Assembly: GCA_950295325.1 (NCBI GenBank)
Contig: OX485804.1
Coordinates: forward strand, 65,820,033 to 65,884,032
DNA: 64,000 nt
Direction: 5' to 3'
DNA from: Polytrichum commune
Taxonomy: Eukaryota; Streptophyta; Polytrichopsida; Polytrichales; Polytrichaceae
Made by a program: the position numbers and the translations under genes. Positions 1-64,000 of the stretch are shown piece by piece. Numbering within the stretch: the stretch's first letter is position 1; each line of letters opens with the position of its first letter. Below the pieces are notes generated by a model. The model was given only the letters and a program-made list of their open reading frames with translations. It did no database searches and was not told where the DNA came from.

Positions 1-80
1 CGGCCAGCCACATCTCTTGACGTAGGGACTTAATTTTCTCCCATGGGAAAAACTGGCAACATTTCCGATAGCAACAGTCT

Positions 81-1000
81 TTGGCGGACACAAGACGGAT
101 AGATTCGTCTCCCAATATGCGATCCCGTCGACGCTCCTTATCTCCTCGAGGCACACGGTTCGAATCATATTTGCGTAGGCCTTTGCGAGGACGTATTTTG
201 GCCAACAAAGCTAATTGTGTTTGCTTATGGCGCCGCTCATGGTCCAACAAGCTCACTCCGTCATGGAGAACCCGACAAAAAGGCCATCGACGCAAGGAAA
301 ATCTCCATGTCACCGGGACCTCAAGCGGAAGCAATGAATTCAAGATGCACACACCAACATCGTTCGGACCAAGGGGGTTGGCATCCACACAATCACGGGG
401 ATCAGAGTTTCTACATATGCCATCTGCCACAGGGACACCAATGTCGTTGAGTATGACGACATCAAGGCCAACCCATTGTTCCCTCCCGAAACCGGCACAC
501 AACGGAATGTCATCGTGGTCATCCCTGGAATGTAGAGATTGTTCGTGCACTTCTAAAGATTCATGGGAGGATGTATCCACAAACTCCCCCATCACGTTTG
601 GCAAACCATTACAACCCGCCGAAGGGGAAGAAAGTTCACACTCACCATCGAAGGAGGAAGAAATTGTGGACAACTCCAATGAACTATATGCCACGGACAG
701 CGCCATCCAACCTAAGCAAACCACTAATCAATGACCAAAACAAGAAGCACCGCAATGCACACAAAAGCGAAAACGAGAGCTGTGTAGATATATGGCTAAA
801 AAAACACAAACAACTCTCGCGGCACCGTTGGGGGACCTCACATATGAAGACGAACGTGCGTTCGAAAACAACGCCATGACAAGCAAATACTACGTGGGAG
901 TCACACACCAATGGACAACAGCATGCAATTGTGGTACATATTAACCGTGAAGGGTTTTGGGTCGATTTGCTAATAAAACATGGGAAGTGTTGCCAACCAA
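81..1000 (+). other. Degenerate coding-like segment, unidentified
   Basis: Protein-like stretches occur on the + strand, but they switch frame. One frame gives KLIVFAYGAAHGP near 205-245. Another gives VGIHTITGIRVSTYAICHRD near 375-430, with an acidic EYDDIK just after it. No single frame joins them, so this is either a frameshifted relic or exons whose splice sites I could not place. The following 250 bases are rich in Lys and His codons. I do not recognise the family. The first family A palindrome (ACGAACGTGCGTTCGA) lies inside it at 850-865. Confidence 0.25.
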
Positions 1001-1426
1001 CAAAGGAGAGCATACGCACATATATTCACGAACGCGCGGACGAGAACATCAACCCAACAAACAATGAATTATAAAAGGGATAAGCAACGTGCATTGCTCA
1101 GGAGCACCTAAAATGCACCTGCATCATTATCCACATGCAACAAGCATCGTAATTGAAGGGCATGTCTTTGACGGGTGTGTATCTAGGAACGACCGAACCC
1201 AAGGTAGAGCCTAAACTCAAGGGTGTATGTATACGATCGTTCGTAAGTCCTAGCCGAAACATATGGGCGTATGCATACGAACGATCAATCATGTGTTCTA
1301 GCCCTAACCGTGTTTGTAAAAATGTTGACCCATCAGAAGAAACATCTATAGCGTAGTAGTAGGAGGCATGTGCATAAATGAACGGATGTTTCTGTATAAT
1401 TGCAAAATAATATCAATTGATATTTA

Positions 1427-2061
1427 TGAACGCACGTTCGTGAATACCAGACCATCATATGTTCAGTTGGACATAACAGAGTCACGGGAGCGTAGGTGTC
1501 TTTGAGGGTTAGGAGGAAAATAAACGAACGCACGTTCGTATATCATTGAACATTTTAGCGCCCACGACTACCGATAAGTAGGTCAACGTGGAGTATTATC
1601 GAATGCTCTACTTACGAACGCACGTTTGTAAACCACTCGCATTACACGAACTTACATGCGCCTGTATCTCCAAGAAAATATATACGAACGCACGTTCGTA
1701 TATAATTGAACATTTTCGTGCCTATGACTACCTGTAAGTAAATCTACGCTGAGTATGTCCAATGCTCTACTTACGAACGCACGTTCGTAAACCACTCGCA
1801 TCACAACAACTTACGTGCGCATGTATCTGGAAGGAAATATATACGAACGCACGTTCATATATAATTGAACATTTTGTGCCTATGACTAGCTGTAAGTAAA
1901 TCTACGCTAAGTATGTCTAATGCTCTACTTACGAACGCACGTTCGTAAACCACTCGCATCACATGTCTGAACCACTCGTCTATATCACTCGTCTAAACTA
2001 CATGTCTAAACCACTCGCATCACATGTCGCTACCAAGTCATCTTTACGAACGTGCATTCGT
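1427..2061. repeat. Family A palindrome cluster in a 159-bp tandem repeat
   Basis: Eight copies of ACGAACG-NN-CGTTCGT start near 1427, 1524, 1614, 1684, 1773, 1843, 1931 and 2046. From 1614 to 1931 the spacing alternates 70 and 89 bp, so the real unit is about 159 bp with two palindromes, repeated from about 1524 to 1950. The centre is CA in all but the last copy, which is TG. The mismatching copies at 1614, 1843 and 2046 differ by CG to TG or CG to CA changes, as expected from decay of methylated CpG. Confidence 0.85.
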
Positions 2062-4480
2062 AAAAGTCCGGTATTTGCGGCGGTATATGCGGGTATGTGC
2101 AACCTATTGTGTACCTGGGAGGTATAGGGTGGGCGCACAAGAAAATGGTTTGTGCTCGTTCCAATCAGGTCTGTGGAGCGCACACTTGGTTGTGCCGTAG
2201 AAAAGAGCTCTGATGTGGGGGGAAGAGCTTTAAGTACCTCCCCCCTGATGGTTCAAAATCCCTTGGATGCTATTTAAAAAGCGGATTCCCGCCGCCTACT
2301 TTGACCTAACAATATGCCATTCCATCCATGCGGAATAAATAAATAGCATTATGTATGGAACATGTCTTGCATGCACGCAACATATTGTAAATATGTCAAT
2401 CGGTCGCACACCTTAGTTGTCACCAAGGTCTCACGTGAATATATGTCTATATTTATATGTATATATGAATTTCATATTGTATATTATATTATATTATATT
2501 ATATATACACATATATATAATATTAGATTTATAATGTCTATATAGGTTTATGGTTAACATTGAATTTAAATGATTTGCAACTAAGGTGTGAAGTCCAAGT
2601 TAATTGACGATTGATTATACCTAATAAAGTGATGAAGGGTTTAGGATAATACATATTCACACACACAATGAGGTAAGAGTAGCTAAAAACATGTTGTGGA
2701 AGCCCCTAAAATTGTAGGTATCATATGATTCACATAAAAAAAATGCCCGTAATATGGTCACCAACTGCATGAATACCAATAAAAAGTCGTTTAATCCATA
2801 ATGGTTTGTACTAGGTAAATTGAGGACATTTTGAAGTAATCATACCCAATATATGTAGGTAAGGTCTTCATTCAAATGTAACACTAGGTTTGAAAATAAT
2901 GAATTAAAATGGCATGATTGGAAATGATCAATCACTTTGGAACGGTGCATACGATAATGATAAGAATTGAAACCATGCCTACGTGAAGTCACACTTACAA
3001 TTATTAATATCATGTGTTTGACGTCCTATGAGAAATAGAATTTCCTCCACCTTTTGTAAAGGTTTAGGATAGCGCAGGCTCGCCACAATATGAAATTGAG
3101 TCCTTTATCCAATAATTTTTTTTTAAGGAACCATTGAACACCTTGAAAGACATATTGTCCATGAAAAAATTATATTTTAAAACACCATATACACATGCTT
3201 GCGGGTGGATTTTTCATTTGAATCCACCCCCTACACTTGAGGCTCGCCAAACATCGGACCATATTATGAACTACAAGTTTAAATGCAATTGATCATTGGT
3301 GAAATTTAAAGTTGATGGCACTAGTATTCGTTTGTTAGTTCAAGTCGACAACTAATTAAATGACTTGACCTCCTAAGAAGGGTTGGTAAGATAAAAAGAT
3401 GTAGGGTTAGGGTTTAGGGTTTGGGGTTTGGGGTTAGTGTATATGGTTTGTGAAAGTTGTCTAATATGTGGTTTGCGGGCTTAGGGTTTAGATCGTTAGT
3501 GATACTTAGGACGGGTTTAGACTTGGAGTCAAGGCTCAAAAATGGGTTGGGGTGAAAGAAATCCACGCCTCTCATTGGTAGAAAGGCTAGGATTTTCCTC
3601 TTCAAGTTTACACCATGAGTTGGGGCCAATCACAAATAAATTATTTTATTCATCATGACAATGGCCTCAAGCCTTGGAAAAGAGAGCTCCCAACATTGTG
3701 GACTCTTTCCCTCTTGTTGAGGCCATTGTTAGAGCTTTTATTCGCTTATAGTAGTTTATTCTTTGAGCATTGAGTAGGAGGGGAGAAATTCTAAATTTAT
3801 TATACTTTAATTATTATCCATAGAATAGTTCATGAGTACGTTGGAACCTCTCATAACCCTCTCATAATTGCAACCTCCAAATGGCCCCAACCCCACCTAA
3901 ATAGGTTTACACATGAAAGCAATGAATGGAGTTAGGTTACTTTCTTATTAATGGCCTTTGGGGCCCATTTGCATGCCACATGGGACATATTGGCCTTCGT
4001 TCACAATGGCCTTGGCCCCCAGTCTAAACAGGCCCTTAGTGTACTATGCGTTCGTATTTAGAGTATCTAATACTAAATATCATATTAAGGGTGGGTCAAG
4101 CTAACACCTCATGAAATTAATGACATCGTATTGAAAAATGAATTTTCCCCCACCTCTTGAGGAGAATCTGATAGCCCCTCTCCACAATTCAAAATGCGTC
4201 CTTTATGTATGTAAAATTTGTTTGAGGAACCATTGAACAACTTTAAGGATGTGTGGTTCATGAAAACTCTATTTTGCAAAACACCATACACACATTGGGG
4301 TGGATTCTTCATCGAAAACCTACTAAATGACATGCATTGTGTTGTACAAATTAACTGAACATACTTTTCTAAAATATGTTTACAAGGAATCCAACTGTAG
4401 AGGTATTCAGGGGATACGGAATGTAAAATTCATGTCCCCGAACTAAGCTCCCACCATTTCGTATTTCTTAATTCGTAAAC
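2062..4480. other. Non-coding repeat-derived DNA
   Basis: I see no gene here. Open frames are short and AT-rich. A segment near 3120-3240 recurs in diverged form near 4205-4325 (both contain AAACACCATA followed by a TGGATT...TCAT stretch). Parts of 3640-3950 recur at 17215-17340 in a shorter form. The sequence GCGTTCGTATTTAG near 4047 recurs at 16508, where a similar A/T-rich stretch follows. These are copies of dispersed repeats I could not assign to a class. Confidence 0.55.
3404..3440 (+). repeat. Interstitial telomere-like repeat (TTTAGGG type)
   Basis: Degenerate GGGTTAGGGTTTAGGG units, the Arabidopsis-type telomere motif found in most green plants. Similar tracts lie at 15517-15541 (CCCTAAA, several units) and about 17193-17212. 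All are short and internal, so they look like interstitial remnants and not a chromosome end. Confidence 0.7.
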
Positions 4481-4484
4481 CCTC

Positions 4485-4616
4485 ATCCCTCCCTATCCCC
4501 ATTCCCCTCCCATCCATCCCCATCCCCATCCCCATCCCCATCCGCATCCCCATCCCCTCCCCCATCCCCATCCCCATCCCCATCCGCATCCCCATCCCCT
4601 CCCCCATCCCAACCCT
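4485..4616 (+). repeat. CCCCAT minisatellite
   Basis: Tandem CCCCATC units form a roughly 53-bp block that is itself duplicated head to tail, including the rarer CCGCATC variant. It is a simple tandem repeat with no coding sense. Confidence 0.85.
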
Positions 4617-4799
4617 GGCCAGTGGCTGTCAGCCACGTGGCAGCCGCCAGGAAACCCTAGCGGTGCCGGCTACCTCCCCGCGCCTCTTCCTCTCCTCCTC
4701 ATTTGTCATTTGGAGCAGAGGAGGAGGGGAGAGCTTAGGTGCGGCGAAGCCCTGGCCATTTGTATAGCCGCATTTTATGTTTATTCTTGGCGCGCATTG

Positions 4800-5100
4800 T
4801 CAGAAGCTTGAGAGTAGGATCGCTTGAGAGGTTGATATTTGTAGAAATCTTGAGAAGGTTGAGAGTTTTGGAAAGCTTGAGAGGTTTAGAGTTTTGGAAA
4901 GCTTGAGAGGTTTAGAGTTTTAGAAAGCTTGAGAGGTTGAGTGTTTTAGAAAGCTTGAGAGGTTGAGTGTTTTAGAAAGCTTGAGAGTTTTAGAAAGCTT
5001 GAGAGGTTGAGTGTTTTAGAAAGCTTGAGAGTTTTAGAAAGCTTGAGAGGTTGAGTGTTGCAAAAAGCTTGAAAGCTTGAGAGTTTCAGAAAGCTTGTGA
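4800..5100 (+). repeat. AAGCTTGAGAG minisatellite
   Basis: More than ten imperfect units of the form AAGCTTGAGAGGTTGAGTGT plus TTTAG, with a period of about 26-28 bp and shorter variants. The period is irregular and the unit has no palindrome, so it differs from the family A arrays. It precedes the 5.6-6.3 kb palindrome cluster and could lie in the 5' region of the gene at 6350, but I see no clear promoter. Confidence 0.8.
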
Positions 5101-5600
5101 GTTGTGTTTACATCAGAATATTTGTAGGATTTGTAAATAAATTCTGAAGGCTTGAGAGTGTGAGAAAGGAGCGAGGGTAGAAATTGCATTTGAAAGCGAA
5201 ATCAGTGCATTTGTGAGGTTTCTGGATTTCTGAGTAGCAGGCAGCAGGTTTTGGGTTTGCAACAATTCAATGTGAGTACAGGTTTCCTTTTCAAAACACT
5301 TCTTTGCAATCTGAAATTGTTCTTTGTTGAATTCCATGTGTCATGTTTTATGCATTATGAGCTTTGTCATGTTTTGTATGAATTAGGACTTTCCCCTTCA
5401 TTATGAATTCTTAATCACTGAATCTCAATGTTGTTGTCATTACATATTTCACTTTGTGTTTCATCATTCTGATCAAGAGTTGCAGGCAGAAATCCAAGCA
5501 ATGTCGATAGCAACATTCATAAACCCATACGTATGTATACGTATGTATACGTATCCGTATATGTACGGAAAGCATTTATTATCATACACAGACGACCACA

Positions 5601-6318
5601 TTTACGAACGATCGTTCGTAAATGTGGCGTTTATACATCTAATACACCAAGCCCTTTACTTTTACGAACGCACGTTCGTAAAATACGCACTCACCTTCTA
5701 CTTTTACGAACGTGCGTTCGTAAAATACCCACTCACCTTCTACCTTTACGAACGTGCATTCGTAAAATACCCACTCACTTTCCACCTTTACGAACGTGCG
5801 TTCGTAAAATACCCACTCACCTTCTAATTTTCCGAACGTGCGTTCGTAAAATACGCGCTCACCTTCTACTTTTACGAACGTGCGTTCGTAATTGATTAAA
5901 TAAGGAACATCTTGTATTTGCGAACGTCCGTTCGTGAACAAACACTGAATCACATCAATATCCTAGATTTACGAACGATCGTTCGTAACCAGGGATCCAA
6001 ACACACCCAAGATTTGCGAACGCGCGTTCGTAAATCTACACAAAGGCATGGACACAAATATGTGTACCCAAAAACTAATAAAAATGAGCCCAAAAAATGA
6101 AAATAAAAACGAACCCTACACCTTTTGATTACGCCATATGAACATCACAGCACTCAAATACGACCGTGCGTTCGTATTTATTGAAAATGAATAACACCTT
6201 GGAAATCAAACCAAATTTGCGAACGAACGTTCGTAAACAAGAACCAACAGATGTCTTGCCAATAATAAATAATTTATTGACGACCTGCAAATGCCAGTAA
6301 CGAACGCGCGTTCGTAAA
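5601..6318. repeat. Dense family A palindrome cluster upstream of the ParB-like gene
   Basis: Thirteen copies of ACGAACG-NN-CGTTCGT lie here. Six form an exact 42-bp-period array (starts 5664, 5706, 5748, 5790, 5832, 5874). The others start near 5604, 5920, 5971, 6016, 6160, 6219 and 6300. Most extend to TTTACGAACG on the left and CGTTCGTAAA on the right. Centres include AT, CA, TG, TC, CG and AA. The last copy ends about 34 bases before the 3' splice site at 6349. Because 42 is a multiple of three, both strands stay open across the array; I treat those frames as artefacts. Each copy carries four or five CpGs. Confidence 0.95.
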
Positions 6319-6349
6319 TGCAATTCTGAATGTGTCTGTTACATTGCAG

Positions 6350-9300
6350 ATGGCTAGACCAGTCAGGAGCGCAATCGAAATGTTCGCGGTTCAGTTGGAT
6401 CGGCTTCCGGAGTCAGTGACAGATGACAATGGGAACGATAATTACGTCCCCAAAGATGACTTCATGGGGGAGTGGACGGCGCTCCCGGAGAAAATCGAGG
6501 GTGGATTGTTCGCCCTGAGATTCACATACGAGTTGGAGACAAGGCCAGACCAGCCGGAGCAGTGGGTGCAGATGAAGACATGGGAGATAGAATCCATAGA
6601 GGCACAGGGTGATTTTGTTATTTTGGATTTGAAAAATAAAAAAGACCACATCAACCTCCTGCTGGACTTCAGGAGGCACCCTTTCTCCCATACATACGCA
6701 CAGAATAATGTTGTAGAGGATGCCAAGCATTTCGACCTCGTGAACCTTTTCACGAAGTACAGCCTCAGCCAGCATTGGACAGCCAGGAAGTTGACTGCAC
6801 TGGCCCTAAATATGTCCAAGTATAACAGTGCCGTCGTGGAGGCCAACAAGAAGAAGAAGAGTCCCAAAAAACCTACTGCATCCGGAGCAGGAGGTTCTAG
6901 AAGTGCGCCGCGGCTAGTGCCTTCAGCTAGCAGATTGTCAGAGGGGCCAAGCAGACACTCCACGCCATCTAAAAGAACTCGGGACGATATGGAGAAGTCT
7001 AGTGTCACGGAGACAGCTGAGGTCAACTCGCCGCCTGTCATGCCGACCCCTTTGAAGAAGGGGGAAAACCCTGATGCGGCAAAGGCGACTCGTATCCTTC
7101 GCGACTTCAACAATTACTCGAAGGATTGCTGGCCCATGGGACGGCACTTCACCTTCAACGTGGACTACTTCACATGCGAGAAATCCCCCAACAAGTGGGT
7201 GGTGAGGTCACGTGAAAGCGGAGGTGTGAAGTGGCAAATCAACAACTTGATGAATAACGTGAAGTGGGATAGGCAAACTGTGTGCGTTATGCCAAAGGGT
7301 TTCACTTCCCGTCCCACGGAGAAAGATTGGGCAAGAATCCAGAATGGGGAGTTCTGGATTATTGATGGACAGCACAGCCTGGAGGCATCGCAAATCATCC
7401 TCAAGGATGATAACTTCCAGCATGAGCTGAAGGGGGACCTGCGCTACTGGAAGGCGTTCCTGGTGTGGTCAGACGACTGGGACAAACTCCGGAAAATTTC
7501 GACATTTTTAAATTCTGGGAATAAGATCAAAGCGTTTGAGGCATCATGGGCAGCAAACATAGTGGCTGCGAGAGACGTGTGGGTGGCACACGGGTGCCCA
7601 CCAAAGGAGAGGGAGAATGCGAAAAACCAGTCTCCACAATGGAAGGTAAGTTTACGAACGAGCGTTCGTAATTCTCAGGTTCCTTTAGAACATTCCTGAT
7701 CATTTTATTTACGAATGTGCGTTCGTATTTGATTGACCGATGACATTCCTTTCTAATGCAGGCGTTTTGCGATGCGATGGTGGACAAATTCTCTTCCATC
7801 GACATGAAGTCCACTTCAACGAAGTCAGTGCTCGAGCTGAAGGGTGAGCTCCGGCTTATTTGTTGCAACAGAGACACCTGGGATTTGTGGACCCAATTTT
7901 TTGATGCTCACAGTGCGGGGGATCTCGTCAACCCCGACACTGAAGAAAAATATAATCAGGAGAAGACTGGGGAAGCGCCTCCGCTGCTGAGGGAATTTTT
8001 TAGGCCGCTTCAGGGGTTGACGGAGTCGGAATTGCAGAGATGTGCAGTTCATGCTCTTGGGAACACCGTCGGGAGAACAATCCCCTATCCGAAGATTTTT
8101 TTGAAGAGGCCAAAGCACAGGCCCGGAACGTACTCCATCAAGGAGTGGTGCGAACATCGCAAGTTGAAGACCAACGCAATGAGGGAGTTGGGCGCACTAG
8201 TCCCGGAGTACAAACTCTTCCAGGCCGACGGGGACATCAACTGGGCTGGATGGAAGGAGTTCAAGGTCGGGTATAACATCAACGGCTCTTCCATGCGTAG
8301 GCTAGTTAAGGAACACGCCTCCGTCTTGAAGCTGAAGGGGAACAAGCGGACCAAGAAAGCAGAGACAGATCCCCAGGAGGTGGAGTTGTATATAAAGTTT
8401 TTGGAGAGGAAGCGGAGGGCCACATTCGAGGGAGTGGCCAGGTTTTGTTTGGTAACCACCGGGCTGGAGAGGACCACTTTTTCTAAGTGGGACGGCACCA
8501 TCAGCAGGGCCGAGGTGAGGGAGGACCGCAGGGGTTGCCCATTTGCCCTGATTGATTTCAGGGGGATCCCAGGAGGTGCGAGGCAAGGGGCAAAGGATTT
8601 TCCCTTCTACAACCCTTTCATGGCAAAGTTTCAAGACTACAGATCGCCTGAAATGAGGGAGCCTCACGTATGGCTTTGGATAGTGGAACAAGAGAAGCTA
8701 TCCATTGTCACTGAGCTGTACGAAAATACCATCAAATTTGAATACAACATCTACCACAGCACCTACGTGCCCGCAAAAACGGAAGGGATCGTGGCCATCA
8801 ACGAGGCCAGGGGCAACAAGCAGGTGGGAGCTGTCAGCTTGATCTTCTTAACGTACAATGCTCTCAGAAATGGGAGAGCGCCTATGAAGGCAAACAGTAC
8901 TTTCAAGAAGATATACAGCATCCCTCACCCCCCTCCCAAGGAACTGTTGCAGGAGACACTGTACACGGTTTTCCCCGCGTTGGAGCTCAGGTTGGAGTTC
9001 TACGTGTCAGTGTTGCAGAGTTTGGCAATCAGTGGAGAGACTGTCTACAACATCTTTGGAGGCAGCAAGTTCATGTACGCGGCCATGGTAAGCTGTCATT
9101 CTTAGATTTACGAACGCTCGTTCGTAATTGTCATTGATTCAAATGTTATAATAGTTGTGGCATTTTTTCCCTTTGCGTTGATCTGGCCTTGTCTCAATGT
9201 TGATGTTTACGAACGCACGTTCGTATATGCTGACATGTTTGGAACGTTGGTACAGATGCTGGGGTTGGTCGTCAATAACTACGTTGACGCCCAAGACGAG

Positions 9301-10859
9301 GATGAATACCAGGTCCACAGGGTGAAAGCGTCCACAATGGACCTCGATGACATGTGTGTCCCCAGGGAGGACTTCAGCATGCCCGTCGACGAAGGCATGC
9401 CGGGCTTGGAGACAGACGAGGACGAGCCCGCCCCCTCCGTGGACGTGGACGTAGACGCCATCTTGCAGTCGTTCAACATCACTCCTTTACGGATGTTGGC
9501 GCTAGCGGGTCACCCGTCTGACCCCCAAGGGACACCGGGGGGCTATACAGGATCCTCGGCTGGGACAACCCAGGATGTCCTCCCCGCTAGAGTGTCGGGT
9601 GCGGAACCCTTCGGCACACCTGGCGGCTGTTCGACGTTAGTGTCTCCCAGGCCCGTCGTGGTTCCGAGGATGGAGACCCTCGACCTCCTCGACCAACGCT
9701 CGCGTCCATCCTTGGACCACTTCCGGAACACGAGGAGGAGGATGAAGAAGACGCCATACGTGGAGTTGCCGGAGGGAGCAATCATCGAGGTGTCCGACGA
9801 TGACGAAGGGGACATGGACATCATGGCGGAGCTGGGGGTGGATTATGACAAGAACAAGCGTGTGAAGGAGGAGGCGTTGACGGTTGCCGAGCTGAATGCC
9901 AAGCTAGAGCAAAAAATGAAGGAGGAAATGGCGGCTGCGGCAGAGGAGAGTGCAAGAAATATGGCCCGCATGCAGGAGGCGCTGCGGGAGTCTGCAGCAA
10001 AGACGGACGCCATATTTGAGATGCTTAGAAATATGCAGAGCTTCTCGGCGCCAGCACAATAGCCTTACCCCTTCCCTGGAGGATACCCCTCCCATACCAC
10101 CCTTCCAGGCCTGTTCCCCGGAGGACCTTCGCACCCACCAGCACCACACCCAACGCCAGCTGGGAGTCCTCCGCCCCTTCAATTGACTGCCACCCCCTTC
10201 AACTCGGACGATGCGATAAGGGCTGCCATACGCGAGGACGAAGATTTACGAACGCGCGTTCGTGAATCTTCAGGTCCGGCAGTCCTAACCCCTCCCCCTC
10301 CAAGGGTAGGACTGGCCTCAGTCACTGCCACCGCCTCTTTGACAGTCGTCCCGAGGGTAGTGCATAGGCAAGGCGATGAATCTGCGCAACACACTGACAT
10401 GGTCATTGTGGAGGAAACGCAGGGGAGCCCCAATGACGCGGCAGCTGTCCAAGGAATGGACGTTGAGAGCCCTGACCTGGAACGGCATCCATCCGCGGAG
10501 ATGGAGGATGTCCGCATGGACACTCTCGACCTGGGCGGAGATGACGACGACGCGGATCACATTGTGCAGACCCAGGCGTCACAGTCGGAGCGTGCCACAG
10601 ACGCCATGGAGACAGAGGCGGCTGGCCCAATGGGGATTACGAACGCGCGTTCGTTAATCGAAGAGGAGGGAACTGCTCGGTCCAGCGCCGCTGCCCCTCC
10701 CCGTGATGACGAGGTAACTCTCCTCTGAGAATACCACTCATTTGACGAACGCGCGTTCGTAACCACTAACCCATGCGCGTTGTGTTCTTGGCGGTTCCTG
10801 TCCATCAGCATCACGAGGCGTGCGAGGACCCTTCTCTACGTGGACCCTTAGCCCGATAA
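6350..10859 (+). CDS. ParB-like plus degenerate DNA-methyltransferase-like protein, four exons
   Basis: Exons 6350-7645, 7762-9087, 9256-10713 and 10809-10859 join in phase 0 with clean GT-AG introns and give about 1,376 codons. The ATG directly follows a TTGCAG acceptor, so a 5' UTR exon probably lies upstream, or coding starts earlier. Residues 339-343 read DGQHS inside FWIIDGQHSLEAS, like the ParB/Srx-fold DGxHR motif. Residues about 857-895 run GETVYNIFGGSKFMYAAM and on to VNNYVDAQDEDEY, which matches methyltransferase motif I (D-x-F-x-G-S) and its following acidic strand. A weak TELYENTIKFEYNIYHS and VSLIFLTYNAL segment precedes it, the permuted order of beta-class enzymes. No intact catalytic DPPY is visible, so activity is doubtful. 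Exon 3 ends in an acidic, coiled-coil-like and Pro-rich tail with an in-frame TAG at 10060-10062. Every intron contains family A palindromes. The domain calls come from motifs by eye. Confidence 0.6.
7654..7726. repeat. Two family A palindromes in intron 1
   Basis: Copies at 7654-7669 (centre AG) and 7711-7726 (centre TG, one CG to TG change in the left arm) fill much of the 116-bp intron 7646-7761. The first begins only eight bases after the splice donor. Confidence 0.9.
9110..9224. repeat. Two family A palindromes in intron 2
   Basis: Copies at 9110-9125 (centre CT) and 9209-9224 (centre CA) lie within the 168-bp intron 9088-9255, both with perfect arms. Confidence 0.9.
10060..10062 (+). 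other. In-frame amber codon in exon 3
   Basis: The frame reads APAQ, TAG, PYPFPGG. It stays open for another 217 codons of proline-rich and acidic protein up to the GAG|GTAACT donor at 10713. A single CAG to TAG change would explain it. If real, the protein ends at about residue 1142; if a variant or assembly error, it continues. The TAG follows CAA, loosely like known leaky stops, but the downstream context does not match a readthrough motif well. Confidence 0.75.
10249..10264. repeat. Family A palindrome within exon 3
   Basis: A perfect copy with centre CG lies in the coding frame and is translated as LRTRVRE. A second exonic copy at 10639-10654, also centre CG, is translated as TNARSL. 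Both lie after the in-frame TAG. Neither breaks the frame. Confidence 0.85.
10745..10760. repeat. Family A palindrome in intron 3
   Basis: A perfect copy with centre CG inside the 95-bp intron 10714-10808. With the copies in introns 1 and 2, all three introns of the gene carry at least one. Confidence 0.9.
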
Positions 10860-11082
10860 ATTTTGACCCTTAGCCCGAGAAATTTTGTAGAACACGGCAT
10901 GTATTTGCCATAGGAAACTGTGAAAAATTATCACGTGAGACAATTGTAAATATTCACCGAATTAATATATGAGCAGATGATCTCTGTGTCGCATCTCCCA
11001 AACTTATTATATCGTATCGCATCTTGTATTATGTATGTTCATGCGCATCATTACACTTTCACGCCCACTTTCACCCTCCTTC

Positions 11083-11180
11083 ACGAACGAGCGTTCGTAC
11101 ATGTGCTTCTATCCGCGCTCACGAACGAGCGTTCGTAAATGATGCGCCACCCCAGCCTTCATTCACGAACGCTCGTTCGC
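11083..11180. repeat. Three family A palindromes before the HAD exon
   Basis: Copies at 11083-11098 (centre AG), 11121-11136 (centre AG) and 11165-11180 (centre CT, last base changed) lie about 38-44 bp apart. They sit upstream of the 3' splice site at 11296, so they are probably in an intron or the promoter of the HAD gene. Confidence 0.9.
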
Positions 11181-11296
11181 AAGTCTGCACTTGACCACAT
11201 TCTCCTTGCACTATTTTCCTCGCATAATCGTCTTTTCCTCAATGCAATGTTGTTTATTGGATCATAGAATTAAACTAGTCGAGTTGTTAATCACAG

Positions 11297-12064
11297 GATC
11301 CCCCGGAGATAGGTCGGAAACCCTCGACCAGTGGACGTCTTACCCGAAACAAACCGTTCGTCGTATTCGACCTGAACGGGGTGTTGTGTCACACCGAACA
11401 CATCCCCCGGGTCCCCACGCGTCCCTTCCGTCACCTTGACGAAAGGGACTACGACGGAGAGCTCAACACTCTCATTAACCGCAAGGCTGTCCGCGCCCGT
11501 CCCGGCCTGCGTGACTTCCTTCGAGAGGTGCTCGATGTAGCTCACGTCATTGTGTGGAGCTCCATGGTCATGGAGAACACCGAGCCAATCGTCGACTTCC
11601 TCTTCCGCGATCTTCCGAGCCCTTGCCTCATCCTCGGCCAAGAGGATTGCGATGAATTGCTCGACGAAAAGGGTCTGCCGGTTCCAAAGTTCGGCGGTCG
11701 TGGCGGAGGACAACAATTCCTCAAGGTCCTGAGGTCAAGACTGTGGCGGGGCATCCCCCGGTTGCAGGGGGTACCCCACGGGTGGTGGCCGACCCCCGAG
11801 AACACCGTCCTCGTCGACGACAGCCCCACCAAAAGCGTCTTGAACCCCCCGGGGAACGTCATCTTCCCCGCCACTTGGACCGGCGATAGGAACGACACGT
11901 TTTTGGTCGATACGCTAGCGCCTTACCTTAGAAGGCTTGTTGTCCACGCCGGTAGCATACCATTTTTTGTTAGGTCCAACCCCATAGGCAATGTGGGTTT
12001 AAGCCCCCGTGATAATGTATTCAAGAGCATCATGAGGCTCGCCAAACTCAATAAATTGATTTGA
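11297..12064 (+). CDS. FCP1/NIF-type HAD phosphatase-like protein (3' exon)
   Basis: The exon starts after TTAATCACAG and runs to TGA, 255 codons; upstream exons are not resolved. It holds the HAD series in order: motif I FVVFDLNGVLCHT (nucleophile Asp in DLNGV), motif II VWSS, a candidate lysine in LPVPKFGG, and motif IV VLVDDSPTKSVLNPPGN. That final block is typical of the plant FCP1/NLI-interacting-factor group that dephosphorylates Ser/Thr sites such as those in the RNA polymerase II tail. The second Asp of the canonical DxDx motif is Asn here, a form I recall from some plant homologues. Substrate is unknown. It could be the downstream part of a larger gene with the 12177-13162 exons, but no good donor proves this. 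Confidence 0.75.
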   Translation, partial: DPPEIGRKPSTSGRLTRNKPFVVFDLNGVLCHTEHIPRVPTRPFRHLDERDYDGELNTLINRKAVRARPGLRDFLREVLDVAHVIVWSSMVMENTEPIVDFLFRDLPSPCLILGQEDCDELLDEKGLPVPKFGGRGGGQQFLKVLRSRLWRGIPRLQGVPHGWWPTPENTVLVDDSPTKSVLNPPGNVIFPATWTGDRNDTFLVDTLAPYLRRLVVHAGSIPFFVRSNPIGNVGLSPRDNVFKSIMRLAKLNKLI

Positions 12065-12176
12065 AATGCCTCCATGTCTTTGCTTTGTATCAAGTGGTTC
12101 ACATTTACTAATGCTTGCTTCGTTTTTGGATGTCTTTTGTTGTTGTGATTGTTGTTGTGATTGTTGTTGACCATAG

Positions 12177-13162
12177 TCTGCCCCCATATGCGACGCCCCT
12201 GTGGTCGACGGCCCTTCCCGTCCCCTCTCGCCACCTGCCTCCCCTTCCCGCGACGTCACGGACTTCCAAATGCCATCCCTCTACCAGTTCTCGGCGGTCG
12301 ACGCGGCCTCGGCCGTGGATTACTCCCGCGACGTCGGCATCGACGACGGCGTCGTCAACAGCCCGCCCCCCGCACTTGTCGCCCGCGCCTACGCCCCGTC
12401 GCCCTCCCCCCTCTCCAAGGAGAAACGGACGCTCGTTCGTTTGGGGCACCTCTCGCCCTCTAAGGACGACGGCGTCGCTCGTCGCGGGCCGAGCCGGCGT
12501 CTCCGCATGGAAGGCCCCCGTTGCCACACCTCCCCCACCGACTCCGTTCCTCCCCCCGCAACGTCCTCCGCCATCGTGGGCCCTCCACGCCTCGACTCCC
12601 CCCCGCCATCCAACAGTGCAATAGTTCCATCGGCTCCGGATGCTCCCGTCGACGCCCCCCTCGTTCCCACCGTTCCCCGCATGGACGTCCCCAAAGCCAA
12701 GGTGCCCTCCTCAACCCTAAACCCCTTTCCCGCTTTTGCTTCCCTTGTCTTCCGTTTGCGTGCCGTTCTCTTTACGAGCGCCCATCCCAAACCGCCCTCA
12801 TTATTTTCCCCACTCCATTCCTATTCTTATCTTCCTATGACGTTGTTTCGCAGGTGGCTACCCGCTCGCTTGGTGCCCGGCCCTCCTCCACGTCCTCCTT
12901 GGATAGGCACGCCCTCAGGGCCGCATCTTCCGAGTCCGATCGTTGTCTGGCCCTCCAGAGAAGCGCAAGACGTTCCCTTTCGCAAACACCCTCGCATTCT
13001 ACTTATAATACCACCTCTTACAATTCGGGAGCGCGTCCTGAAACATGCAAGAACGACACATATTCATGTCCAGGCAACACACAAGGATACAGTCGTGGGC
13101 CTGAGATTTTTAGAGCCATGGAGGCCGCCAAAAAAAAGGACTTAGCCGCAAAAAAAAAATAG
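12177..13162 (+). CDS. Pro/Ser-rich protein with Lys-rich C-terminus, two exons
   Basis: Exon 12177-12701 follows an ACCATAG acceptor. Exon 12854-13162 follows TTTCGCAG and ends in TAG; the frames join in phase 0 across a 152-bp pyrimidine-rich intron. The first part is low-complexity Pro/Ser/Ala with many acidic residues. The second is Ser/Arg-rich and ends AAKKKDLAAKKK. I recognise no domain. A broken family A copy (ACGGACGCTCGTTCGT, 12426-12441) lies in the first exon. It may be the C-terminal tail of the HAD protein just upstream. GC-rich open frames on the opposite strand are shadows. Confidence 0.45.
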
Positions 13163-13784
13163 TGGGTCGGACTAGTGTGACTAGAAGCGTACTAGTGGGA
13201 CGGACTCCCTAAATGGGCTTAGGTGTAGAACATATTTAAGTGCTTACTTTCTATGCTATTCCAAGTTACTCAAGACATTGATGGTATTTCCATTATAATT
13301 GTATTTCAATCCCAATTAATTCATTCAACTTCCATTCATTCTTCGCATCTTCCCTTCCATTCATAACGAGTTGTCTTTCATACGCAACTATTTTCATGTA
13401 TGCCTCACATTTTTGTTCACTTCCATGCCTTTATGTATAATAATAGTAGCATACCATTATACATATGGGATTTTTAGTCGTCATTACCGGTCCAATTTTG
13501 AAATGTGCATCCTTATATAGTCTCATAATCAACAAAAAGTCTCCAAATACCGAATATAGTGTTTAGAGTTAGGGTCTTAAGAATATGAATATATTGAATA
13601 TTGTGTAGTGGTCAAATTATCCAACAGGAGAGCAATTTTTGGTGACCTTCTACAGCCGCGCTGGACATATGTGGACATGCCAACAAATATCAGACGATTT
13701 CAAATTATAGCCATTTGAATATAATTTCTTGTTGATGGTGGGAAGGATGTTTATTTTGGGATATTGGATTTGTAGGTTGCAGAG

Positions 13785-13868
13785 TTTGGGTCGTTCGACC
13801 CAAACCAACTGCAGAGTTTGGGTCGAGCGACCCAAACCAGCTGCAGAGTTTGGGTCGGTCGACCCAAA
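13785..13868. repeat. Three tandem family B palindromes
   Basis: TTTGGGTCG-NN-CGACCCAAA occurs three times at exact 32-bp spacing (starts 13785, 13817, 13849) with perfect arms. The central dinucleotides are TT, AG and GT. The linker is a CTGCAGAG-like sequence. Confidence 0.9.
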
Positions 13869-13972
13869 CTAACTGCCCAGTTAATTCTTTATGGGTTTGG
13901 GGTTTAATATAGAGGTTTCGGGCGTCTACCGAAACCGTAGTGTTTCAATATTCATACATAATGTCTTACGCT

Positions 13973-14002
13973 GCATATACAATGCTTATGCATTGTATAT
14001 GC
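13973..14002. repeat. Perfect 13-bp inverted repeat, 4-nt loop
   Basis: GCATATACAATGC, TTAT, GCATTGTATATGC. The arms match perfectly. It is a single copy in this window and AT-rich, so it may simply be a cruciform-prone site. Confidence 0.85.
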
Positions 14003-14965
14003 ATGAAGACCCTAAAGGATATGAAGCATGTTATGTTGAGTGAAATTAGTTACCTTGATGCAAGCTCTGCCAATCTGATGTTGTTTTGCCAATAGGTTTT
14101 GCCAATCTGATTCTTAGAATCAGATTACACCTGAACACTCAGATATCACTAACACTCACTAAAATTCCTCTCACTGGATTTCACAAACAACTCACACACA
14201 CTCTTAATCTCAGATGCACTCAATAGTTTGTTTTTGCAACAACCTGATCGTTCCAACAAAACCCTAAGCAGTCTGAAATCACTCAAATAACTTAAGAACA
14301 AAAACACACTTCAAAACAACAAAAATACTTTGAAATCACTACAAGCGCGCACTTTAATACAAAAACACACTCCTAACCAACAAACACACTCTGAAATCAC
14401 TCAATGGTCGTATTTTTAAACAAACAACACTCCTAAACAACAAACACACTCAATGCGGATACTTTTACACACAAACACACTCAATCACTCAATGTGGATA
14501 CTTTTACACAAAAACACTACCCTAAACAATAAACACACACTACAATCACTCCTAAACCCTCACAAGAAGAAGAGAAAATGAGAAAATGAAGGTGAGACAA
14601 TGCCAGAAGGAGAATGAAGGTGAGACAATGCAAGAAGGAGAGAATGGAAAAGGAAGGTGAGACGGAGCCGAAAGGTTGGGGCTAGGCGGAGGCGCCGCTT
14701 CATGACAAGGAGTCAGAAACGAGGGAGAGAAAGGAGGGAGTTTGGCGCGGAGGGATATTTATAGAGTTAGAGGGGTTGCCATGGGACCCAATCTGGGCCA
14801 TGGGAGCGCCCCGAGCCCATCTACGGCTCACAAGCCTCGCGGGCAGCCACCCTGCCATGTGTCAACACCTTATTGGTGATGGTGGCTACCCGAGGCTTCT
14901 GGGGTGCACACCTGGCGCCTAGCGGCCACCCGGCCTCCTGCCCGCCGAAGCCCGGCCCCGGCCTT

Positions 14966-14991
14966 CTAAGCCGCTATCTATAGCGGCTTAG
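14966..14991. repeat. Perfect 12-bp-arm palindrome with 2-nt centre
   Basis: CTAAGCCGCTAT, CT, ATAGCGGCTTAG. The arms are perfect and the centre is two bases and asymmetric, the same design as palindrome families A and B. Single copy here. Confidence 0.85.
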
Positions 14992-17898
14992 CCCAAAAAT
15001 CGAAAAGCAACATAGCCTAAGGTATTGCACAAAATTAACACCATCACCAACTCTGATTTTAATGGTGTTCAATTCAATGGTCCCGCGTTGGAATTGCTTA
15101 CATCATAGAATGAATCCATTATTTGTTTTAGTATTTGAATATTGTAGTCATATGGAGTAAGATGAGAGCGATACAAAGTCTAAGAGGAGTATTTCATAAG
15201 TATATTGCAATCCTCAAATGCAATTGCACGGTGCAACAATTAAAATATGGTGACAATTTACATGGTCAAGGGTTTAGTGCTCTCTATTGTAATTTCTATA
15301 ACCCAAGTTCGTAGAAGATAAGGCTCTAGCCTACAATGGATATTACCCACCCAAGTAGCATTAAATTCAACATTTATATCAGTACATAGAAGTTGACATT
15401 TGAAGTACATGGGAGATACACAAAGATTACAAATTTATCTACTGCAACCCCATGGAGTTCAACATCATATGAAGCCATTTAAGCATTAAGCTTGATGTTC
15501 GATGATCCCTCCAACCTAAACCCTAAACCCTAAACCCTAAACACCGCAAGCCTTAAATGAATGGCACATAAGGTTAAATGACAGGGCCTTAGTGCTTGTA
15601 GTTTCCAATACAAATGTATATTGTCTTGACAACATCCTAATCATATGTGCTCACGATCATGTCAACCAATATTAAGTTATAACAATGTCTGTCTAAAAAG
15701 AAGAGTATAATAACTTGATTATAGTATATATGATCTTCATACTAGATTTCAAATGGACTTCATGATAGTTTCAAACATCCTTGAAAAAGTGAACTAAAAA
15801 GTCCTATTCGTGATGGAATTTCCATTAATGCCTTTCACATAGGTTATCCATTGCCACACTTGTATGTTGGACAATGGATCAACGTTGTGTGCACACATTA
15901 TAAACGTCACATGTTCTTTTAAAGCTTTTCTCATTTTATTGTTGCAAATTGAAAGTTGGCCAATTTATTCAAATTTGTCATGAGATCAATTCCTTGTTTT
16001 CAATGTATAAGTCCTCATGTGAAAGTCTTCATAACGACATAAACTGTAATTGTATTTGGTGGCTTCAGCTATATGAAGTTTCATAATGTTGCCACATATA
16101 TTGTCAAGATATTATTTGAAATAAACCATAATATTTGAGTCCAAGTAGAGTAATATCCTGGAAGTACATAATTTAATTTGTATGCAATGCATCAATGTGA
16201 AGTTGTGGAGGATGGGTTCTCAAAATCAGTTATCAAATATCATTTTCTTCCCAATGGTGCATGTCATAGGTACATAAAATGAGACAGTCTACCCCCATCA
16301 ACAATAATTTTAATTTTTTCGACAAATATTGTTATAGGATATTGGAAGATATATTGGAGATCTTTCTTTATCATTTTTTTTTCATATCCTTACTAACACT
16401 ATATTTAAACATGTAACTTCAACATATTACCATAGATAATATTGAGTGTTTGAGTTTACAATGTTTGATGTTACTTACTTTCATAGTGGTATTAGTATTG
16501 AGTAGATGCGTTCGTATTTAGTGTATCAAACTCTAAATATGTTATTTATTGTAGGGACACTACAACACTACATTTTTCGTCAAACATTTTTTAAAACAAA
16601 TAAAGTTAACTACATTTTTTTGACAGGTCAAATCACAAATAACTTAAGTTACAAAACCCAACTACACAAAATATGATATCTAGTGTTTGATACCCTATAT
16701 ACAAGCGCATGCACTAAATATCAATAACCATATGAAAGTCAGTGACATAAAATGTAAACTCTCACAATAAGTATCATCTATGGTAATATGTGGAATTTAC
16801 ATGTTTGCAATTAGTGTTAGGAAGGATGTGAAAAGAAAAAATATACGTGAAAGTAGAAGGTAAGCGACACATTTATGTGTAACAGTAATTGTCAAAGATT
16901 TAAAAATTAATGTTGAGCATAGTAGGGTGGTAACAACACTAAATATAATGAAACACACACCCCATATTTTGTGTAGTTATTTCATCACGGAATTAGCAAT
17001 GTCATTTGATGGTTGGCGCCACGAAGAGCCACGAAGGCCACACATTAGTAAACTTGAAGTGAACTTCAAGATGGATTCAAATATCATTAACAGATTGAAC
17101 TAAAAAGCGACATTGGTAGTTAGTATCCCTTTAACAACGTCCACATACGTTCCTCATTGGCACACTTGCATGCGAGATAATAGAGCAATGTTCTAGGGTT
17201 TAGGGTTTAGGGGAGACAAATAAATAATTTTATTCATCACGACAATGGCCTCAAGCCTTGGAAACCCTTTCATAATTGCAGCCTCCAAATGGCCCAAACC
17301 CCACCTAAATAGGTTTACACTTGAAAGCATTGAATGGAGTTAAAATATTTGTTAAAATATACCGTCATGACACTTGAAAAAATTAATGTGGCCGCCACCC
17401 TTCCTCCCAACGGCGTATGTCATATCCACACAAGACAAAAAAAAAAGATTAAATATCATAGACTAAGTCATATGACGGCTGGGGTATCAGAGGGGCATTG
17501 AAAGATGCGCATTTTCTACTATAAAAAAAAAACGGGGAATTATGTCAGGAGGTTTGAAATAACCTCTGCAGGAAAACAAGGCGGGAAAGGCATCCAATGA
17601 GGAAGTCCGAGAAACGGAGGTGGATAGTATAAAGGGACGCACCCCCCAAAAGTCTGTCATTTTTTGCTCTTCTCCCACTCTTGAATTCGTAGAGAGAACT
17701 CTTAGTCGGAGCTATACTTCAAGGTTCGTGCATGCTGCCGTTCATTAGCACTTATCCACAGCATGCAAGTTCATGAGCACCTACCCACAGCATGGAAGCC
17801 CACCGTGAACTTTGCAATGAGCTCAAAAACAACACATTTCGGATTATCCGCCGCATTATCCGCCGGATTTTGAGGATTTTAGTGTGACTCTTATCAGG

Positions 17899-18958
17899 TT
17901 TGGATCGGTCGACCCAAACCCCTCCGCTACTGTGGGCGGGTTTCAGCCTGACCCTGATCAGGTTTGGGTCGGTCGACCCAAACCCCTCTACTAGTGTGGG
18001 CGGGTTTCAGCCTGATCCAAACCTATCCCCTCGTGAGGCAGGTACTAGAGTGCACAAGGAGCCCATCCTGGCCCTCAAGGTTTGGGTCGGTCGACCCAAA
18101 CCTATCCCCTCGTGAGGCAGGGTCTAGAGTGGACAAGGAGCCCATCCTGGCCCTCAAGGTTTGGGTCGGTCGACCCAAACCTATCCCCTCGTGAGGCAGG
18201 GTCTAGAGTGGACAAGGAGCCCATCCAGGCCCTCAAGGTTTGGGTCGGTCGACCCAAACCTATACTCTCATGAGGCAGGTACTAGGGTGGACACGGAGTC
18301 CATCCTGCCCCTCAAGGTTTGGGTCGGTCGACCCAAACCTATACCCTCATGAGGCAGGTACTAGGGTGGACACGGAGTCCATCTTACCCCTCAAGGTTTG
18401 GGTCGGTCGACCCAAACCTATACCCTCATGAGGCAGGTACTAGGGTGGACACGGAGTCCATCTTACCCCTCAAGGTTTGGGTCGGTCGACCCAAACCCAC
18501 CTTCACATGAGGCAGGTACTAGGGTGCACACGGAGACCATCCTGCCCCTGAAGGTTTGGGTCGGTCGACCCAAACCCACCCCCACATGAGGCAGGTACTA
18601 GGGTGGACTTTGAGCCCTTCCTGCCCTATAAGGTTTGGGTCGGTCGACCCAAACCTTACCCCATAGTGGGCATGTACTAGGTTTGACCCATCCCATTGCC
18701 CTTACATAATTTGGGACGGTCTACCCAATCCATCCCCACTGTGTGGGTGCTCTCTGTTATGAGCCTGAACCCATCTTGCGAAAAGGTTTGGGTCGCTCGA
18801 CCCAATTTATCCCCACTGTTTGGATGGAGTCTGGATGACCATGATCCCATCGTGCCACAAGGTTTGGGTCGCTCGACCCAATTTATCCCCACTGTTTGGA
18901 TGGAGTCTGGATGACCATGATCCCATCGTGCCACAAGGTTTGGGTAGGTCGACCCAAA
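17899..18958. repeat. Family B palindrome array, 79-bp period
   Basis: Copies of TTTGGGTCG-NN-CGACCCAAA start at 17899 and 17963, then at exactly 79-bp steps from 18081 to 18634 (eight copies), then decayed copies near 18711, 18787, 18863 and 18939 at about 76 bp. Nearly all have centre GT; those at 18787 and 18863 have CT. The spacer contains CTC(A/G)TGAGGCAGG and diverges faster than the palindrome. The array ends about 200 bp before the transposase-like pseudogene at 19155. Confidence 0.95.
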
Positions 18959-19154
18959 CCTAGACCCACCGTGTGGATGGGCTCTAAATGATAGTGTGTC
19001 CACTGGCCAACCACCCAAACCTTTACAAAGCCAATGGCATAGCATTCATATGAACATGTATGAACACTGAGTATTTGCAATATTGTTTATATAAGATGGT
19101 TTTTTATTTATTCGATTGGAACCTACAATTTTTGTGGTTTCTTGATAAGGTTCA

Positions 19155-22100
19155 ATGTTCATGTGTGTAGGCAGAATGAATGGGTTTAGTGAAAGAGGGG
19201 ATTGGTCATCTGAAGATATGGCCACTTGGCCATCTGCATCTGAGGATGAGATAGACATTGTCGGGGAGGATACTTTGGCTGACAGTGCAGATGAAGATCA
19301 TTTGGATTTACCTTCGCCTTCCGTACCGCAATGTCCCATTGCTGAATGTACGGGACTCTCAAGGGCTTCATGGGTGAATTTGGAGGTGGTACTTCTTAAT
19401 GACAGTGGAGTTGTTGTGGCGGAGGGGATTTGTCGCAACACCCATCCACAAGATTGCATTGATGAAAACCCGCTTGGCACCGAGGACGTTGGGGTTGTCA
19501 TATTGGAGTCGCTCGTTCATTCCGAGGTGGATCCCACTCATAGGTTCTCCCTCCGGAGGTGGCCATTGAGGAATGTCACGATTGATGGAGTTAGTTTGTG
19601 TGAACATGAGCAACGACACTTGCAAATCCAAAAAGAACAGCAATCAAACATGCGGCCACGCAAGGGTCAAAGAAAGTACGATACATTGGCACGTCCTGCT
19701 CCGTCTGCAACTGATTGTAAACGTCAAAGGTTGCTCGGGGAGGAGTCCATTAGAGAAGTTGCCACAAAGGATTGTTGTGTGCATCGTTGTTGCCAATTGT
19801 TTCCCCGGGATAAATTGTTGGCCATCCGCGAAGAAATGTGGCTTGGTGATTTCCGTCTAAGATCCACCAAAAAAACTTGATGTGCATAGGGCGATACATG
19901 TGAATGGGGCGGGTCGCCAGGTCATCACCATTGAGAGCATAGACGTGTGTTGCAAGGCATGGTACACCATTCATGGTGTGTCGAAAGCGGACTTTTATAA
20001 ACAAGCTGCTTATGCCAAGGAAGGCCGCCGGTCCCGTCACCATGGGAACGTGGGTTTAAAGAAACCTAGGGAAGCAACAAGGCAAGCAACGGCCACTCTA
20101 GCAACCATAATTGTCCCACTTGCCGATGCAATACCGCACAAAACACGCACACTCACAACTGGTGAAAAGGTTGTGGAGAAAGTTCTTCCCACAGGCACAA
20201 AATGGAAAGACATATTGTTGGATGTAAATGCAGTTGGCGAGAAGATTGGGTTGGAGCCAATTTCATCTTCAAAATTAAGTGCAATCAAGAAAGCAAACTT
20301 CAGCGAATACATTACAAAAAGACGAGGGGACAAATTTGCAAGGTGCTCTAATTGCGAGAAGTTGAAGCGCCTTCGGGATGCACACACGATGGGTACCGAA
20401 TCGTTTGCGGTGCATCAATTGAACTATTTCAAGCACGTAAACATGCAAGAGGCACACCGAAATGATTACTACACAAATAGAGCGTTGTCCATCTCCAGGC
20501 CCTTGGAAGTTCTTACGGTCATCCATGACAAAATGGACCATGCCAAGACAGCCTCCCCATGTTTTGCAAAACGAATCAAGGCCACGGATGGGTTTTTTAA
20601 GTTGCCCGTATCGGTTACAGGTGATCTTCGAAACAATGTTATGACATACCCTAAATATTGTTGTATTTTATTATGTGATGTACTTGAGAACATTGATTCA
20701 TTCAAAATGATTTAGACATACATAGATACTAATCACTTTGGGTTGGCATTGTAGGAATGATTGCACATGGACACGGTGATGTCAAGTTTGCCCATTATGC
20801 TCTTGATTTGTATCCAGCAGATTCAAACCACACGATAGGGTCATTTGCAAGGCTTTTGCGTGATTTAGAGAAACCGCCAGCCTATTCTTCAGGATTGTTA
20901 TTTGAAAACACGGGTTCAACACCTTTATATGAAGCAGTGATGGATGGAAAAGATGTATGCTTGCATTCGTTGCCCGAACCACCCAGTGAACCCGTGATAG
21001 CCAAGAAGTTGCCCCCCACTTTGCGTGTCCAATTGGACAATTGTGCCAAGGACAATAAAAATAGATATGTATTTGCATATTGGTCATTGTTGGTTGCGAA
21101 AGGCATTTTCAAGGAGGTTTTTGTGTCCTTCCTATTGGTAGGCCACACGCACGACGATATTGATGCATCTTTTAGACGGTGGAGCATGAAGTTGCGGGAG
21201 GAGGATTTTCCTACAATCCCGTTATTGATGAAGTCGTACATGGATTTGGAGAACGCTCCCGTCATCCCCCATATGATTGAGGAGGTGCCAGACTTCAAGG
21301 CATTTATAGAACCTTATATTCGAAGTGGAGCTCATCGATTGATTGGCCATACGAAGGCACAACAATTCCGGTTCTACATGCGTGACGATGGTGTCCCGGC
21401 CATGCAATACAAGTTGTTGTGCACGACACAAGACTGGAGCCCGCCAGAGGGTCTCCTTGTGTGGTGCGTGGATGCGGATGGGAAGACCATGTTACCGGAT
21501 GGAGAGCCTAGCCTTGCAAGCCAATAGCCATGAAGAATTTGGAGGATATTTTGAAAGGTATATCAGGCTTCATTCAATATTGGGAGAGTTTGAAGATAGC
21601 GGATGTTGGCGGATCATGTTGGCATCGTTATGGGAGTTAGATACATTATTGGACACGTGTTCGTGCGGCCTTGGCCGACCTCCACCAAGATAGCCCTCAT
21701 ACTTTGAGGCACGGATTTTGGCCACAAACTCGTATCGATGTACAAGCTTCGGAGGCTAGTCTTTTGAGTAATGGAGAGGTTCGTGAGGTGTTTGATATGG
21801 ACGACCATTACGTTGGGCCTGCTAGTCAACGTCCCCCACCATCTTTCCGCATTGCAGTGGATTGTCATGAAGGTTATATGCTCATTTTGCGTCCTGGAGA
21901 TGAGACATATGCAAAGCCAGTGTGGGTGGCAAGAGCTTTGTCCAATCCAAATTTTGTATCTTCCAGCCCTCATTTTCGACAAATACAAGTAGAGTACTAC
22001 CGACCGACAGCACGGAATGAAGATGTTGTTCGGCATTATACATGCTGGGATACAAACCAACACTTTCGGTGGAAGGTGGATTCTGAGCACGGTCCATCTT

Positions 22101-22240
22101 GGGTAGATACAGATTCCATATTCATAGCATGGAAACCACGGAAAAATCATAGTGGATCAGTATCCATCCCTCAAAAGTACATAACTTTTGCAAAAGACAA
22201 CCTTGCTCGGATCGCAGAAGAAGCAACCCACGTTGAATGA
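19155..22240 (+). pseudogene. DDE-transposase-like (DUF7869-type) gene, frameshifted
   Basis: Three open segments form one protein of roughly 1,000 residues. It includes a basic region, FLLVGHTHDDIDASFRRW (residues typical of the DUF7869 group, an RNase H-like fold that I believe is transposon-derived), VQLDNCAKDNKN about 40 residues before it, and a C-terminal GPASQRPPPSF...WKPRKNH part. An intron 20621-20754 joins VSVT to GMIAHGHG in phase 1. Damage: an extra A in the A7 run near 19869-19875 shifts the frame (STKK to KLDVHRA). A second shift near 21510-21530 separates LPDGEPSL from PIAMKNLEDIL. A TAG at 21638-21640 interrupts HRYGS and IHYWTRVRAAL. One or more could be assembly errors. Family identification is by motif. 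Confidence 0.65.
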
Positions 22241-22769
22241 GAAGTTGGTAGGATTGTGTTAGCATGATTATAGTGTAAACAGTAATTCGACGAATATATA
22301 TTACTCATATGTGTGCTCCTCAAACTTGGGGCAAAGTTTGGGTAGAACTTGCGAATGCTATATTGTTTGGGGTTGGATGAATATCCATTTACTATATTTC
22401 AATACAATTGTGAAGTTCATTTTTTTATTAAGTTTGGGACTAAATTTTCCATTGAAGAAATATGCATTTATTGCATGCACTTTGTATGTTGCAATGTCTA
22501 TATTTTATTGACCATGCTAATAATAGAAATCATTTTATATGTTTCTTGGGTGAAACTAGTTTGGAGTGCTCTACCCAAAGTGTTTTTGTTGATGAAGTTG
22601 GTGTTGAGTGCTCTACCATATGTGCTTATGTCCACACATAATAGATTTGGGATATTAGAACATATAATATATTTGAGATTGTTCGCAATATAGTTTCGGA
22701 ACACGGAATGTTGTTTGATCCATATATTAATTTGAGACTAGAGAAAGTCTCAATTTAACGAATATAGTG
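22241..22769. other. Intergenic, AT-rich
   Basis: This lies between two convergent transposase-like genes. A GAGTGCTCTACC motif occurs twice (near 22564 and 22607). I see no gene and could not find terminal inverted repeats for either neighbour. Confidence 0.5.
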
Positions 22770-25763
22770 TTATTCCTTGTTCTTCTTGTAGTCGCGCATG
22801 TAGCCAGTGTACGTAGGAGCTGGAGTACTTTTACCATGCCGAACGATCTTCTGGGTGCATTTGGTCTTTGTGTGAGCTTGCATGGCGAAGCAGGCCTTGG
22901 CGGAAGTCTTGGGCAGTCTAGAAATGTGCCACTTGGAGACATCGCAGTGGGTCTCCTGAATGTTATTGACGTGGGTGACCCGTTGTGGAATCGCTTTCTC
23001 GGGTGATTGTGTTAGGGGCAGGTTTGATGGTGTGGCGGAATTAGTACGGGCCTTGGTTGACCTAGTGCTCACTCGTGGATGAGAGAAGCTGACCTTGTCA
23101 GGTCTATGTGAATCCTGATCAGAACCAGGGGGCATATCAAGTTTGCGCTTGGTGGTGCCAAAGACCTCCTCTCCTTCGAGTTGGGGTTTGCGGGTGCACC
23201 AATGCTCTGCTCCAGGCATGTGCTCGAGGGCTGCAACAATTCTCTTGGCGTCACCGAATCGTTGTGCAGCACGAAGGCGGAGTTCTTCTTTTCCTAGGCT
23301 AGTACCAGAGCGATCACCCTTCAAGTAGGCATAGTAGTTAGTACATTGCATGAACGCCCTCACGAAATCATCCACAGTGGCAACATATAGATCAGAGCCA
23401 CGGTTTCCAGACTGCTGAAGCCATTTGTTGTGGACTGTCTCAGAGAGGTTGCAAGATGGCATCTCCGCCAACTCGGAATCTGTGAAATTCTGAGAGAAAT
23501 CAATAAAATGTAGTGAGTACGCTTTGCACAAAATCTGGCTAAAAGCCTAAACTGATATTGGTATTATGGAGATGTACAACATATGACAAAAGAGGCTTAA
23601 TAGGCAAAAAAAAAATTGACACCAAAAAGCGAAATAGAAAGTGGATGGTACACTCACTAGTTGCATGAAACCACCCCATTGACGGTAACAAAAGTGCCAA
23701 AATGCAAGCCATGTATCAAGGTCCTTGATTCCTTCCGCGGATGCAGCTCCAGAGGAAAGCCACCAAGCCCGGATGGCAAGATAACGGGACTCGGACTGCT
23801 CGGGAGTCTTGGCATCCTTGTACTGCTTGCATAACAACTTGTGTTGTTGTTGGAGGTCGGGCTTGATGTGGGTGGCGGTGTGGCGCTCCATAGACACTGT
23901 CCAATGCAATAGACATGTCCTCTCGCGAGACTCCATAGGAACCTTGGGATCACCACTGCCATAGATAATCCTAACTGCATTCCAATTGGCTTGTGCACTG
24001 TCCGCCATGAACCCTTGGAAGTTAACTTTAGCAATGCCATGTCTGTGCATAACTTCATTGAGCCCATGCCAAAGAAGGCTCTGCGCCGTGACATCCTCAG
24101 ACTGCATATCACATACTGCAATAGTCATAACCCGGCAGTAGGCCAAGTCATAGACATGGCAAGCCATGGTTGTCCACCCCTTGACACGCTTGACATGGTC
24201 AAACATGACCCAAGCATCCTGCAAATCACCGTGTGGTTGCATTCTCCTGACAAGGTCAACTCTAGACCCAGGGCCCACCTCGGACATCTTGAATACATAG
24301 ACTTTCTCCAACAGTTTTCCTTGGCCTGGGAATTTGTTTTCTTGCACATAGGGCCAACTGCTATGACCTCTGAGTCCGGTGATGCTGTCAATGATCCCCC
24401 CTCGCCCAATGCGCTTGAAGGAAGTGATTGTGTTTCGAATACTAGGGGTGCTGAGGTGTTGGTACCTATCCATGACAAACTTCATGGACTCAAGGTCCAT
24501 AACTTTATTGGGATCATCACCCGTGCGTAGAAGATACTTGGCAAAGAACTCTTTACTTGCAGCCAATGCAATCGCAGAGTTGGTGGCGGTGGGAGTCCTC
24601 TCAACCTCTCTACCAATGAGATCATGAATTTCGACCTTAGACTCTCTACATACACCTTGCAAAACGGGGTGATGATGATGACCCATATGGATGCATGCAC
24701 GGGTCATGTCACCTTTGCCAAGAACATAGTACATCTTAGCTTGGCAAGTATCAAGACAATAGGGTGGTGTCTTACAGACCTTACAAACGATAGATGACCC
24801 AGATGGGGGATCAGCTCCTACGGAGTAGGGTGAGGCGGTACAGCCTTCCCATTCGGTCTCGTTGACGTCAGTGGCTCGATTGGGGCGGTTGAGATAATCA
24901 CATCCCTTGTTATCACAACGGAGATGGCCAACACAACATGAGGACCGGAAGGTCAAGCCGAGATCATTGGTAATATTAGACGTCTTTGTCCTACACCAAG
25001 CATGACCGTCGAAACGCTTGTCCATTCCGAACATGAGTCTAGCATGGGAATGGGGAGCATCAGCTCCGAGAAGAGGGAATTCAAAGATGACGTCGCCGTC
25101 AAAAACGGATGGGAGGTAGTCAACCTTCTCATGCCTAACAGATTCATAATCAATCTTCTTGAGTATGTTCTTGGACCCTGGTCAGGTTGCAAGCAACTTC
25201 AAGTGGTGGACAACACTCGGACGATCTTTAGAAACACCTGGGTGAACTGGGGGTCTGGAAGTAGATGGTTGACTTACAGTAGGCGACTGTGGAATCCTTA
25301 GAGGATTGATGAAGGGTTGATCTTGCGATGGAGGTGGGGCAAGTGAGGCAACGTCAGAGGCAGGTGGCAGATCATCATCAGAGTCACTGAGCAAGGTAAC
25401 CTCTTCGATGTCGGGCTCCTTCTTGACCGTCGCGAGAAGAGGAACCTGCGTGGTGGACGTAAGGGACACACTTGGTGTTAGCAACACAGTTGTGGTGGCC
25501 ATATCCGACTCGGTGACGCCTATGGCCTTGTACGTTCCAGGGAGCAAGAACCAAACTCTACCATCGTCATTGCGAAATGATATCTGAAGGACAGTGTGAC
25601 TCAAGTCACCGTTAGCATTAAAGACTTCTTCCTCGACATGAATTGAGTCTGGGTGGAATCTAAACCTCAAACTAAGGAACGACTCTGCGACTTTGGCTAG
25701 ACCATCATCTCCTCGAGGGATCATAAGCGGTATGGAATAGTGCAGTGCTTGGATGGTGGCCAT
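22770..25763 (-). CDS. MULE-like transposase with GCM/WRKY-like zinc cluster, one in-frame stop
   Basis: On the minus strand, exon 1 runs 25763-23658 and exon 2 23489-22770, joined L|NFTDSELAEM in phase 0 (donor CTA|GTGAGT, acceptor CTCTCAG). A variable acidic N-terminus (EEVTLLSDSDDD) precedes a Cys/His cluster: CCVGHLRCDNKGC, CKVCKTPPYCLDTC and ACIHMGHHHHPV, like the GCM/WRKY-type DNA-binding zinc fold of Mutator-like transposases. Next come VMFDHVKRVKGWTTMACHVY, FMADSAQANWNAVRIIYG and TCLLHWTVSMERH, the order of the MULE DDE core. A Ser/Thr/Lys-rich C-terminus ends in DYKKNKE. A TGA at 25182-25184 splits LKLLAT from PGSKNILKK in one continuous frame, so it is probably recently inactivated. 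Start chosen at MATIQALHYS. Confidence 0.65.
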
Positions 25764-27150
25764 TGTAGAAGAATTGTAAATGCGAGTTCACAGAAGGTAG
25801 TGGCCAAATGGGCAATGGACTTAAAGTGAGTTGAAAGTGGGGCGGTGTATATAGTGATGTGATTAGAAGGCCATGGCAAGATGGAATCTATGAAAGACGG
25901 CGGAGCAATTTGAATTAAAATTGAAAATGCAGTGGAGCAGTTACTTAAGTTAGTCATGATCATATGCCAATCCAAATTAGATATATTAATAACAAACATG
26001 AGGCTGGATGCCGAGTGACGTACTTATAAATACACCAGAGACCACGTGAACCATTTAGTGGATATAAGGGACACCCTAAAGTAAAGTGTTTCTTTTGGAG
26101 TGGAGGATTGAAATGGGCAAGGGAAGAGCATTAACCTTTAAGGAGAAGCTAGAATAGGTTAGTTTAGTTGGAAGAGTATCGTCAAGGTATGGCTATACAG
26201 AATATTTCTTTCAATTAGTTTAGTTTGAATTATGTATTATCATTTGTACTATCATTTTTATTTTTATAAAACATGATATTCTTCATTTTTAGATTACTTC
26301 TGGATTATTTCTATAAATGTTATTAGACATCCGTGTTCATTCTTTTAATGTTCATTTTTATGATTCCTTATATGTTTATAGCAACTTGACTGTAATCAAA
26401 ACATATCGACATTATGTGAACGAGATTATGGGATGGAATATTAGTGTGGATGTAATACAGGCGAGACACATACATTGATAGAGTGATGTTCACAGAAGAG
26501 GGAAGTGTAGAATTTGTGAAGCCGGTTCAGTTACATGACAGGGTCCTCGCCGATAGAGTTAGTGAAACCAAAGACGAAGAGGAGGAGGAAGGCACTTTTC
26601 TCAAGCAGGAAGCAATTAAGGGCATCTAGGATGAGACAACCGAAACAACGATATGATAGCTTAAACAACATAGTCAAAGCATTGGAATTCTCCCCAGACC
26701 GCACACGGTCAAGGTCTCGTATACGGAGAAGCCAGACTCACAGTGGTGAAGACATTGCTAGCAAGGAAGCTGGAGTGGGTACGACCAGACAAGTGGAGAT
26801 ATCACATGATCTATCGAGAATTTGCGAGACCCAGGTATGAACCTCAAGTCGATGTTAACATATATGCACTAGAAATTAGGGGTTGTATTTGTGAGCTAGA
26901 GAAGGCAACAAGTGTGGGCCCGTCGAAGCACTCGACATCACAATGAGACCGTCACAAGTGGAAGGGAACAAGACTGCGGCGGCAGTAGCCTACCATCGTT
27001 CCCCGCATTACAACGGACCTCTGAACTAGGCTTGCAGGGTTGCAGCTACGATTTGGAGCGGGGGAGTGATTCGAGGGAAGGGCAGTGGTCGCCCCGTGGA
27101 GAGGTTTGAGGTGAGAGCCCTGGGGGATGAAATTTGAACCTCGCAAATGA
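25764..27150. other. Intergenic, no convincing gene
   Basis: Short frames only. A basic stretch KPKTKRRRKALFSSRKQLRA lies in a 101-codon frame at 26535-26840 on the + strand, but it has no recognisable domain and no splice support. Confidence 0.45.
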
Positions 27151-28352
27151 CTTTAGATGGCTGGTTTAGGGTTGGGAAAGGGCTCCTTAGTGAGGTTTAA
27201 GGTGAGAGTTGGATGATCCTTAGTGAGGTTCAAGGTGAGAGCTGGGGGGGGGCAAAAATTTTGGTGGCTTTGTAGGGTGGCTGGATGCTCTTAGTGTGGT
27301 TCGATGTGATAGCTTGGGGGCCAGAGATGAGAGGTGATCATATAAATTTCGGTGGCTGGATGGTCCTAGTGAGGTTCGAAGTGGGAGCCTAGGGGCACTG
27401 TCGGATCCGACAGACCCCTGGGGGCAGATATGTGCACCTCGCTAATTGATTTTTGATGGCCTGTTAGGGTGGATAAATGCCCACTTAGAGTGGCGTGTGG
27501 TTTAGGGCTCCCCTTGCTTCCCTAAACCAGCTTTGACTCTGTAGTAGCAAAGGTTCCATTTTCGTTATTGGTTTTACAAACAACCACCTGGACCCTAAAT
27601 TTGTTGTTACTTCTGTGAGAGAGTTGTTGTGTCATCGTAGTACCTGTGTGATTTGTGAGGGAGCCGGCCTCTCTGAGTTGTGAAATCTGTGAGTTGTGAT
27701 ACCTGTGAGCGGAGAAACCTGTGTGAGCGGCGACGTCTGTAGGCGGCGAAGTATGTGAGTGGCGAACCCATAACCCTTGCTTCAAACCCACTAGGCATCC
27801 TTAAAGAAAGAAAAAGACGGAGAAAGAGAAGGAGCTAGAGCGGGTGCGGCCGGGTGGTTTAGTTTGATTTGGTTCGGTTCGTTCGTTCGTTTCGTTTCTT
27901 TCTTTCTTCAGCTTTCTTTTTCAACGTCCTTAGTGAGGTTAGAGGTTAGAACAAGGGGGCATAAATGTGAGGTTATTATGTGAATTTTGGTGGCTTTGTA
28001 CGGTGGCTGGATGGTCCTTAGTGAGGTTAGAGGTTAGAGCTAGAGGCACTATCGGATCCGACAGACCCCTAAGGGCATATATGTGCACCTCGCTTTTGAT
28101 TTTCGGGAGGTTCAAGGTTAGAGCTGGGAGCAGAAATGTGAGGTTATTATCTGATTTTTTGTGGCTTCCTAGGATGGCTGGATGGTCCTTAGTGAGGTTA
28201 GAGGTTAGAGCTAGGGACACTGTTGGATCCAACAGATCCCTAGGGGCAGATATGTGCACCTCGCTTTTGATTTTCGGGAGGTTCAAGATGAGAGCTGGGG
28301 GCAGAAATGTGAGGTTATTATCTAATTTTTGGTGGCTTCCTAGGGTGGTTGG

Positions 28353-30140
28353 ATTGTCGCAACCCTTGCTAGTCCCCTTAAAAATCTTGCCAATTTTCAT
28401 TTCTAGCAAAGATTACGAGTACTAACCCTTCACATACCGCCATGCTAATGGTTAGCTCCTCCTACCCCGGACCATATAGTTCATAGGAGGGAAACCAACC
28501 CTCCTACTTTGCTTTCGGGACTCACCCCTTAATCGGTAACCCATTCCCAAATGTTGTCGCGCACCTCTCCATGAGGAGTGCCCGAAACACCATGGGCACA
28601 AGGGGGACCCCGGAGTGACACCCGGGACTTGTGGCGCCGTTGGTGAGAGGGCCCAAGTGATCCTAGTGTGGGTGAGGGCCCCGGGCGTTGAGAACGCCTC
28701 CCACCCACGGAGACTAGAAGGCACGAGGGTAAGGCCATGAGTTATGCGTAGCTCATGGCGTGGTGATTCTAGAATGCTCAAGAACACCTCAATCGGAGGT
28801 GTGAGCTAGGAGTTATGGCCATTTGAGTGGGGCGCTGTCCCGGGACAGCGCCCTGGTACAGCAGTGCCTGGGAGTGATTCCCGGGACTGCCAAGGTTCAA
28901 ACAGGCATAACTTCCTCACCACTTGCCCGAATGGGGCAAGTGAGGAGTCCATCGGCATCTACGTGAAGCGTAGATGAAGATAGAGTGGTTGGTTGTTATG
29001 ATCAGACATCATACAAGGAAGTTATGATGGTCTGAAGTTGTGGGTGCTTCTAGGCCCAGCGGCTAAGGGAAAATGTCCACTTGGCCCCAACTCTTGGTAG
29101 AGAGACAAGAGGTTGGTTGACGGTGGGGTAGGGGCCCCACGTAGAGTCCTAGAGGCTTATATGGGTGAGGTGGTGTGGCCTCACCCACCCGAGGCTGAAC
29201 GGCAAGGCCTCCATGGGTTTTGGCCTATTGTGAGGCCATAGTTGCCTAGTATGCTTCGGGTTGTTGTAGTGTTGCTCCGGCAACGCGATGATCAACATAG
29301 GATTGGACTTCCATGGATGGAAGTCCACATTGGGGAAATGGGTTACCGATTAAGGGGTGAGTCCCGAAAGCAAAGTAGGAGGGTTGGTTCCCTCCTATGA
29401 ACTATTGGTCCGGGGTAAGAGGAGCTATCCATTAGCATGGCGGAATGCGAAGGGTTAGCGCTCGTAACCTTTGCTAGAAACGAAAATTGGCAAGATTATT
29501 AAGGGACCTAGCAAGGGTTGCGACAAATGTGGACTTCCATGGATGGAAGTCCAATCCCATGTTGATCATCGCGTTGCCGGAGCAACACTACAACAACCCG
29601 AACCATACTAGGCAACTATGGCCTCACAATGGGCCAAAGCCCATGGAGGCCGTGCCGTTCGGCCTCGGGTGGGTGAGGCCACACCACCTCACCCATATAA
29701 GCCTCTAGGACTCTACGCGGGGCCCCTACCCCACCGTCAACCAACCTCTTGTCTCTCTACCAAGAGTTGGGTAGACATTTTCCTTAAGCCGCTGGGCCTA
29801 GAAGCCCCCAGCAGCTTCAGACCATCATAACTTTCTTGTATGATGTTTGATTCCAACAACCAACCACTCCATCTTCATCTACGCTTCACGTAGATGCCGA
29901 TGGATCCCTCACTTGACCCATTCAGGCAAGTATTGACGACGTTATGCCTGTTTGAACCTTGGCAGTCCCGGGAATCACTCCCAGGCACTGCTGGACCAGG
30001 GCGCTGTCCCGCGACAGCGCCCCACTCAAATGGCCATAACTCCTAGCTCACACCTCCGATTCAGGTGTTCTTGAGCTTTCTAGAATCACCACGCCATGAG
30101 CTACGCATAGCTCATGGCCTTACCCTTGTGCCTCCTAGTC
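28353..30140. mobile_element. Foldback-type inverted-repeat element
   Basis: Two nested sets of inverted repeats. Set 1: 28353-28540 is inverted at about 29335-29525 (both with TCGCAACCCTTGCTAG or its complement, and AAAGCAAAGTAGGAGGGTTG). Set 2: about 28720-29333 is inverted at about 29527-30140 (ends at CATGGCGTGGTGATTCTAGA and complement). Arms in set 2 exceed 600 bp with about 190 bp between. Part of the interior (28556-28745) has a diverged inverted copy at 35630-35840. No transposase is encoded. It sits inside the tandem repeat, so its insertion is later than the repeat. Confidence 0.85.
28834..28857. repeat. GC-rich perfect palindrome inside the foldback arm
   Basis: GGGCGCTGTCC, CG, GGACAGCGCCC. 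The inverted copy near 30000 has one change (GGGCGCTGTCCCGCGACAGC). Confidence 0.8.
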
Positions 30141-31271
30141 TCCGAGGGTGAGTGGCGACGTCTGTAGGCGGCGAAGTCTGTGTGAGCGGAGCGGCGAACC
30201 CATAACCCTTGCTTCAAACCCACTAGGCATCCTTAAAGAAAGAAAAAGACGGAAAAGGAAAAGGAGCGGGAGCGGGCGCGGGCCGGGCGGTGCGGTGCGT
30301 TTCGTTTCGTTTCGTTTCATTCCATTCTTTCTTTCTTTCTTCAGCTTCCTTTTTAAGCGTCCTTAGTGAGGTTAGAGGTTAGAGCTAGGGGCACTGTCGG
30401 ATCCGACAGACCCCTAGGGGCATATATGTGCACCTCGTTTTTCTTATTTTCGGGAGGTTCAAGGTGAGAGCTGGGGGCAGAAATGTGAGGTTATTATCTG
30501 ATTTTAGGGGGCTTCCTAGGCTGGCTGGATGGTCCTTAGTGAGGTTAGAGGTTAGAGCTAGGGGCACTATCGGATCCGATAGACCCCTAGGGGCATATAT
30601 GTGCACCTCGTTTTTTATTTTCGGGAGGTTCAAGGTTAGAGCTGGGGGCAGAAATGTGAGGTTATTATCTGATTTTTGGTGGCTTCCTAGGGTGGCTGGA
30701 TGGTCCTTCGTGAGGTTAGAGGTTAGAGCTAGGGGCACTGTCGAATCCAACAGACCCCTAGGGGCAGATATGTGCACCTCGTTTTTTATGTTTGATGGCC
30801 TGTTTTTTTATTTTTGTGGGCTGGATGCTCACTTAGTGAGGTTATTTTGGTGGCTGGATGCTCATGAATGAGGTTTTGAGGGGGCAGATATGAGATGTGA
30901 TCATGTGCAAATAGGGGGGTTTGTTTAGGGGTGAGTAGATGCTCTCTTAGTGAGATTTTAGTTGAGAGCTAGGGGGCACAAATGAGATGTGATCATCTGA
31001 ATTTTGGTTGTTTTTTTAGGGGTGCCTTGATGCTATCTTAGTGAGGTTCGAGGTGAGAGCTAGGGGGCTAGAAATGTGAACCTCGCGATTTTTTTTTTGT
31101 GGCTGGTTTAGGGACTTAGTGGCGATATTCACCTCGTATCAAGGTGCAGTGGTTGCGCTTTGGAGAGGTGTGTGCTCAGGGAGCCAACTTTAGAATCTTC
31201 TAAAGTTTTTATTATGATACATATTTTGTTCATCTAACTGGTTCTTATATTTGCAAGTAATTGATTCTCAG

Positions 31272-34200
31272 GAGATCGTTGAGATGGTTGCGGATGGAGA
31301 GTCATTGGAAGTTGGGGTTCTCCTTGGCGTTGGGTCATCCCTTAGTGTTGAGGAGCATAGGGAGCAAGGGTCTCCTTTGTCTAGTGCTGAAAATATTGGG
31401 CTTACACCAGGTAGTAGCAAACCGCAGATACCCGGGATGGCACTGTGCGGCTCACCTGAAGAGTCAAATGTGGGTGTTCGTGCAATGGAGTATCGGATTC
31501 GCCATAATTTAAAGAAAGATAGTTTTTCAGTTGTTGAGGGCATGAGGATACAACCGGTCGAAAAATCCTCTATGAGAATCCCTCTCTGTAGGTTGATTCA
31601 CATGCTGTTGGTTCGCCCAATCCTCCGCAGCGACGTTACAAAGCTTATGGCGGCATTTCAATTTGGATACCGAGCTGGGTCTGTCACTTTGTATGTGTCT
31701 ACTACAAATGAGTTTGGAGATAATTGATTCATTTCTGCGAAAGACAGGCGTGAATGGGAAGAGCTATGGAATGCAAAAAATGATAAGTTTGAGTCTCTTT
31801 TGCGCGCGGATAAGGACTTGATGAGCCTCAGTGGATGTATGTTCTTCGTGTACGATGGTAACCACCGCTTGCTTGCGTGGAAAGAGTGTATTGAATCAGA
31901 TCACAAGGACGATGCACTCTGGTACGAGAAGCATGGTTGCCCAGAATGTGTCGTCCTCGACATAACGGGTGGGCGTGGGGACGTCCTTAACGCAATGCAC
32001 GACATCAACAAGTAAGTATGATATTTTTTCAAATTGTTTTTTCCTTCATTTTTTGATTTGCATCTAATGGCATTTGTCTCAACCGCAACAGGGCTAACCA
32101 GACCGCGCACGTTAAAACTAGCCTCGTACACACTCTACACCGCATTCAAAAATACGGTTCGTACGATCTTAGCTACTACCAGCCATTATTGATTGAGGAG
32201 CAATACCAAGCGTGCAAGAGCAGAGGCCCCAAGTGCCCTTGGTACCCGTTGACCCAGGATCTTATGGTGTCCTTCATTTTCAATGTAAGTCACTCCAAAT
32301 TCCTCAACCTCCTACTTCGCATTCATTACTTATAGTCATGATCTATCAATTGAGAATATATATTAAGCAAGAAATAGCTGATGCGGTAGATGAGGCAGCC
32401 CAGATCTACAAGAAGGAAGTGCCTCCAGAGGAGCAATCAGGGAAGGGGTTGAGTGAAGTATTGGACGCTGTGATAAAGAAGACGACTGAGGAACTTGGGC
32501 ATAAGTTTAACAAGCAACAATCGATCGCAAACCCGGCCTTTGGAAAAGAGTTCCTGGAGGAGGTAATTTCCTTGTCACCACCTTCGAAATTATACCTTCG
32601 GTATTGCTCGCATTCATTGCATGAGTAATTATCAAATTTACTCCGCCTTCTATTTTGATGTCATTTGTTTCAGGTTACTAGGCATTATAGCGCCCACCAT
32701 TCTCAAAAGATTGAGATGACATTGGAGAAATTGCAACTCATTGCCACGGCTGCTGTGGAGCCAGAGTATAAAGTTCGTTGGCTAAAGTGGTGGAACAGTG
32801 GAAGATTCAATCATGAAGCTATCCGGTTTCCCAAAAGTCCTGCAAGCGAGGACAGCTTGAAACCTTGGCTCAATAAAGCAGCATTCTGGGCAGGGGTACA
32901 TCTATCCTCCTTATCCTTACTTACCTTTCAACTCTTCATTTTGTGCCAATTCTTATCTTGGCCTTCAATTTGTTCACAGCTAGAGGATGTTGCGGTCAAG
33001 GAGTTACCCAATATACTTACTGCATTGGGTGGGCTTGATGGAGACGTGGAAGTTGATTCGTTGCCGGAGTACTTGGAGAAGTGGCGAATCTGCCTTTGGG
33101 ATAAGGCGTTCATTGGTCACTTTTCAGGGTCAGATATCTACGGAAAGGGGACGTGGTGGAAGGATGTCAAAGGCGCTGATAACATTGTCAAGCGCTTAAT
33201 CTGTCGGTACGTTAGTTGGAAAATCTTTTGTTCACCTCATTTATTTCGAACCATTTGTTTTCTAAGTTGCTGATTGGCCTCACTCCTTCATTGTCAAGGT
33301 ACATCAAGCACGAGCTTTTCAAGAAGAAGGCTTTGAAGAAGCTCCCTCCATTTCTAGACGCATGGTCAGATTCCTCTTCCCCCACCTTCATATTTTCCCC
33401 GGCTCAAAAGCGCAACTTTTCCCTCCCGCATCTCCGCGAGTGTTGCTGGTACTTGGAATGTAAGAGGACATGGCAACCGGATGAGGAGGCGGAGTTGAAG
33501 ATTCGGCTCTCCGGTGGAGAGCCTCCCCTGCCTCCTGCTCAAAGCGATGAGGTTGTTCTCCTTGACAGTCAACTTCCGGAGGCAGATGAGGTTGTTGCGA
33601 CTCTCGATGAGGCCAACACACAGAAGTCCAAGAGGAGGAAGCGTGCAACTCAAGACGAGTCATCATTGAAGAAGCGCGCGACGAAGCTCAAGACTATGGA
33701 GGATGATCCCCCTCCCCCTGCTTCACCTGAGGCGGTTGTTGCATCCCCTGCAACTCTTAGTCAATTACCTACTCTGTCCAGGCCGCCTCCACCGCCCGTT
33801 CTTTCATCTGCCAATCCTCCTCCGGTTGTTTCAGAATGCATCTTAAATGCCTCCATTCTCCATCAACGTCGTTATTTTCAGGAAGTTTCAAATTTCATCC
33901 TTTCTCTTCCACCCTCCCATCCTAAGAGAGCTCTAGGCTTCACGAGGTCAGATGTGGGCATGGCTGATCTTGTCATTGCTGACATCCCTGAGAACCTGCC
34001 CGTGCCCAATGTCTCCGATCCTGCATATAGTGTACCTTCCTGGAATGCATTAGATCCCGATTTTATTGGTGAACTCTTCGATTTCGCGGACGAGATCCTG
34101 CATGACGATGGAGCTCTCCTCCTCTTTCATCCAGATGACAATGGTGACTTCAGGGAAAGCATTCAAGACCACTTCGCTGCTTTTGGGTTCACCATCTTCA

Positions 34201-35225
34201 AGGAGTGGCTGGGAGTCAACCGTCTTCGCCTACAGTCAGCTAAGCATGTGGACAAGACCACCAACCTCTTCCAAGTTGTACTACTTGTTCGTGCCACGAA
34301 AACAATCGGATCCGACCTTGATAAGCGGCCCCGGCACTCGTCATTTCGCCTTCGCGATGCCAATGAGTTCAAGGCTCTTGGCATTGAGCTCGACATGGAT
34401 GATGCCATTATGAATTATACCACAACTCCTCTCATGGACGGCTCCAAAGCTTGGCGTGGTCCCCGGGAGAAAGATATTTATTTCATGTCCTCCTTGATCA
34501 TGGCCACTACGGACATTGGACAGGTCGTGGTGGACGTTAATGCAGGCGTTGGTATGTCCTACTTCACTTGCCATCATATCCTAGTTTTCACTTTCTACGT
34601 TTGCTTTTATTTATCTTTGCTAACCTTTCCTTCGCAACAGGGACTTCTGTCCATGCATGCAGGCAGCTTGGGCGCCATATCGTTGCTCTTGAGGAGGACG
34701 AGGACACCTTCAACTGTATCCTTAAGCCACTTAAGAGTGTTAAGCCTCCAGTGAAGGCTCCATCCATTGTTGTTGCTGCCACGCAGTCTTCACAAGGCAC
34801 GCAGAAGAGGCCGCCGGCCTTGAAGCGATCGAGGCCACAGCCCTCGCAGTAAGTGAGTATGATAACTATCTTCACTTCATTTCCTTGTCCGCTCAGCTTT
34901 TACACTTTCCATCCTCTTTCTTACAATTTTCATGCTTGTTTTCAGACTTGGCCTTGGAGCGGATGTGTTTGGTACTCCCACCATGGGATTCACTTTGCCA
35001 ATCTATGCCCATGATATGGCGATGGTCCTAGCGGCACAACCTTCTCCTACCAAAGCTAGTACCCCGTCTCCACGTTATGACCCCCGTGCCATAGACTTAT
35101 TTGAGCTTTTTACAGAGGTGGATAATGAGTGCCATAGCTTAGATTCCACTTCAGATGATGGCAGCCATGAGGGGAGTATCTTTGGAAGTATGGAATCTAG
35201 TAGTGACAACCTCATTGTTGATTGA
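31272..35225 (+). CDS. ParB-like plus degenerate beta-class DNA-methyltransferase-like protein, eight exons
   Basis: Exons 31272-32011, 32092-32284, 32368-32562, 32674-32895, 32980-33206, 33299-34551, 34641-34848 and 34946-35225 all join in frame at GT-AG sites, about 1,105 codons; the start is unresolved (first in-frame ATG 31284). Residues from about 188 read CMFFVYDGNHRLLAWKE, a ParB/Srx-type DGxHR motif, followed by DITGGRGDVLNAMHDINKAN. A Lys/Pro-rich linker leads to DLVIADIPENLP (the place of DPPY), then LLLFHPDDNGDF, FKEWLGVNRLRLQS and FQVVLLVRATK. Across the exon 6/7 junction is VVVDVNAGVGTSVHACRQLG, then RHIVALEEDEDTF, a good match to methyltransferase motif I and the following acidic strand. 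The order (IV before I) is that of beta-class N4-C/N6-A enzymes. DPPY is degenerate, so catalysis may be lost. An in-frame TGA at 31725-31727 lies before the ParB-like motif. The acidic C-terminus ends DSTSDDGSHEGS. No family A palindromes occur in its introns. Confidence 0.65.
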
Positions 35226-36014
35226 TTTTTGGTTTGATTGATTGGTATTTGGATTTATAAAGTGTGGTGTGGTTTCAATATTCCAATTATCTCATTGAAT
35301 GCATCTTTTCGTTGTTCTCAAATTACACTACACTTGGTGGTCGTCATACTCCAAAGAAAATTTAGTCCACCATCTTCTCAACCATAGTGAATTTTCCCAC
35401 GGTCATAGGGCCTCATTGGTACATTTAAGAAACTTTTTGGTTCTAAAAATTGGGCACTTCATAAATATGGGCTTCATAATTTCAAAATTAAACTTGAAAT
35501 ATGTGCAAAATCCACGGTCATAAGGGTCCTAACTTTCGTTAAATGGAATTTTAAATTTTGATTTTCTGCTCACGAAATCTGCTCACCGCTCACCGCTCAC
35601 ATCGTAGCATTCCTGCTGCATGCCATAAGATACTTATAGCACATGGCCTTACCCTCGTGACTTCTAATCTCCATGGGTGGGAGGCATTCTCAACGCCCGG
35701 GGCCCTCACCCACACTAGGATCACTTGGGCCCTTTCACCAATGACACCACAAGTCCCGGGTGTCACTATGGGGTACCCTTTGTGCCCAATGGCATGTTGT
35801 TCTGGGCATTCCTCATGGAGAGGTGCACAACACATACACACCAAGAGTCCAATGCATAACTGTTGTCATCCAAAAAACATCAAGCTCATATTCTTCATTA
35901 TTTTATAAAGCCCATGTTGATTGCCATGGTTGTCCAAATGCCTCCCTCCTACATCCAAACCTTTCATAATTTCACTTAATCCAAAATCAAGATATCCAAT
36001 TGCCCACCCACTAG
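35226..36014. other. Intergenic, contains a dispersed repeat copy
   Basis: From about 35630 to 35840 this is an inverted, diverged copy of foldback interior 28556-28745 (shared CTTACCCTCGTG, GGGAGGC and CGCCCGGGGCCCTCACCCAC). No gene is seen. Confidence 0.7.
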
Positions 36015-36743
36015 CAGGGTTGTCTATTGTGTCGTGACGGAGGCTAATCTCGGCATAATGTCGTGCCATCACGACACGTATCCATCACGACATAATGCCG
36101 GATGTTGTCTTTATCCTAACAGATTTGAATTTTACCAAATTCTGTGTGTAATTACATTACCCCATTTCGGACACGTAGGATGTAAGATGTCCACGTATGA
36201 TGACATGTCAGCAAAGTAGAGGTAAAGTGGGGAAAAAATTACTAGCCCCTGTCCGCCCCCGTTCCCGCCCCGTTCCCAAACCCCCCCCCCCCCCGGTCCG
36301 CCCCGTTCCCGCCCCATTCCCGCCCCATCCCCCGTCCGCCCCCCTCCCTCCCCGTCCGTCCCCCCTCCTTTTTTTTCTTTTTTTTTCCTCCCCCGTCCGT
36401 CCCCTCTCCTTTTTCTTCCCCCCCCCCCCCCCCGTCCGCCCCCATCCGCCCCCGTCCACCCCACCCTCGTCCCCCGTCCGCCCCACACACTCCTTAGTCA
36501 TATTTTACTACTTTGATTTTAACAGAATGATGACAGAATGGCAAAATGGTTAACCTGGCGCTAGGCATATCCACGTCCACGTCGGCCTTTTCTGCCACAT
36601 AGGACGCCACCTTGGCAAGAAGGTAAGTATTTTACCCACCCTACTAGCTGCCCCCTAGGTTGACCCTACGTGGACCCTATTGTGTCGTGACGGAGGGGTC
36701 TGTCATGACACGACACATCATGACGTCGGGATAGACAACCCTG
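36015..36743. mobile_element. Non-autonomous hAT-type element with 8-bp target duplication
   Basis: The element starts CAGGGTTGTCTAT and ends ATAGACAACCCTG. It is flanked by a perfect 8-bp direct repeat CCCACTAG (36007-36014 and 36744-36751). Eight-base duplications and CAGGG-type ends are characteristic of the hAT superfamily. Inside are subterminal copies of TGTCGTGACGG and its complement, and a very C-rich tract at 36240-36490 (CCCCGTCCGCC units) that gives spurious Pro- or Gly-rich frames. There is no transposase. The 729-bp length fits a MITE-like derivative. Confidence 0.9.
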
Positions 36744-36751
36744 CCCACTAG

Positions 36752-39560
36752 AGAACCTAACAAATTTTCATTGTCTCCAAAGTGAAGTAGATCCATAATT
36801 GTATCATTTTTCCCATCGCCCTCTTCATAATCTTCCTTATCTGCTCCATGTCATTGGTCTTGTACAAAGTCTTTCTCAACTTCTTGGACTAGTTGATCAT
36901 ACCATAATTTGCCCGATCGTACCATAAGCCTTGCATATGAGTGCTAATTTGGGAGATTATCCGTGTCTTATGTATGAAATCATCAATTTAAATATTACAA
37001 TAGTGTACTTTGTGTTATTCCATAATGTCACATACTACAGTAATTCTCTAATCTCACACATCCATGTTAACACTACAAAAATCCATACTATCATGTGTAC
37101 TTTGGTTGTCACAGGTGTGATAATACGGAGTTTTAGAGTGTATTGACACCCTAAAATACCAACATCGGACTAAATGAAAGAGATTGTAATGCGTGGCAAA
37201 TTTTGCTACTTAACTTGGACATGAGGATGCATGCGGGAAGGTGGGAACGATGAACATACTTGTGGGATTCGCGGCAAGTGGAGCGAGCCCATGTGGATCG
37301 CATACCGGGACCCTGATGCCGACATTTCAGGTGAGGGTAACACGAAACATCTGACAGAATACGCACCAAAACCGAATGACCTAGAAATTGATAACCTCAT
37401 GCCCCGATCACACCAAACTTTCCGTCCAATTCTGATTGTGGAATTGATGGGGATTATGTTGAGAAATAGATGTTGGTCCACCACTTTTCGCACTATTACA
37501 GTTGGAGATGTTGACAGATGGTGCTAGAAATGATTGGTGTGATCAGCCCCTCTCAAAAACCTCAAATCTTGATCAAGTGCAACGACCTACAGTCTGACTT
37601 CGGGGCCAACGAAATGGTTCAAGATAGAACTAATGTTGTGAATTCAAGAATCGACATAAGACGTGATGTCGGGGTGGTTCAATGTTGGGGTCACACGAAA
37701 GCAACATCTTCCAGTAAGAAAGCATGTATGTCACTTTCTCTTAGCACTTCGAGCGTATCACTAATTTCGGCAGAGGACTAAGCACTATTGAAGTCGATGC
37801 GTTTCGCATTGGTTACTTAGTTCAAGATTAGTCACTTGATTAGTAAGGGTAGTTAGGTTGATTAGTGATAGAAGTTTCCTCGTTCACATCACCGGCAATG
37901 AAGAGGAATAATAAGATGAGCAACAAATTTAAATGGTATACCGTCTACAAGATATCTGTAGGTGTGAGTGCATGTAGTTGATAGAAAGCTGATCAAGATT
38001 TGAAATGTAGACGAGTGCCTGAGTTATTTACTCACAAGAAATAAAGCATGTTGTACAAAGCGTGTCTCTGCATGAGTGGTCCGTGTATCATCATGTGTAT
38101 GTGTGTGTAGAGTTATCAACGAGTGAAGAAAGTAGTACAGACAGAGCGCGTGAGTAAATTTTATGTGAACCTGTATGTAGAATGTTTCACCGCCGAGTGA
38201 CTGTTTGAAGATTGGTTAACATTGTGTTGCTAACAAAAAGCACATCGGATAATACTTAACTCTACAACAAAGGGACTCACGGGGATTTAGAGATCGTCAC
38301 ACCTGACCTTCGTAGTAAGTGAAGTAACTTAGAGAAATTTTATGTACATCTTTGTAAGCCTAGGCTGGAAGCTTGATTGACGGCGAAGCAATGTGGTATA
38401 ACCACGCTTCGTGTGCAGACAATATTTGCCGACAGCCGACACAGCGCGTTATTACACACTTCGAAAAATAATGAGAAAGTATCTTGTGGAGAGTCTATTT
38501 GTGCCCTTGCGAGTATACCTTTAGGACGTGAGTAAGATTGGCTGCGAAACTGATTGGTTGATAATCTACTGTAGCGTTAGGTCGTGCAAAAGGGCTCAAA
38601 ACGAGGAGTTCCTAAGCAAAGTGTCTGAAATCATGCACAATGTCCTCGGAGTCACGAAAATCTTCACTACAAATTATGCATTCCCAACCCAGCTTATGAG
38701 AGATCAACTGTGCATGTTGTTCTTTACATTGGAAGAGATTCACCATAACCAGCTTGGGAGGCCGTGACGCGGACAACTTCCTTGCAGGGACGAATGACTC
38801 AATGAGTAATTGAGGCTACTTCAAGAGAATGTATCGATTCCGGAAGAACTCTTATCCGCAGAGTCCAGCTTCTGAGATACATGTAATCTCAAAGGACCGC
38901 CTGCTCGCATCACTACGTACGCAATGACTTGCATTCACATGTCCTTGGCGTAGGTGAGGTTTTAATTAGATCTGACCTCCATGCATTTGATGGGCCAAAG
39001 AGATAACGTCGGAGATCAATAATCAGGTAAGGGTAATCACATCTAAAGCCTCGGACCACAAATTTGCATCTCTCAAATTCTTTGATCCAACATACTTCGG
39101 CATGCCAAAAAAATAAAATTATCAGATGCAACGGGAATCGAAAAACACCGGTCAAACTCTCATGACCGACTTGCACGCACTTCTTGATTACTTCTGGCGA
39201 TAGCCTTGTAACACTGTACACAAATGCGTGGCTTCATGTGGAGAAGAGCCATCTGATCCTGGTAACTCACAAATCCATACGATCTGCATGCTGTAGCAAC
39301 CGTGAGCACATCTATACTTGATTTTCTCAGCAATGAAGCAAATATGACTCAAAACGCACTCTCAATGGCTCTAATTCGGCACACGACGTTGGCAGTCAAG
39401 CTTGGCGCCTGGTTTTGGACGCCTGAATTTTTTCCCATTGCCTAACAGCCAAATCCTGTTGATTGACTTGCACAAAGCAGCCTCTGAGAAGGTCCATTTG
39501 TTTACATCTATGTCAAACCTCTTAGTGCACCCCAGCGTCACCACCGCTTCTAGTCGACGG
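36752..39560. other. No confident gene
   Basis: A 98-codon + frame at 37231-37527 contains PMWIAYRDPDADIS followed by TCAG|GTGAGG, which could be a real exon. Another at 38528-38767 has NEEFLSKVSEIMHNVLGV. Neither has a recognisable domain, and I could not link them by splicing. On the minus strand, 39221-38913 contains RCDYPYLIIDLRRYLFGPSN, which may belong to the C2-type gene upstream of it. Confidence 0.3.
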
Positions 39561-40860
39561 GGGTCACGCCCGAGGATAGAAGGCGTCCTCAAGTCTTCTA
39601 TGATCATCAATATTGTCTTCATTATCTGAAGACTCTTCATCTGCGATCTTGCTATCATTGAAATCGTGACCCTTTCGTCCTGGCTTGGGTACACGCGGAC
39701 TCTCTCTGGACCAGGGTTGTCGATGCCACGTCTCATTGGTCATTGGTGGCGCAGAAGGTTCCGCCGCGGCTGGCTGCCAATTTACAAAGTAGAAATTAAA
39801 AACTAAAGCAACGATTTTATGCTGCCATTCAATTACATAGAAGAGAAAGCTATCAAGACGATGCGGAGAGAGGGCCGTTCCATTAAATATTATGTGCATC
39901 ATTCTGAAATCGATGAAAACTTGTTTAAAAGATTTGAATAGGATGATCTTACTGTGATAAAACTTGTCGCTACAGTAAGCTCTCCGTTAATCGGTTTCCC
40001 CTCTAGGTACAATCTATTCGTGTGCGAGGCCGTGCTGCCCATGGTCACCGGAATCCTGCAATCACATGAAGTTTCAAAAGAAAACCCAAGAACGCAACAC
40101 CGAATCCTTTAAGTTTGTCAACATAAAAAACTTGCGACGATTACAAATTATCAAGGCATTTGGAATGAGTCGTTGGATTTTAAGTTTGCGGAAGTTCACT
40201 CACTCGCATATTCCAACCAAGACTCCCATATTAGAGATATCGATTGAAACTGTATCGCCCGTATCAATTGAGTGGACAATAAACAAGAATACGTTCTCAT
40301 CTTGCCACACAAATGTGTTCCCCTGATCTGCCACAGGTCACGAACAACATCAATATCTGACTGAGGAGCGCATTTGACGAAGAGGACAAAGTTTAAGGCT
40401 GGAAAACGCCTCCTCTTTCTCAAAGAACTCTATAAAGAGGTGAAAGATGAGACTACCATAAGGAAACTTACTTTCTAGTACTCCGCTAGTGCATATCGTA
40501 TACTTGTATGTAACATTCGCCTCAATTCTCGTCCTCTTACCTGCAAAAGATAAACAAATTAGTTGAGGATTAATGTCCGGAGGCATACCAATACACCTTC
40601 AGCAAAACAAAAGCTAGACAAGTCCTTTGGTTCTAGATATTTACGGAGAAATGAAGTCATCTTCTCGGCTTTCCCTTGTTGCAGCTGCACTTGAAAATAT
40701 CCCAAAACTCCCTTAGCCTGTAACAGATCACGCGCACAGCAACAATGTGAATATAGATGCATTTCCAAAACTGACCGAGGTGAGCATCCAAAGATTTGTT
40801 TGAGCCTCTTGTGATGTGCACGATCTAATTTCGATACAATCTGCAGCCAAATAACCTCGT
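39560..40860 (-). CDS. Exons of unknown function downstream of the C2 domain
   Basis: Several short minus-strand exons look real. They are DEVIWLQIVSKLDRAHHKRL (about 40860-40780), AKGVLGYFQVQLQQGKAEKM to EPKDLSSFCFAE (about 40720-40600), GKRTRIEANVTYKYTICTSG (about 40540-40470), KCAPQSDIDVVRDLWQ (about 40390-40335), and an acidic PAAAEPSAPPMTNETW to DEESSDNEDNIDD exon (about 39780-39565). Splice signals are present but the frames cannot all be joined by eye. They probably continue the same transcript as the C2 exons. I do not recognise the family. Confidence 0.35.
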
Positions 40861-41045
40861 CCTAAATAAATGAAAAGAATTTTTTTTAACTAAATTATCC
40901 CAGATAAGCGTGAACAATGCCTTTCGACGACTTTCTTGCAAATGCATTCCGAAGAATTATTTCGGGTGAACAATGATCGAGGTGGCGCTTTGAAGCAACA
41001 TATCCTTACTGGAAAGAAGTGGCGTGGGAAAGGACCGGGACTCAC

Positions 41046-42182
41046 CGCTTCGTTGTTCATTTTGGCCTTCAAAATCACTTGTCCATACAGAGGTTTGCAC
41101 CTGGCATTCTTGAATACCGGCAACGTCTTTTGACTTGGCGGACTCCCCGGCTCTATGTAACAGAACTCGGAAAGGCTAAGCCTGCAGAAGGATTGTTTCA
41201 GTCTAGTGCTATTTAAAAAATGAACTCTACAAAATTGAGAAGTAAAAGTATTATGCTGCACCTATTTATTATCTAAGGTGAAAAACCTCATTCAACCGAG
41301 CTTTACTTATCCGCCATCTGCCACGCAGGTGATGCAAGCAACAACCGGCTAACTGGAATTAGGCAAATTCAAGAGCCTCTAATCCTCAAATTTGGGGAAA
41401 CACGTATATTCAATTCTGTCTAATTGTTAGAGATACTTACTTGGATTTTCCAATACACTTGTCCCTGTTATAAATCTCAATGAGAATATAATCCTCGTTG
41501 TCGTCCTCATTATCAAAATTGAAATGGAAGAGTCTATTGTGAGAGTTGGTCCAAATAGGATTCTGCCCCATATCTGTCTCGAAGTCAGAATACTCGATTA
41601 TAAGCGTCAATCTACTAGCGAGAAAACACATCTGGAAGAATCAGTTCAAGCGATTTTGTGGTGTGTGGCTTGTGTATTCAACAGACTACCTCCTCAAACC
41701 TCATTTACACCTCTAGTCTTCGATGGTGAAGATTTTTAGGTGAAGATTGACTGGTAGTGTAACTTCTGATTTCTTGGACACATGCACATTCTCGATGATT
41801 CTTCTCAATGACGTATGAGTAGATTCTTGGCCTAAGAGGTACATAAAATGTAGCATCAGCATACCTTCTATTGTCTCACTCCTGTAAGAGATCTTTTTGA
41901 ATTTAATTACTCCATAAATTTTCGTCCGAGATTCTGCATCAGATCCAAAATGACATGTCGCACAAAACGAACAGCTTGTTTTAGAATCTCAAAGAGCAAC
42001 TTACTAAGTTTCATCCATTATGCTGCCTAAGTGCAAAATTAAAACGAGGAAAATTGGTGACCATGTATTGTAGGAGCAAAGAAGTAGCGGAAAGGGTGAA
42101 GTACAGTACTGAAAAATGCAGTATGTGCATCAATGCCTTCGGCTCTCACGAGCTCCAACTCGATGTACTTCAGGCGGCCCAT
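41046..42182 (-). CDS. C2-domain protein (partial gene model)
   Basis: The minus-strand start is proposed at MGRLKYIELELVRAEGIDAH (42182), which resembles the first strand of a C2 domain. The middle exon (ending 41441, donor AA|GTAAGTAT) reads NPIWTNSHNRLFHFNFDNED, then ILIEIYNRDKCIGKS. The next exon, 41181-41046, joins in frame as LSLSEFCYIEPGSPPS, TLPVFKNARCKPLYGQ, VILKAKM and ends GCG|GTGAGT. NPIW...FHF, EIYNRDKCIG and the final K-x-YGQ-V-I-L-K strand are the typical C2 order, as in small plant membrane- or phospholipid-binding C2 proteins. The Asp pattern for calcium binding is incomplete, so calcium dependence is uncertain. One exon between, near 41995-41885 (ESRTKIYGVIKFKK), is likely. 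Confidence 0.5.
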
Positions 42183-44723
42183 TATTGCACCCACTCTGTT
42201 CAGTGGATGACAAAAAAAGAAATGAGGCTTTGAGAGTTGTAGCAAGATGTCGATGATTACATCGATAAAATGGATATTAGCAACAACAAACTCAAACCCG
42301 TTCGTCCTCGACAGAACATCAAGGATGCACGATAGCTTGCACACACATGCAGGAGATTAGAAGCCTAGAGTACCAACTGGCTGCACCCGCTGAAGGTCGG
42401 GTGGTCAAGATATGACACCTATTTCCGTTGGTTGCAAATCCGGTGGATCATATGGTCACATAAAACATCGGAGAGAACTACGCCCGCACGCTTCAGAATC
42501 GAGAAATAGTTTGTGTAAGCCTGGTGATCGAAAAGAGAGCGACCTTTTCGAACATCTAACAATTGCAATTGAACGGGAGACAATGTCTTGGTGAGAGAGC
42601 AGGCTAACTCATTTGTTGCCGGTATGATGCTTTGTATGCATTACTCGTTACGGCATCGGTCACTTTCCTGCCAAGAGCGGGGTTCGGCAAATGGACAGAC
42701 TCGAAGTGATGCCGACATTGATACACCGGCCACTTCTGCACCATCTGTCGGCATCTCCGGCTGTAATAGTGTGAAAAGTGGTGGGCCAGCATCTATTTCT
42801 CAAACATAATCCCCAGCAATTTCATGGCTGGAACCGGACGGAAATTTTGATGTGATTTGGGCATATGACTCCGACACCCGACACTCTGACTTGTGACCAT
42901 TCCCCACCATCAAAACCCCCATTTCAACCCGAAAATCTGCAATGCGGCTACGAAAAATGGTAGACGTGCTGAGATTAGCCGGTCTAGCTGTCAAGTGGAA
43001 TAAAGTTGTTCAGTTTAATAATCATTTACGATAAAATAGTTTTCAAGGTTCTCTTTATATAGATATTTGATGATCAGTTGCACTCACTTAATATTGCCGA
43101 CAAATTGCTTGTGTATTAATCCACCTGTCTATCAAACATTGTATTGTACTATTCTCTACATTTACGAAGGAATCTGTATTTTGAGTGGTTTGCTACCACA
43201 CGATACACAATATCACCATATCCAAAACAGCCAGGTAAGTCTGACTCATTCCTAACAACAGTCGCCATGCTGCAACGAAGGTTTGAATACCACTTGGATA
43301 CGCTTTCTTTTTCACAAAAACAGTAAAAATCAAATAGCGTTTTCCATTGCTAGTAAGGATGAAATACACCTCACAAGGCGACTCATTGAATTTGAATATA
43401 TTAGGTGAGAGTGACGACCAGGCTCAGATTATCTCAAGTGGATACTGTACTACATTCTGCAACAGTAAGGGTACAAAGGAATCTGAAAGTCATAGTAATG
43501 TCAATAGTAACCTGGAAAGGAGAGATTTCTTCAACGGAATAGAAAGTGACTCTAAGCTACACTAGCATGAGTCTGATCAGATCCAGTGTGTATGTTTGAC
43601 GAAGTTTTTGCAAGTTTTCACTTTTGACACGCAAAATCTTGCACCAAAAAAATAAAAAAAAATAAAAAATAACACACACACACACACACGTGAATTGACA
43701 CGCAGAATTTAGAAGTTGACATGTATTGTGACTTGTGAAGGAAAAGACACACGTCAATTGGCATGCTAGAAATTGACATGATACGTATTACTAGGCAACT
43801 TAAGTACTCTAAACTATAGCATCTAGAAAACATAGCCCATAACAATAGGAGAATTTCTTACACTCACCTACATACTTAAGTTCAGCCTTGTTCTTGTAAT
43901 TTCCTTTATAATTGGGAAGGCTCTATAGCTAAGACAGTGATCAGAGAGGTGGTGGAGGCTAAGTACAAGGCCGACAAGACCATTGTTCTTGGTCTCTTGT
44001 GGATGTATTACCACAATTGTTCTGTGCAGGTATGTGAATGAACAATTTGCCCCAACAGATCTTGAAGGGTGATGCTTTGGCTAGTTAAATATTGGGTTAA
44101 TTTTGAGGAGTCTTAGCTTGACACTAGGATAATTTGAGGTAGACTTTGCGTAGTGCAGAGATCCCCTGCAAATTGAGTTTAATGTACAATGTACAATTCA
44201 CAATGCGTGAATTGAAGCTAGATTGGAAGCAATATTGTTGTTGGATTTGTGATTTAAATGCCATCAGCGTTCACAAATCCCTAAAGTTCGTCATGTACTC
44301 TAGGCCAGTGGTAGATAATCCACTCTCACCAATGGCACCGCCTACATCTATGATAGATACTTTTGTAAGGTCAATTCTTAAGTCATTTGATTTGAAGTTT
44401 TAAAAATGGGAGAAGATCTAGAGTGCTTTGTTTGATTAAAAATTGGGGAAAGTAGCCATTCCAGCTCAAAATGATTTGAGGTCTTGCATAGGGCAGAGAT
44501 CCCCTTCAATTGAGTTTAATATACCATGTGAAATTCTCATTGATTCAATGCAATGCTTGAGTTGACATTAGGTTGGAATCAGTAGTGTTGTTGAGTCTAT
44601 AAGTGGAATGCTATCAGTGTTCACAAGGCCCTCAAGTTCATCCCCTAAGTTTGTCCCAATATCTAGGATAATAGTAGATATTCCACTTTCACCAGTGGTA
44701 CCATCTACGTACAAACCTGCTAC
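42183..44723. other. Mostly non-coding; one coding-like exon
   Basis: A + strand stretch near 43928-44032 reads AKTVIREVVEAKYKADKTIV, LGLLWMYYHNCSVQ and ends CAG|GTATGTG, which looks like a real or fossil exon of unknown family. It may belong with the hAT relic downstream. A short (AC)n tract lies near 43673-43690. Direct similarity between 44150-44330 and 44490-44670 (CAGAGATCCCC and GAATGC/AATGCCATCAG blocks) indicates a local duplication. Confidence 0.4.
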
Positions 44724-45041
44724 ATGAGTGTGAGAACAAAACAATATTTGAGGCTTGGCACATATGTGGTAGCAACTTGGAATGGCACACAAATTGGCCT
44801 AAACCTATGCAACTTTGGCAAAAAAATTATACTCATTGCATCAAGTATAGTTATTTGTGAGAGAGGATTTTCCAAACAAAATGCAATCAAAAACCACTTG
44901 CACAATAGGTTGAACTTGAAGACCCTTGATGCTCTTATGCGGGTCTCTCTTTATGGGCTTGAAGTGGATGCAATGGATTGGACTACCATCTTCAACATTT
45001 GGAGAAACATGGGAGACCGAAGTATACTTACACTTGATTGA
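44724..45041 (+). pseudogene. hAT transposase C-terminal relic (ZNF862-like)
   Basis: The frame contains IILIASSIVICERGFSKQNA, IKNHLHNRLNLKTLDALMRV and a Trp-rich end WTTIFNIW. ERGFS followed by a basic N-R-L block and L-x-x-L-M-R-V is the signature of the hAT C-terminal dimerisation domain, specifically the ZNF862/KIAA1586-type clade. The N-terminal catalytic part is not nearby, so this is a truncated copy or a domesticated piece. Confidence 0.65.
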
Positions 45042-46320
45042 TAGTTTTTTGGTTACAAATCAAGATCGTATTCTGATTATTCAAAATATTAGTTTTCCTA
45101 AAATATTTTGTAACCCAAAATTGAGGTGACATTTTAAAATAACATATAGATGTCAATTGACATTCATTTTTGTGTTTGAAAACGTCACATGACACTTTGG
45201 ATTTGAAGTTGAACGTCAAATGAAATTTGTCAAACACACACACTGATCATATCAGCTGCGAAGAAAGTGTTATGCTTGGTGTGATGCGTCGCGTGAGTTT
45301 ACGTCTACAAAGTCAATAACATAGATATTGTGCGCATTCATAAGAAAATTTCCATAGTAAGGAAATTTTGTAGGCAGAAGTTGCGCGCAGACTTCCACCA
45401 TAACGATCCACGAGGTGCTCCCCGGGCATCTTACTTGCTGGGTGGTTGCTCGGCGCTTGCAAGAAAGGTCACACACAACCCTAGGAGTATAATCACATCG
45501 CGATGATCTTTCCTGTCATGCAGGGGCCAAGTTCGGTGCCAGAATCAAATGCATAACATTATTCAGATCCATAACAGTGGAATGTGGGACTGGAAGTATT
45601 TTGCAGAATATTTCCCACATTTAGTCTGAATGTAAGATAAGGTAGGAGCACCTTAAACCACTGAAGTGAATCAACTCCGTCAATGCAGTGAAACGGTACG
45701 TTCCGAGTTTCAAAGGAAAACATTCATTTGCCGAACACTGAACAATTGAAAAGTGGAATGCATCGGCACAATCCCATCCTTATCTCGCATCTAAAAAATA
45801 TTTTCCTGTCTTCAAGAATGTTACCTTATAGCACTGAAGGAAATAAGGAACTCAGGCGAGAGATAAGAGGGGTTGAAAGAATATGATGCAACTATTCTTC
45901 ATAAGTCAAGTGAGTGCAGGATGTGAGTGATTACAGTTACACATTGACCATGTTCCGAATTCAAAACGTTCTTGCTGTTTCACTATTGTGATCATGCTAA
46001 TGCAGAAATGTTGTGCGGAGCAGACTGGAAAGCTGTGGAGTGAACTAGTCCAACTGACCTGCCTCCTTGCCTCCCTGCCCAAAATCCCGCCAAAAGCCAC
46101 TGGGGAAAGTGCTGGCTCAGGTAAGGCAAATTGATTAATTTTTTATTTCTCAGACACAGTGAATCTCGAAATTATTGCAGTAGTGTTTGTGAATCCTGGC
46201 AGCTGCCTGTTTAGATGCTTAGTTAATTCTTTGCAGCTCTGGAAACCCCGCACAAGAATTGAAGAGAGTGCTGCTGGTAGCATTTTTGTAACGTTCTAAG
46301 TTGTATATCGTGCAATTGAT
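45042..46320. other. No gene seen
   Basis: No open frame with recognisable features on either strand. Two short minus frames (45476-45270 and 46100-45906) lack domain signals. Confidence 0.4.
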
Positions 46321-46399
46321 TTGCAATGTGCAGCCACCATCTGGAGCTTGCTCTGCGGCGATGGAGACTCCACGATTGCAGGGTTCGAAGGCACGAATT

Positions 46400-46700
46400 G
46401 CTCAGGTGGTGGATGCCTCACCCAAGTCAAACTTCTTCACTTCACAATCCATGTTCGTAGCCCGTCTCTATGCATTCGTTATTCCATCACCTGCATCGGC
46501 CATGCCCTCTTCCTATGCGCATTCTTGATATCCTTGCTCGTTTCCACGAGCAAGGATGTCTCACCCAAGTCAAACTTCTCCACTTCACAATCAATGTACG
46601 TAGCCCGTCTCTATGCTTTCATTATTCCATCACCTGCATCGGCCATGCCCTCTTCCTGTGCGCATTCTTGATATACTTGCTCGTTTCCACGAGCACGCAC
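46400..46700 (+). repeat. Direct duplication of about 150 bp in the ABCC 5' part
   Basis: CACCCAAGTCAAACTTCT through TTGCTCGTTTCCACGAGCA is repeated once head to tail (copies starting near 46417 and 46562), about 95% identical. It destroys the reading frame of the first transporter exon. Confidence 0.85.
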
Positions 46701-48374
46701 GAAACCATTCACAAGGGATCCTGGAACTCCTCTCTTTCGAGTGGCTTCTACATTTGCCGGTGCAGTTGCTCTCGTAAACTTTGGACTCAGCCTATGGCTT
46801 GTGATGATCTTCGGGGTGCCATTCACTCACCTTCACGTGGTGATGCTTCCTCTCGTGCAAGCTGTCTCTTGGATCATCATTGCAATGTCGTAGAGGTTAC
46901 GCATGCAGACGCACACAAAAATTCTGGTTCGCATGTGGTGGGTTGTAACATTTGCATTGGGCTCCTTCAGTGCCATCCTGTCCATGTTGTATTTGTATGC
47001 AAGGGTGATGCCCATGTCGAGAGTAGAAATCCTCTTGAACCTGGCAACATGGCCGGTATTCTGTTTGCTGCTCGCATGAGCAACGGTGGGGGAGCAAGTC
47101 CAGCCTGCTTCCTAATGAGCCAAATGACCTAACCAACCCAGTATTGAATGGCAATGATGATGATGATGCACATCGTGGTTGTTTACGGGAGAGCAGTGAT
47201 GATGACTGGGTTGTTCGCTCTTTGAACACAGTCACATCCGCGTCTGGACAAGTTGTGTTGAGATTCTTCATCGATTTCACGGCGGGCAAGTAATCATTCT
47301 GTGGTGAAGGCTATACTCTGGTCGCATTTCTGTTTTGCGCCAAAATTGTGGAGTCCCTTCCACAGAAGCTCTTATTACAAGTGCACATCCTCCCTCATGT
47401 CTGGATGTTTCTTTCTTTTCTTTCTTTCTTTCTTCCCAAGGACTTGCAGTCTCTCAAGATGAGAACCAGGACACATTGTTTTAAGGCAAAACGATCTGCA
47501 TCAGTATAAATTTTGTTTCACTCATCATGGGTTGTTTTCGAGTTTAGGGATACAAAAGGCACGCAGGTGGCGAGATTGTGAACTACTTATAGGTGGATGC
47601 ACACCGGCTGGGGGAGTTCCCATGGTGGATGCATCAAGTGTGGGTCATAACCCTCCAAATTTCAATCGCTTCAGCCACACTATTCTACTATCCTTCTACC
47701 AGTTGCACTACCAAGTCTCCTTCTACCTAATCATACTGATCAACATGAGAGAATATCAAACCCTTTTCCAGTCATGCTTCAGTCCAAGCCTCAGGAACGA
47801 TGACTTTTTCCAATGTGACGTCTTTCAGGATTCACCTGTTAAGGTGCAGATGAACAATATGACACGTCAGGGCTCAGGAAATTTCAGAGATTTTCGAAGA
47901 ATAACGAACTAAAAAGTCCACAACATTGTTTCTTGCACGGAGCATTGGCAGTTCGCCAGTCTTACTCACCTGGAGTCTGACTCAATTTCTACCTGGTTCT
48001 GAGTATGATGGTGCTGGCTGAGGGTTGGCCACCGAGTGTATGACCTTGAAAAGGTTCCGTATCACCCTGTCAGGCCTACTCCATACGATTGCAAGGATGT
48101 CTTTAGTTTGTGACTTGATAGACATAAGGACATCTCCACCTTGACAGACTCCATCATCAGGCCATGTACTCTGCCGATACGATTCGGTTGTAAAGTCATA
48201 ATCGCCTTGATGTAACCATTGTCACCGTCCCAATGCAAAACCATTACTTCCTACCACATCTCAAATCATAAGCTTACCATTGAAACTGTCAGCTGGTCGA
48301 CTATCCCCTTCCCTAAGATAAAAAATTATGCCACATTTTAAACTACAATGTGGTTGAAAATGAGGCACATTTCA

Positions 48375-49596
48375 GGGGCGGTTTACACTATGGACCATGA
48401 AGTTGGACCAGGGCTCTGCAAGGCAGCTGATTGGCTCTTGAAGTTGCCCCGGGACAACTTCGGTTTACACTAAGGAAAAAATGGCAGAGGGACCATGAAG
48501 GTTGAGGTCCCCAAAATACAATTTTTAAGGCCTAATAAATGCACTGACATGGTCCAACGGGTTTTGCGGTGAGAGAGGCAAGAGAGGTGGTCATGTAGGA
48601 AAAGCAAGGGCCCATGTCAGAGAAATGCCATTTCAAGAATGTTTTAATGAATCTACCTTTTATGTGCCTTAATTATATTATAGCCCATGAGACATACCAG
48701 CACTACCTTGCCCCACCCCTTAAACCGGCTTACACGTGTTTCATCAAACAACGCGGGACATCTAGAACTCAAGAATTCAAGTGCAGATTTGTTTTTTTGG
48801 TCTACCAGCTGCAATTTTTTGAATTTGGGGGCGTGTAATATACCGTTGGAAAGCTCTTGAAAATACCTTTCCAACGGTATATTACACGCCCCAAAATGTT
48901 TAAAAACTACAGTTGCAAAACAAAAAACAAAAATACGTAGTCGTTTAGTGACTGTAGATCAGGGTGGTCAAAAGAAGCGCAATGGGAAATCTTCTAACAT
49001 TAATTATCAAAGAATTGAAATTTAGTGTTGAGCAAGGTTGGGTGGTAACAACATTAGATATAATCAAACACTAAATATCCTATTTAGTGTAGTGACAACA
49101 CAAGGTACATGTCACATGTAAATTACATTGAACATGTACAAATTGAATCGCTCATTTTTTTTTGTAAAAATTGTTGTGAGAAGATTTGCAAGCCACATCT
49201 TCGACACATTTAACAAGAAGTGAAGACAGTTGAAGCCCAAGAGATGACAAGAGAATGATCAAACTTTAAGGTGAAAAGAAGAAAAAACTAAGTGACAAGA
49301 TAAGTGAAGGCATGTGTAGGCAAGTGAAGGCAAATTGAAGTCAACAAAATGGTCAAACTTCATTTCTTCCCAAAACTGCCCTTTTTGGGCTTATATTAAA
49401 AAAATCAGCACATCCACTTCTTGCCGCATGGTCATTCCTCTTCGTCCACATTCGGTTTACACCTAGTGAGGGGCCCAATGGCTTTGTAAATCAAATTTTT
49501 AAGAACTCGGACCATGAAATGTAGACCATGAACTCATACAACGGAATAAGGCATCTTCCGTGGGATGAGTTCATGGTCTATGGTGTAAACCGCCCC
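48375..49596. mobile_element. PIF/Harbinger-like MITE, 1.22 kb
   Basis: Terminal inverted repeats of about 27 bp begin GGGGCGGTTTACAC and continue (T/C)AT(G/A)GACCATGAA on both ends. They are flanked by a 3-bp TCA direct repeat (48372-48374 and 49597-49599). Subterminal CGGTTTACACTAAGG (48456) and CGGTTTACACCTAGTG (49450) repeat the end motif internally. No transposase. The interior holds a long hairpin (48828-48892) and a stretch near 49020-49090 related to dispersed repeat 16900-16980. A 3-bp duplication and these ends suggest PIF/Harbinger, though TCA is not the usual TTA/TAA. Confidence 0.75.
48828..48892. repeat. Perfect 26-bp-arm hairpin
   Basis: Left arm GGGGCGTGTAATATACCGTT plus GGAAAG (48828-48853), a 13-base loop, and an exactly complementary right arm (48867-48892). 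It lies inside the MITE. Its shape resembles a small-RNA precursor stem, but nothing shows it is transcribed. Confidence 0.9.
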
Positions 49597-50401
49597 TCAA
49601 TGTAGTACTAGGTAGTCTATAATCTTTATTCCAATTGGATCACCAAGTTGTTGCCTCTATCTCACTGCACTCCGGTACTCTAGGGACGGTACTCTAGGGA
49701 ATTAGCTTCTTTGTCACCAAACTTGATGTACTTTTCAGTCTCATAAACCTTTTGGCTTCCCGGGAAACCAATTTCATTTCATATCATAGAAGCTGAATGT
49801 ACGATGCTTGGCTCCCATTTCAGGCTTGGGAGGACAAATTTAGGGATACAATGCAAATTGTGAGATAAGCTTTGTGATGTAAGTCATGTAGGGAGAAAAC
49901 ACATTGCAACTGACAATGTGAAGAAAACTGGACGCGAAGATGAAGTAGAATGAGCTAATTTGAGGGTATTCTCAATTTGAGTGCTTGCCCTTGGCCTAAT
50001 TCTTACAAGAAGGTCCTAAATGAAGGTAGAAAAGAAATTGCAACTGACAACATGAAGAAGGTAATCAAAGATCATGAAGAAGTATGAAGCATTTTAGTTT
50101 TTTTTAAGAGTATTGCTAATTCGGGTGCACACATATCCCTTGACCTAATTGCTACAAGAAGGTCCTGAATGCTATTTAAATCGCGGTACACCACCTTTAA
50201 ATGATTCTAGTTTTTTAGGATTTGTTGCCATGCATGCTGAGTTGGTGTTGATTGTGCCAATAGGTTTTTGTGAATGGTACCATTGCGTATGTTGCCCAGT
50301 CGGCATGGATCCAAAGTGGAACAGTTCAGGAGAATGTTCTCTTCTGTCATAAGATAACAGAATTTTGTATGCGAAAACACTCAAAGGGCTTGTGCTCTTG
50401 A

Positions 50402-50551
<150 letters not shown>

Positions 50552-51469
50552 TGATGCTCACACGCAGGCCAGCCTTTTCAAGGCAGGTTTCACATGACTA
50601 CTTCACCCACCTATCCTGCAATTAATTTTGACTGTTTACATGGTTTGAAATTGAAAACATCTTGGGAAAAATATTTATGCGTGAGAATGAGGTAGAGATG
50701 AAGCGGTGCTTGCTTTTCTGATATGACATGATATGATTGTTGTCCAGGATTGTATGATGGAGATACTTGCAGACAAGACGGTGGTCCTTGTTACTCATCA
50801 GGTGGAGTTTCTTCCAAGCGTCAATCGCATTGTGGTGAGTATAATGTGGGAGATTCAATGTTGGGACATGATGATTGGAACTGGGAGTTGGCATCACCTT
50901 GATTTGAGGTTGGCAAAACTCCTTTTCAAGTCCCTCAATGTATGTCGTTGAGAATGTGGATATGAATACTCAAGGCTCTTATAATTGAAATTGAATTGAT
51001 GCTTGTGCCCGTCTTGAAGGCTTTCTATGCATGACATTTTCTTATTACAGGTCATGGATAGAGGGGAGATCAAACAACAAGGCAGATATGATGACTTCAT
51101 GAAAGAGGAAGCGCATTCAAGGAGCTCGTGGATGCACATCATGAAGCCATGTGCGAAGCCATTTTCTCAAACCAGGTGGCTAGTGATGCAGCCATTGGTC
51201 CAATGGCAATCGACATCAACAAAACCCCTCAGCTAAACCAAACTTAAGTTTCTCTCGGGCCGACAGTCGTCGTGAGCTTCCGACCCAGGCCATGCAACTA
51301 ACTCAGCAAGAAGAACGGGAATCTGGGAACTCAGGCACACAGATCTACAGGTACTATGTACAAACATCAAAAGAGTGGTGGATGTTTGCTGGAATGATTG
51401 TAGCGGAATTTTTTTCCGTTATTCTCCAAGTGGCAACTACTGATGTCAAACGATGCACAAAGTTGAAAA

Positions 51470-53534
51470 TATGTGTCATTTTTTTGTTGTGATTTGATCA
51501 ATTTGCCTTCATTTGGAAATCAAAACTGAACAAGTGGAGTGTTGAAGGCTGAACAAGTTTCACATCAGTCGTGCCACTCATCTATTTCTGGTGTGTAAAA
51601 TGCAGGTATCATGGCAGATTTCAATTCTCGAATAAATCTCCTCTGAAATGATAGTTTCCTATTTGCAAAAGTCGTTGCCGCATATTGGGCACAAGCAAAG
51701 AGTCAATCTGGAGCTTAAGAATTGTTCTTCAATACCAACTCATTTGAGCAACCATGAGTAATGGTCCAGTCACCAAAGCTCCACTCATGCCAATTGACAA
51801 TTTGAGATCTTCTCTGAGATATTACTACTTCGGTAGTTGCAAGCCACAATCTCAGTTCAACCTCAACTCTGTTGAATGTAAGGGATGTGGCAGTCACTAG
51901 AATGAGCATGATGTCATCAAAAGTCAGTGACTTCTTGTGCAGGATTTTGGTTCATTGTAACTGTATGACACAAAGATTTAAGTTGCCTTGCATTTCAGTT
52001 GTCGAGAATGAAGGCATCTGCAGTGTGTTTGGCAGATGATGTAAAGTATTGAATTGATTCCTGCTATATGGACTTCACACTGATCTAGTTGAATTTACTA
52101 AAGCTTGCAGAAACACACTGCTGCATTTAAACCACTAGGTCACTTGGTCGAAGTTCATTTGAGTCCTTAGTTTCTCCAGGGAACCTTCTACTTTGGTTGT
52201 AGGATTTTTTGTTCCTCCCTTAACAAAACCAGTAAGACTGTCTAGACATCATATGTTAATATGCATACCCACCCACTGTAACGTAAGGTTGCCATCTAAT
52301 AGTTCTCACAACTCCTGAGTTCTCAAATATGCCACAATTATTATGTATCAAAAAAATCTGCAGCTTCTTCTTTCAATTGTATATCCACTTGGCAACACAA
52401 TACCATACATGTTAAAATTTTGAAGCCTATGATCTCTTTGAAGAAATCCTACATGCATTAGTACACTCCTCAAATATTCCTTGAAGTGGTTTTTTTTTCA
52501 TGACATTGGCAAGTGGTATTCTGGCCATAGGGTAGTAAACAGCTGATTGTGACATATTACAGTATCTTCCCACATGATATGGCCAATAATACACAAGGTT
52601 CATAATTACTTTCGAAAGTCCTCCTAATTTACATAGGCAGGATAGAATCGTGGGTATTATCACAGGAAAAAACAGCCTCTCCCAAGTGTACTGAGTGGAA
52701 ACACTAGTGTAACTCCCATTGCACTCTTTTGGGATCTGAGTTTGAATTAAATATCACGTGGGCTCAATATGGCTGTCAAATCCCCTCCAGGTAAAAGAGA
52801 AGTGTGATAATAAAAATCATAATTTTCAACATACAAATTCGATAATAATCCAAAACAGAGTTGATTTATCTGCATATATTAACACTTAAGCAGTATGACA
52901 ACCAATACTTAAGACTGCAAGAATTCAATATCCATGTGTCAGGTTTGCTACAACTCCTACACGCTACAAACATCAAAGGATAGGAATTGCTCTTGCTATC
53001 TGTAGTCTCAAGCCCGTGGGCTGTCAAACATAAAGGGTGATCTCCAAGGTTGATAAGCTTGTAGACCTGAAAGATTGCATTCCCCTACTACGTTGTCTTT
53101 CCATCACACCACCGAAAGTAAAAAAAGTAAAATAAAATTGGGGATTGCCTCAAATAATAACACCTGACATTGGGAACCACAAAGACAAGGCACCAAAAAG
53201 TTACTCGTGCTCATCAAAATCCGAAAATGATGAGCACATATTCACTCACACTTCAGTGAACATCCAAGACCCTGAAGTGGGTAAATGGTGTAACATGTAC
53301 TTCTTTCTATCATTGTTTAAATATCCTAAACATTTGCCATTAGATAGACAGATTCAGAATGTAAACATGGCAGATGTATTTCCCTCCATGTGGGTCAGAA
53401 TAGGCATGGATTAATTCTTTCTGGCCCAAAAGTTCCATGTGTCATCATATGATTGGTTGAAACCTCTCAAAGATGACATGGAAATTGAATTTAGTCAGAC
53501 AAGTGCCCAATCAGACCTGAATGTGCGGTAATTT
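51470..53534. other. No gene seen
   Basis: No continuation of the ABCC gene could be found here. AT-rich sequence with only short frames on both strands. Confidence 0.45.
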
Positions 53535-55072
53535 TCACTTTCCCTTGCCCTTGTTGCCCTTCCCGCCACCCTTCTTCGAGTCCATTTTTGCCTGCATGCG
53601 TGCTGCCGCAGCCGCCTTGGCCTCTTCTCTCTTCTTCTTCTCTTCTTCTTTCTTCACAGCAGCAAGATCTCGCTCCTTGCGAACTTCCTCAAGCTTCGCC
53701 TTCTCCGCTGCTACACTGTCAAGGGTTGATCCCCTAGGTGGCCGGGCACCCAAAAGCTCGATTTCAAATACGAGGGTGGCACCACCCGGAATCTCAGGTG
53801 GTGCACCTGCTTGACCATAAGCATAGTCTGGCTGACATGTAATGCACGCGATTTCACCGACTTGCATGGTTTTAATTGCGATGTCCCACGCGCGAATGAC
53901 ACTCCCTTTTCCAACTTCAAATGAGAAGACAGTGTTGTCTTCACGCGTGGAGTCAAATACTTTACCTGCATGCAAAAGCACTTGTGTTAGGTTGTGCATG
54001 CAACTCCAGTTTTGTACTATCCATAAGACAATGTCCGAAACCTACAACTCAAGAATGCATACGCCAAAGAGAATTGGATCATACTCCATGCCTATAAATG
54101 TGCATGCTATGAAAATAATTAAATGTAAGTGCAATAAAACTGTAGATTCAATCATATCACTTAACAGTATGGAGATGTATTCATGCAAATCCAATCAAAC
54201 AGCAGATGTGTTAATACCATCACTTAACCACGTGGGCTCAAAGCACAGATAACACATCCACTTGCAAATTATAAAAATTTGAAAGGCCTCCAAACAGAAT
54301 CCAACGCCCCCCCAAACGAGGCCACTCAGTGCATGTAGGCCTTTGTTGTGGATGGTGAGTCCACAAAGCAAAGATGATGCTACCTTACCTTACATTCGAC
54401 ATTCAAGAAACTCACAATGGCCATACAATCAAGGTCCTAGACAAAAGCAACGAAATTTTCTTCCATGGGGCTATGTTGTATAACCCTGAGTCTCAAATTG
54501 ATGACCACTGACTCTCAAAATGTAACCTGAGTCTGCATCAGCCTCAAGATGATGATGACTTAGATTCATTAATATCACCTGACAGTATCACTAAGATGAG
54601 CAGATAAGACCTCAATTCGGTTTATTAAAAAAATGAAAACAAATAAAAGAACAGGATGTGAAAGGCCTCCAAATAGAATGCACCACACCTACAAACGAGG
54701 TCACTCAATGCATATAGACCTTGGGTATATATGGTGAGTCCCAAAGTCAGATGATGCTACCTTACCTTGCCTTTCAAATTGAAGAAACTCACAATAGCCA
54801 GACACTTAAGGTCCTAGAAGAAACCAACAACTTTTTTTGCACGGGCGGCTATTTAGTATAATAAATGAAAAACAAAAATAACCAAAAAACACCCCAGTTC
54901 GATCTTGATGGGTGGGTTGCAAAACACGGTCACCTGTATCAGCGAGCTTGCCCTCATAGTGCACATCAACATTGGGCAGATTTTCAGATGGGTGGAGTGC
55001 TCCTGGCTTTGCCTTCCGGATCACTTTCTTCAACACCCCTCCATCCCCAGTCAGGTCCAACACATCCGCCAT
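53535..55072 (-). CDS. FKBP20-1: FKBP20-1-type peptidyl-prolyl isomerase
   Basis: Exon 1 runs 55072-54934 and exon 2 53965-53535, joined across a phase-1 GT-AG intron (ACAG|GTGACC ... TGCAG|GT) to give 189 residues. It starts [20 protein letters not shown]. The FKBP fold follows: [59 protein letters not shown] and [12 protein letters not shown] charged helix ([20 protein letters not shown]) and a Gly/Lys tail ([13 protein letters not shown]) end it. Length, order and tail match plant FKBP20-1, a nuclear-type immunophilin that may help protein folding or assembly; several active-site aromatics are replaced in this group, so isomerase activity may be weak. The ATG sits after a KKKRKKK-like upstream frame that I take as 5' UTR. 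This is the only clearly intact conserved gene in the window. Confidence 0.92.
54285..54800. repeat. Diverged direct duplication inside the FKBP intron
   Basis: About 135 bp at 54285-54424 and again at 54665-54800 share AGGCCTCCAAA, ATGATGCTACCTTACCTT and GAAACTCACAAT, some 380 bp apart. It enlarges the single FKBP intron to about 970 bp. Confidence 0.8.
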
Positions 55073-58000
55073 CTTCTTCTTCCTCTTCTTCTTCCCCTCC
55101 GCAAAACCTAGGAAATCACAAAACTCCCTTGGCTGGTGCTGGTGCTGGTGCTGGTGTCGATGGGCTACCTTGCAACCAGGATGGTATCCTTCAAAGGAGG
55201 CTAAGTGCACGGATTTGCAAGCTTACTTACTCCAAACCGAATTACACAAAAACCCGCCAAAAGGGTGAACTTGTGGCTCAGAGGAGACCAGCGGTACGCC
55301 AGGGCTGCTCTCCTTCCCTCCGACTTTGCACGAATTGGCGGTACATGTAAACCCAGAACGGATTCACTGCCACCAGACCACTCGGAGCACAAGACTCAAA
55401 AATAACGGCCATGAAAGATGCAAGACCCCAACCGAATCCCTTCTCCTCCCTCTGTCTTCCCCACAACACAACACAATACAACACAACACAATACAACACA
55501 ACACAACACAACACAACACAAGCCGCCCAGAAGTTAAGCTTAACCCAAGCGGCTGACTCACGACTGTGCAACAAAATCCCTGCCGCCGGCTGCGCGAGAA
55601 GGGACGGAAGGCAGACAACAGAAAGACGGGAAGACAACACGAGGCGCGGCTGTGTGATGAAGTAGGTATAACTTCTGTATGTATCAAATCTAACTTTGTT
55701 GAGGCGAGTGAATTGTGGCAGGTGGGCTAGGGACCTGGGAGGGAGGAGGGAGGGGAGGAAGTTCACGCTTGCCTTTCTTTCTCTCTTTCTTTCTCTCTTT
55801 CTCTCTTTCTCTTTCTTCACTGACTGCATAAGCGCAAACTTCCCAAGTGAACAGAGGGTTAGGCATGCCAAAGTTAAAAGTAACCTAAGGTAAGTTAGGC
55901 TGCTTTTACTTGGCCATCTCTTCTCCATCTTCTGTGGATTCAGTAATAAATAAGAGCAAGCCCAGTCGTTCCTAGATTTGCATCTGCATCCAGGAATGAA
56001 AAGTGGTCTCCATTCAGGATCCAGATCCATACCCATGCAAAAGTACCACTCATCCTGCATTGTTTTGAATATTAACTTTTGAATTTCCTCTAAAATGATT
56101 AGTAATTTTTTGAAGTTATGAACTTTAACCGGTTATTCCTCAAACACATCCAGTTCATTTATAACTAGTGTTTCTCTTGAAGTCTCAAACCTCGACCATT
56201 TGTTTCTCAAACTCATCCCATTCATCTGTAACTAGTAATTTTCCTGAAGTCCCAAACTCAACCAGTTATTTCTCAAACTCATTTGGTTCATCTATAACTA
56301 ACTGATACTAGAGAAAAATAATAGGTCGAAGGTTAAAAAAAGTATTGTCTTGTTATATATAATCCTCCCTACATATCTCTCACATATGCAAGGAGTTCGA
56401 GGCTTCTAGGATAAAATTTCATCAATGTTTGATATTTATGCCAATGAGTGGGTGGTTTCCCTACATTTGCATCTACATTGCGGACGTTAAAGTACAAATG
56501 CAGATGCAGATGCAAGGAGAGTGAGCTTGCTCTAAGACCCCATACCCAAAGGCCTTATCAAGCATAAAACTCTCTAGAGAATCTTGCACCGCACAACTAT
56601 GCATCTGATCAATGGCTCAAGGTTAATTATGGAAATTAACCTTTCCTTGTTTTTTGGCAAGCAACTATGCACCGTAAGGCACCCTCCACTAGCACTATAA
56701 AATTCTTTGGAGGGCTTTGTGTTTGATGGGTGGGATGCGCTTCGATGAATGAATGAATGCGTGCATGTTGTTCCCATGTTTCCTCTTTGTTTATGAGTTA
56801 CCTCTAGTTCTCAAAGGCACCGTGGAGGATTTCATTTCATGACCAATCACTCATACAAGAGGAGAGGGGTTGTCAAAAGTCGTATCGGTTTTTCATCCAT
56901 GGAGGCAAGATAACATCCCATAATTCTTACATTTGTCCATGTGTTAATTGGTTAGGATTGATGACCAACTTGGAACATGTGGATGACAAGTCACAAGAAC
57001 AATGGATCATCCACTATCTTCTCATTGATTATCTACACTAATCATCCCAATTAGTGCGTGTGGTATTAATCCTTGAAACACACACTATTTTGACAAGTCT
57101 CAAAATTAGTGAGGGCTAGAAATTTATTGAGTGCTATTAAATTCATGAATACATGCTCTTTTACCATACATTTCAAGAAAATTAGTGCATGCTTTGAGGT
57201 GCTTGTAGAGTGATAATAAAGGATTCAATGCAAATACATGATTGTCAATGAATAATTCCAAGATGACTATATAACGTTGCCATGAATAGTATTTTTAGAG
57301 ATTAGTGTTGGAATGAGAAATGCTTATTAGATTTTTTATTTTTTTGGTGGCACTAATTCCATAGTGTAAATAGATGTAAATCACCTTCGCTAATTTCCCA
57401 TACACACTCTTAGGCACCCCCCCCCCTTACTAATTTGGATTGTCAATGTAATTCATAATAAGAACTGAGGGGGTAATAGTAAAATTGTGTTCCATGTAGT
57501 TAATTTGTCCCAATTTATGCTTACTAGATAAATTTAGGGTCTCTAACCCCCCCCCCCCATTTAGGGGTTGATTTGGGCAATCCCCTAGTTTTATATTATT
57601 TTTAGCATTTCCAATCTTCTTTTTCCTCAGCAGGTGATGTGAACATTCAATTCATTGTTGACCTTGTTGGCAAGAGGAAATTATCATGTACAGGCATGCC
57701 TCTCATCCATCTAACATAAAACTTGTATTTAGTGTCATAAGGTGAAAGAACAATGCAAATCTATTACAGGGGTAGATTTGTTGATTTTCAGTGACATAGG
57801 ATAAGTTTCTAGTGACGCAAGATAATTGCCAAGGACTCAAATGTGTAGAAGGTATAGCATTAGGTTGCTTGTAATCAATGAAAAAAAAATGTAATGGAAG
57901 AGGCATGAGAAACAATAAGGCTAGAATAAGGCCACAACGCTAGTCCAAAGAGGGATAAGAATTACCCCATATTGTTTGTATGAATCAAGGAAAAGAAAAA

Positions 58001-59370
58001 AACAATAACATGCAAAGCAAGGAGAGCATGAGATCATCTCACTCCAAGCATGGTTCATCTGCATTTGTGTATGTGTATATGCTTGTGCAATCTCATCTCT
58101 AGTCCTATTGACTTCCAATAAAATGCTTGTAATGCAACTACGCGAGGTGTCCCACCTCGTGGCTTTGTTTCACATGTCTTCAAGTTGGTAAAAGGATGTG
58201 TATTGTTAGAGGTAATAAATTCACTAAGTGCCATGAGAGCTTTTGTTTCCAATGAAATTTTGTACAATCCACTAATAATTTTACATTGTTAATCTCCACT
58301 AGCCACTTATTAACCCATGCAAGAGAGTGAAACGGCCAAGAGCCAAAGGTCGGGAATAAACATGATGTGATTCTCAAAAAATAATTGTATGTGCCACTTA
58401 GCAGTGTTATGAACCAAGTTGGTTTCCATAGTATTATTTTATGTAGGCTATTGGTAAAAACGTATTGGTGAAAATAGTGAACAAAGCATATAGATAAGAA
58501 CATTTTTGATTGGATAAAAACATGTATATTCATAAAATATAACCCCCAACATCATTAGCAAGCATTGAATGACGACATGCGACCCATGTTTTTGACCCCA
58601 ACAAAATTGCTTTGTTTGACTTTGTTTGCCTTGTAAGACTAGTTGTATTCATCTTACTTCAATAACATGTGTACAAGTTGTAGTATGTTGTTTATGGTAT
58701 TAAATATCACATACAATATCTGCAAAGGGTTACACTAGATTGTCTATAACCCTAGAAATGTCACAACCCTAGTTGTGAGCATGACACTAATTGTCAACTT
58801 AAGTGATATTTTGAAATGAAGAAATCTTAACATTATCAAGTTTAGTGTAAAGAGTGCAAATTCGAAGGTAAATAAGGAGTGAGGTGTCAGTTTTAGGTTT
58901 ATCCATCACATGTGAGAAAACTCTTCAAGTTCGTCTTTAATATAATAAAGAGTTATTTACATACTAGCTTGTTATTTATGAAAATCCATTCAAAATAGTA
59001 TAAATATTTTAAATAAAGTTTTATATATTTATAATCATCACAACCAAGATATACAGTTTCTTTGGGAAATTCCATTGATATAACTGAGTCAAATGCAACT
59101 CATTAACTCCTTTAGTTCCCAGTTTTGCTTACATCTTTGTTGCGACACTCATTGAAAGCACAATGACAAATATTGTGACCTACGCACAAATTTGAAAGTA
59201 GGGTAAGTGAGGGCCGTTAAAGACTACATTCCAGTTCCTTAGCATCACTTTGTTCAAGCAATGTGATTTTTGGCGAGCGAATTTCCATTGTTTATGGCTT
59301 AATGCTATATCCCGATTCCTAAGTTCCAATATCATGCATGGCAACAAATACGGTGCCAAAAATTTTGGAC
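55073..59370. other. FKBP upstream region and gene-free DNA
   Basis: The first few hundred bases must hold the FKBP promoter, but no single TATA element stands out. Low-complexity tracts: ACAAC-type repeats (55463-55521) and TTTCTCTC (55770-55815). At 56120-56305 a unit of about 63-65 bp containing TTCATCTATAACTA-like ends occurs three times. The rest is AT-rich without a supported gene. Confidence 0.55.
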
Positions 59371-59377
59371 TTATTTT

Positions 59378-59737
59378 AGCCCCAAGCTGGATCACATCTT
59401 CATTCGGCTGGGCCCTGCCCTCCCATGCCTTCTTCACTGTCTAGTCTCCCTGCCTACACCTATGTGGGAACTCTTCCTTGTTAGGAGCCAATGTGACAAT
59501 ACTCGGTCACTTAAGTCATTAAGCTCGTTTGGCATGTGAAGGAACTCCATCAATTAACTTGGAAGTAATAAAATTGATGTCAACTTGAATATTTGTAATT
59601 TTGAACGGGTATTGTCACATTGGTTCCCAACAAGGAAGAGTTCCCACACATGTATGGGCAGGGAGACCATACAGTGAAGGAGGTGTGGGAGGGGCAGGGC
59701 CCAACTGAATGAAGATGTGATCTAGCTCGGGGCCTGA
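59378..59737. repeat. Inverted repeat of about 125 bp (small foldback)
   Basis: 59378-59505 (GATCACATCTTCATTCGGCT, then GGGAACTCTTCCTTGTTAGG, then GTGACAATAC) is inverted at about 59610-59737 (GTATTGTCACATTGG, GAAGAGTTCCCAC, GAATGAAGATGTGATC), about 85-90% identical with about 105 bp between. Probably a relic of an inverted-repeat transposon; ends not defined. Confidence 0.8.
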
Positions 59738-60454
59738 CCTTGGGTCCCAATAGATTGTTCTATTAGGATAATCAAGGACTTGGCCCTTTAAGATGAACAT
59801 CCCAAATGAGACTTGCAACTTAATGGGAACTTGATAGGGATAGATCTAAATCCTCAAAAGAGGTTAATTTTAGTGGATATTTTTTTCACGTGTAGTTATT
59901 GAACTTATGTATCACTCCAAAAGCTTGATCATCAATGGTTGTTCTTGATGCCTCGTGAAGCATTCACATTTAACAACATATTTTGACCAAAAATCCACTT
60001 GAAGAACATATAATGCAACTTCCCATTACTCTCTGGTAAGTACCAGTCTAGCCATTCATACTTTAAATTTGTAAATAAAAAACAATGGGATTGATTTTCA
60101 TTTACATAGGTACTTTGAGCCATCTAGTAAAAGGCGCGAAGAATCGCACGTATGAAAGCCTTGTGGCCACTTTAAGGAAAGAATAATTAGTTGGAATCAC
60201 ATGTTGGGAACTCAAATCCCATCTATCCAAGGCTTTTATGCTTCCAACTTTCACATAAGGCACTAAAATTTGGGGAGGTGACTTGAAAAACTCTCATTGG
60301 AAGGTGTTCGAGAAGGGCATGAAGATGCATAGGATGTCTTATGTCAAAGTGCATTCTTCGACAACCTATCATATTTTGTTGGCCGAATTTGGAGAACTCC
60401 CCCTAGAATCACACGCTCTCAAGCTCATTGTAGGCTCTCAAATACAAATGTGAA

Positions 60455-60810
60455 TTGTACTTGGAGCAACCATTGACACCACCACAACGCAAGATCATGG
60501 CCGCTTACCGCACCCCAAACCATAGATTAGCGATTGAAACTAGACGATGGTCAACTATCCCCATCTTCAGAGATACTAAATTATGCCACTTTTACTCCTA
60601 TGATGCCGTTGAAAACGAGGCACATTTCATGTTGGAATGTCCCCTGCATAAGCCCATAAGAGATAAGTTTTCCATCATTATTTGAGAATGTAGTTCTATA
60701 GAGCCTCGAGTCTTTTTTTCAAACAGACCACCAAGTTGATATCAGCCTTCCACTCACGGAGGCTACTACACTCCGCCACTCTAGAGAACTAGCTAGTTTG
60801 AAACCATCAT
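60455..60810 (+). pseudogene. LINE ORF2 C-terminus (zf-RVT-like) relic
   Basis: A 76-codon frame reads MAAYRTPNHRLAIETRRWST, then RDTKLCHFYSY, then VENEAHFMLECPLHKPIRDK. The C-x2-F/C, H-F-x-L-E-C-P pattern is typical of the zinc-binding C-terminus of non-LTR reverse transcriptases. The following 120 bp (CACTCTAGAGAACTAGCTAG) is shared with the split copy at 49597-49740. No reverse transcriptase core is present. Confidence 0.7.
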
Positions 60811-61011
60811 GACGTACTTTCAATGCCAATAAATAAATAAATAACCAATGTCGGGCAATCCAACATGAAGTTGAGCCCGTTGGCCCTACCCTACTCAAGA
60901 ATCCTCTTGGTGCAGGGTGGGGTTTACTGCCTACCTTACGGTGGGTGCGCTCTTGGCTTCCTACCTACCTATATACATACCTACCTAGTTGTTCTCCGTC
61001 AAGTAGAGAGA

Positions 61012-61085
61012 AGATTTCCCAGCGGGAATTGAACCGCGATCCACTTCATTTGAAAATGAGTACCTCTCCACTATCACCCGGTATC
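61012..61085 (-). pseudogene. tRNA-like or SINE-like relic
   Basis: On the minus strand, GGGTGATAGTGGAGAGGTAC resembles a tRNA D-arm/A-box, and GCGGTTCAATTCCCGC resembles a T-arm/B-box 35-40 bases later. The acceptor stem does not pair and the anticodon arm is poor, so it is not a functional tRNA. A diverged inverted copy of the T-arm side lies near 61200-61250, as in a SINE relic. Confidence 0.4.
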
Positions 61086-61310
61086 ATCTCAGACCTAGAA
61101 AATTAACCGGTTTGAAACCATCATGATGTACTTTCAGCGTTGGTCCGAGACGACCCTAAACTACCGGATGATGTTGGAGAGATACCCAAATCTCAAGGAA
61201 GAGGTTGGCACTTCGATTCCCAACTGAGAAATCTCCTCTCTACTTGACAGAAAACTTGCCAGGTGATCAACCGCCTCTTGTACTTTGACATTGGCATGTC
61301 AGCCTTCTAT

Positions 61311-61356
61311 CTCAAAAAGAAATTAAAAAGAAATTAAAAAGAAATTAAAAAGAAAG
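61311..61356 (+). repeat. AAAAAGAAATT short tandem repeat
   Basis: Four units of AAAAAGAAATT, period 11 bp. No gene is seen in 60811-62138 apart from short frames. Confidence 0.85.
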
Positions 61357-62047
61357 AAGACTCTTTATGGACTTTTAAAATCAATTTTCATGTCATTCCA
61401 TACCCCGGATTGTGTGGCTCTCCTGAGCAAGGGCTGGCATAAATATCATGTCACTCAAAGGCCCGAGATTGGAAGTGAACTCGGAGTTGGGTACGGACAA
61501 ATTCCCCAGTTTCTATGCCTAAGTAAAGTATCTTACTTTGAGGTTGGGTTTCCAAAGGGGACCCTGGAATTGTGGATTTTGAAAGTAGAGGGAGGAAAAA
61601 TATCAAACACGGGGGCTGTGATAAGTTCAACCGACTTGGTGCCGTGTCTTCCCCACCTTGTTTAGCAGAAGGAGTCAAGGTTGGAAATGGCACGAGTTTG
61701 TGGGTGAGAGGGAATCATCATGCATACACGAGCGCACCTCCTCTCATTCATCCAACGATGTAAAAAACCCCCGAGATAGTATGCTTTTGAAAAAAGAATA
61801 GGATTGGACTCCGGAATTAGCTTCGAAGGTCATGAATGAATTAGACTATTTGAGTGATATTTCATATACGATTTAGTGTCGTCCACAATATTCGTCATTC
61901 ACATGTGCTTTCAATGATCTTGTAACGAATGGGTGTCAACCAAAATAAGATTGCATGTGACCATTCCTCTTACACTTGTATGGATGATATAGGATACATT
62001 ACGGAGGCCACTCTAGACAACATGACACATTGATTTTAATGCCACAC

Positions 62048-62049
<2 letters not shown>

Positions 62050-62080
<31 letters not shown>
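62050..62080. repeat. (AT)n microsatellite
   Basis: An uninterrupted AT dinucleotide run of about 30 bp, followed downstream by a short GATA-like run (62109-62135). Confidence 0.95.
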
Positions 62081-62082
<2 letters not shown>

Positions 62083-62138
62083 CAGTAGTTACATGGCCTT
62101 TATATAAAGATATAGATAGATAGATATAGTTATAGTTA

Positions 62139-62623
62139 GGGCCGCTTCACACTATGGCCGTCGAAGTCGAGAGGCCGTGGGATTGAGTGGCCAAACTTTG
62201 TTGAGAGTCCAAAGAAATGAGCTGAAAATAGTCAATAAAATATAGTAAGTGGAGCCTTTGGCCGGGCATAGTGTGAAGCCTCCAAAGGCCGAGCCCAAAG
62301 TCCAAACCCAAAGGAGCATCCCACTTTATTCCTTGCTCAAAATAACCCCTCCAATCTAACGGCCAAGATCTTGTTAATGATTGATTTTTTAATGAAAAAA
62401 AACCGACGGCCACTCAACCATAGTTTGGGTTTCCATTCCCGTCCGACCCAAACTTCCTTCGAGAGTCCGTCGCCTTCTTCAAAAAGTAATCATTTTAAAT
62501 TGCGACGGCCTTTGGACTTTGGCCATAGTGTGAAGGGTCGAGAGGCTGGACTCTTGGTTTCTTGCAATTTGATTGGTGGAGATCGACAGCCTCTCGACCT
62601 TCGGCCATAGTGTGAAGCACCCC
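62139..62623. mobile_element. PIF/Harbinger-like MITE, 485 bp, with TTA duplication
   Basis: It starts GGGCCGCTTCACACTATGGC and ends with the complement of GGGGTGCTTCACACTATGGC, with subterminal GTCGAGAGGC on both sides. TTA flanks both ends (62136-62138 and 62624-62626), the usual PIF/Harbinger target duplication. Another GGCCATAGTGTGAAG lies inside at about 62521. No transposase. Confidence 0.85.
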
Positions 62624-62626
62624 TTA

Positions 62627-63940
62627 GTTCATTGCTTCTTGCATACCTTTGGTTTCCCCTTGAAAAACAAAGTCATGATCTTGGAATTTACTAGAGCTTA
62701 AATGAACACAATGTACAAAGATGTCTCGTTTGAATGAATTTGTTGGTGCTAAAAAAGTTAGAAAAAGTAAACGAATTTTTTTTTTGGTTGGGTTTCACAA
62801 ATGCCTTGCTAATGCGGGGCCCGTCAACAAGGATGGCACAAGTTGCCATCACACACATGCAATGCAGCCGCCAGGCCCTGCCCCCCTCCCAAAAAAGTTG
62901 CCCATGCCTTGTATGTCTGCCCACATGGAAAATTTCAGTGCTTCAATTTTTAGTAAGGTTTCTTTCTTCTTGATTACGTAGTTTAAAGCAATATTTATTT
63001 ATGTTTTCTCAACAATGTTTAGGCAACAATTACAGTGACTCGTGTTTGATAAGTAGAGTTATCCTTAATTGAGAACTTAAACACAAGGGATGGGGATTTG
63101 TTTAAGGATATAGATGGAATTGGATTGTGATCTTTGTGGGCATTGCAACCCATAAGGGCCTAACATGAGTATGACGACTCATCACATTCTTCCGACATTC
63201 TCACCTTTTAACATAACGAGTTAAAATATTGGAAAAGAAGTTGAAATCTTCAAGAGGCCCAAAATGTGTTTAAGGAAAGTTTCATCTCGTTTCCATTATT
63301 TATTTATTTCTATTTTTGAAGGTGAGAATGTCATAAGAATGTCATGAGTTTTCGTGTTATGCCCTTATGGTTCCTTATGGTTTCAATGCCTACAAAGATC
63401 ACAATCCACTTCAACCTATATCCTTAGCAAATCCCACCACCTTGTGTTTGAGTTTTCAATTGAGGATAATTCTATTGAGTGTTCAAGTTCAATCATAGTT
63501 TCCAACCAACTCCGGTAATTGTTCAAGCATTTAAAAGCATGTGGATTTCAATATTTGTGGGCTTCCCTATATAGAAGAGTCTACAATAAGTGTGATGACT
63601 CACAACATTCTCTCCCCCCCCCCTTCCATAAAAAAGAAAAAGAAAAAGAAAAGGTTGAAAAAACTTAGCAAATGAAAATTATTTGGAGGCTTGGGTTGAG
63701 CCCCATTCAACTCAAAAACATATTTCAACCAACTTGAGCATGAACAACCACCCCAAAAGTGGTTAACCTCGTGGAGCAAGGGTAAGGATGGTTGTGGGGG
63801 TGGTTAGCATTCATTATGCCATTTCCACGGAAATAGAACCCCTAGTGTAAACAACCTAGTATAACAACCTTTCATCCCTTGGATCCGCAATGCCGTGGTA
63901 GTGCATATTTGCAATATGCCACTTAAATTATGGTTACTTA
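62627..63940. other. No gene seen
   Basis: AT-rich sequence. The motif CATAAGGGC and the words TTTGTGGGCATTGCAACC and complement-like stretches (63134-63150 and 63390-63410) suggest an old inverted-repeat element, but I could not define it. Confidence 0.35.
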
Positions 63941-64000
63941 GGGTCGCTTTACACCTAGAGGCCGGGCCAATTCCCCTTGAGGCTGATTGCATGAAATTTC
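63941..64000 (+). mobile_element. Left end of another Harbinger-like MITE, cut by the window
   Basis: GGGTCGCTTTACACCTAGAG follows TTA (63938-63940) and resembles the ends of the elements at 48375 and 62139 (G-rich start, then C-T-T-T/C-A-C-A-C). The other end lies beyond the window. Confidence 0.5.

Follow-up and report, generated by a model that had tools for sequence, protein, structure and literature searches.

The ACGAACG-NN-CGTTCGT palindromes of the window (the whole 64,000-nucleotide stretch of Polytrichum commune DNA analysed here) belong to TE1, a large cut-and-paste-type DNA transposon that carries a trio of genes: DUF7869, a novel gene starting at 6350 that we call GQHS, and a NIF-phosphatase gene. 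TE1 is nested within TE2, a related transposon that has all three genes as well. Judging from the sequence, we lean towards reading the palindrome as a family-specific docking site of a dimeric DNA-binding protein encoded by the element itself, probably GQHS, which would activate or un-silence the element.

An earlier note on this DNA had described about 33 copies of the palindrome and none in the rest of the window, and we recovered 33 sites within 850–12440 (19 exact, 14 with one mismatch). The pattern ACGAACGNNCGTTCGT gave 19 exact matches in the window versus 0 in 100 dinucleotide-preserving shuffles, and ACGAACG-NN-CGTTCGT with up to two mismatches gave 33 versus a shuffle mean of 0.05. 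The centre is variable as described, with CA, TG, AT, CG, AG, CT, TC and AA each found, and the spacing depends on context: a 159-bp array (1514–1963), a 42-bp array (5653–5891), a 38/44-bp group (11083–11180) and scattered sites. Extension of the arms to TTT/AAA is common, with T in 80–93% of half-sites when 155 distinct contexts of exact matches from the fetched loci are counted. A second palindrome, TTTGGGTCG-NN-CGACCCAAA, occurs in 14 copies between 13.78 and 18.88 kb of the window and is key to interpreting the palindromes as family-specific.

Confinement to one locus, also claimed in the note, holds for the window but not for the genome, where 5,602 exact copies were counted versus 4 for the reversed pattern. 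These copies are neither evenly spread nor explained by one ordinary satellite: the first 100 of the 5,602 sites listed form 6 clusters, judged by eye on one contig. The GQHS gene is present in 3/6 clusters; another (L049) has a NIF-like ORF fragment and no GQHS ORF was seen there; the other two were counted as element pieces from site spacing alone. The suspected link to the gene family at 6350 was borne out, as the palindrome belongs to the transposon carrying that gene.

TE1 is 16,399 bp long, with its left end 2,836 bases before the window begins (position 7165 of locus L001) and its right end at 13563. Its termini are 13-bp inverted repeats, AACACTATATTCG...CGAATATAGTGTT, and AACACTATATTCG was found at both element ends, as the terminal inverted repeats of a cut-and-paste transposon should be. 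Six copies, the window copy among them, gave the right end. Of seven copies, again counting that of the window, four gave both ends, and these four have perfect 4-bp target-site duplications: TAGA, AAAG, TAAG and CAAG. An unoccupied site, L011, has a single TAGA. The DUF7869 protein, whose gene occurs in TE1, TE2 and TE3, is the presumed transposase; in TE1 the gene matches PF25273 at L001:8663-9139 (6.2e-31). The palindromes adjoin the starts of all three genes and lie in both GQHS introns and the GQHS tail. In four full TE1 copies, conserved coding sequence (the tail ORF not included) takes up 42% of the length and contains 0/135 sites. Two sites per copy fall in the tail ORF, so the palindromes are not strictly non-coding; in the three sister copies read there, the GQHS frame runs on into this ORF, and three others were not located by the script. 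Coordinates are given in the table.

Table. Features of TE1 and TE2 in window coordinates
Feature	Position	Strand	Remarks
TE1, window part	1..13563	.	ends AACACTATATTCG...CGAATATAGTGTT
Right TAGA target-site duplication	13564..13567	.	left copy L001 7161-7164; single TAGA in unoccupied L011
TE1 DUF7869 gene, first exon region	1..592	-	tblastn with TE2 ORFs; continues left to about L001 7571
Palindrome cluster 1: 9 sites, 159-bp array	850..2061	.	upstream of DUF7869 gene
Palindrome cluster 2: 13 sites, 42-bp array	5604..6315	.	upstream of GQHS start at 6350
GQHS exon 1, contains IIDGQHS	6350..7645	+	97 homologous places scored of 1083 candidates
GQHS intron 1 palindromes, two (7654, 7711)	7654..7726	.	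conserved in 14-locus alignment, L041 excepted
GQHS exon 2	7762..9087	+	
GQHS intron 2 palindromes, two (9110, 9209)	9110..9224	.	
GQHS exon 3	9256..10062	+	in-frame stop ends window copy; lysine/glutamate-rich, coiled-coil-like by eye
Acidic C-terminal tail ORF with 2 palindromes (10248, 10639)	10063..10728	+	
Palindromes upstream of NIF gene (10745, 11083, 11121, 11165)	10745..11180	.	
TE1 NIF/CTD-phosphatase-like ORF	11291..12064	+	PF03031 3e-16
Last TE1 palindrome, one mismatch	12425..12440	.	1.12 kb from right end
TE2 palindromes, GTTTGGGTCG-NN-CGACCCAAAC type, 14 sites	13783..18884	.	upstream of TE2 DUF7869 gene
TE2 DUF7869 gene, several exons/ORFs	19155..22240	+	PF25273 3.3e-45 on 20733-21527
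TE2 right end	22735..22771	.	13-bp terminal repeat identical to TE1's

The DUF7869, GQHS and NIF genes are common to TE1, TE2 and a third family, TE3, and corresponding introns hold the own-family palindrome in each. The TE2 palindrome is GTTTGGGTCG-NN-CGACCCAAAC and the TE3 palindrome CCCACGGGTG-NN-CACCCGTGGG, so the three share one 10+2+10 bp design with different letters at matching places. In the genome, the TE2 palindrome has 10,011 exact copies and the TE3 palindrome 953, each versus 0 for the control. Allowing up to one mismatch, 16/17 loci of the TE1 clade have the TE1 palindrome only (the decayed L044 has none of either type) and 16/16 loci of the TE2 clade have the TE2 palindrome only; no locus has both. 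One locus, L038, was assigned to its clade by a separate analysis. Three TE3 stretches, from two copies, have the TE3 palindrome only, which is absent from all other fetched loci and from the window. The loci were chosen for variety, not randomly, and members of one family are not independent of each other; as a sample of specificity changes, the data amount to three families.

Conservation of the sites was read from intron 1 of 14 TE1 loci, where the pairwise difference is 6% in the arms, 19.5% in the centre and 37% elsewhere; L041 is misaligned over its displaced second intron 1 site, so the arm difference is inflated. CpG transitions make up 33/61 of the one-mismatch variants in TE1 and 11/38 in TE2, whose variants are mostly of other kinds (25/38 at non-CpG positions). 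The two-half-site protein target that the note had suggested is supported by the fixed dyad, the tolerance of the 2-bp centre, the conservation of the arms in a freely diverging intron and the scarcity of compensatory changes, and such a target remains our putative reading.

The reader of the palindrome would be an element-encoded protein, most likely GQHS. Pointing to GQHS are its faster divergence between families than DUF7869, its acidic tail, a region that looks coiled-coil-like by eye and might serve pairing, and its presence in all three families. Between TE1 and TE2, DUF7869 is identical at 581 of 918 aligned residues (63%) and GQHS at 32% in the N-terminus, 47% in the core and 39% in exon 2; however, NIF (45%) is about level with the GQHS core, so fast divergence is no sharp pointer to GQHS. 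A GQHS dimer would sit on the two half-sites and leave the 2-bp centre uncontacted. Its binding would probably open the methylated element, or lift its silencing, and drive transcription of the GQHS and DUF7869 genes; because each family owns its site, this effect would be kept to its own copies and host genes would be spared. The reader could also be the DUF7869 protein, the NIF protein or a host protein.

GQHS had no significant database match in the searches made, and no relative outside the genome was confirmed in viral contigs, phages, plasmids, or bacterial and archaeal genomes; of two plasmid searches, the first gave no match and the second one weak match (E=3) to a sigma-54 regulator. 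GmrSD_N and TIGR03187 each reached E=0.09 in 1/13 GQHS members, where unrelated models did equally well or better (0.064; 0.043 and 0.064), and TIGR03187 had no match anywhere in the whole genome. The predicted structures are of low confidence (mean pLDDT 41.1 for exon 1 and 37.5 for exon 2) and too poor for a fold claim, and a PDB fold search with the exon 1 model gave nothing below E 0.17. Given these results, the DNA-binding role of GQHS is putative. Methyltransferase-like motif stretches in exon 2 were considered as a degenerate methyltransferase, and no support was found.

Several other readings of the palindromes were weighed. Short arrays of transposase or accessory-protein sites are frequent in transposons, and the family specificity would suit sites of the element's own transposase that join the ends, as TnpA sites do in CACTA. 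We consider this improbable, because in the four full TE1 copies the sites, counted with up to one mismatch, begin no earlier than position 3686 from the left end and stop 1.12 kb or more short of the right end, they mark gene starts and introns, and the nearest TE2 site found is about 3.9 kb from the right end (22771). Enhancer sites for host transcription factors, with each family having captured a different factor, would explain the placement at gene starts and in introns, and a 22-bp dyad suits a dimeric factor. This is also rather unlikely, though somewhat easier to accept: the same design is spelled differently in three families and the site type tracks the element clade, and no cluster lies clearly outside the element among the first 100 of 5,602 places listed, with 2/6 clusters judged by spacing alone.

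Many sites are located in introns and in upstream sequence, both possibly transcribed, so the palindromes might act as RNA hairpins for processing or as a small RNA source; this is very unlikely, since the letters are fixed and not the pairing alone, with compensatory changes in only 2/18 two-mismatch variants of TE1 and 0/6 of TE2. A fixed dyad with a variable dinucleotide is the typical look of a serine recombinase core with a free 2-bp crossover, and the note had offered a recombination core as its other possibility. We give that idea scant credence: Pfam gave no recombinase domain in the larger ORFs that were scanned, and tens of compatible sites, many in direct arrays, should lead to deletion of the element, yet 30–37 are kept in each of the four full TE1 copies. 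Scarcely credible at all is a palindrome that lies by chance within an ordinary satellite or tandem repeat. The 159-bp and 42-bp arrays do exist, but their units differ in length and sequence and the single intron sites have other surroundings, and we take the intron 1 alignment as already refuting it.

The preferred reading, a docking site for an element-encoded protein, would follow the logic of VANC/VANDAL in Arabidopsis, arrived at with unrelated proteins. VANDAL elements have a Mutator-type transposase and a 9-bp duplication, whereas TE1 has DUF7869 in place of such a transposase and a 4-bp duplication. The VANC domains DUF1985 and DUF287 were not among the Pfam hits. As in VANDAL elements, the motif is family-specific and lies in non-coding parts including introns, except for the two tail-ORF sites per copy. 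Two papers describe transposon-encoded, sequence-specific anti-silencing for VANDAL elements (PMC5735166; PMC10398659), and one of them finds VANA better conserved than VANC (PMC5735166). The likeness extends to short motifs that recur in introns, between genes and in upstream regions, frequently as tandem arrays that change, to motifs that differ between related families, and to a presumed regulator less conserved than the presumed transposase; in contrast, VANC motifs are 8–9 bp and non-palindromic (PMC5735166; PMC10398659), and those of TE1, TE2 and TE3 are 22-bp dyads that contain CpG and tolerate changes in the centre. Hypomethylation is a feature of VANC/VANDAL; for the TE families it is a putative effect.

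CACTA (En/Spm) elements have ends starting with CACTA, a 3-bp duplication, Transposase_21 and subterminal TnpA sites. TE1 resembles them in its large size, a terminal repeat containing CACTA and an array of short protein-site-like repeats, but its ends read AACACTA, its duplication is 4 bp and its sites are far from the ends; Pfam gave no Transposase_21 hit in the ORFs scanned. The GQH motif of GQHS resembles DGQHR of the DndB-like bacterial proteins. Bacterial ParB reads the palindrome parS as a dimer, a formal parallel to the TE palindromes. We found no literature on DUF7869 and recognised no description of these transposons in the titles and abstract openings that the literature searches gave.

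The three related families in one genome offer matched pairs of candidate protein and site, the latter a long and unambiguous palindrome, so specificity change in such systems is directly testable by in vitro swaps of protein and site. Should the proteins bind, they would be family-specific DNA readers of 22-bp targets. A bolder possibility, which we hold only tentatively and consider doubtful, is an independent second transposon-encoded self-recognition system in plants, in which GQHS with a ParB/DGQHR-like core would pair on 22-bp CpG palindromes and protect or reopen its own family, and replacement of the palindrome across whole families (at least three versions in one genome) would yield mutually blind lineages without cross-activation.

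Further GQHS clades were sought with degenerate DNA patterns, which matched 378 and 507 places; 100 of each were listed, and 18 and 8 were fetched, picked mostly for unusual spellings. The homologues among them were all of the TE1 or TE2 clade; L019, L021 and L026 were rejected as chance pattern matches with no homology and no palindrome. The third clade, TE3, was found via DUF7869. Its ends were looked for and not found. The DUF7869 gene of TE3 (L050 and L052, one copy) and its GQHS gene (L053) come from separate copies and would putatively form one element. A different array, of 59 bp, was seen in TE4 (L051).

The palindrome ACGAACG-NN-CGTTCGT belongs to a transposon, TE1. With up to two mismatches allowed, the pattern was matched 33 times in the window (19 exact and 14 with one mismatch), compared with a mean of 0.05 in shuffled sequence. 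All the matches lie at 850-12440; the approximately 33 copies reported in the earlier note were recovered. The genome-wide count that the note had proposed gave 5,602 exact matches in the 408-Mb assembly, against 4 for the reversed pattern.

Six other TE1 copies were fetched and compared with the window copy (W). Of these seven, six (W, C4m, C7p, C3m, C1b and C6p) show the right end, which is at window 13563 in W; C1a diverges from the others just short of it. In W the left end falls 2,836 bases outside the window; in C3m it was looked for and not found. Both ends were read for W, C4m, C7p and C6p; these four copies are 16.1-17.6 kb long (16,399 bp for W), have the termini AACACTATATTCG...CGAATATAGTGTT, and are flanked by perfect 4-bp duplications (TAGA, AAAG, TAAG and CAAG). 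An empty version of the window site, carrying one TAGA, is present in locus L011. For exon 1 of the GQHS gene, 97 genomic copies were scored among 1,083 candidates, and several are 98-99% identical.

TE1 carries a minus-strand gene for DUF7869, the presumed transposase (PF25273, 6.2e-31), and, head to head with it, the plus-strand GQHS gene starting at 6350, named after the IIDGQHS motif of its product; a NIF-phosphatase ORF (PF03031, 3e-16) lies 3' of the latter. In three sister copies read at 10063-10728, this stretch is an acidic tail in frame with GQHS; in three further copies the tail location was not identified by the script. The window copy has an in-frame stop at 10060-10062, before the tail, where the three readable sister copies run on. 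GQHS had no significant match to known families, and its weak matches to GmrSD_N and DGQHR (E=0.09 for each, each in 1 of 13 members) were equalled or bettered by unrelated models. The GQHS structure models were of too poor quality for use.

Coordinates of the GQHS exons and of the palindromes in the window TE1 copy and in L032, a TE2 copy
Feature	Coordinates	Strand	Detection
GQHS exons, window TE1 copy	6350-7645, 7762-9087, 9256-10062	+	
TE1 palindromes upstream of DUF7869 gene	850-2061		pattern match, <=2 mismatches
TE1 palindromes upstream of GQHS	5604-6315		pattern match, <=2 mismatches
TE1 palindromes, GQHS intron 1	7654, 7711		pattern match
TE1 palindromes, GQHS intron 2	9110, 9209		pattern match
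TE1 palindromes, GQHS tail	10248, 10639		pattern match
TE1 palindromes around NIF gene	10745, 11083-11180, 12425		pattern match
TE2 palindromes, L032, upstream of GQHS	1040-1781		
TE2 palindromes, L032, intron 1	3302-3473		
TE2 palindromes, L032, intron 2	4923-4995		
TE2 palindromes, L032, tail region	6220, 6289, 6593		

The conserved coding parts of the four full TE1 copies, 42% of the length, contain 0 of 135 palindromes (<=1 mismatch). The corresponding p = 4e-32 assumes independence between related copies; with the window copy alone (33 sites), a hand estimate with the same 42% proportion gives p ~1e-8. The tail ORF, which holds 2 of the 33 window sites, was counted as non-coding. In the four full copies, all palindromes start at position 3686 or beyond, counted from the left end, none ends in the right-most 1.12 kb, and the number in the first cluster differs (9, 14, 13 and 10). 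A separate cluster in locus L049 (848-6282) consists of two groups of TE1 palindromes, 33 exact sites in total, commonly with GG/CC centres. A NIF-like ORF fragment lies to its right, and no ORF of the GQHS type was seen within the cluster, which is possibly a deletion derivative.

TE1 is inserted within TE2, a related element whose right end is at window 22771 and whose 13-bp terminal repeat is identical to that of TE1. TE2 carries a DUF7869 gene, a GQHS homologue (L001, minus strand; phmmer 3e-42 and others, searched among the ORFs of that region) and a NIF gene (read in L032, 4.4e-15). Its palindrome, GTTTGGGTCG-NN-CGACCCAAAC, has 14 sites in the window, and the 18-bp core occurs 10,011 times exactly in the genome versus 0 for the control. 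The placement in L032 corresponds to the TE1 positions. A DUF7869 family search revealed additional clades, among them TE3, with the palindrome CCCACGGGTG-NN-CACCCGTGGG (18-bp core, 953 exact in the genome versus 0 for the control; only AA/TT/AT centres among the matches listed). The DUF7869 and GQHS parts of TE3 come from different copies: L050 has palindromes at 7035-7868, upstream of its DUF7869 gene (PF25273, 1.3e-46), and L053 has a diverged GQHS gene (hmmsearch against ORFs of four loci, exon 1 2.9e-14, exon 2 2.6e-20) and a NIF gene (1.6e-8). The L053 palindromes occupy the upstream region, both introns (with one mismatch in intron 1), the tail and the stretch preceding NIF, with intron limits set by analogy.

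The palindrome type was compared with the clade in 36 loci (<=2.7 kb around GQHS, <=1 mismatch). TE1 palindromes only were present in 16 of 17 TE1-clade loci, the remaining one being the decayed L044, with none at this threshold and two at two mismatches; all 16 TE2-clade loci had TE2 palindromes only. L038, unplaced by the script, was assigned to the TE1 clade by separate comparison, and L019, L021 and L026 had neither GQHS homology nor palindromes. TE3 palindromes were confined to L050, L052 and L053 among the fetched loci and the window. Since the copies of each family are related and the loci were selected to be varied (18 of the 100 listed among 378 places, and 8 of the 100 listed among 507), the independent evidence amounts to the three families. 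All three sites share a 10+2+10 build in which, as judged by eye, the sixth and tenth positions of the half-site are G.

Pairwise comparison of intron 1 across 14 TE1-clade loci gave differences of 6% in the arms (a figure raised by one misaligned locus), 19.5% in the centre and 37% in the remainder. The TE1 centre is tolerant, not uniform; CA/TG is the most frequent, in 73 of 155 distinct contexts. CpG transitions accounted for 33 of 61 one-mismatch variants in TE1 and 11 of 38 in TE2, where about 12 and 3 were expected by hand if changes were equiprobable, ignoring a general transition excess. This would fit the decay of methylated copies, with non-CpG changes the majority in TE2 (25/38). 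Two-mismatch variants were seldom compensatory (2 of 18 in TE1, 0 of 6 in TE2), which suggests that the letters of the palindrome are read, not its pairing.

The simplest account is that a dimeric protein would read the palindrome, its half-site letters having changed between families while the geometry was kept. Because the site follows the element, the reader should be encoded by the element. Among the three element proteins, GQHS is the best candidate, since each of the three families has it, it combines an acidic tail with a coiled-coil-like region (by eye), and it has diverged more than DUF7869; TE1 and TE2 share 32% identity in the GQHS N-terminus and 47% in its core, compared with 45% for NIF and 63% for DUF7869. 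As the sites lie near each gene start and in the introns of the putative regulator itself, the bound reader may activate or un-silence the element. According to two reports on the Arabidopsis anti-silencing system VANC/VANDAL (PMC5735166; PMC10398659), VANC binds in introns and intergenic regions, its family-specific motifs often lie in changing tandem arrays, and VANC is less conserved than the transposase. The TE families resemble this description in their intron and intergenic sites, family-specific motifs, changing arrays and a candidate regulator less conserved than the presumed transposase. By this analogy, the system probably works like VANC/VANDAL without being a member of it, since its proteins, its kind of motif and its class of transposon are different. 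No prior description of these elements was found in an open-access library of papers.

In TE4, a fourth and more distant DUF7869 clade, long 59-bp tandem arrays upstream of the DUF7869 gene (L051 2461-6750) contain the near-palindrome GGTGAGGCATATGCCCCACC, possibly a further family/site pair. Directly right of the TE2 end, window 22770-25787 holds minus-strand ORFs with Cys/His-rich stretches, perhaps another mobile element; of the three, the two that were scanned had no significant Pfam match. Plus-strand ORFs of 143, 204 and 512 aa lie at window 32197-34754; a scan of the 143-aa and 512-aa ORFs gave no significant Pfam match. Short interstitial TTTAGGG-type telomere-like repeats occur at window 3402-3448 and 15515-15542 and at L050 136-168 and 4063-4094. 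Two tandem arrays of 171-bp units with similar consensus (window 27935-28358 and 30359-30789) are also present right of the TE2 end.
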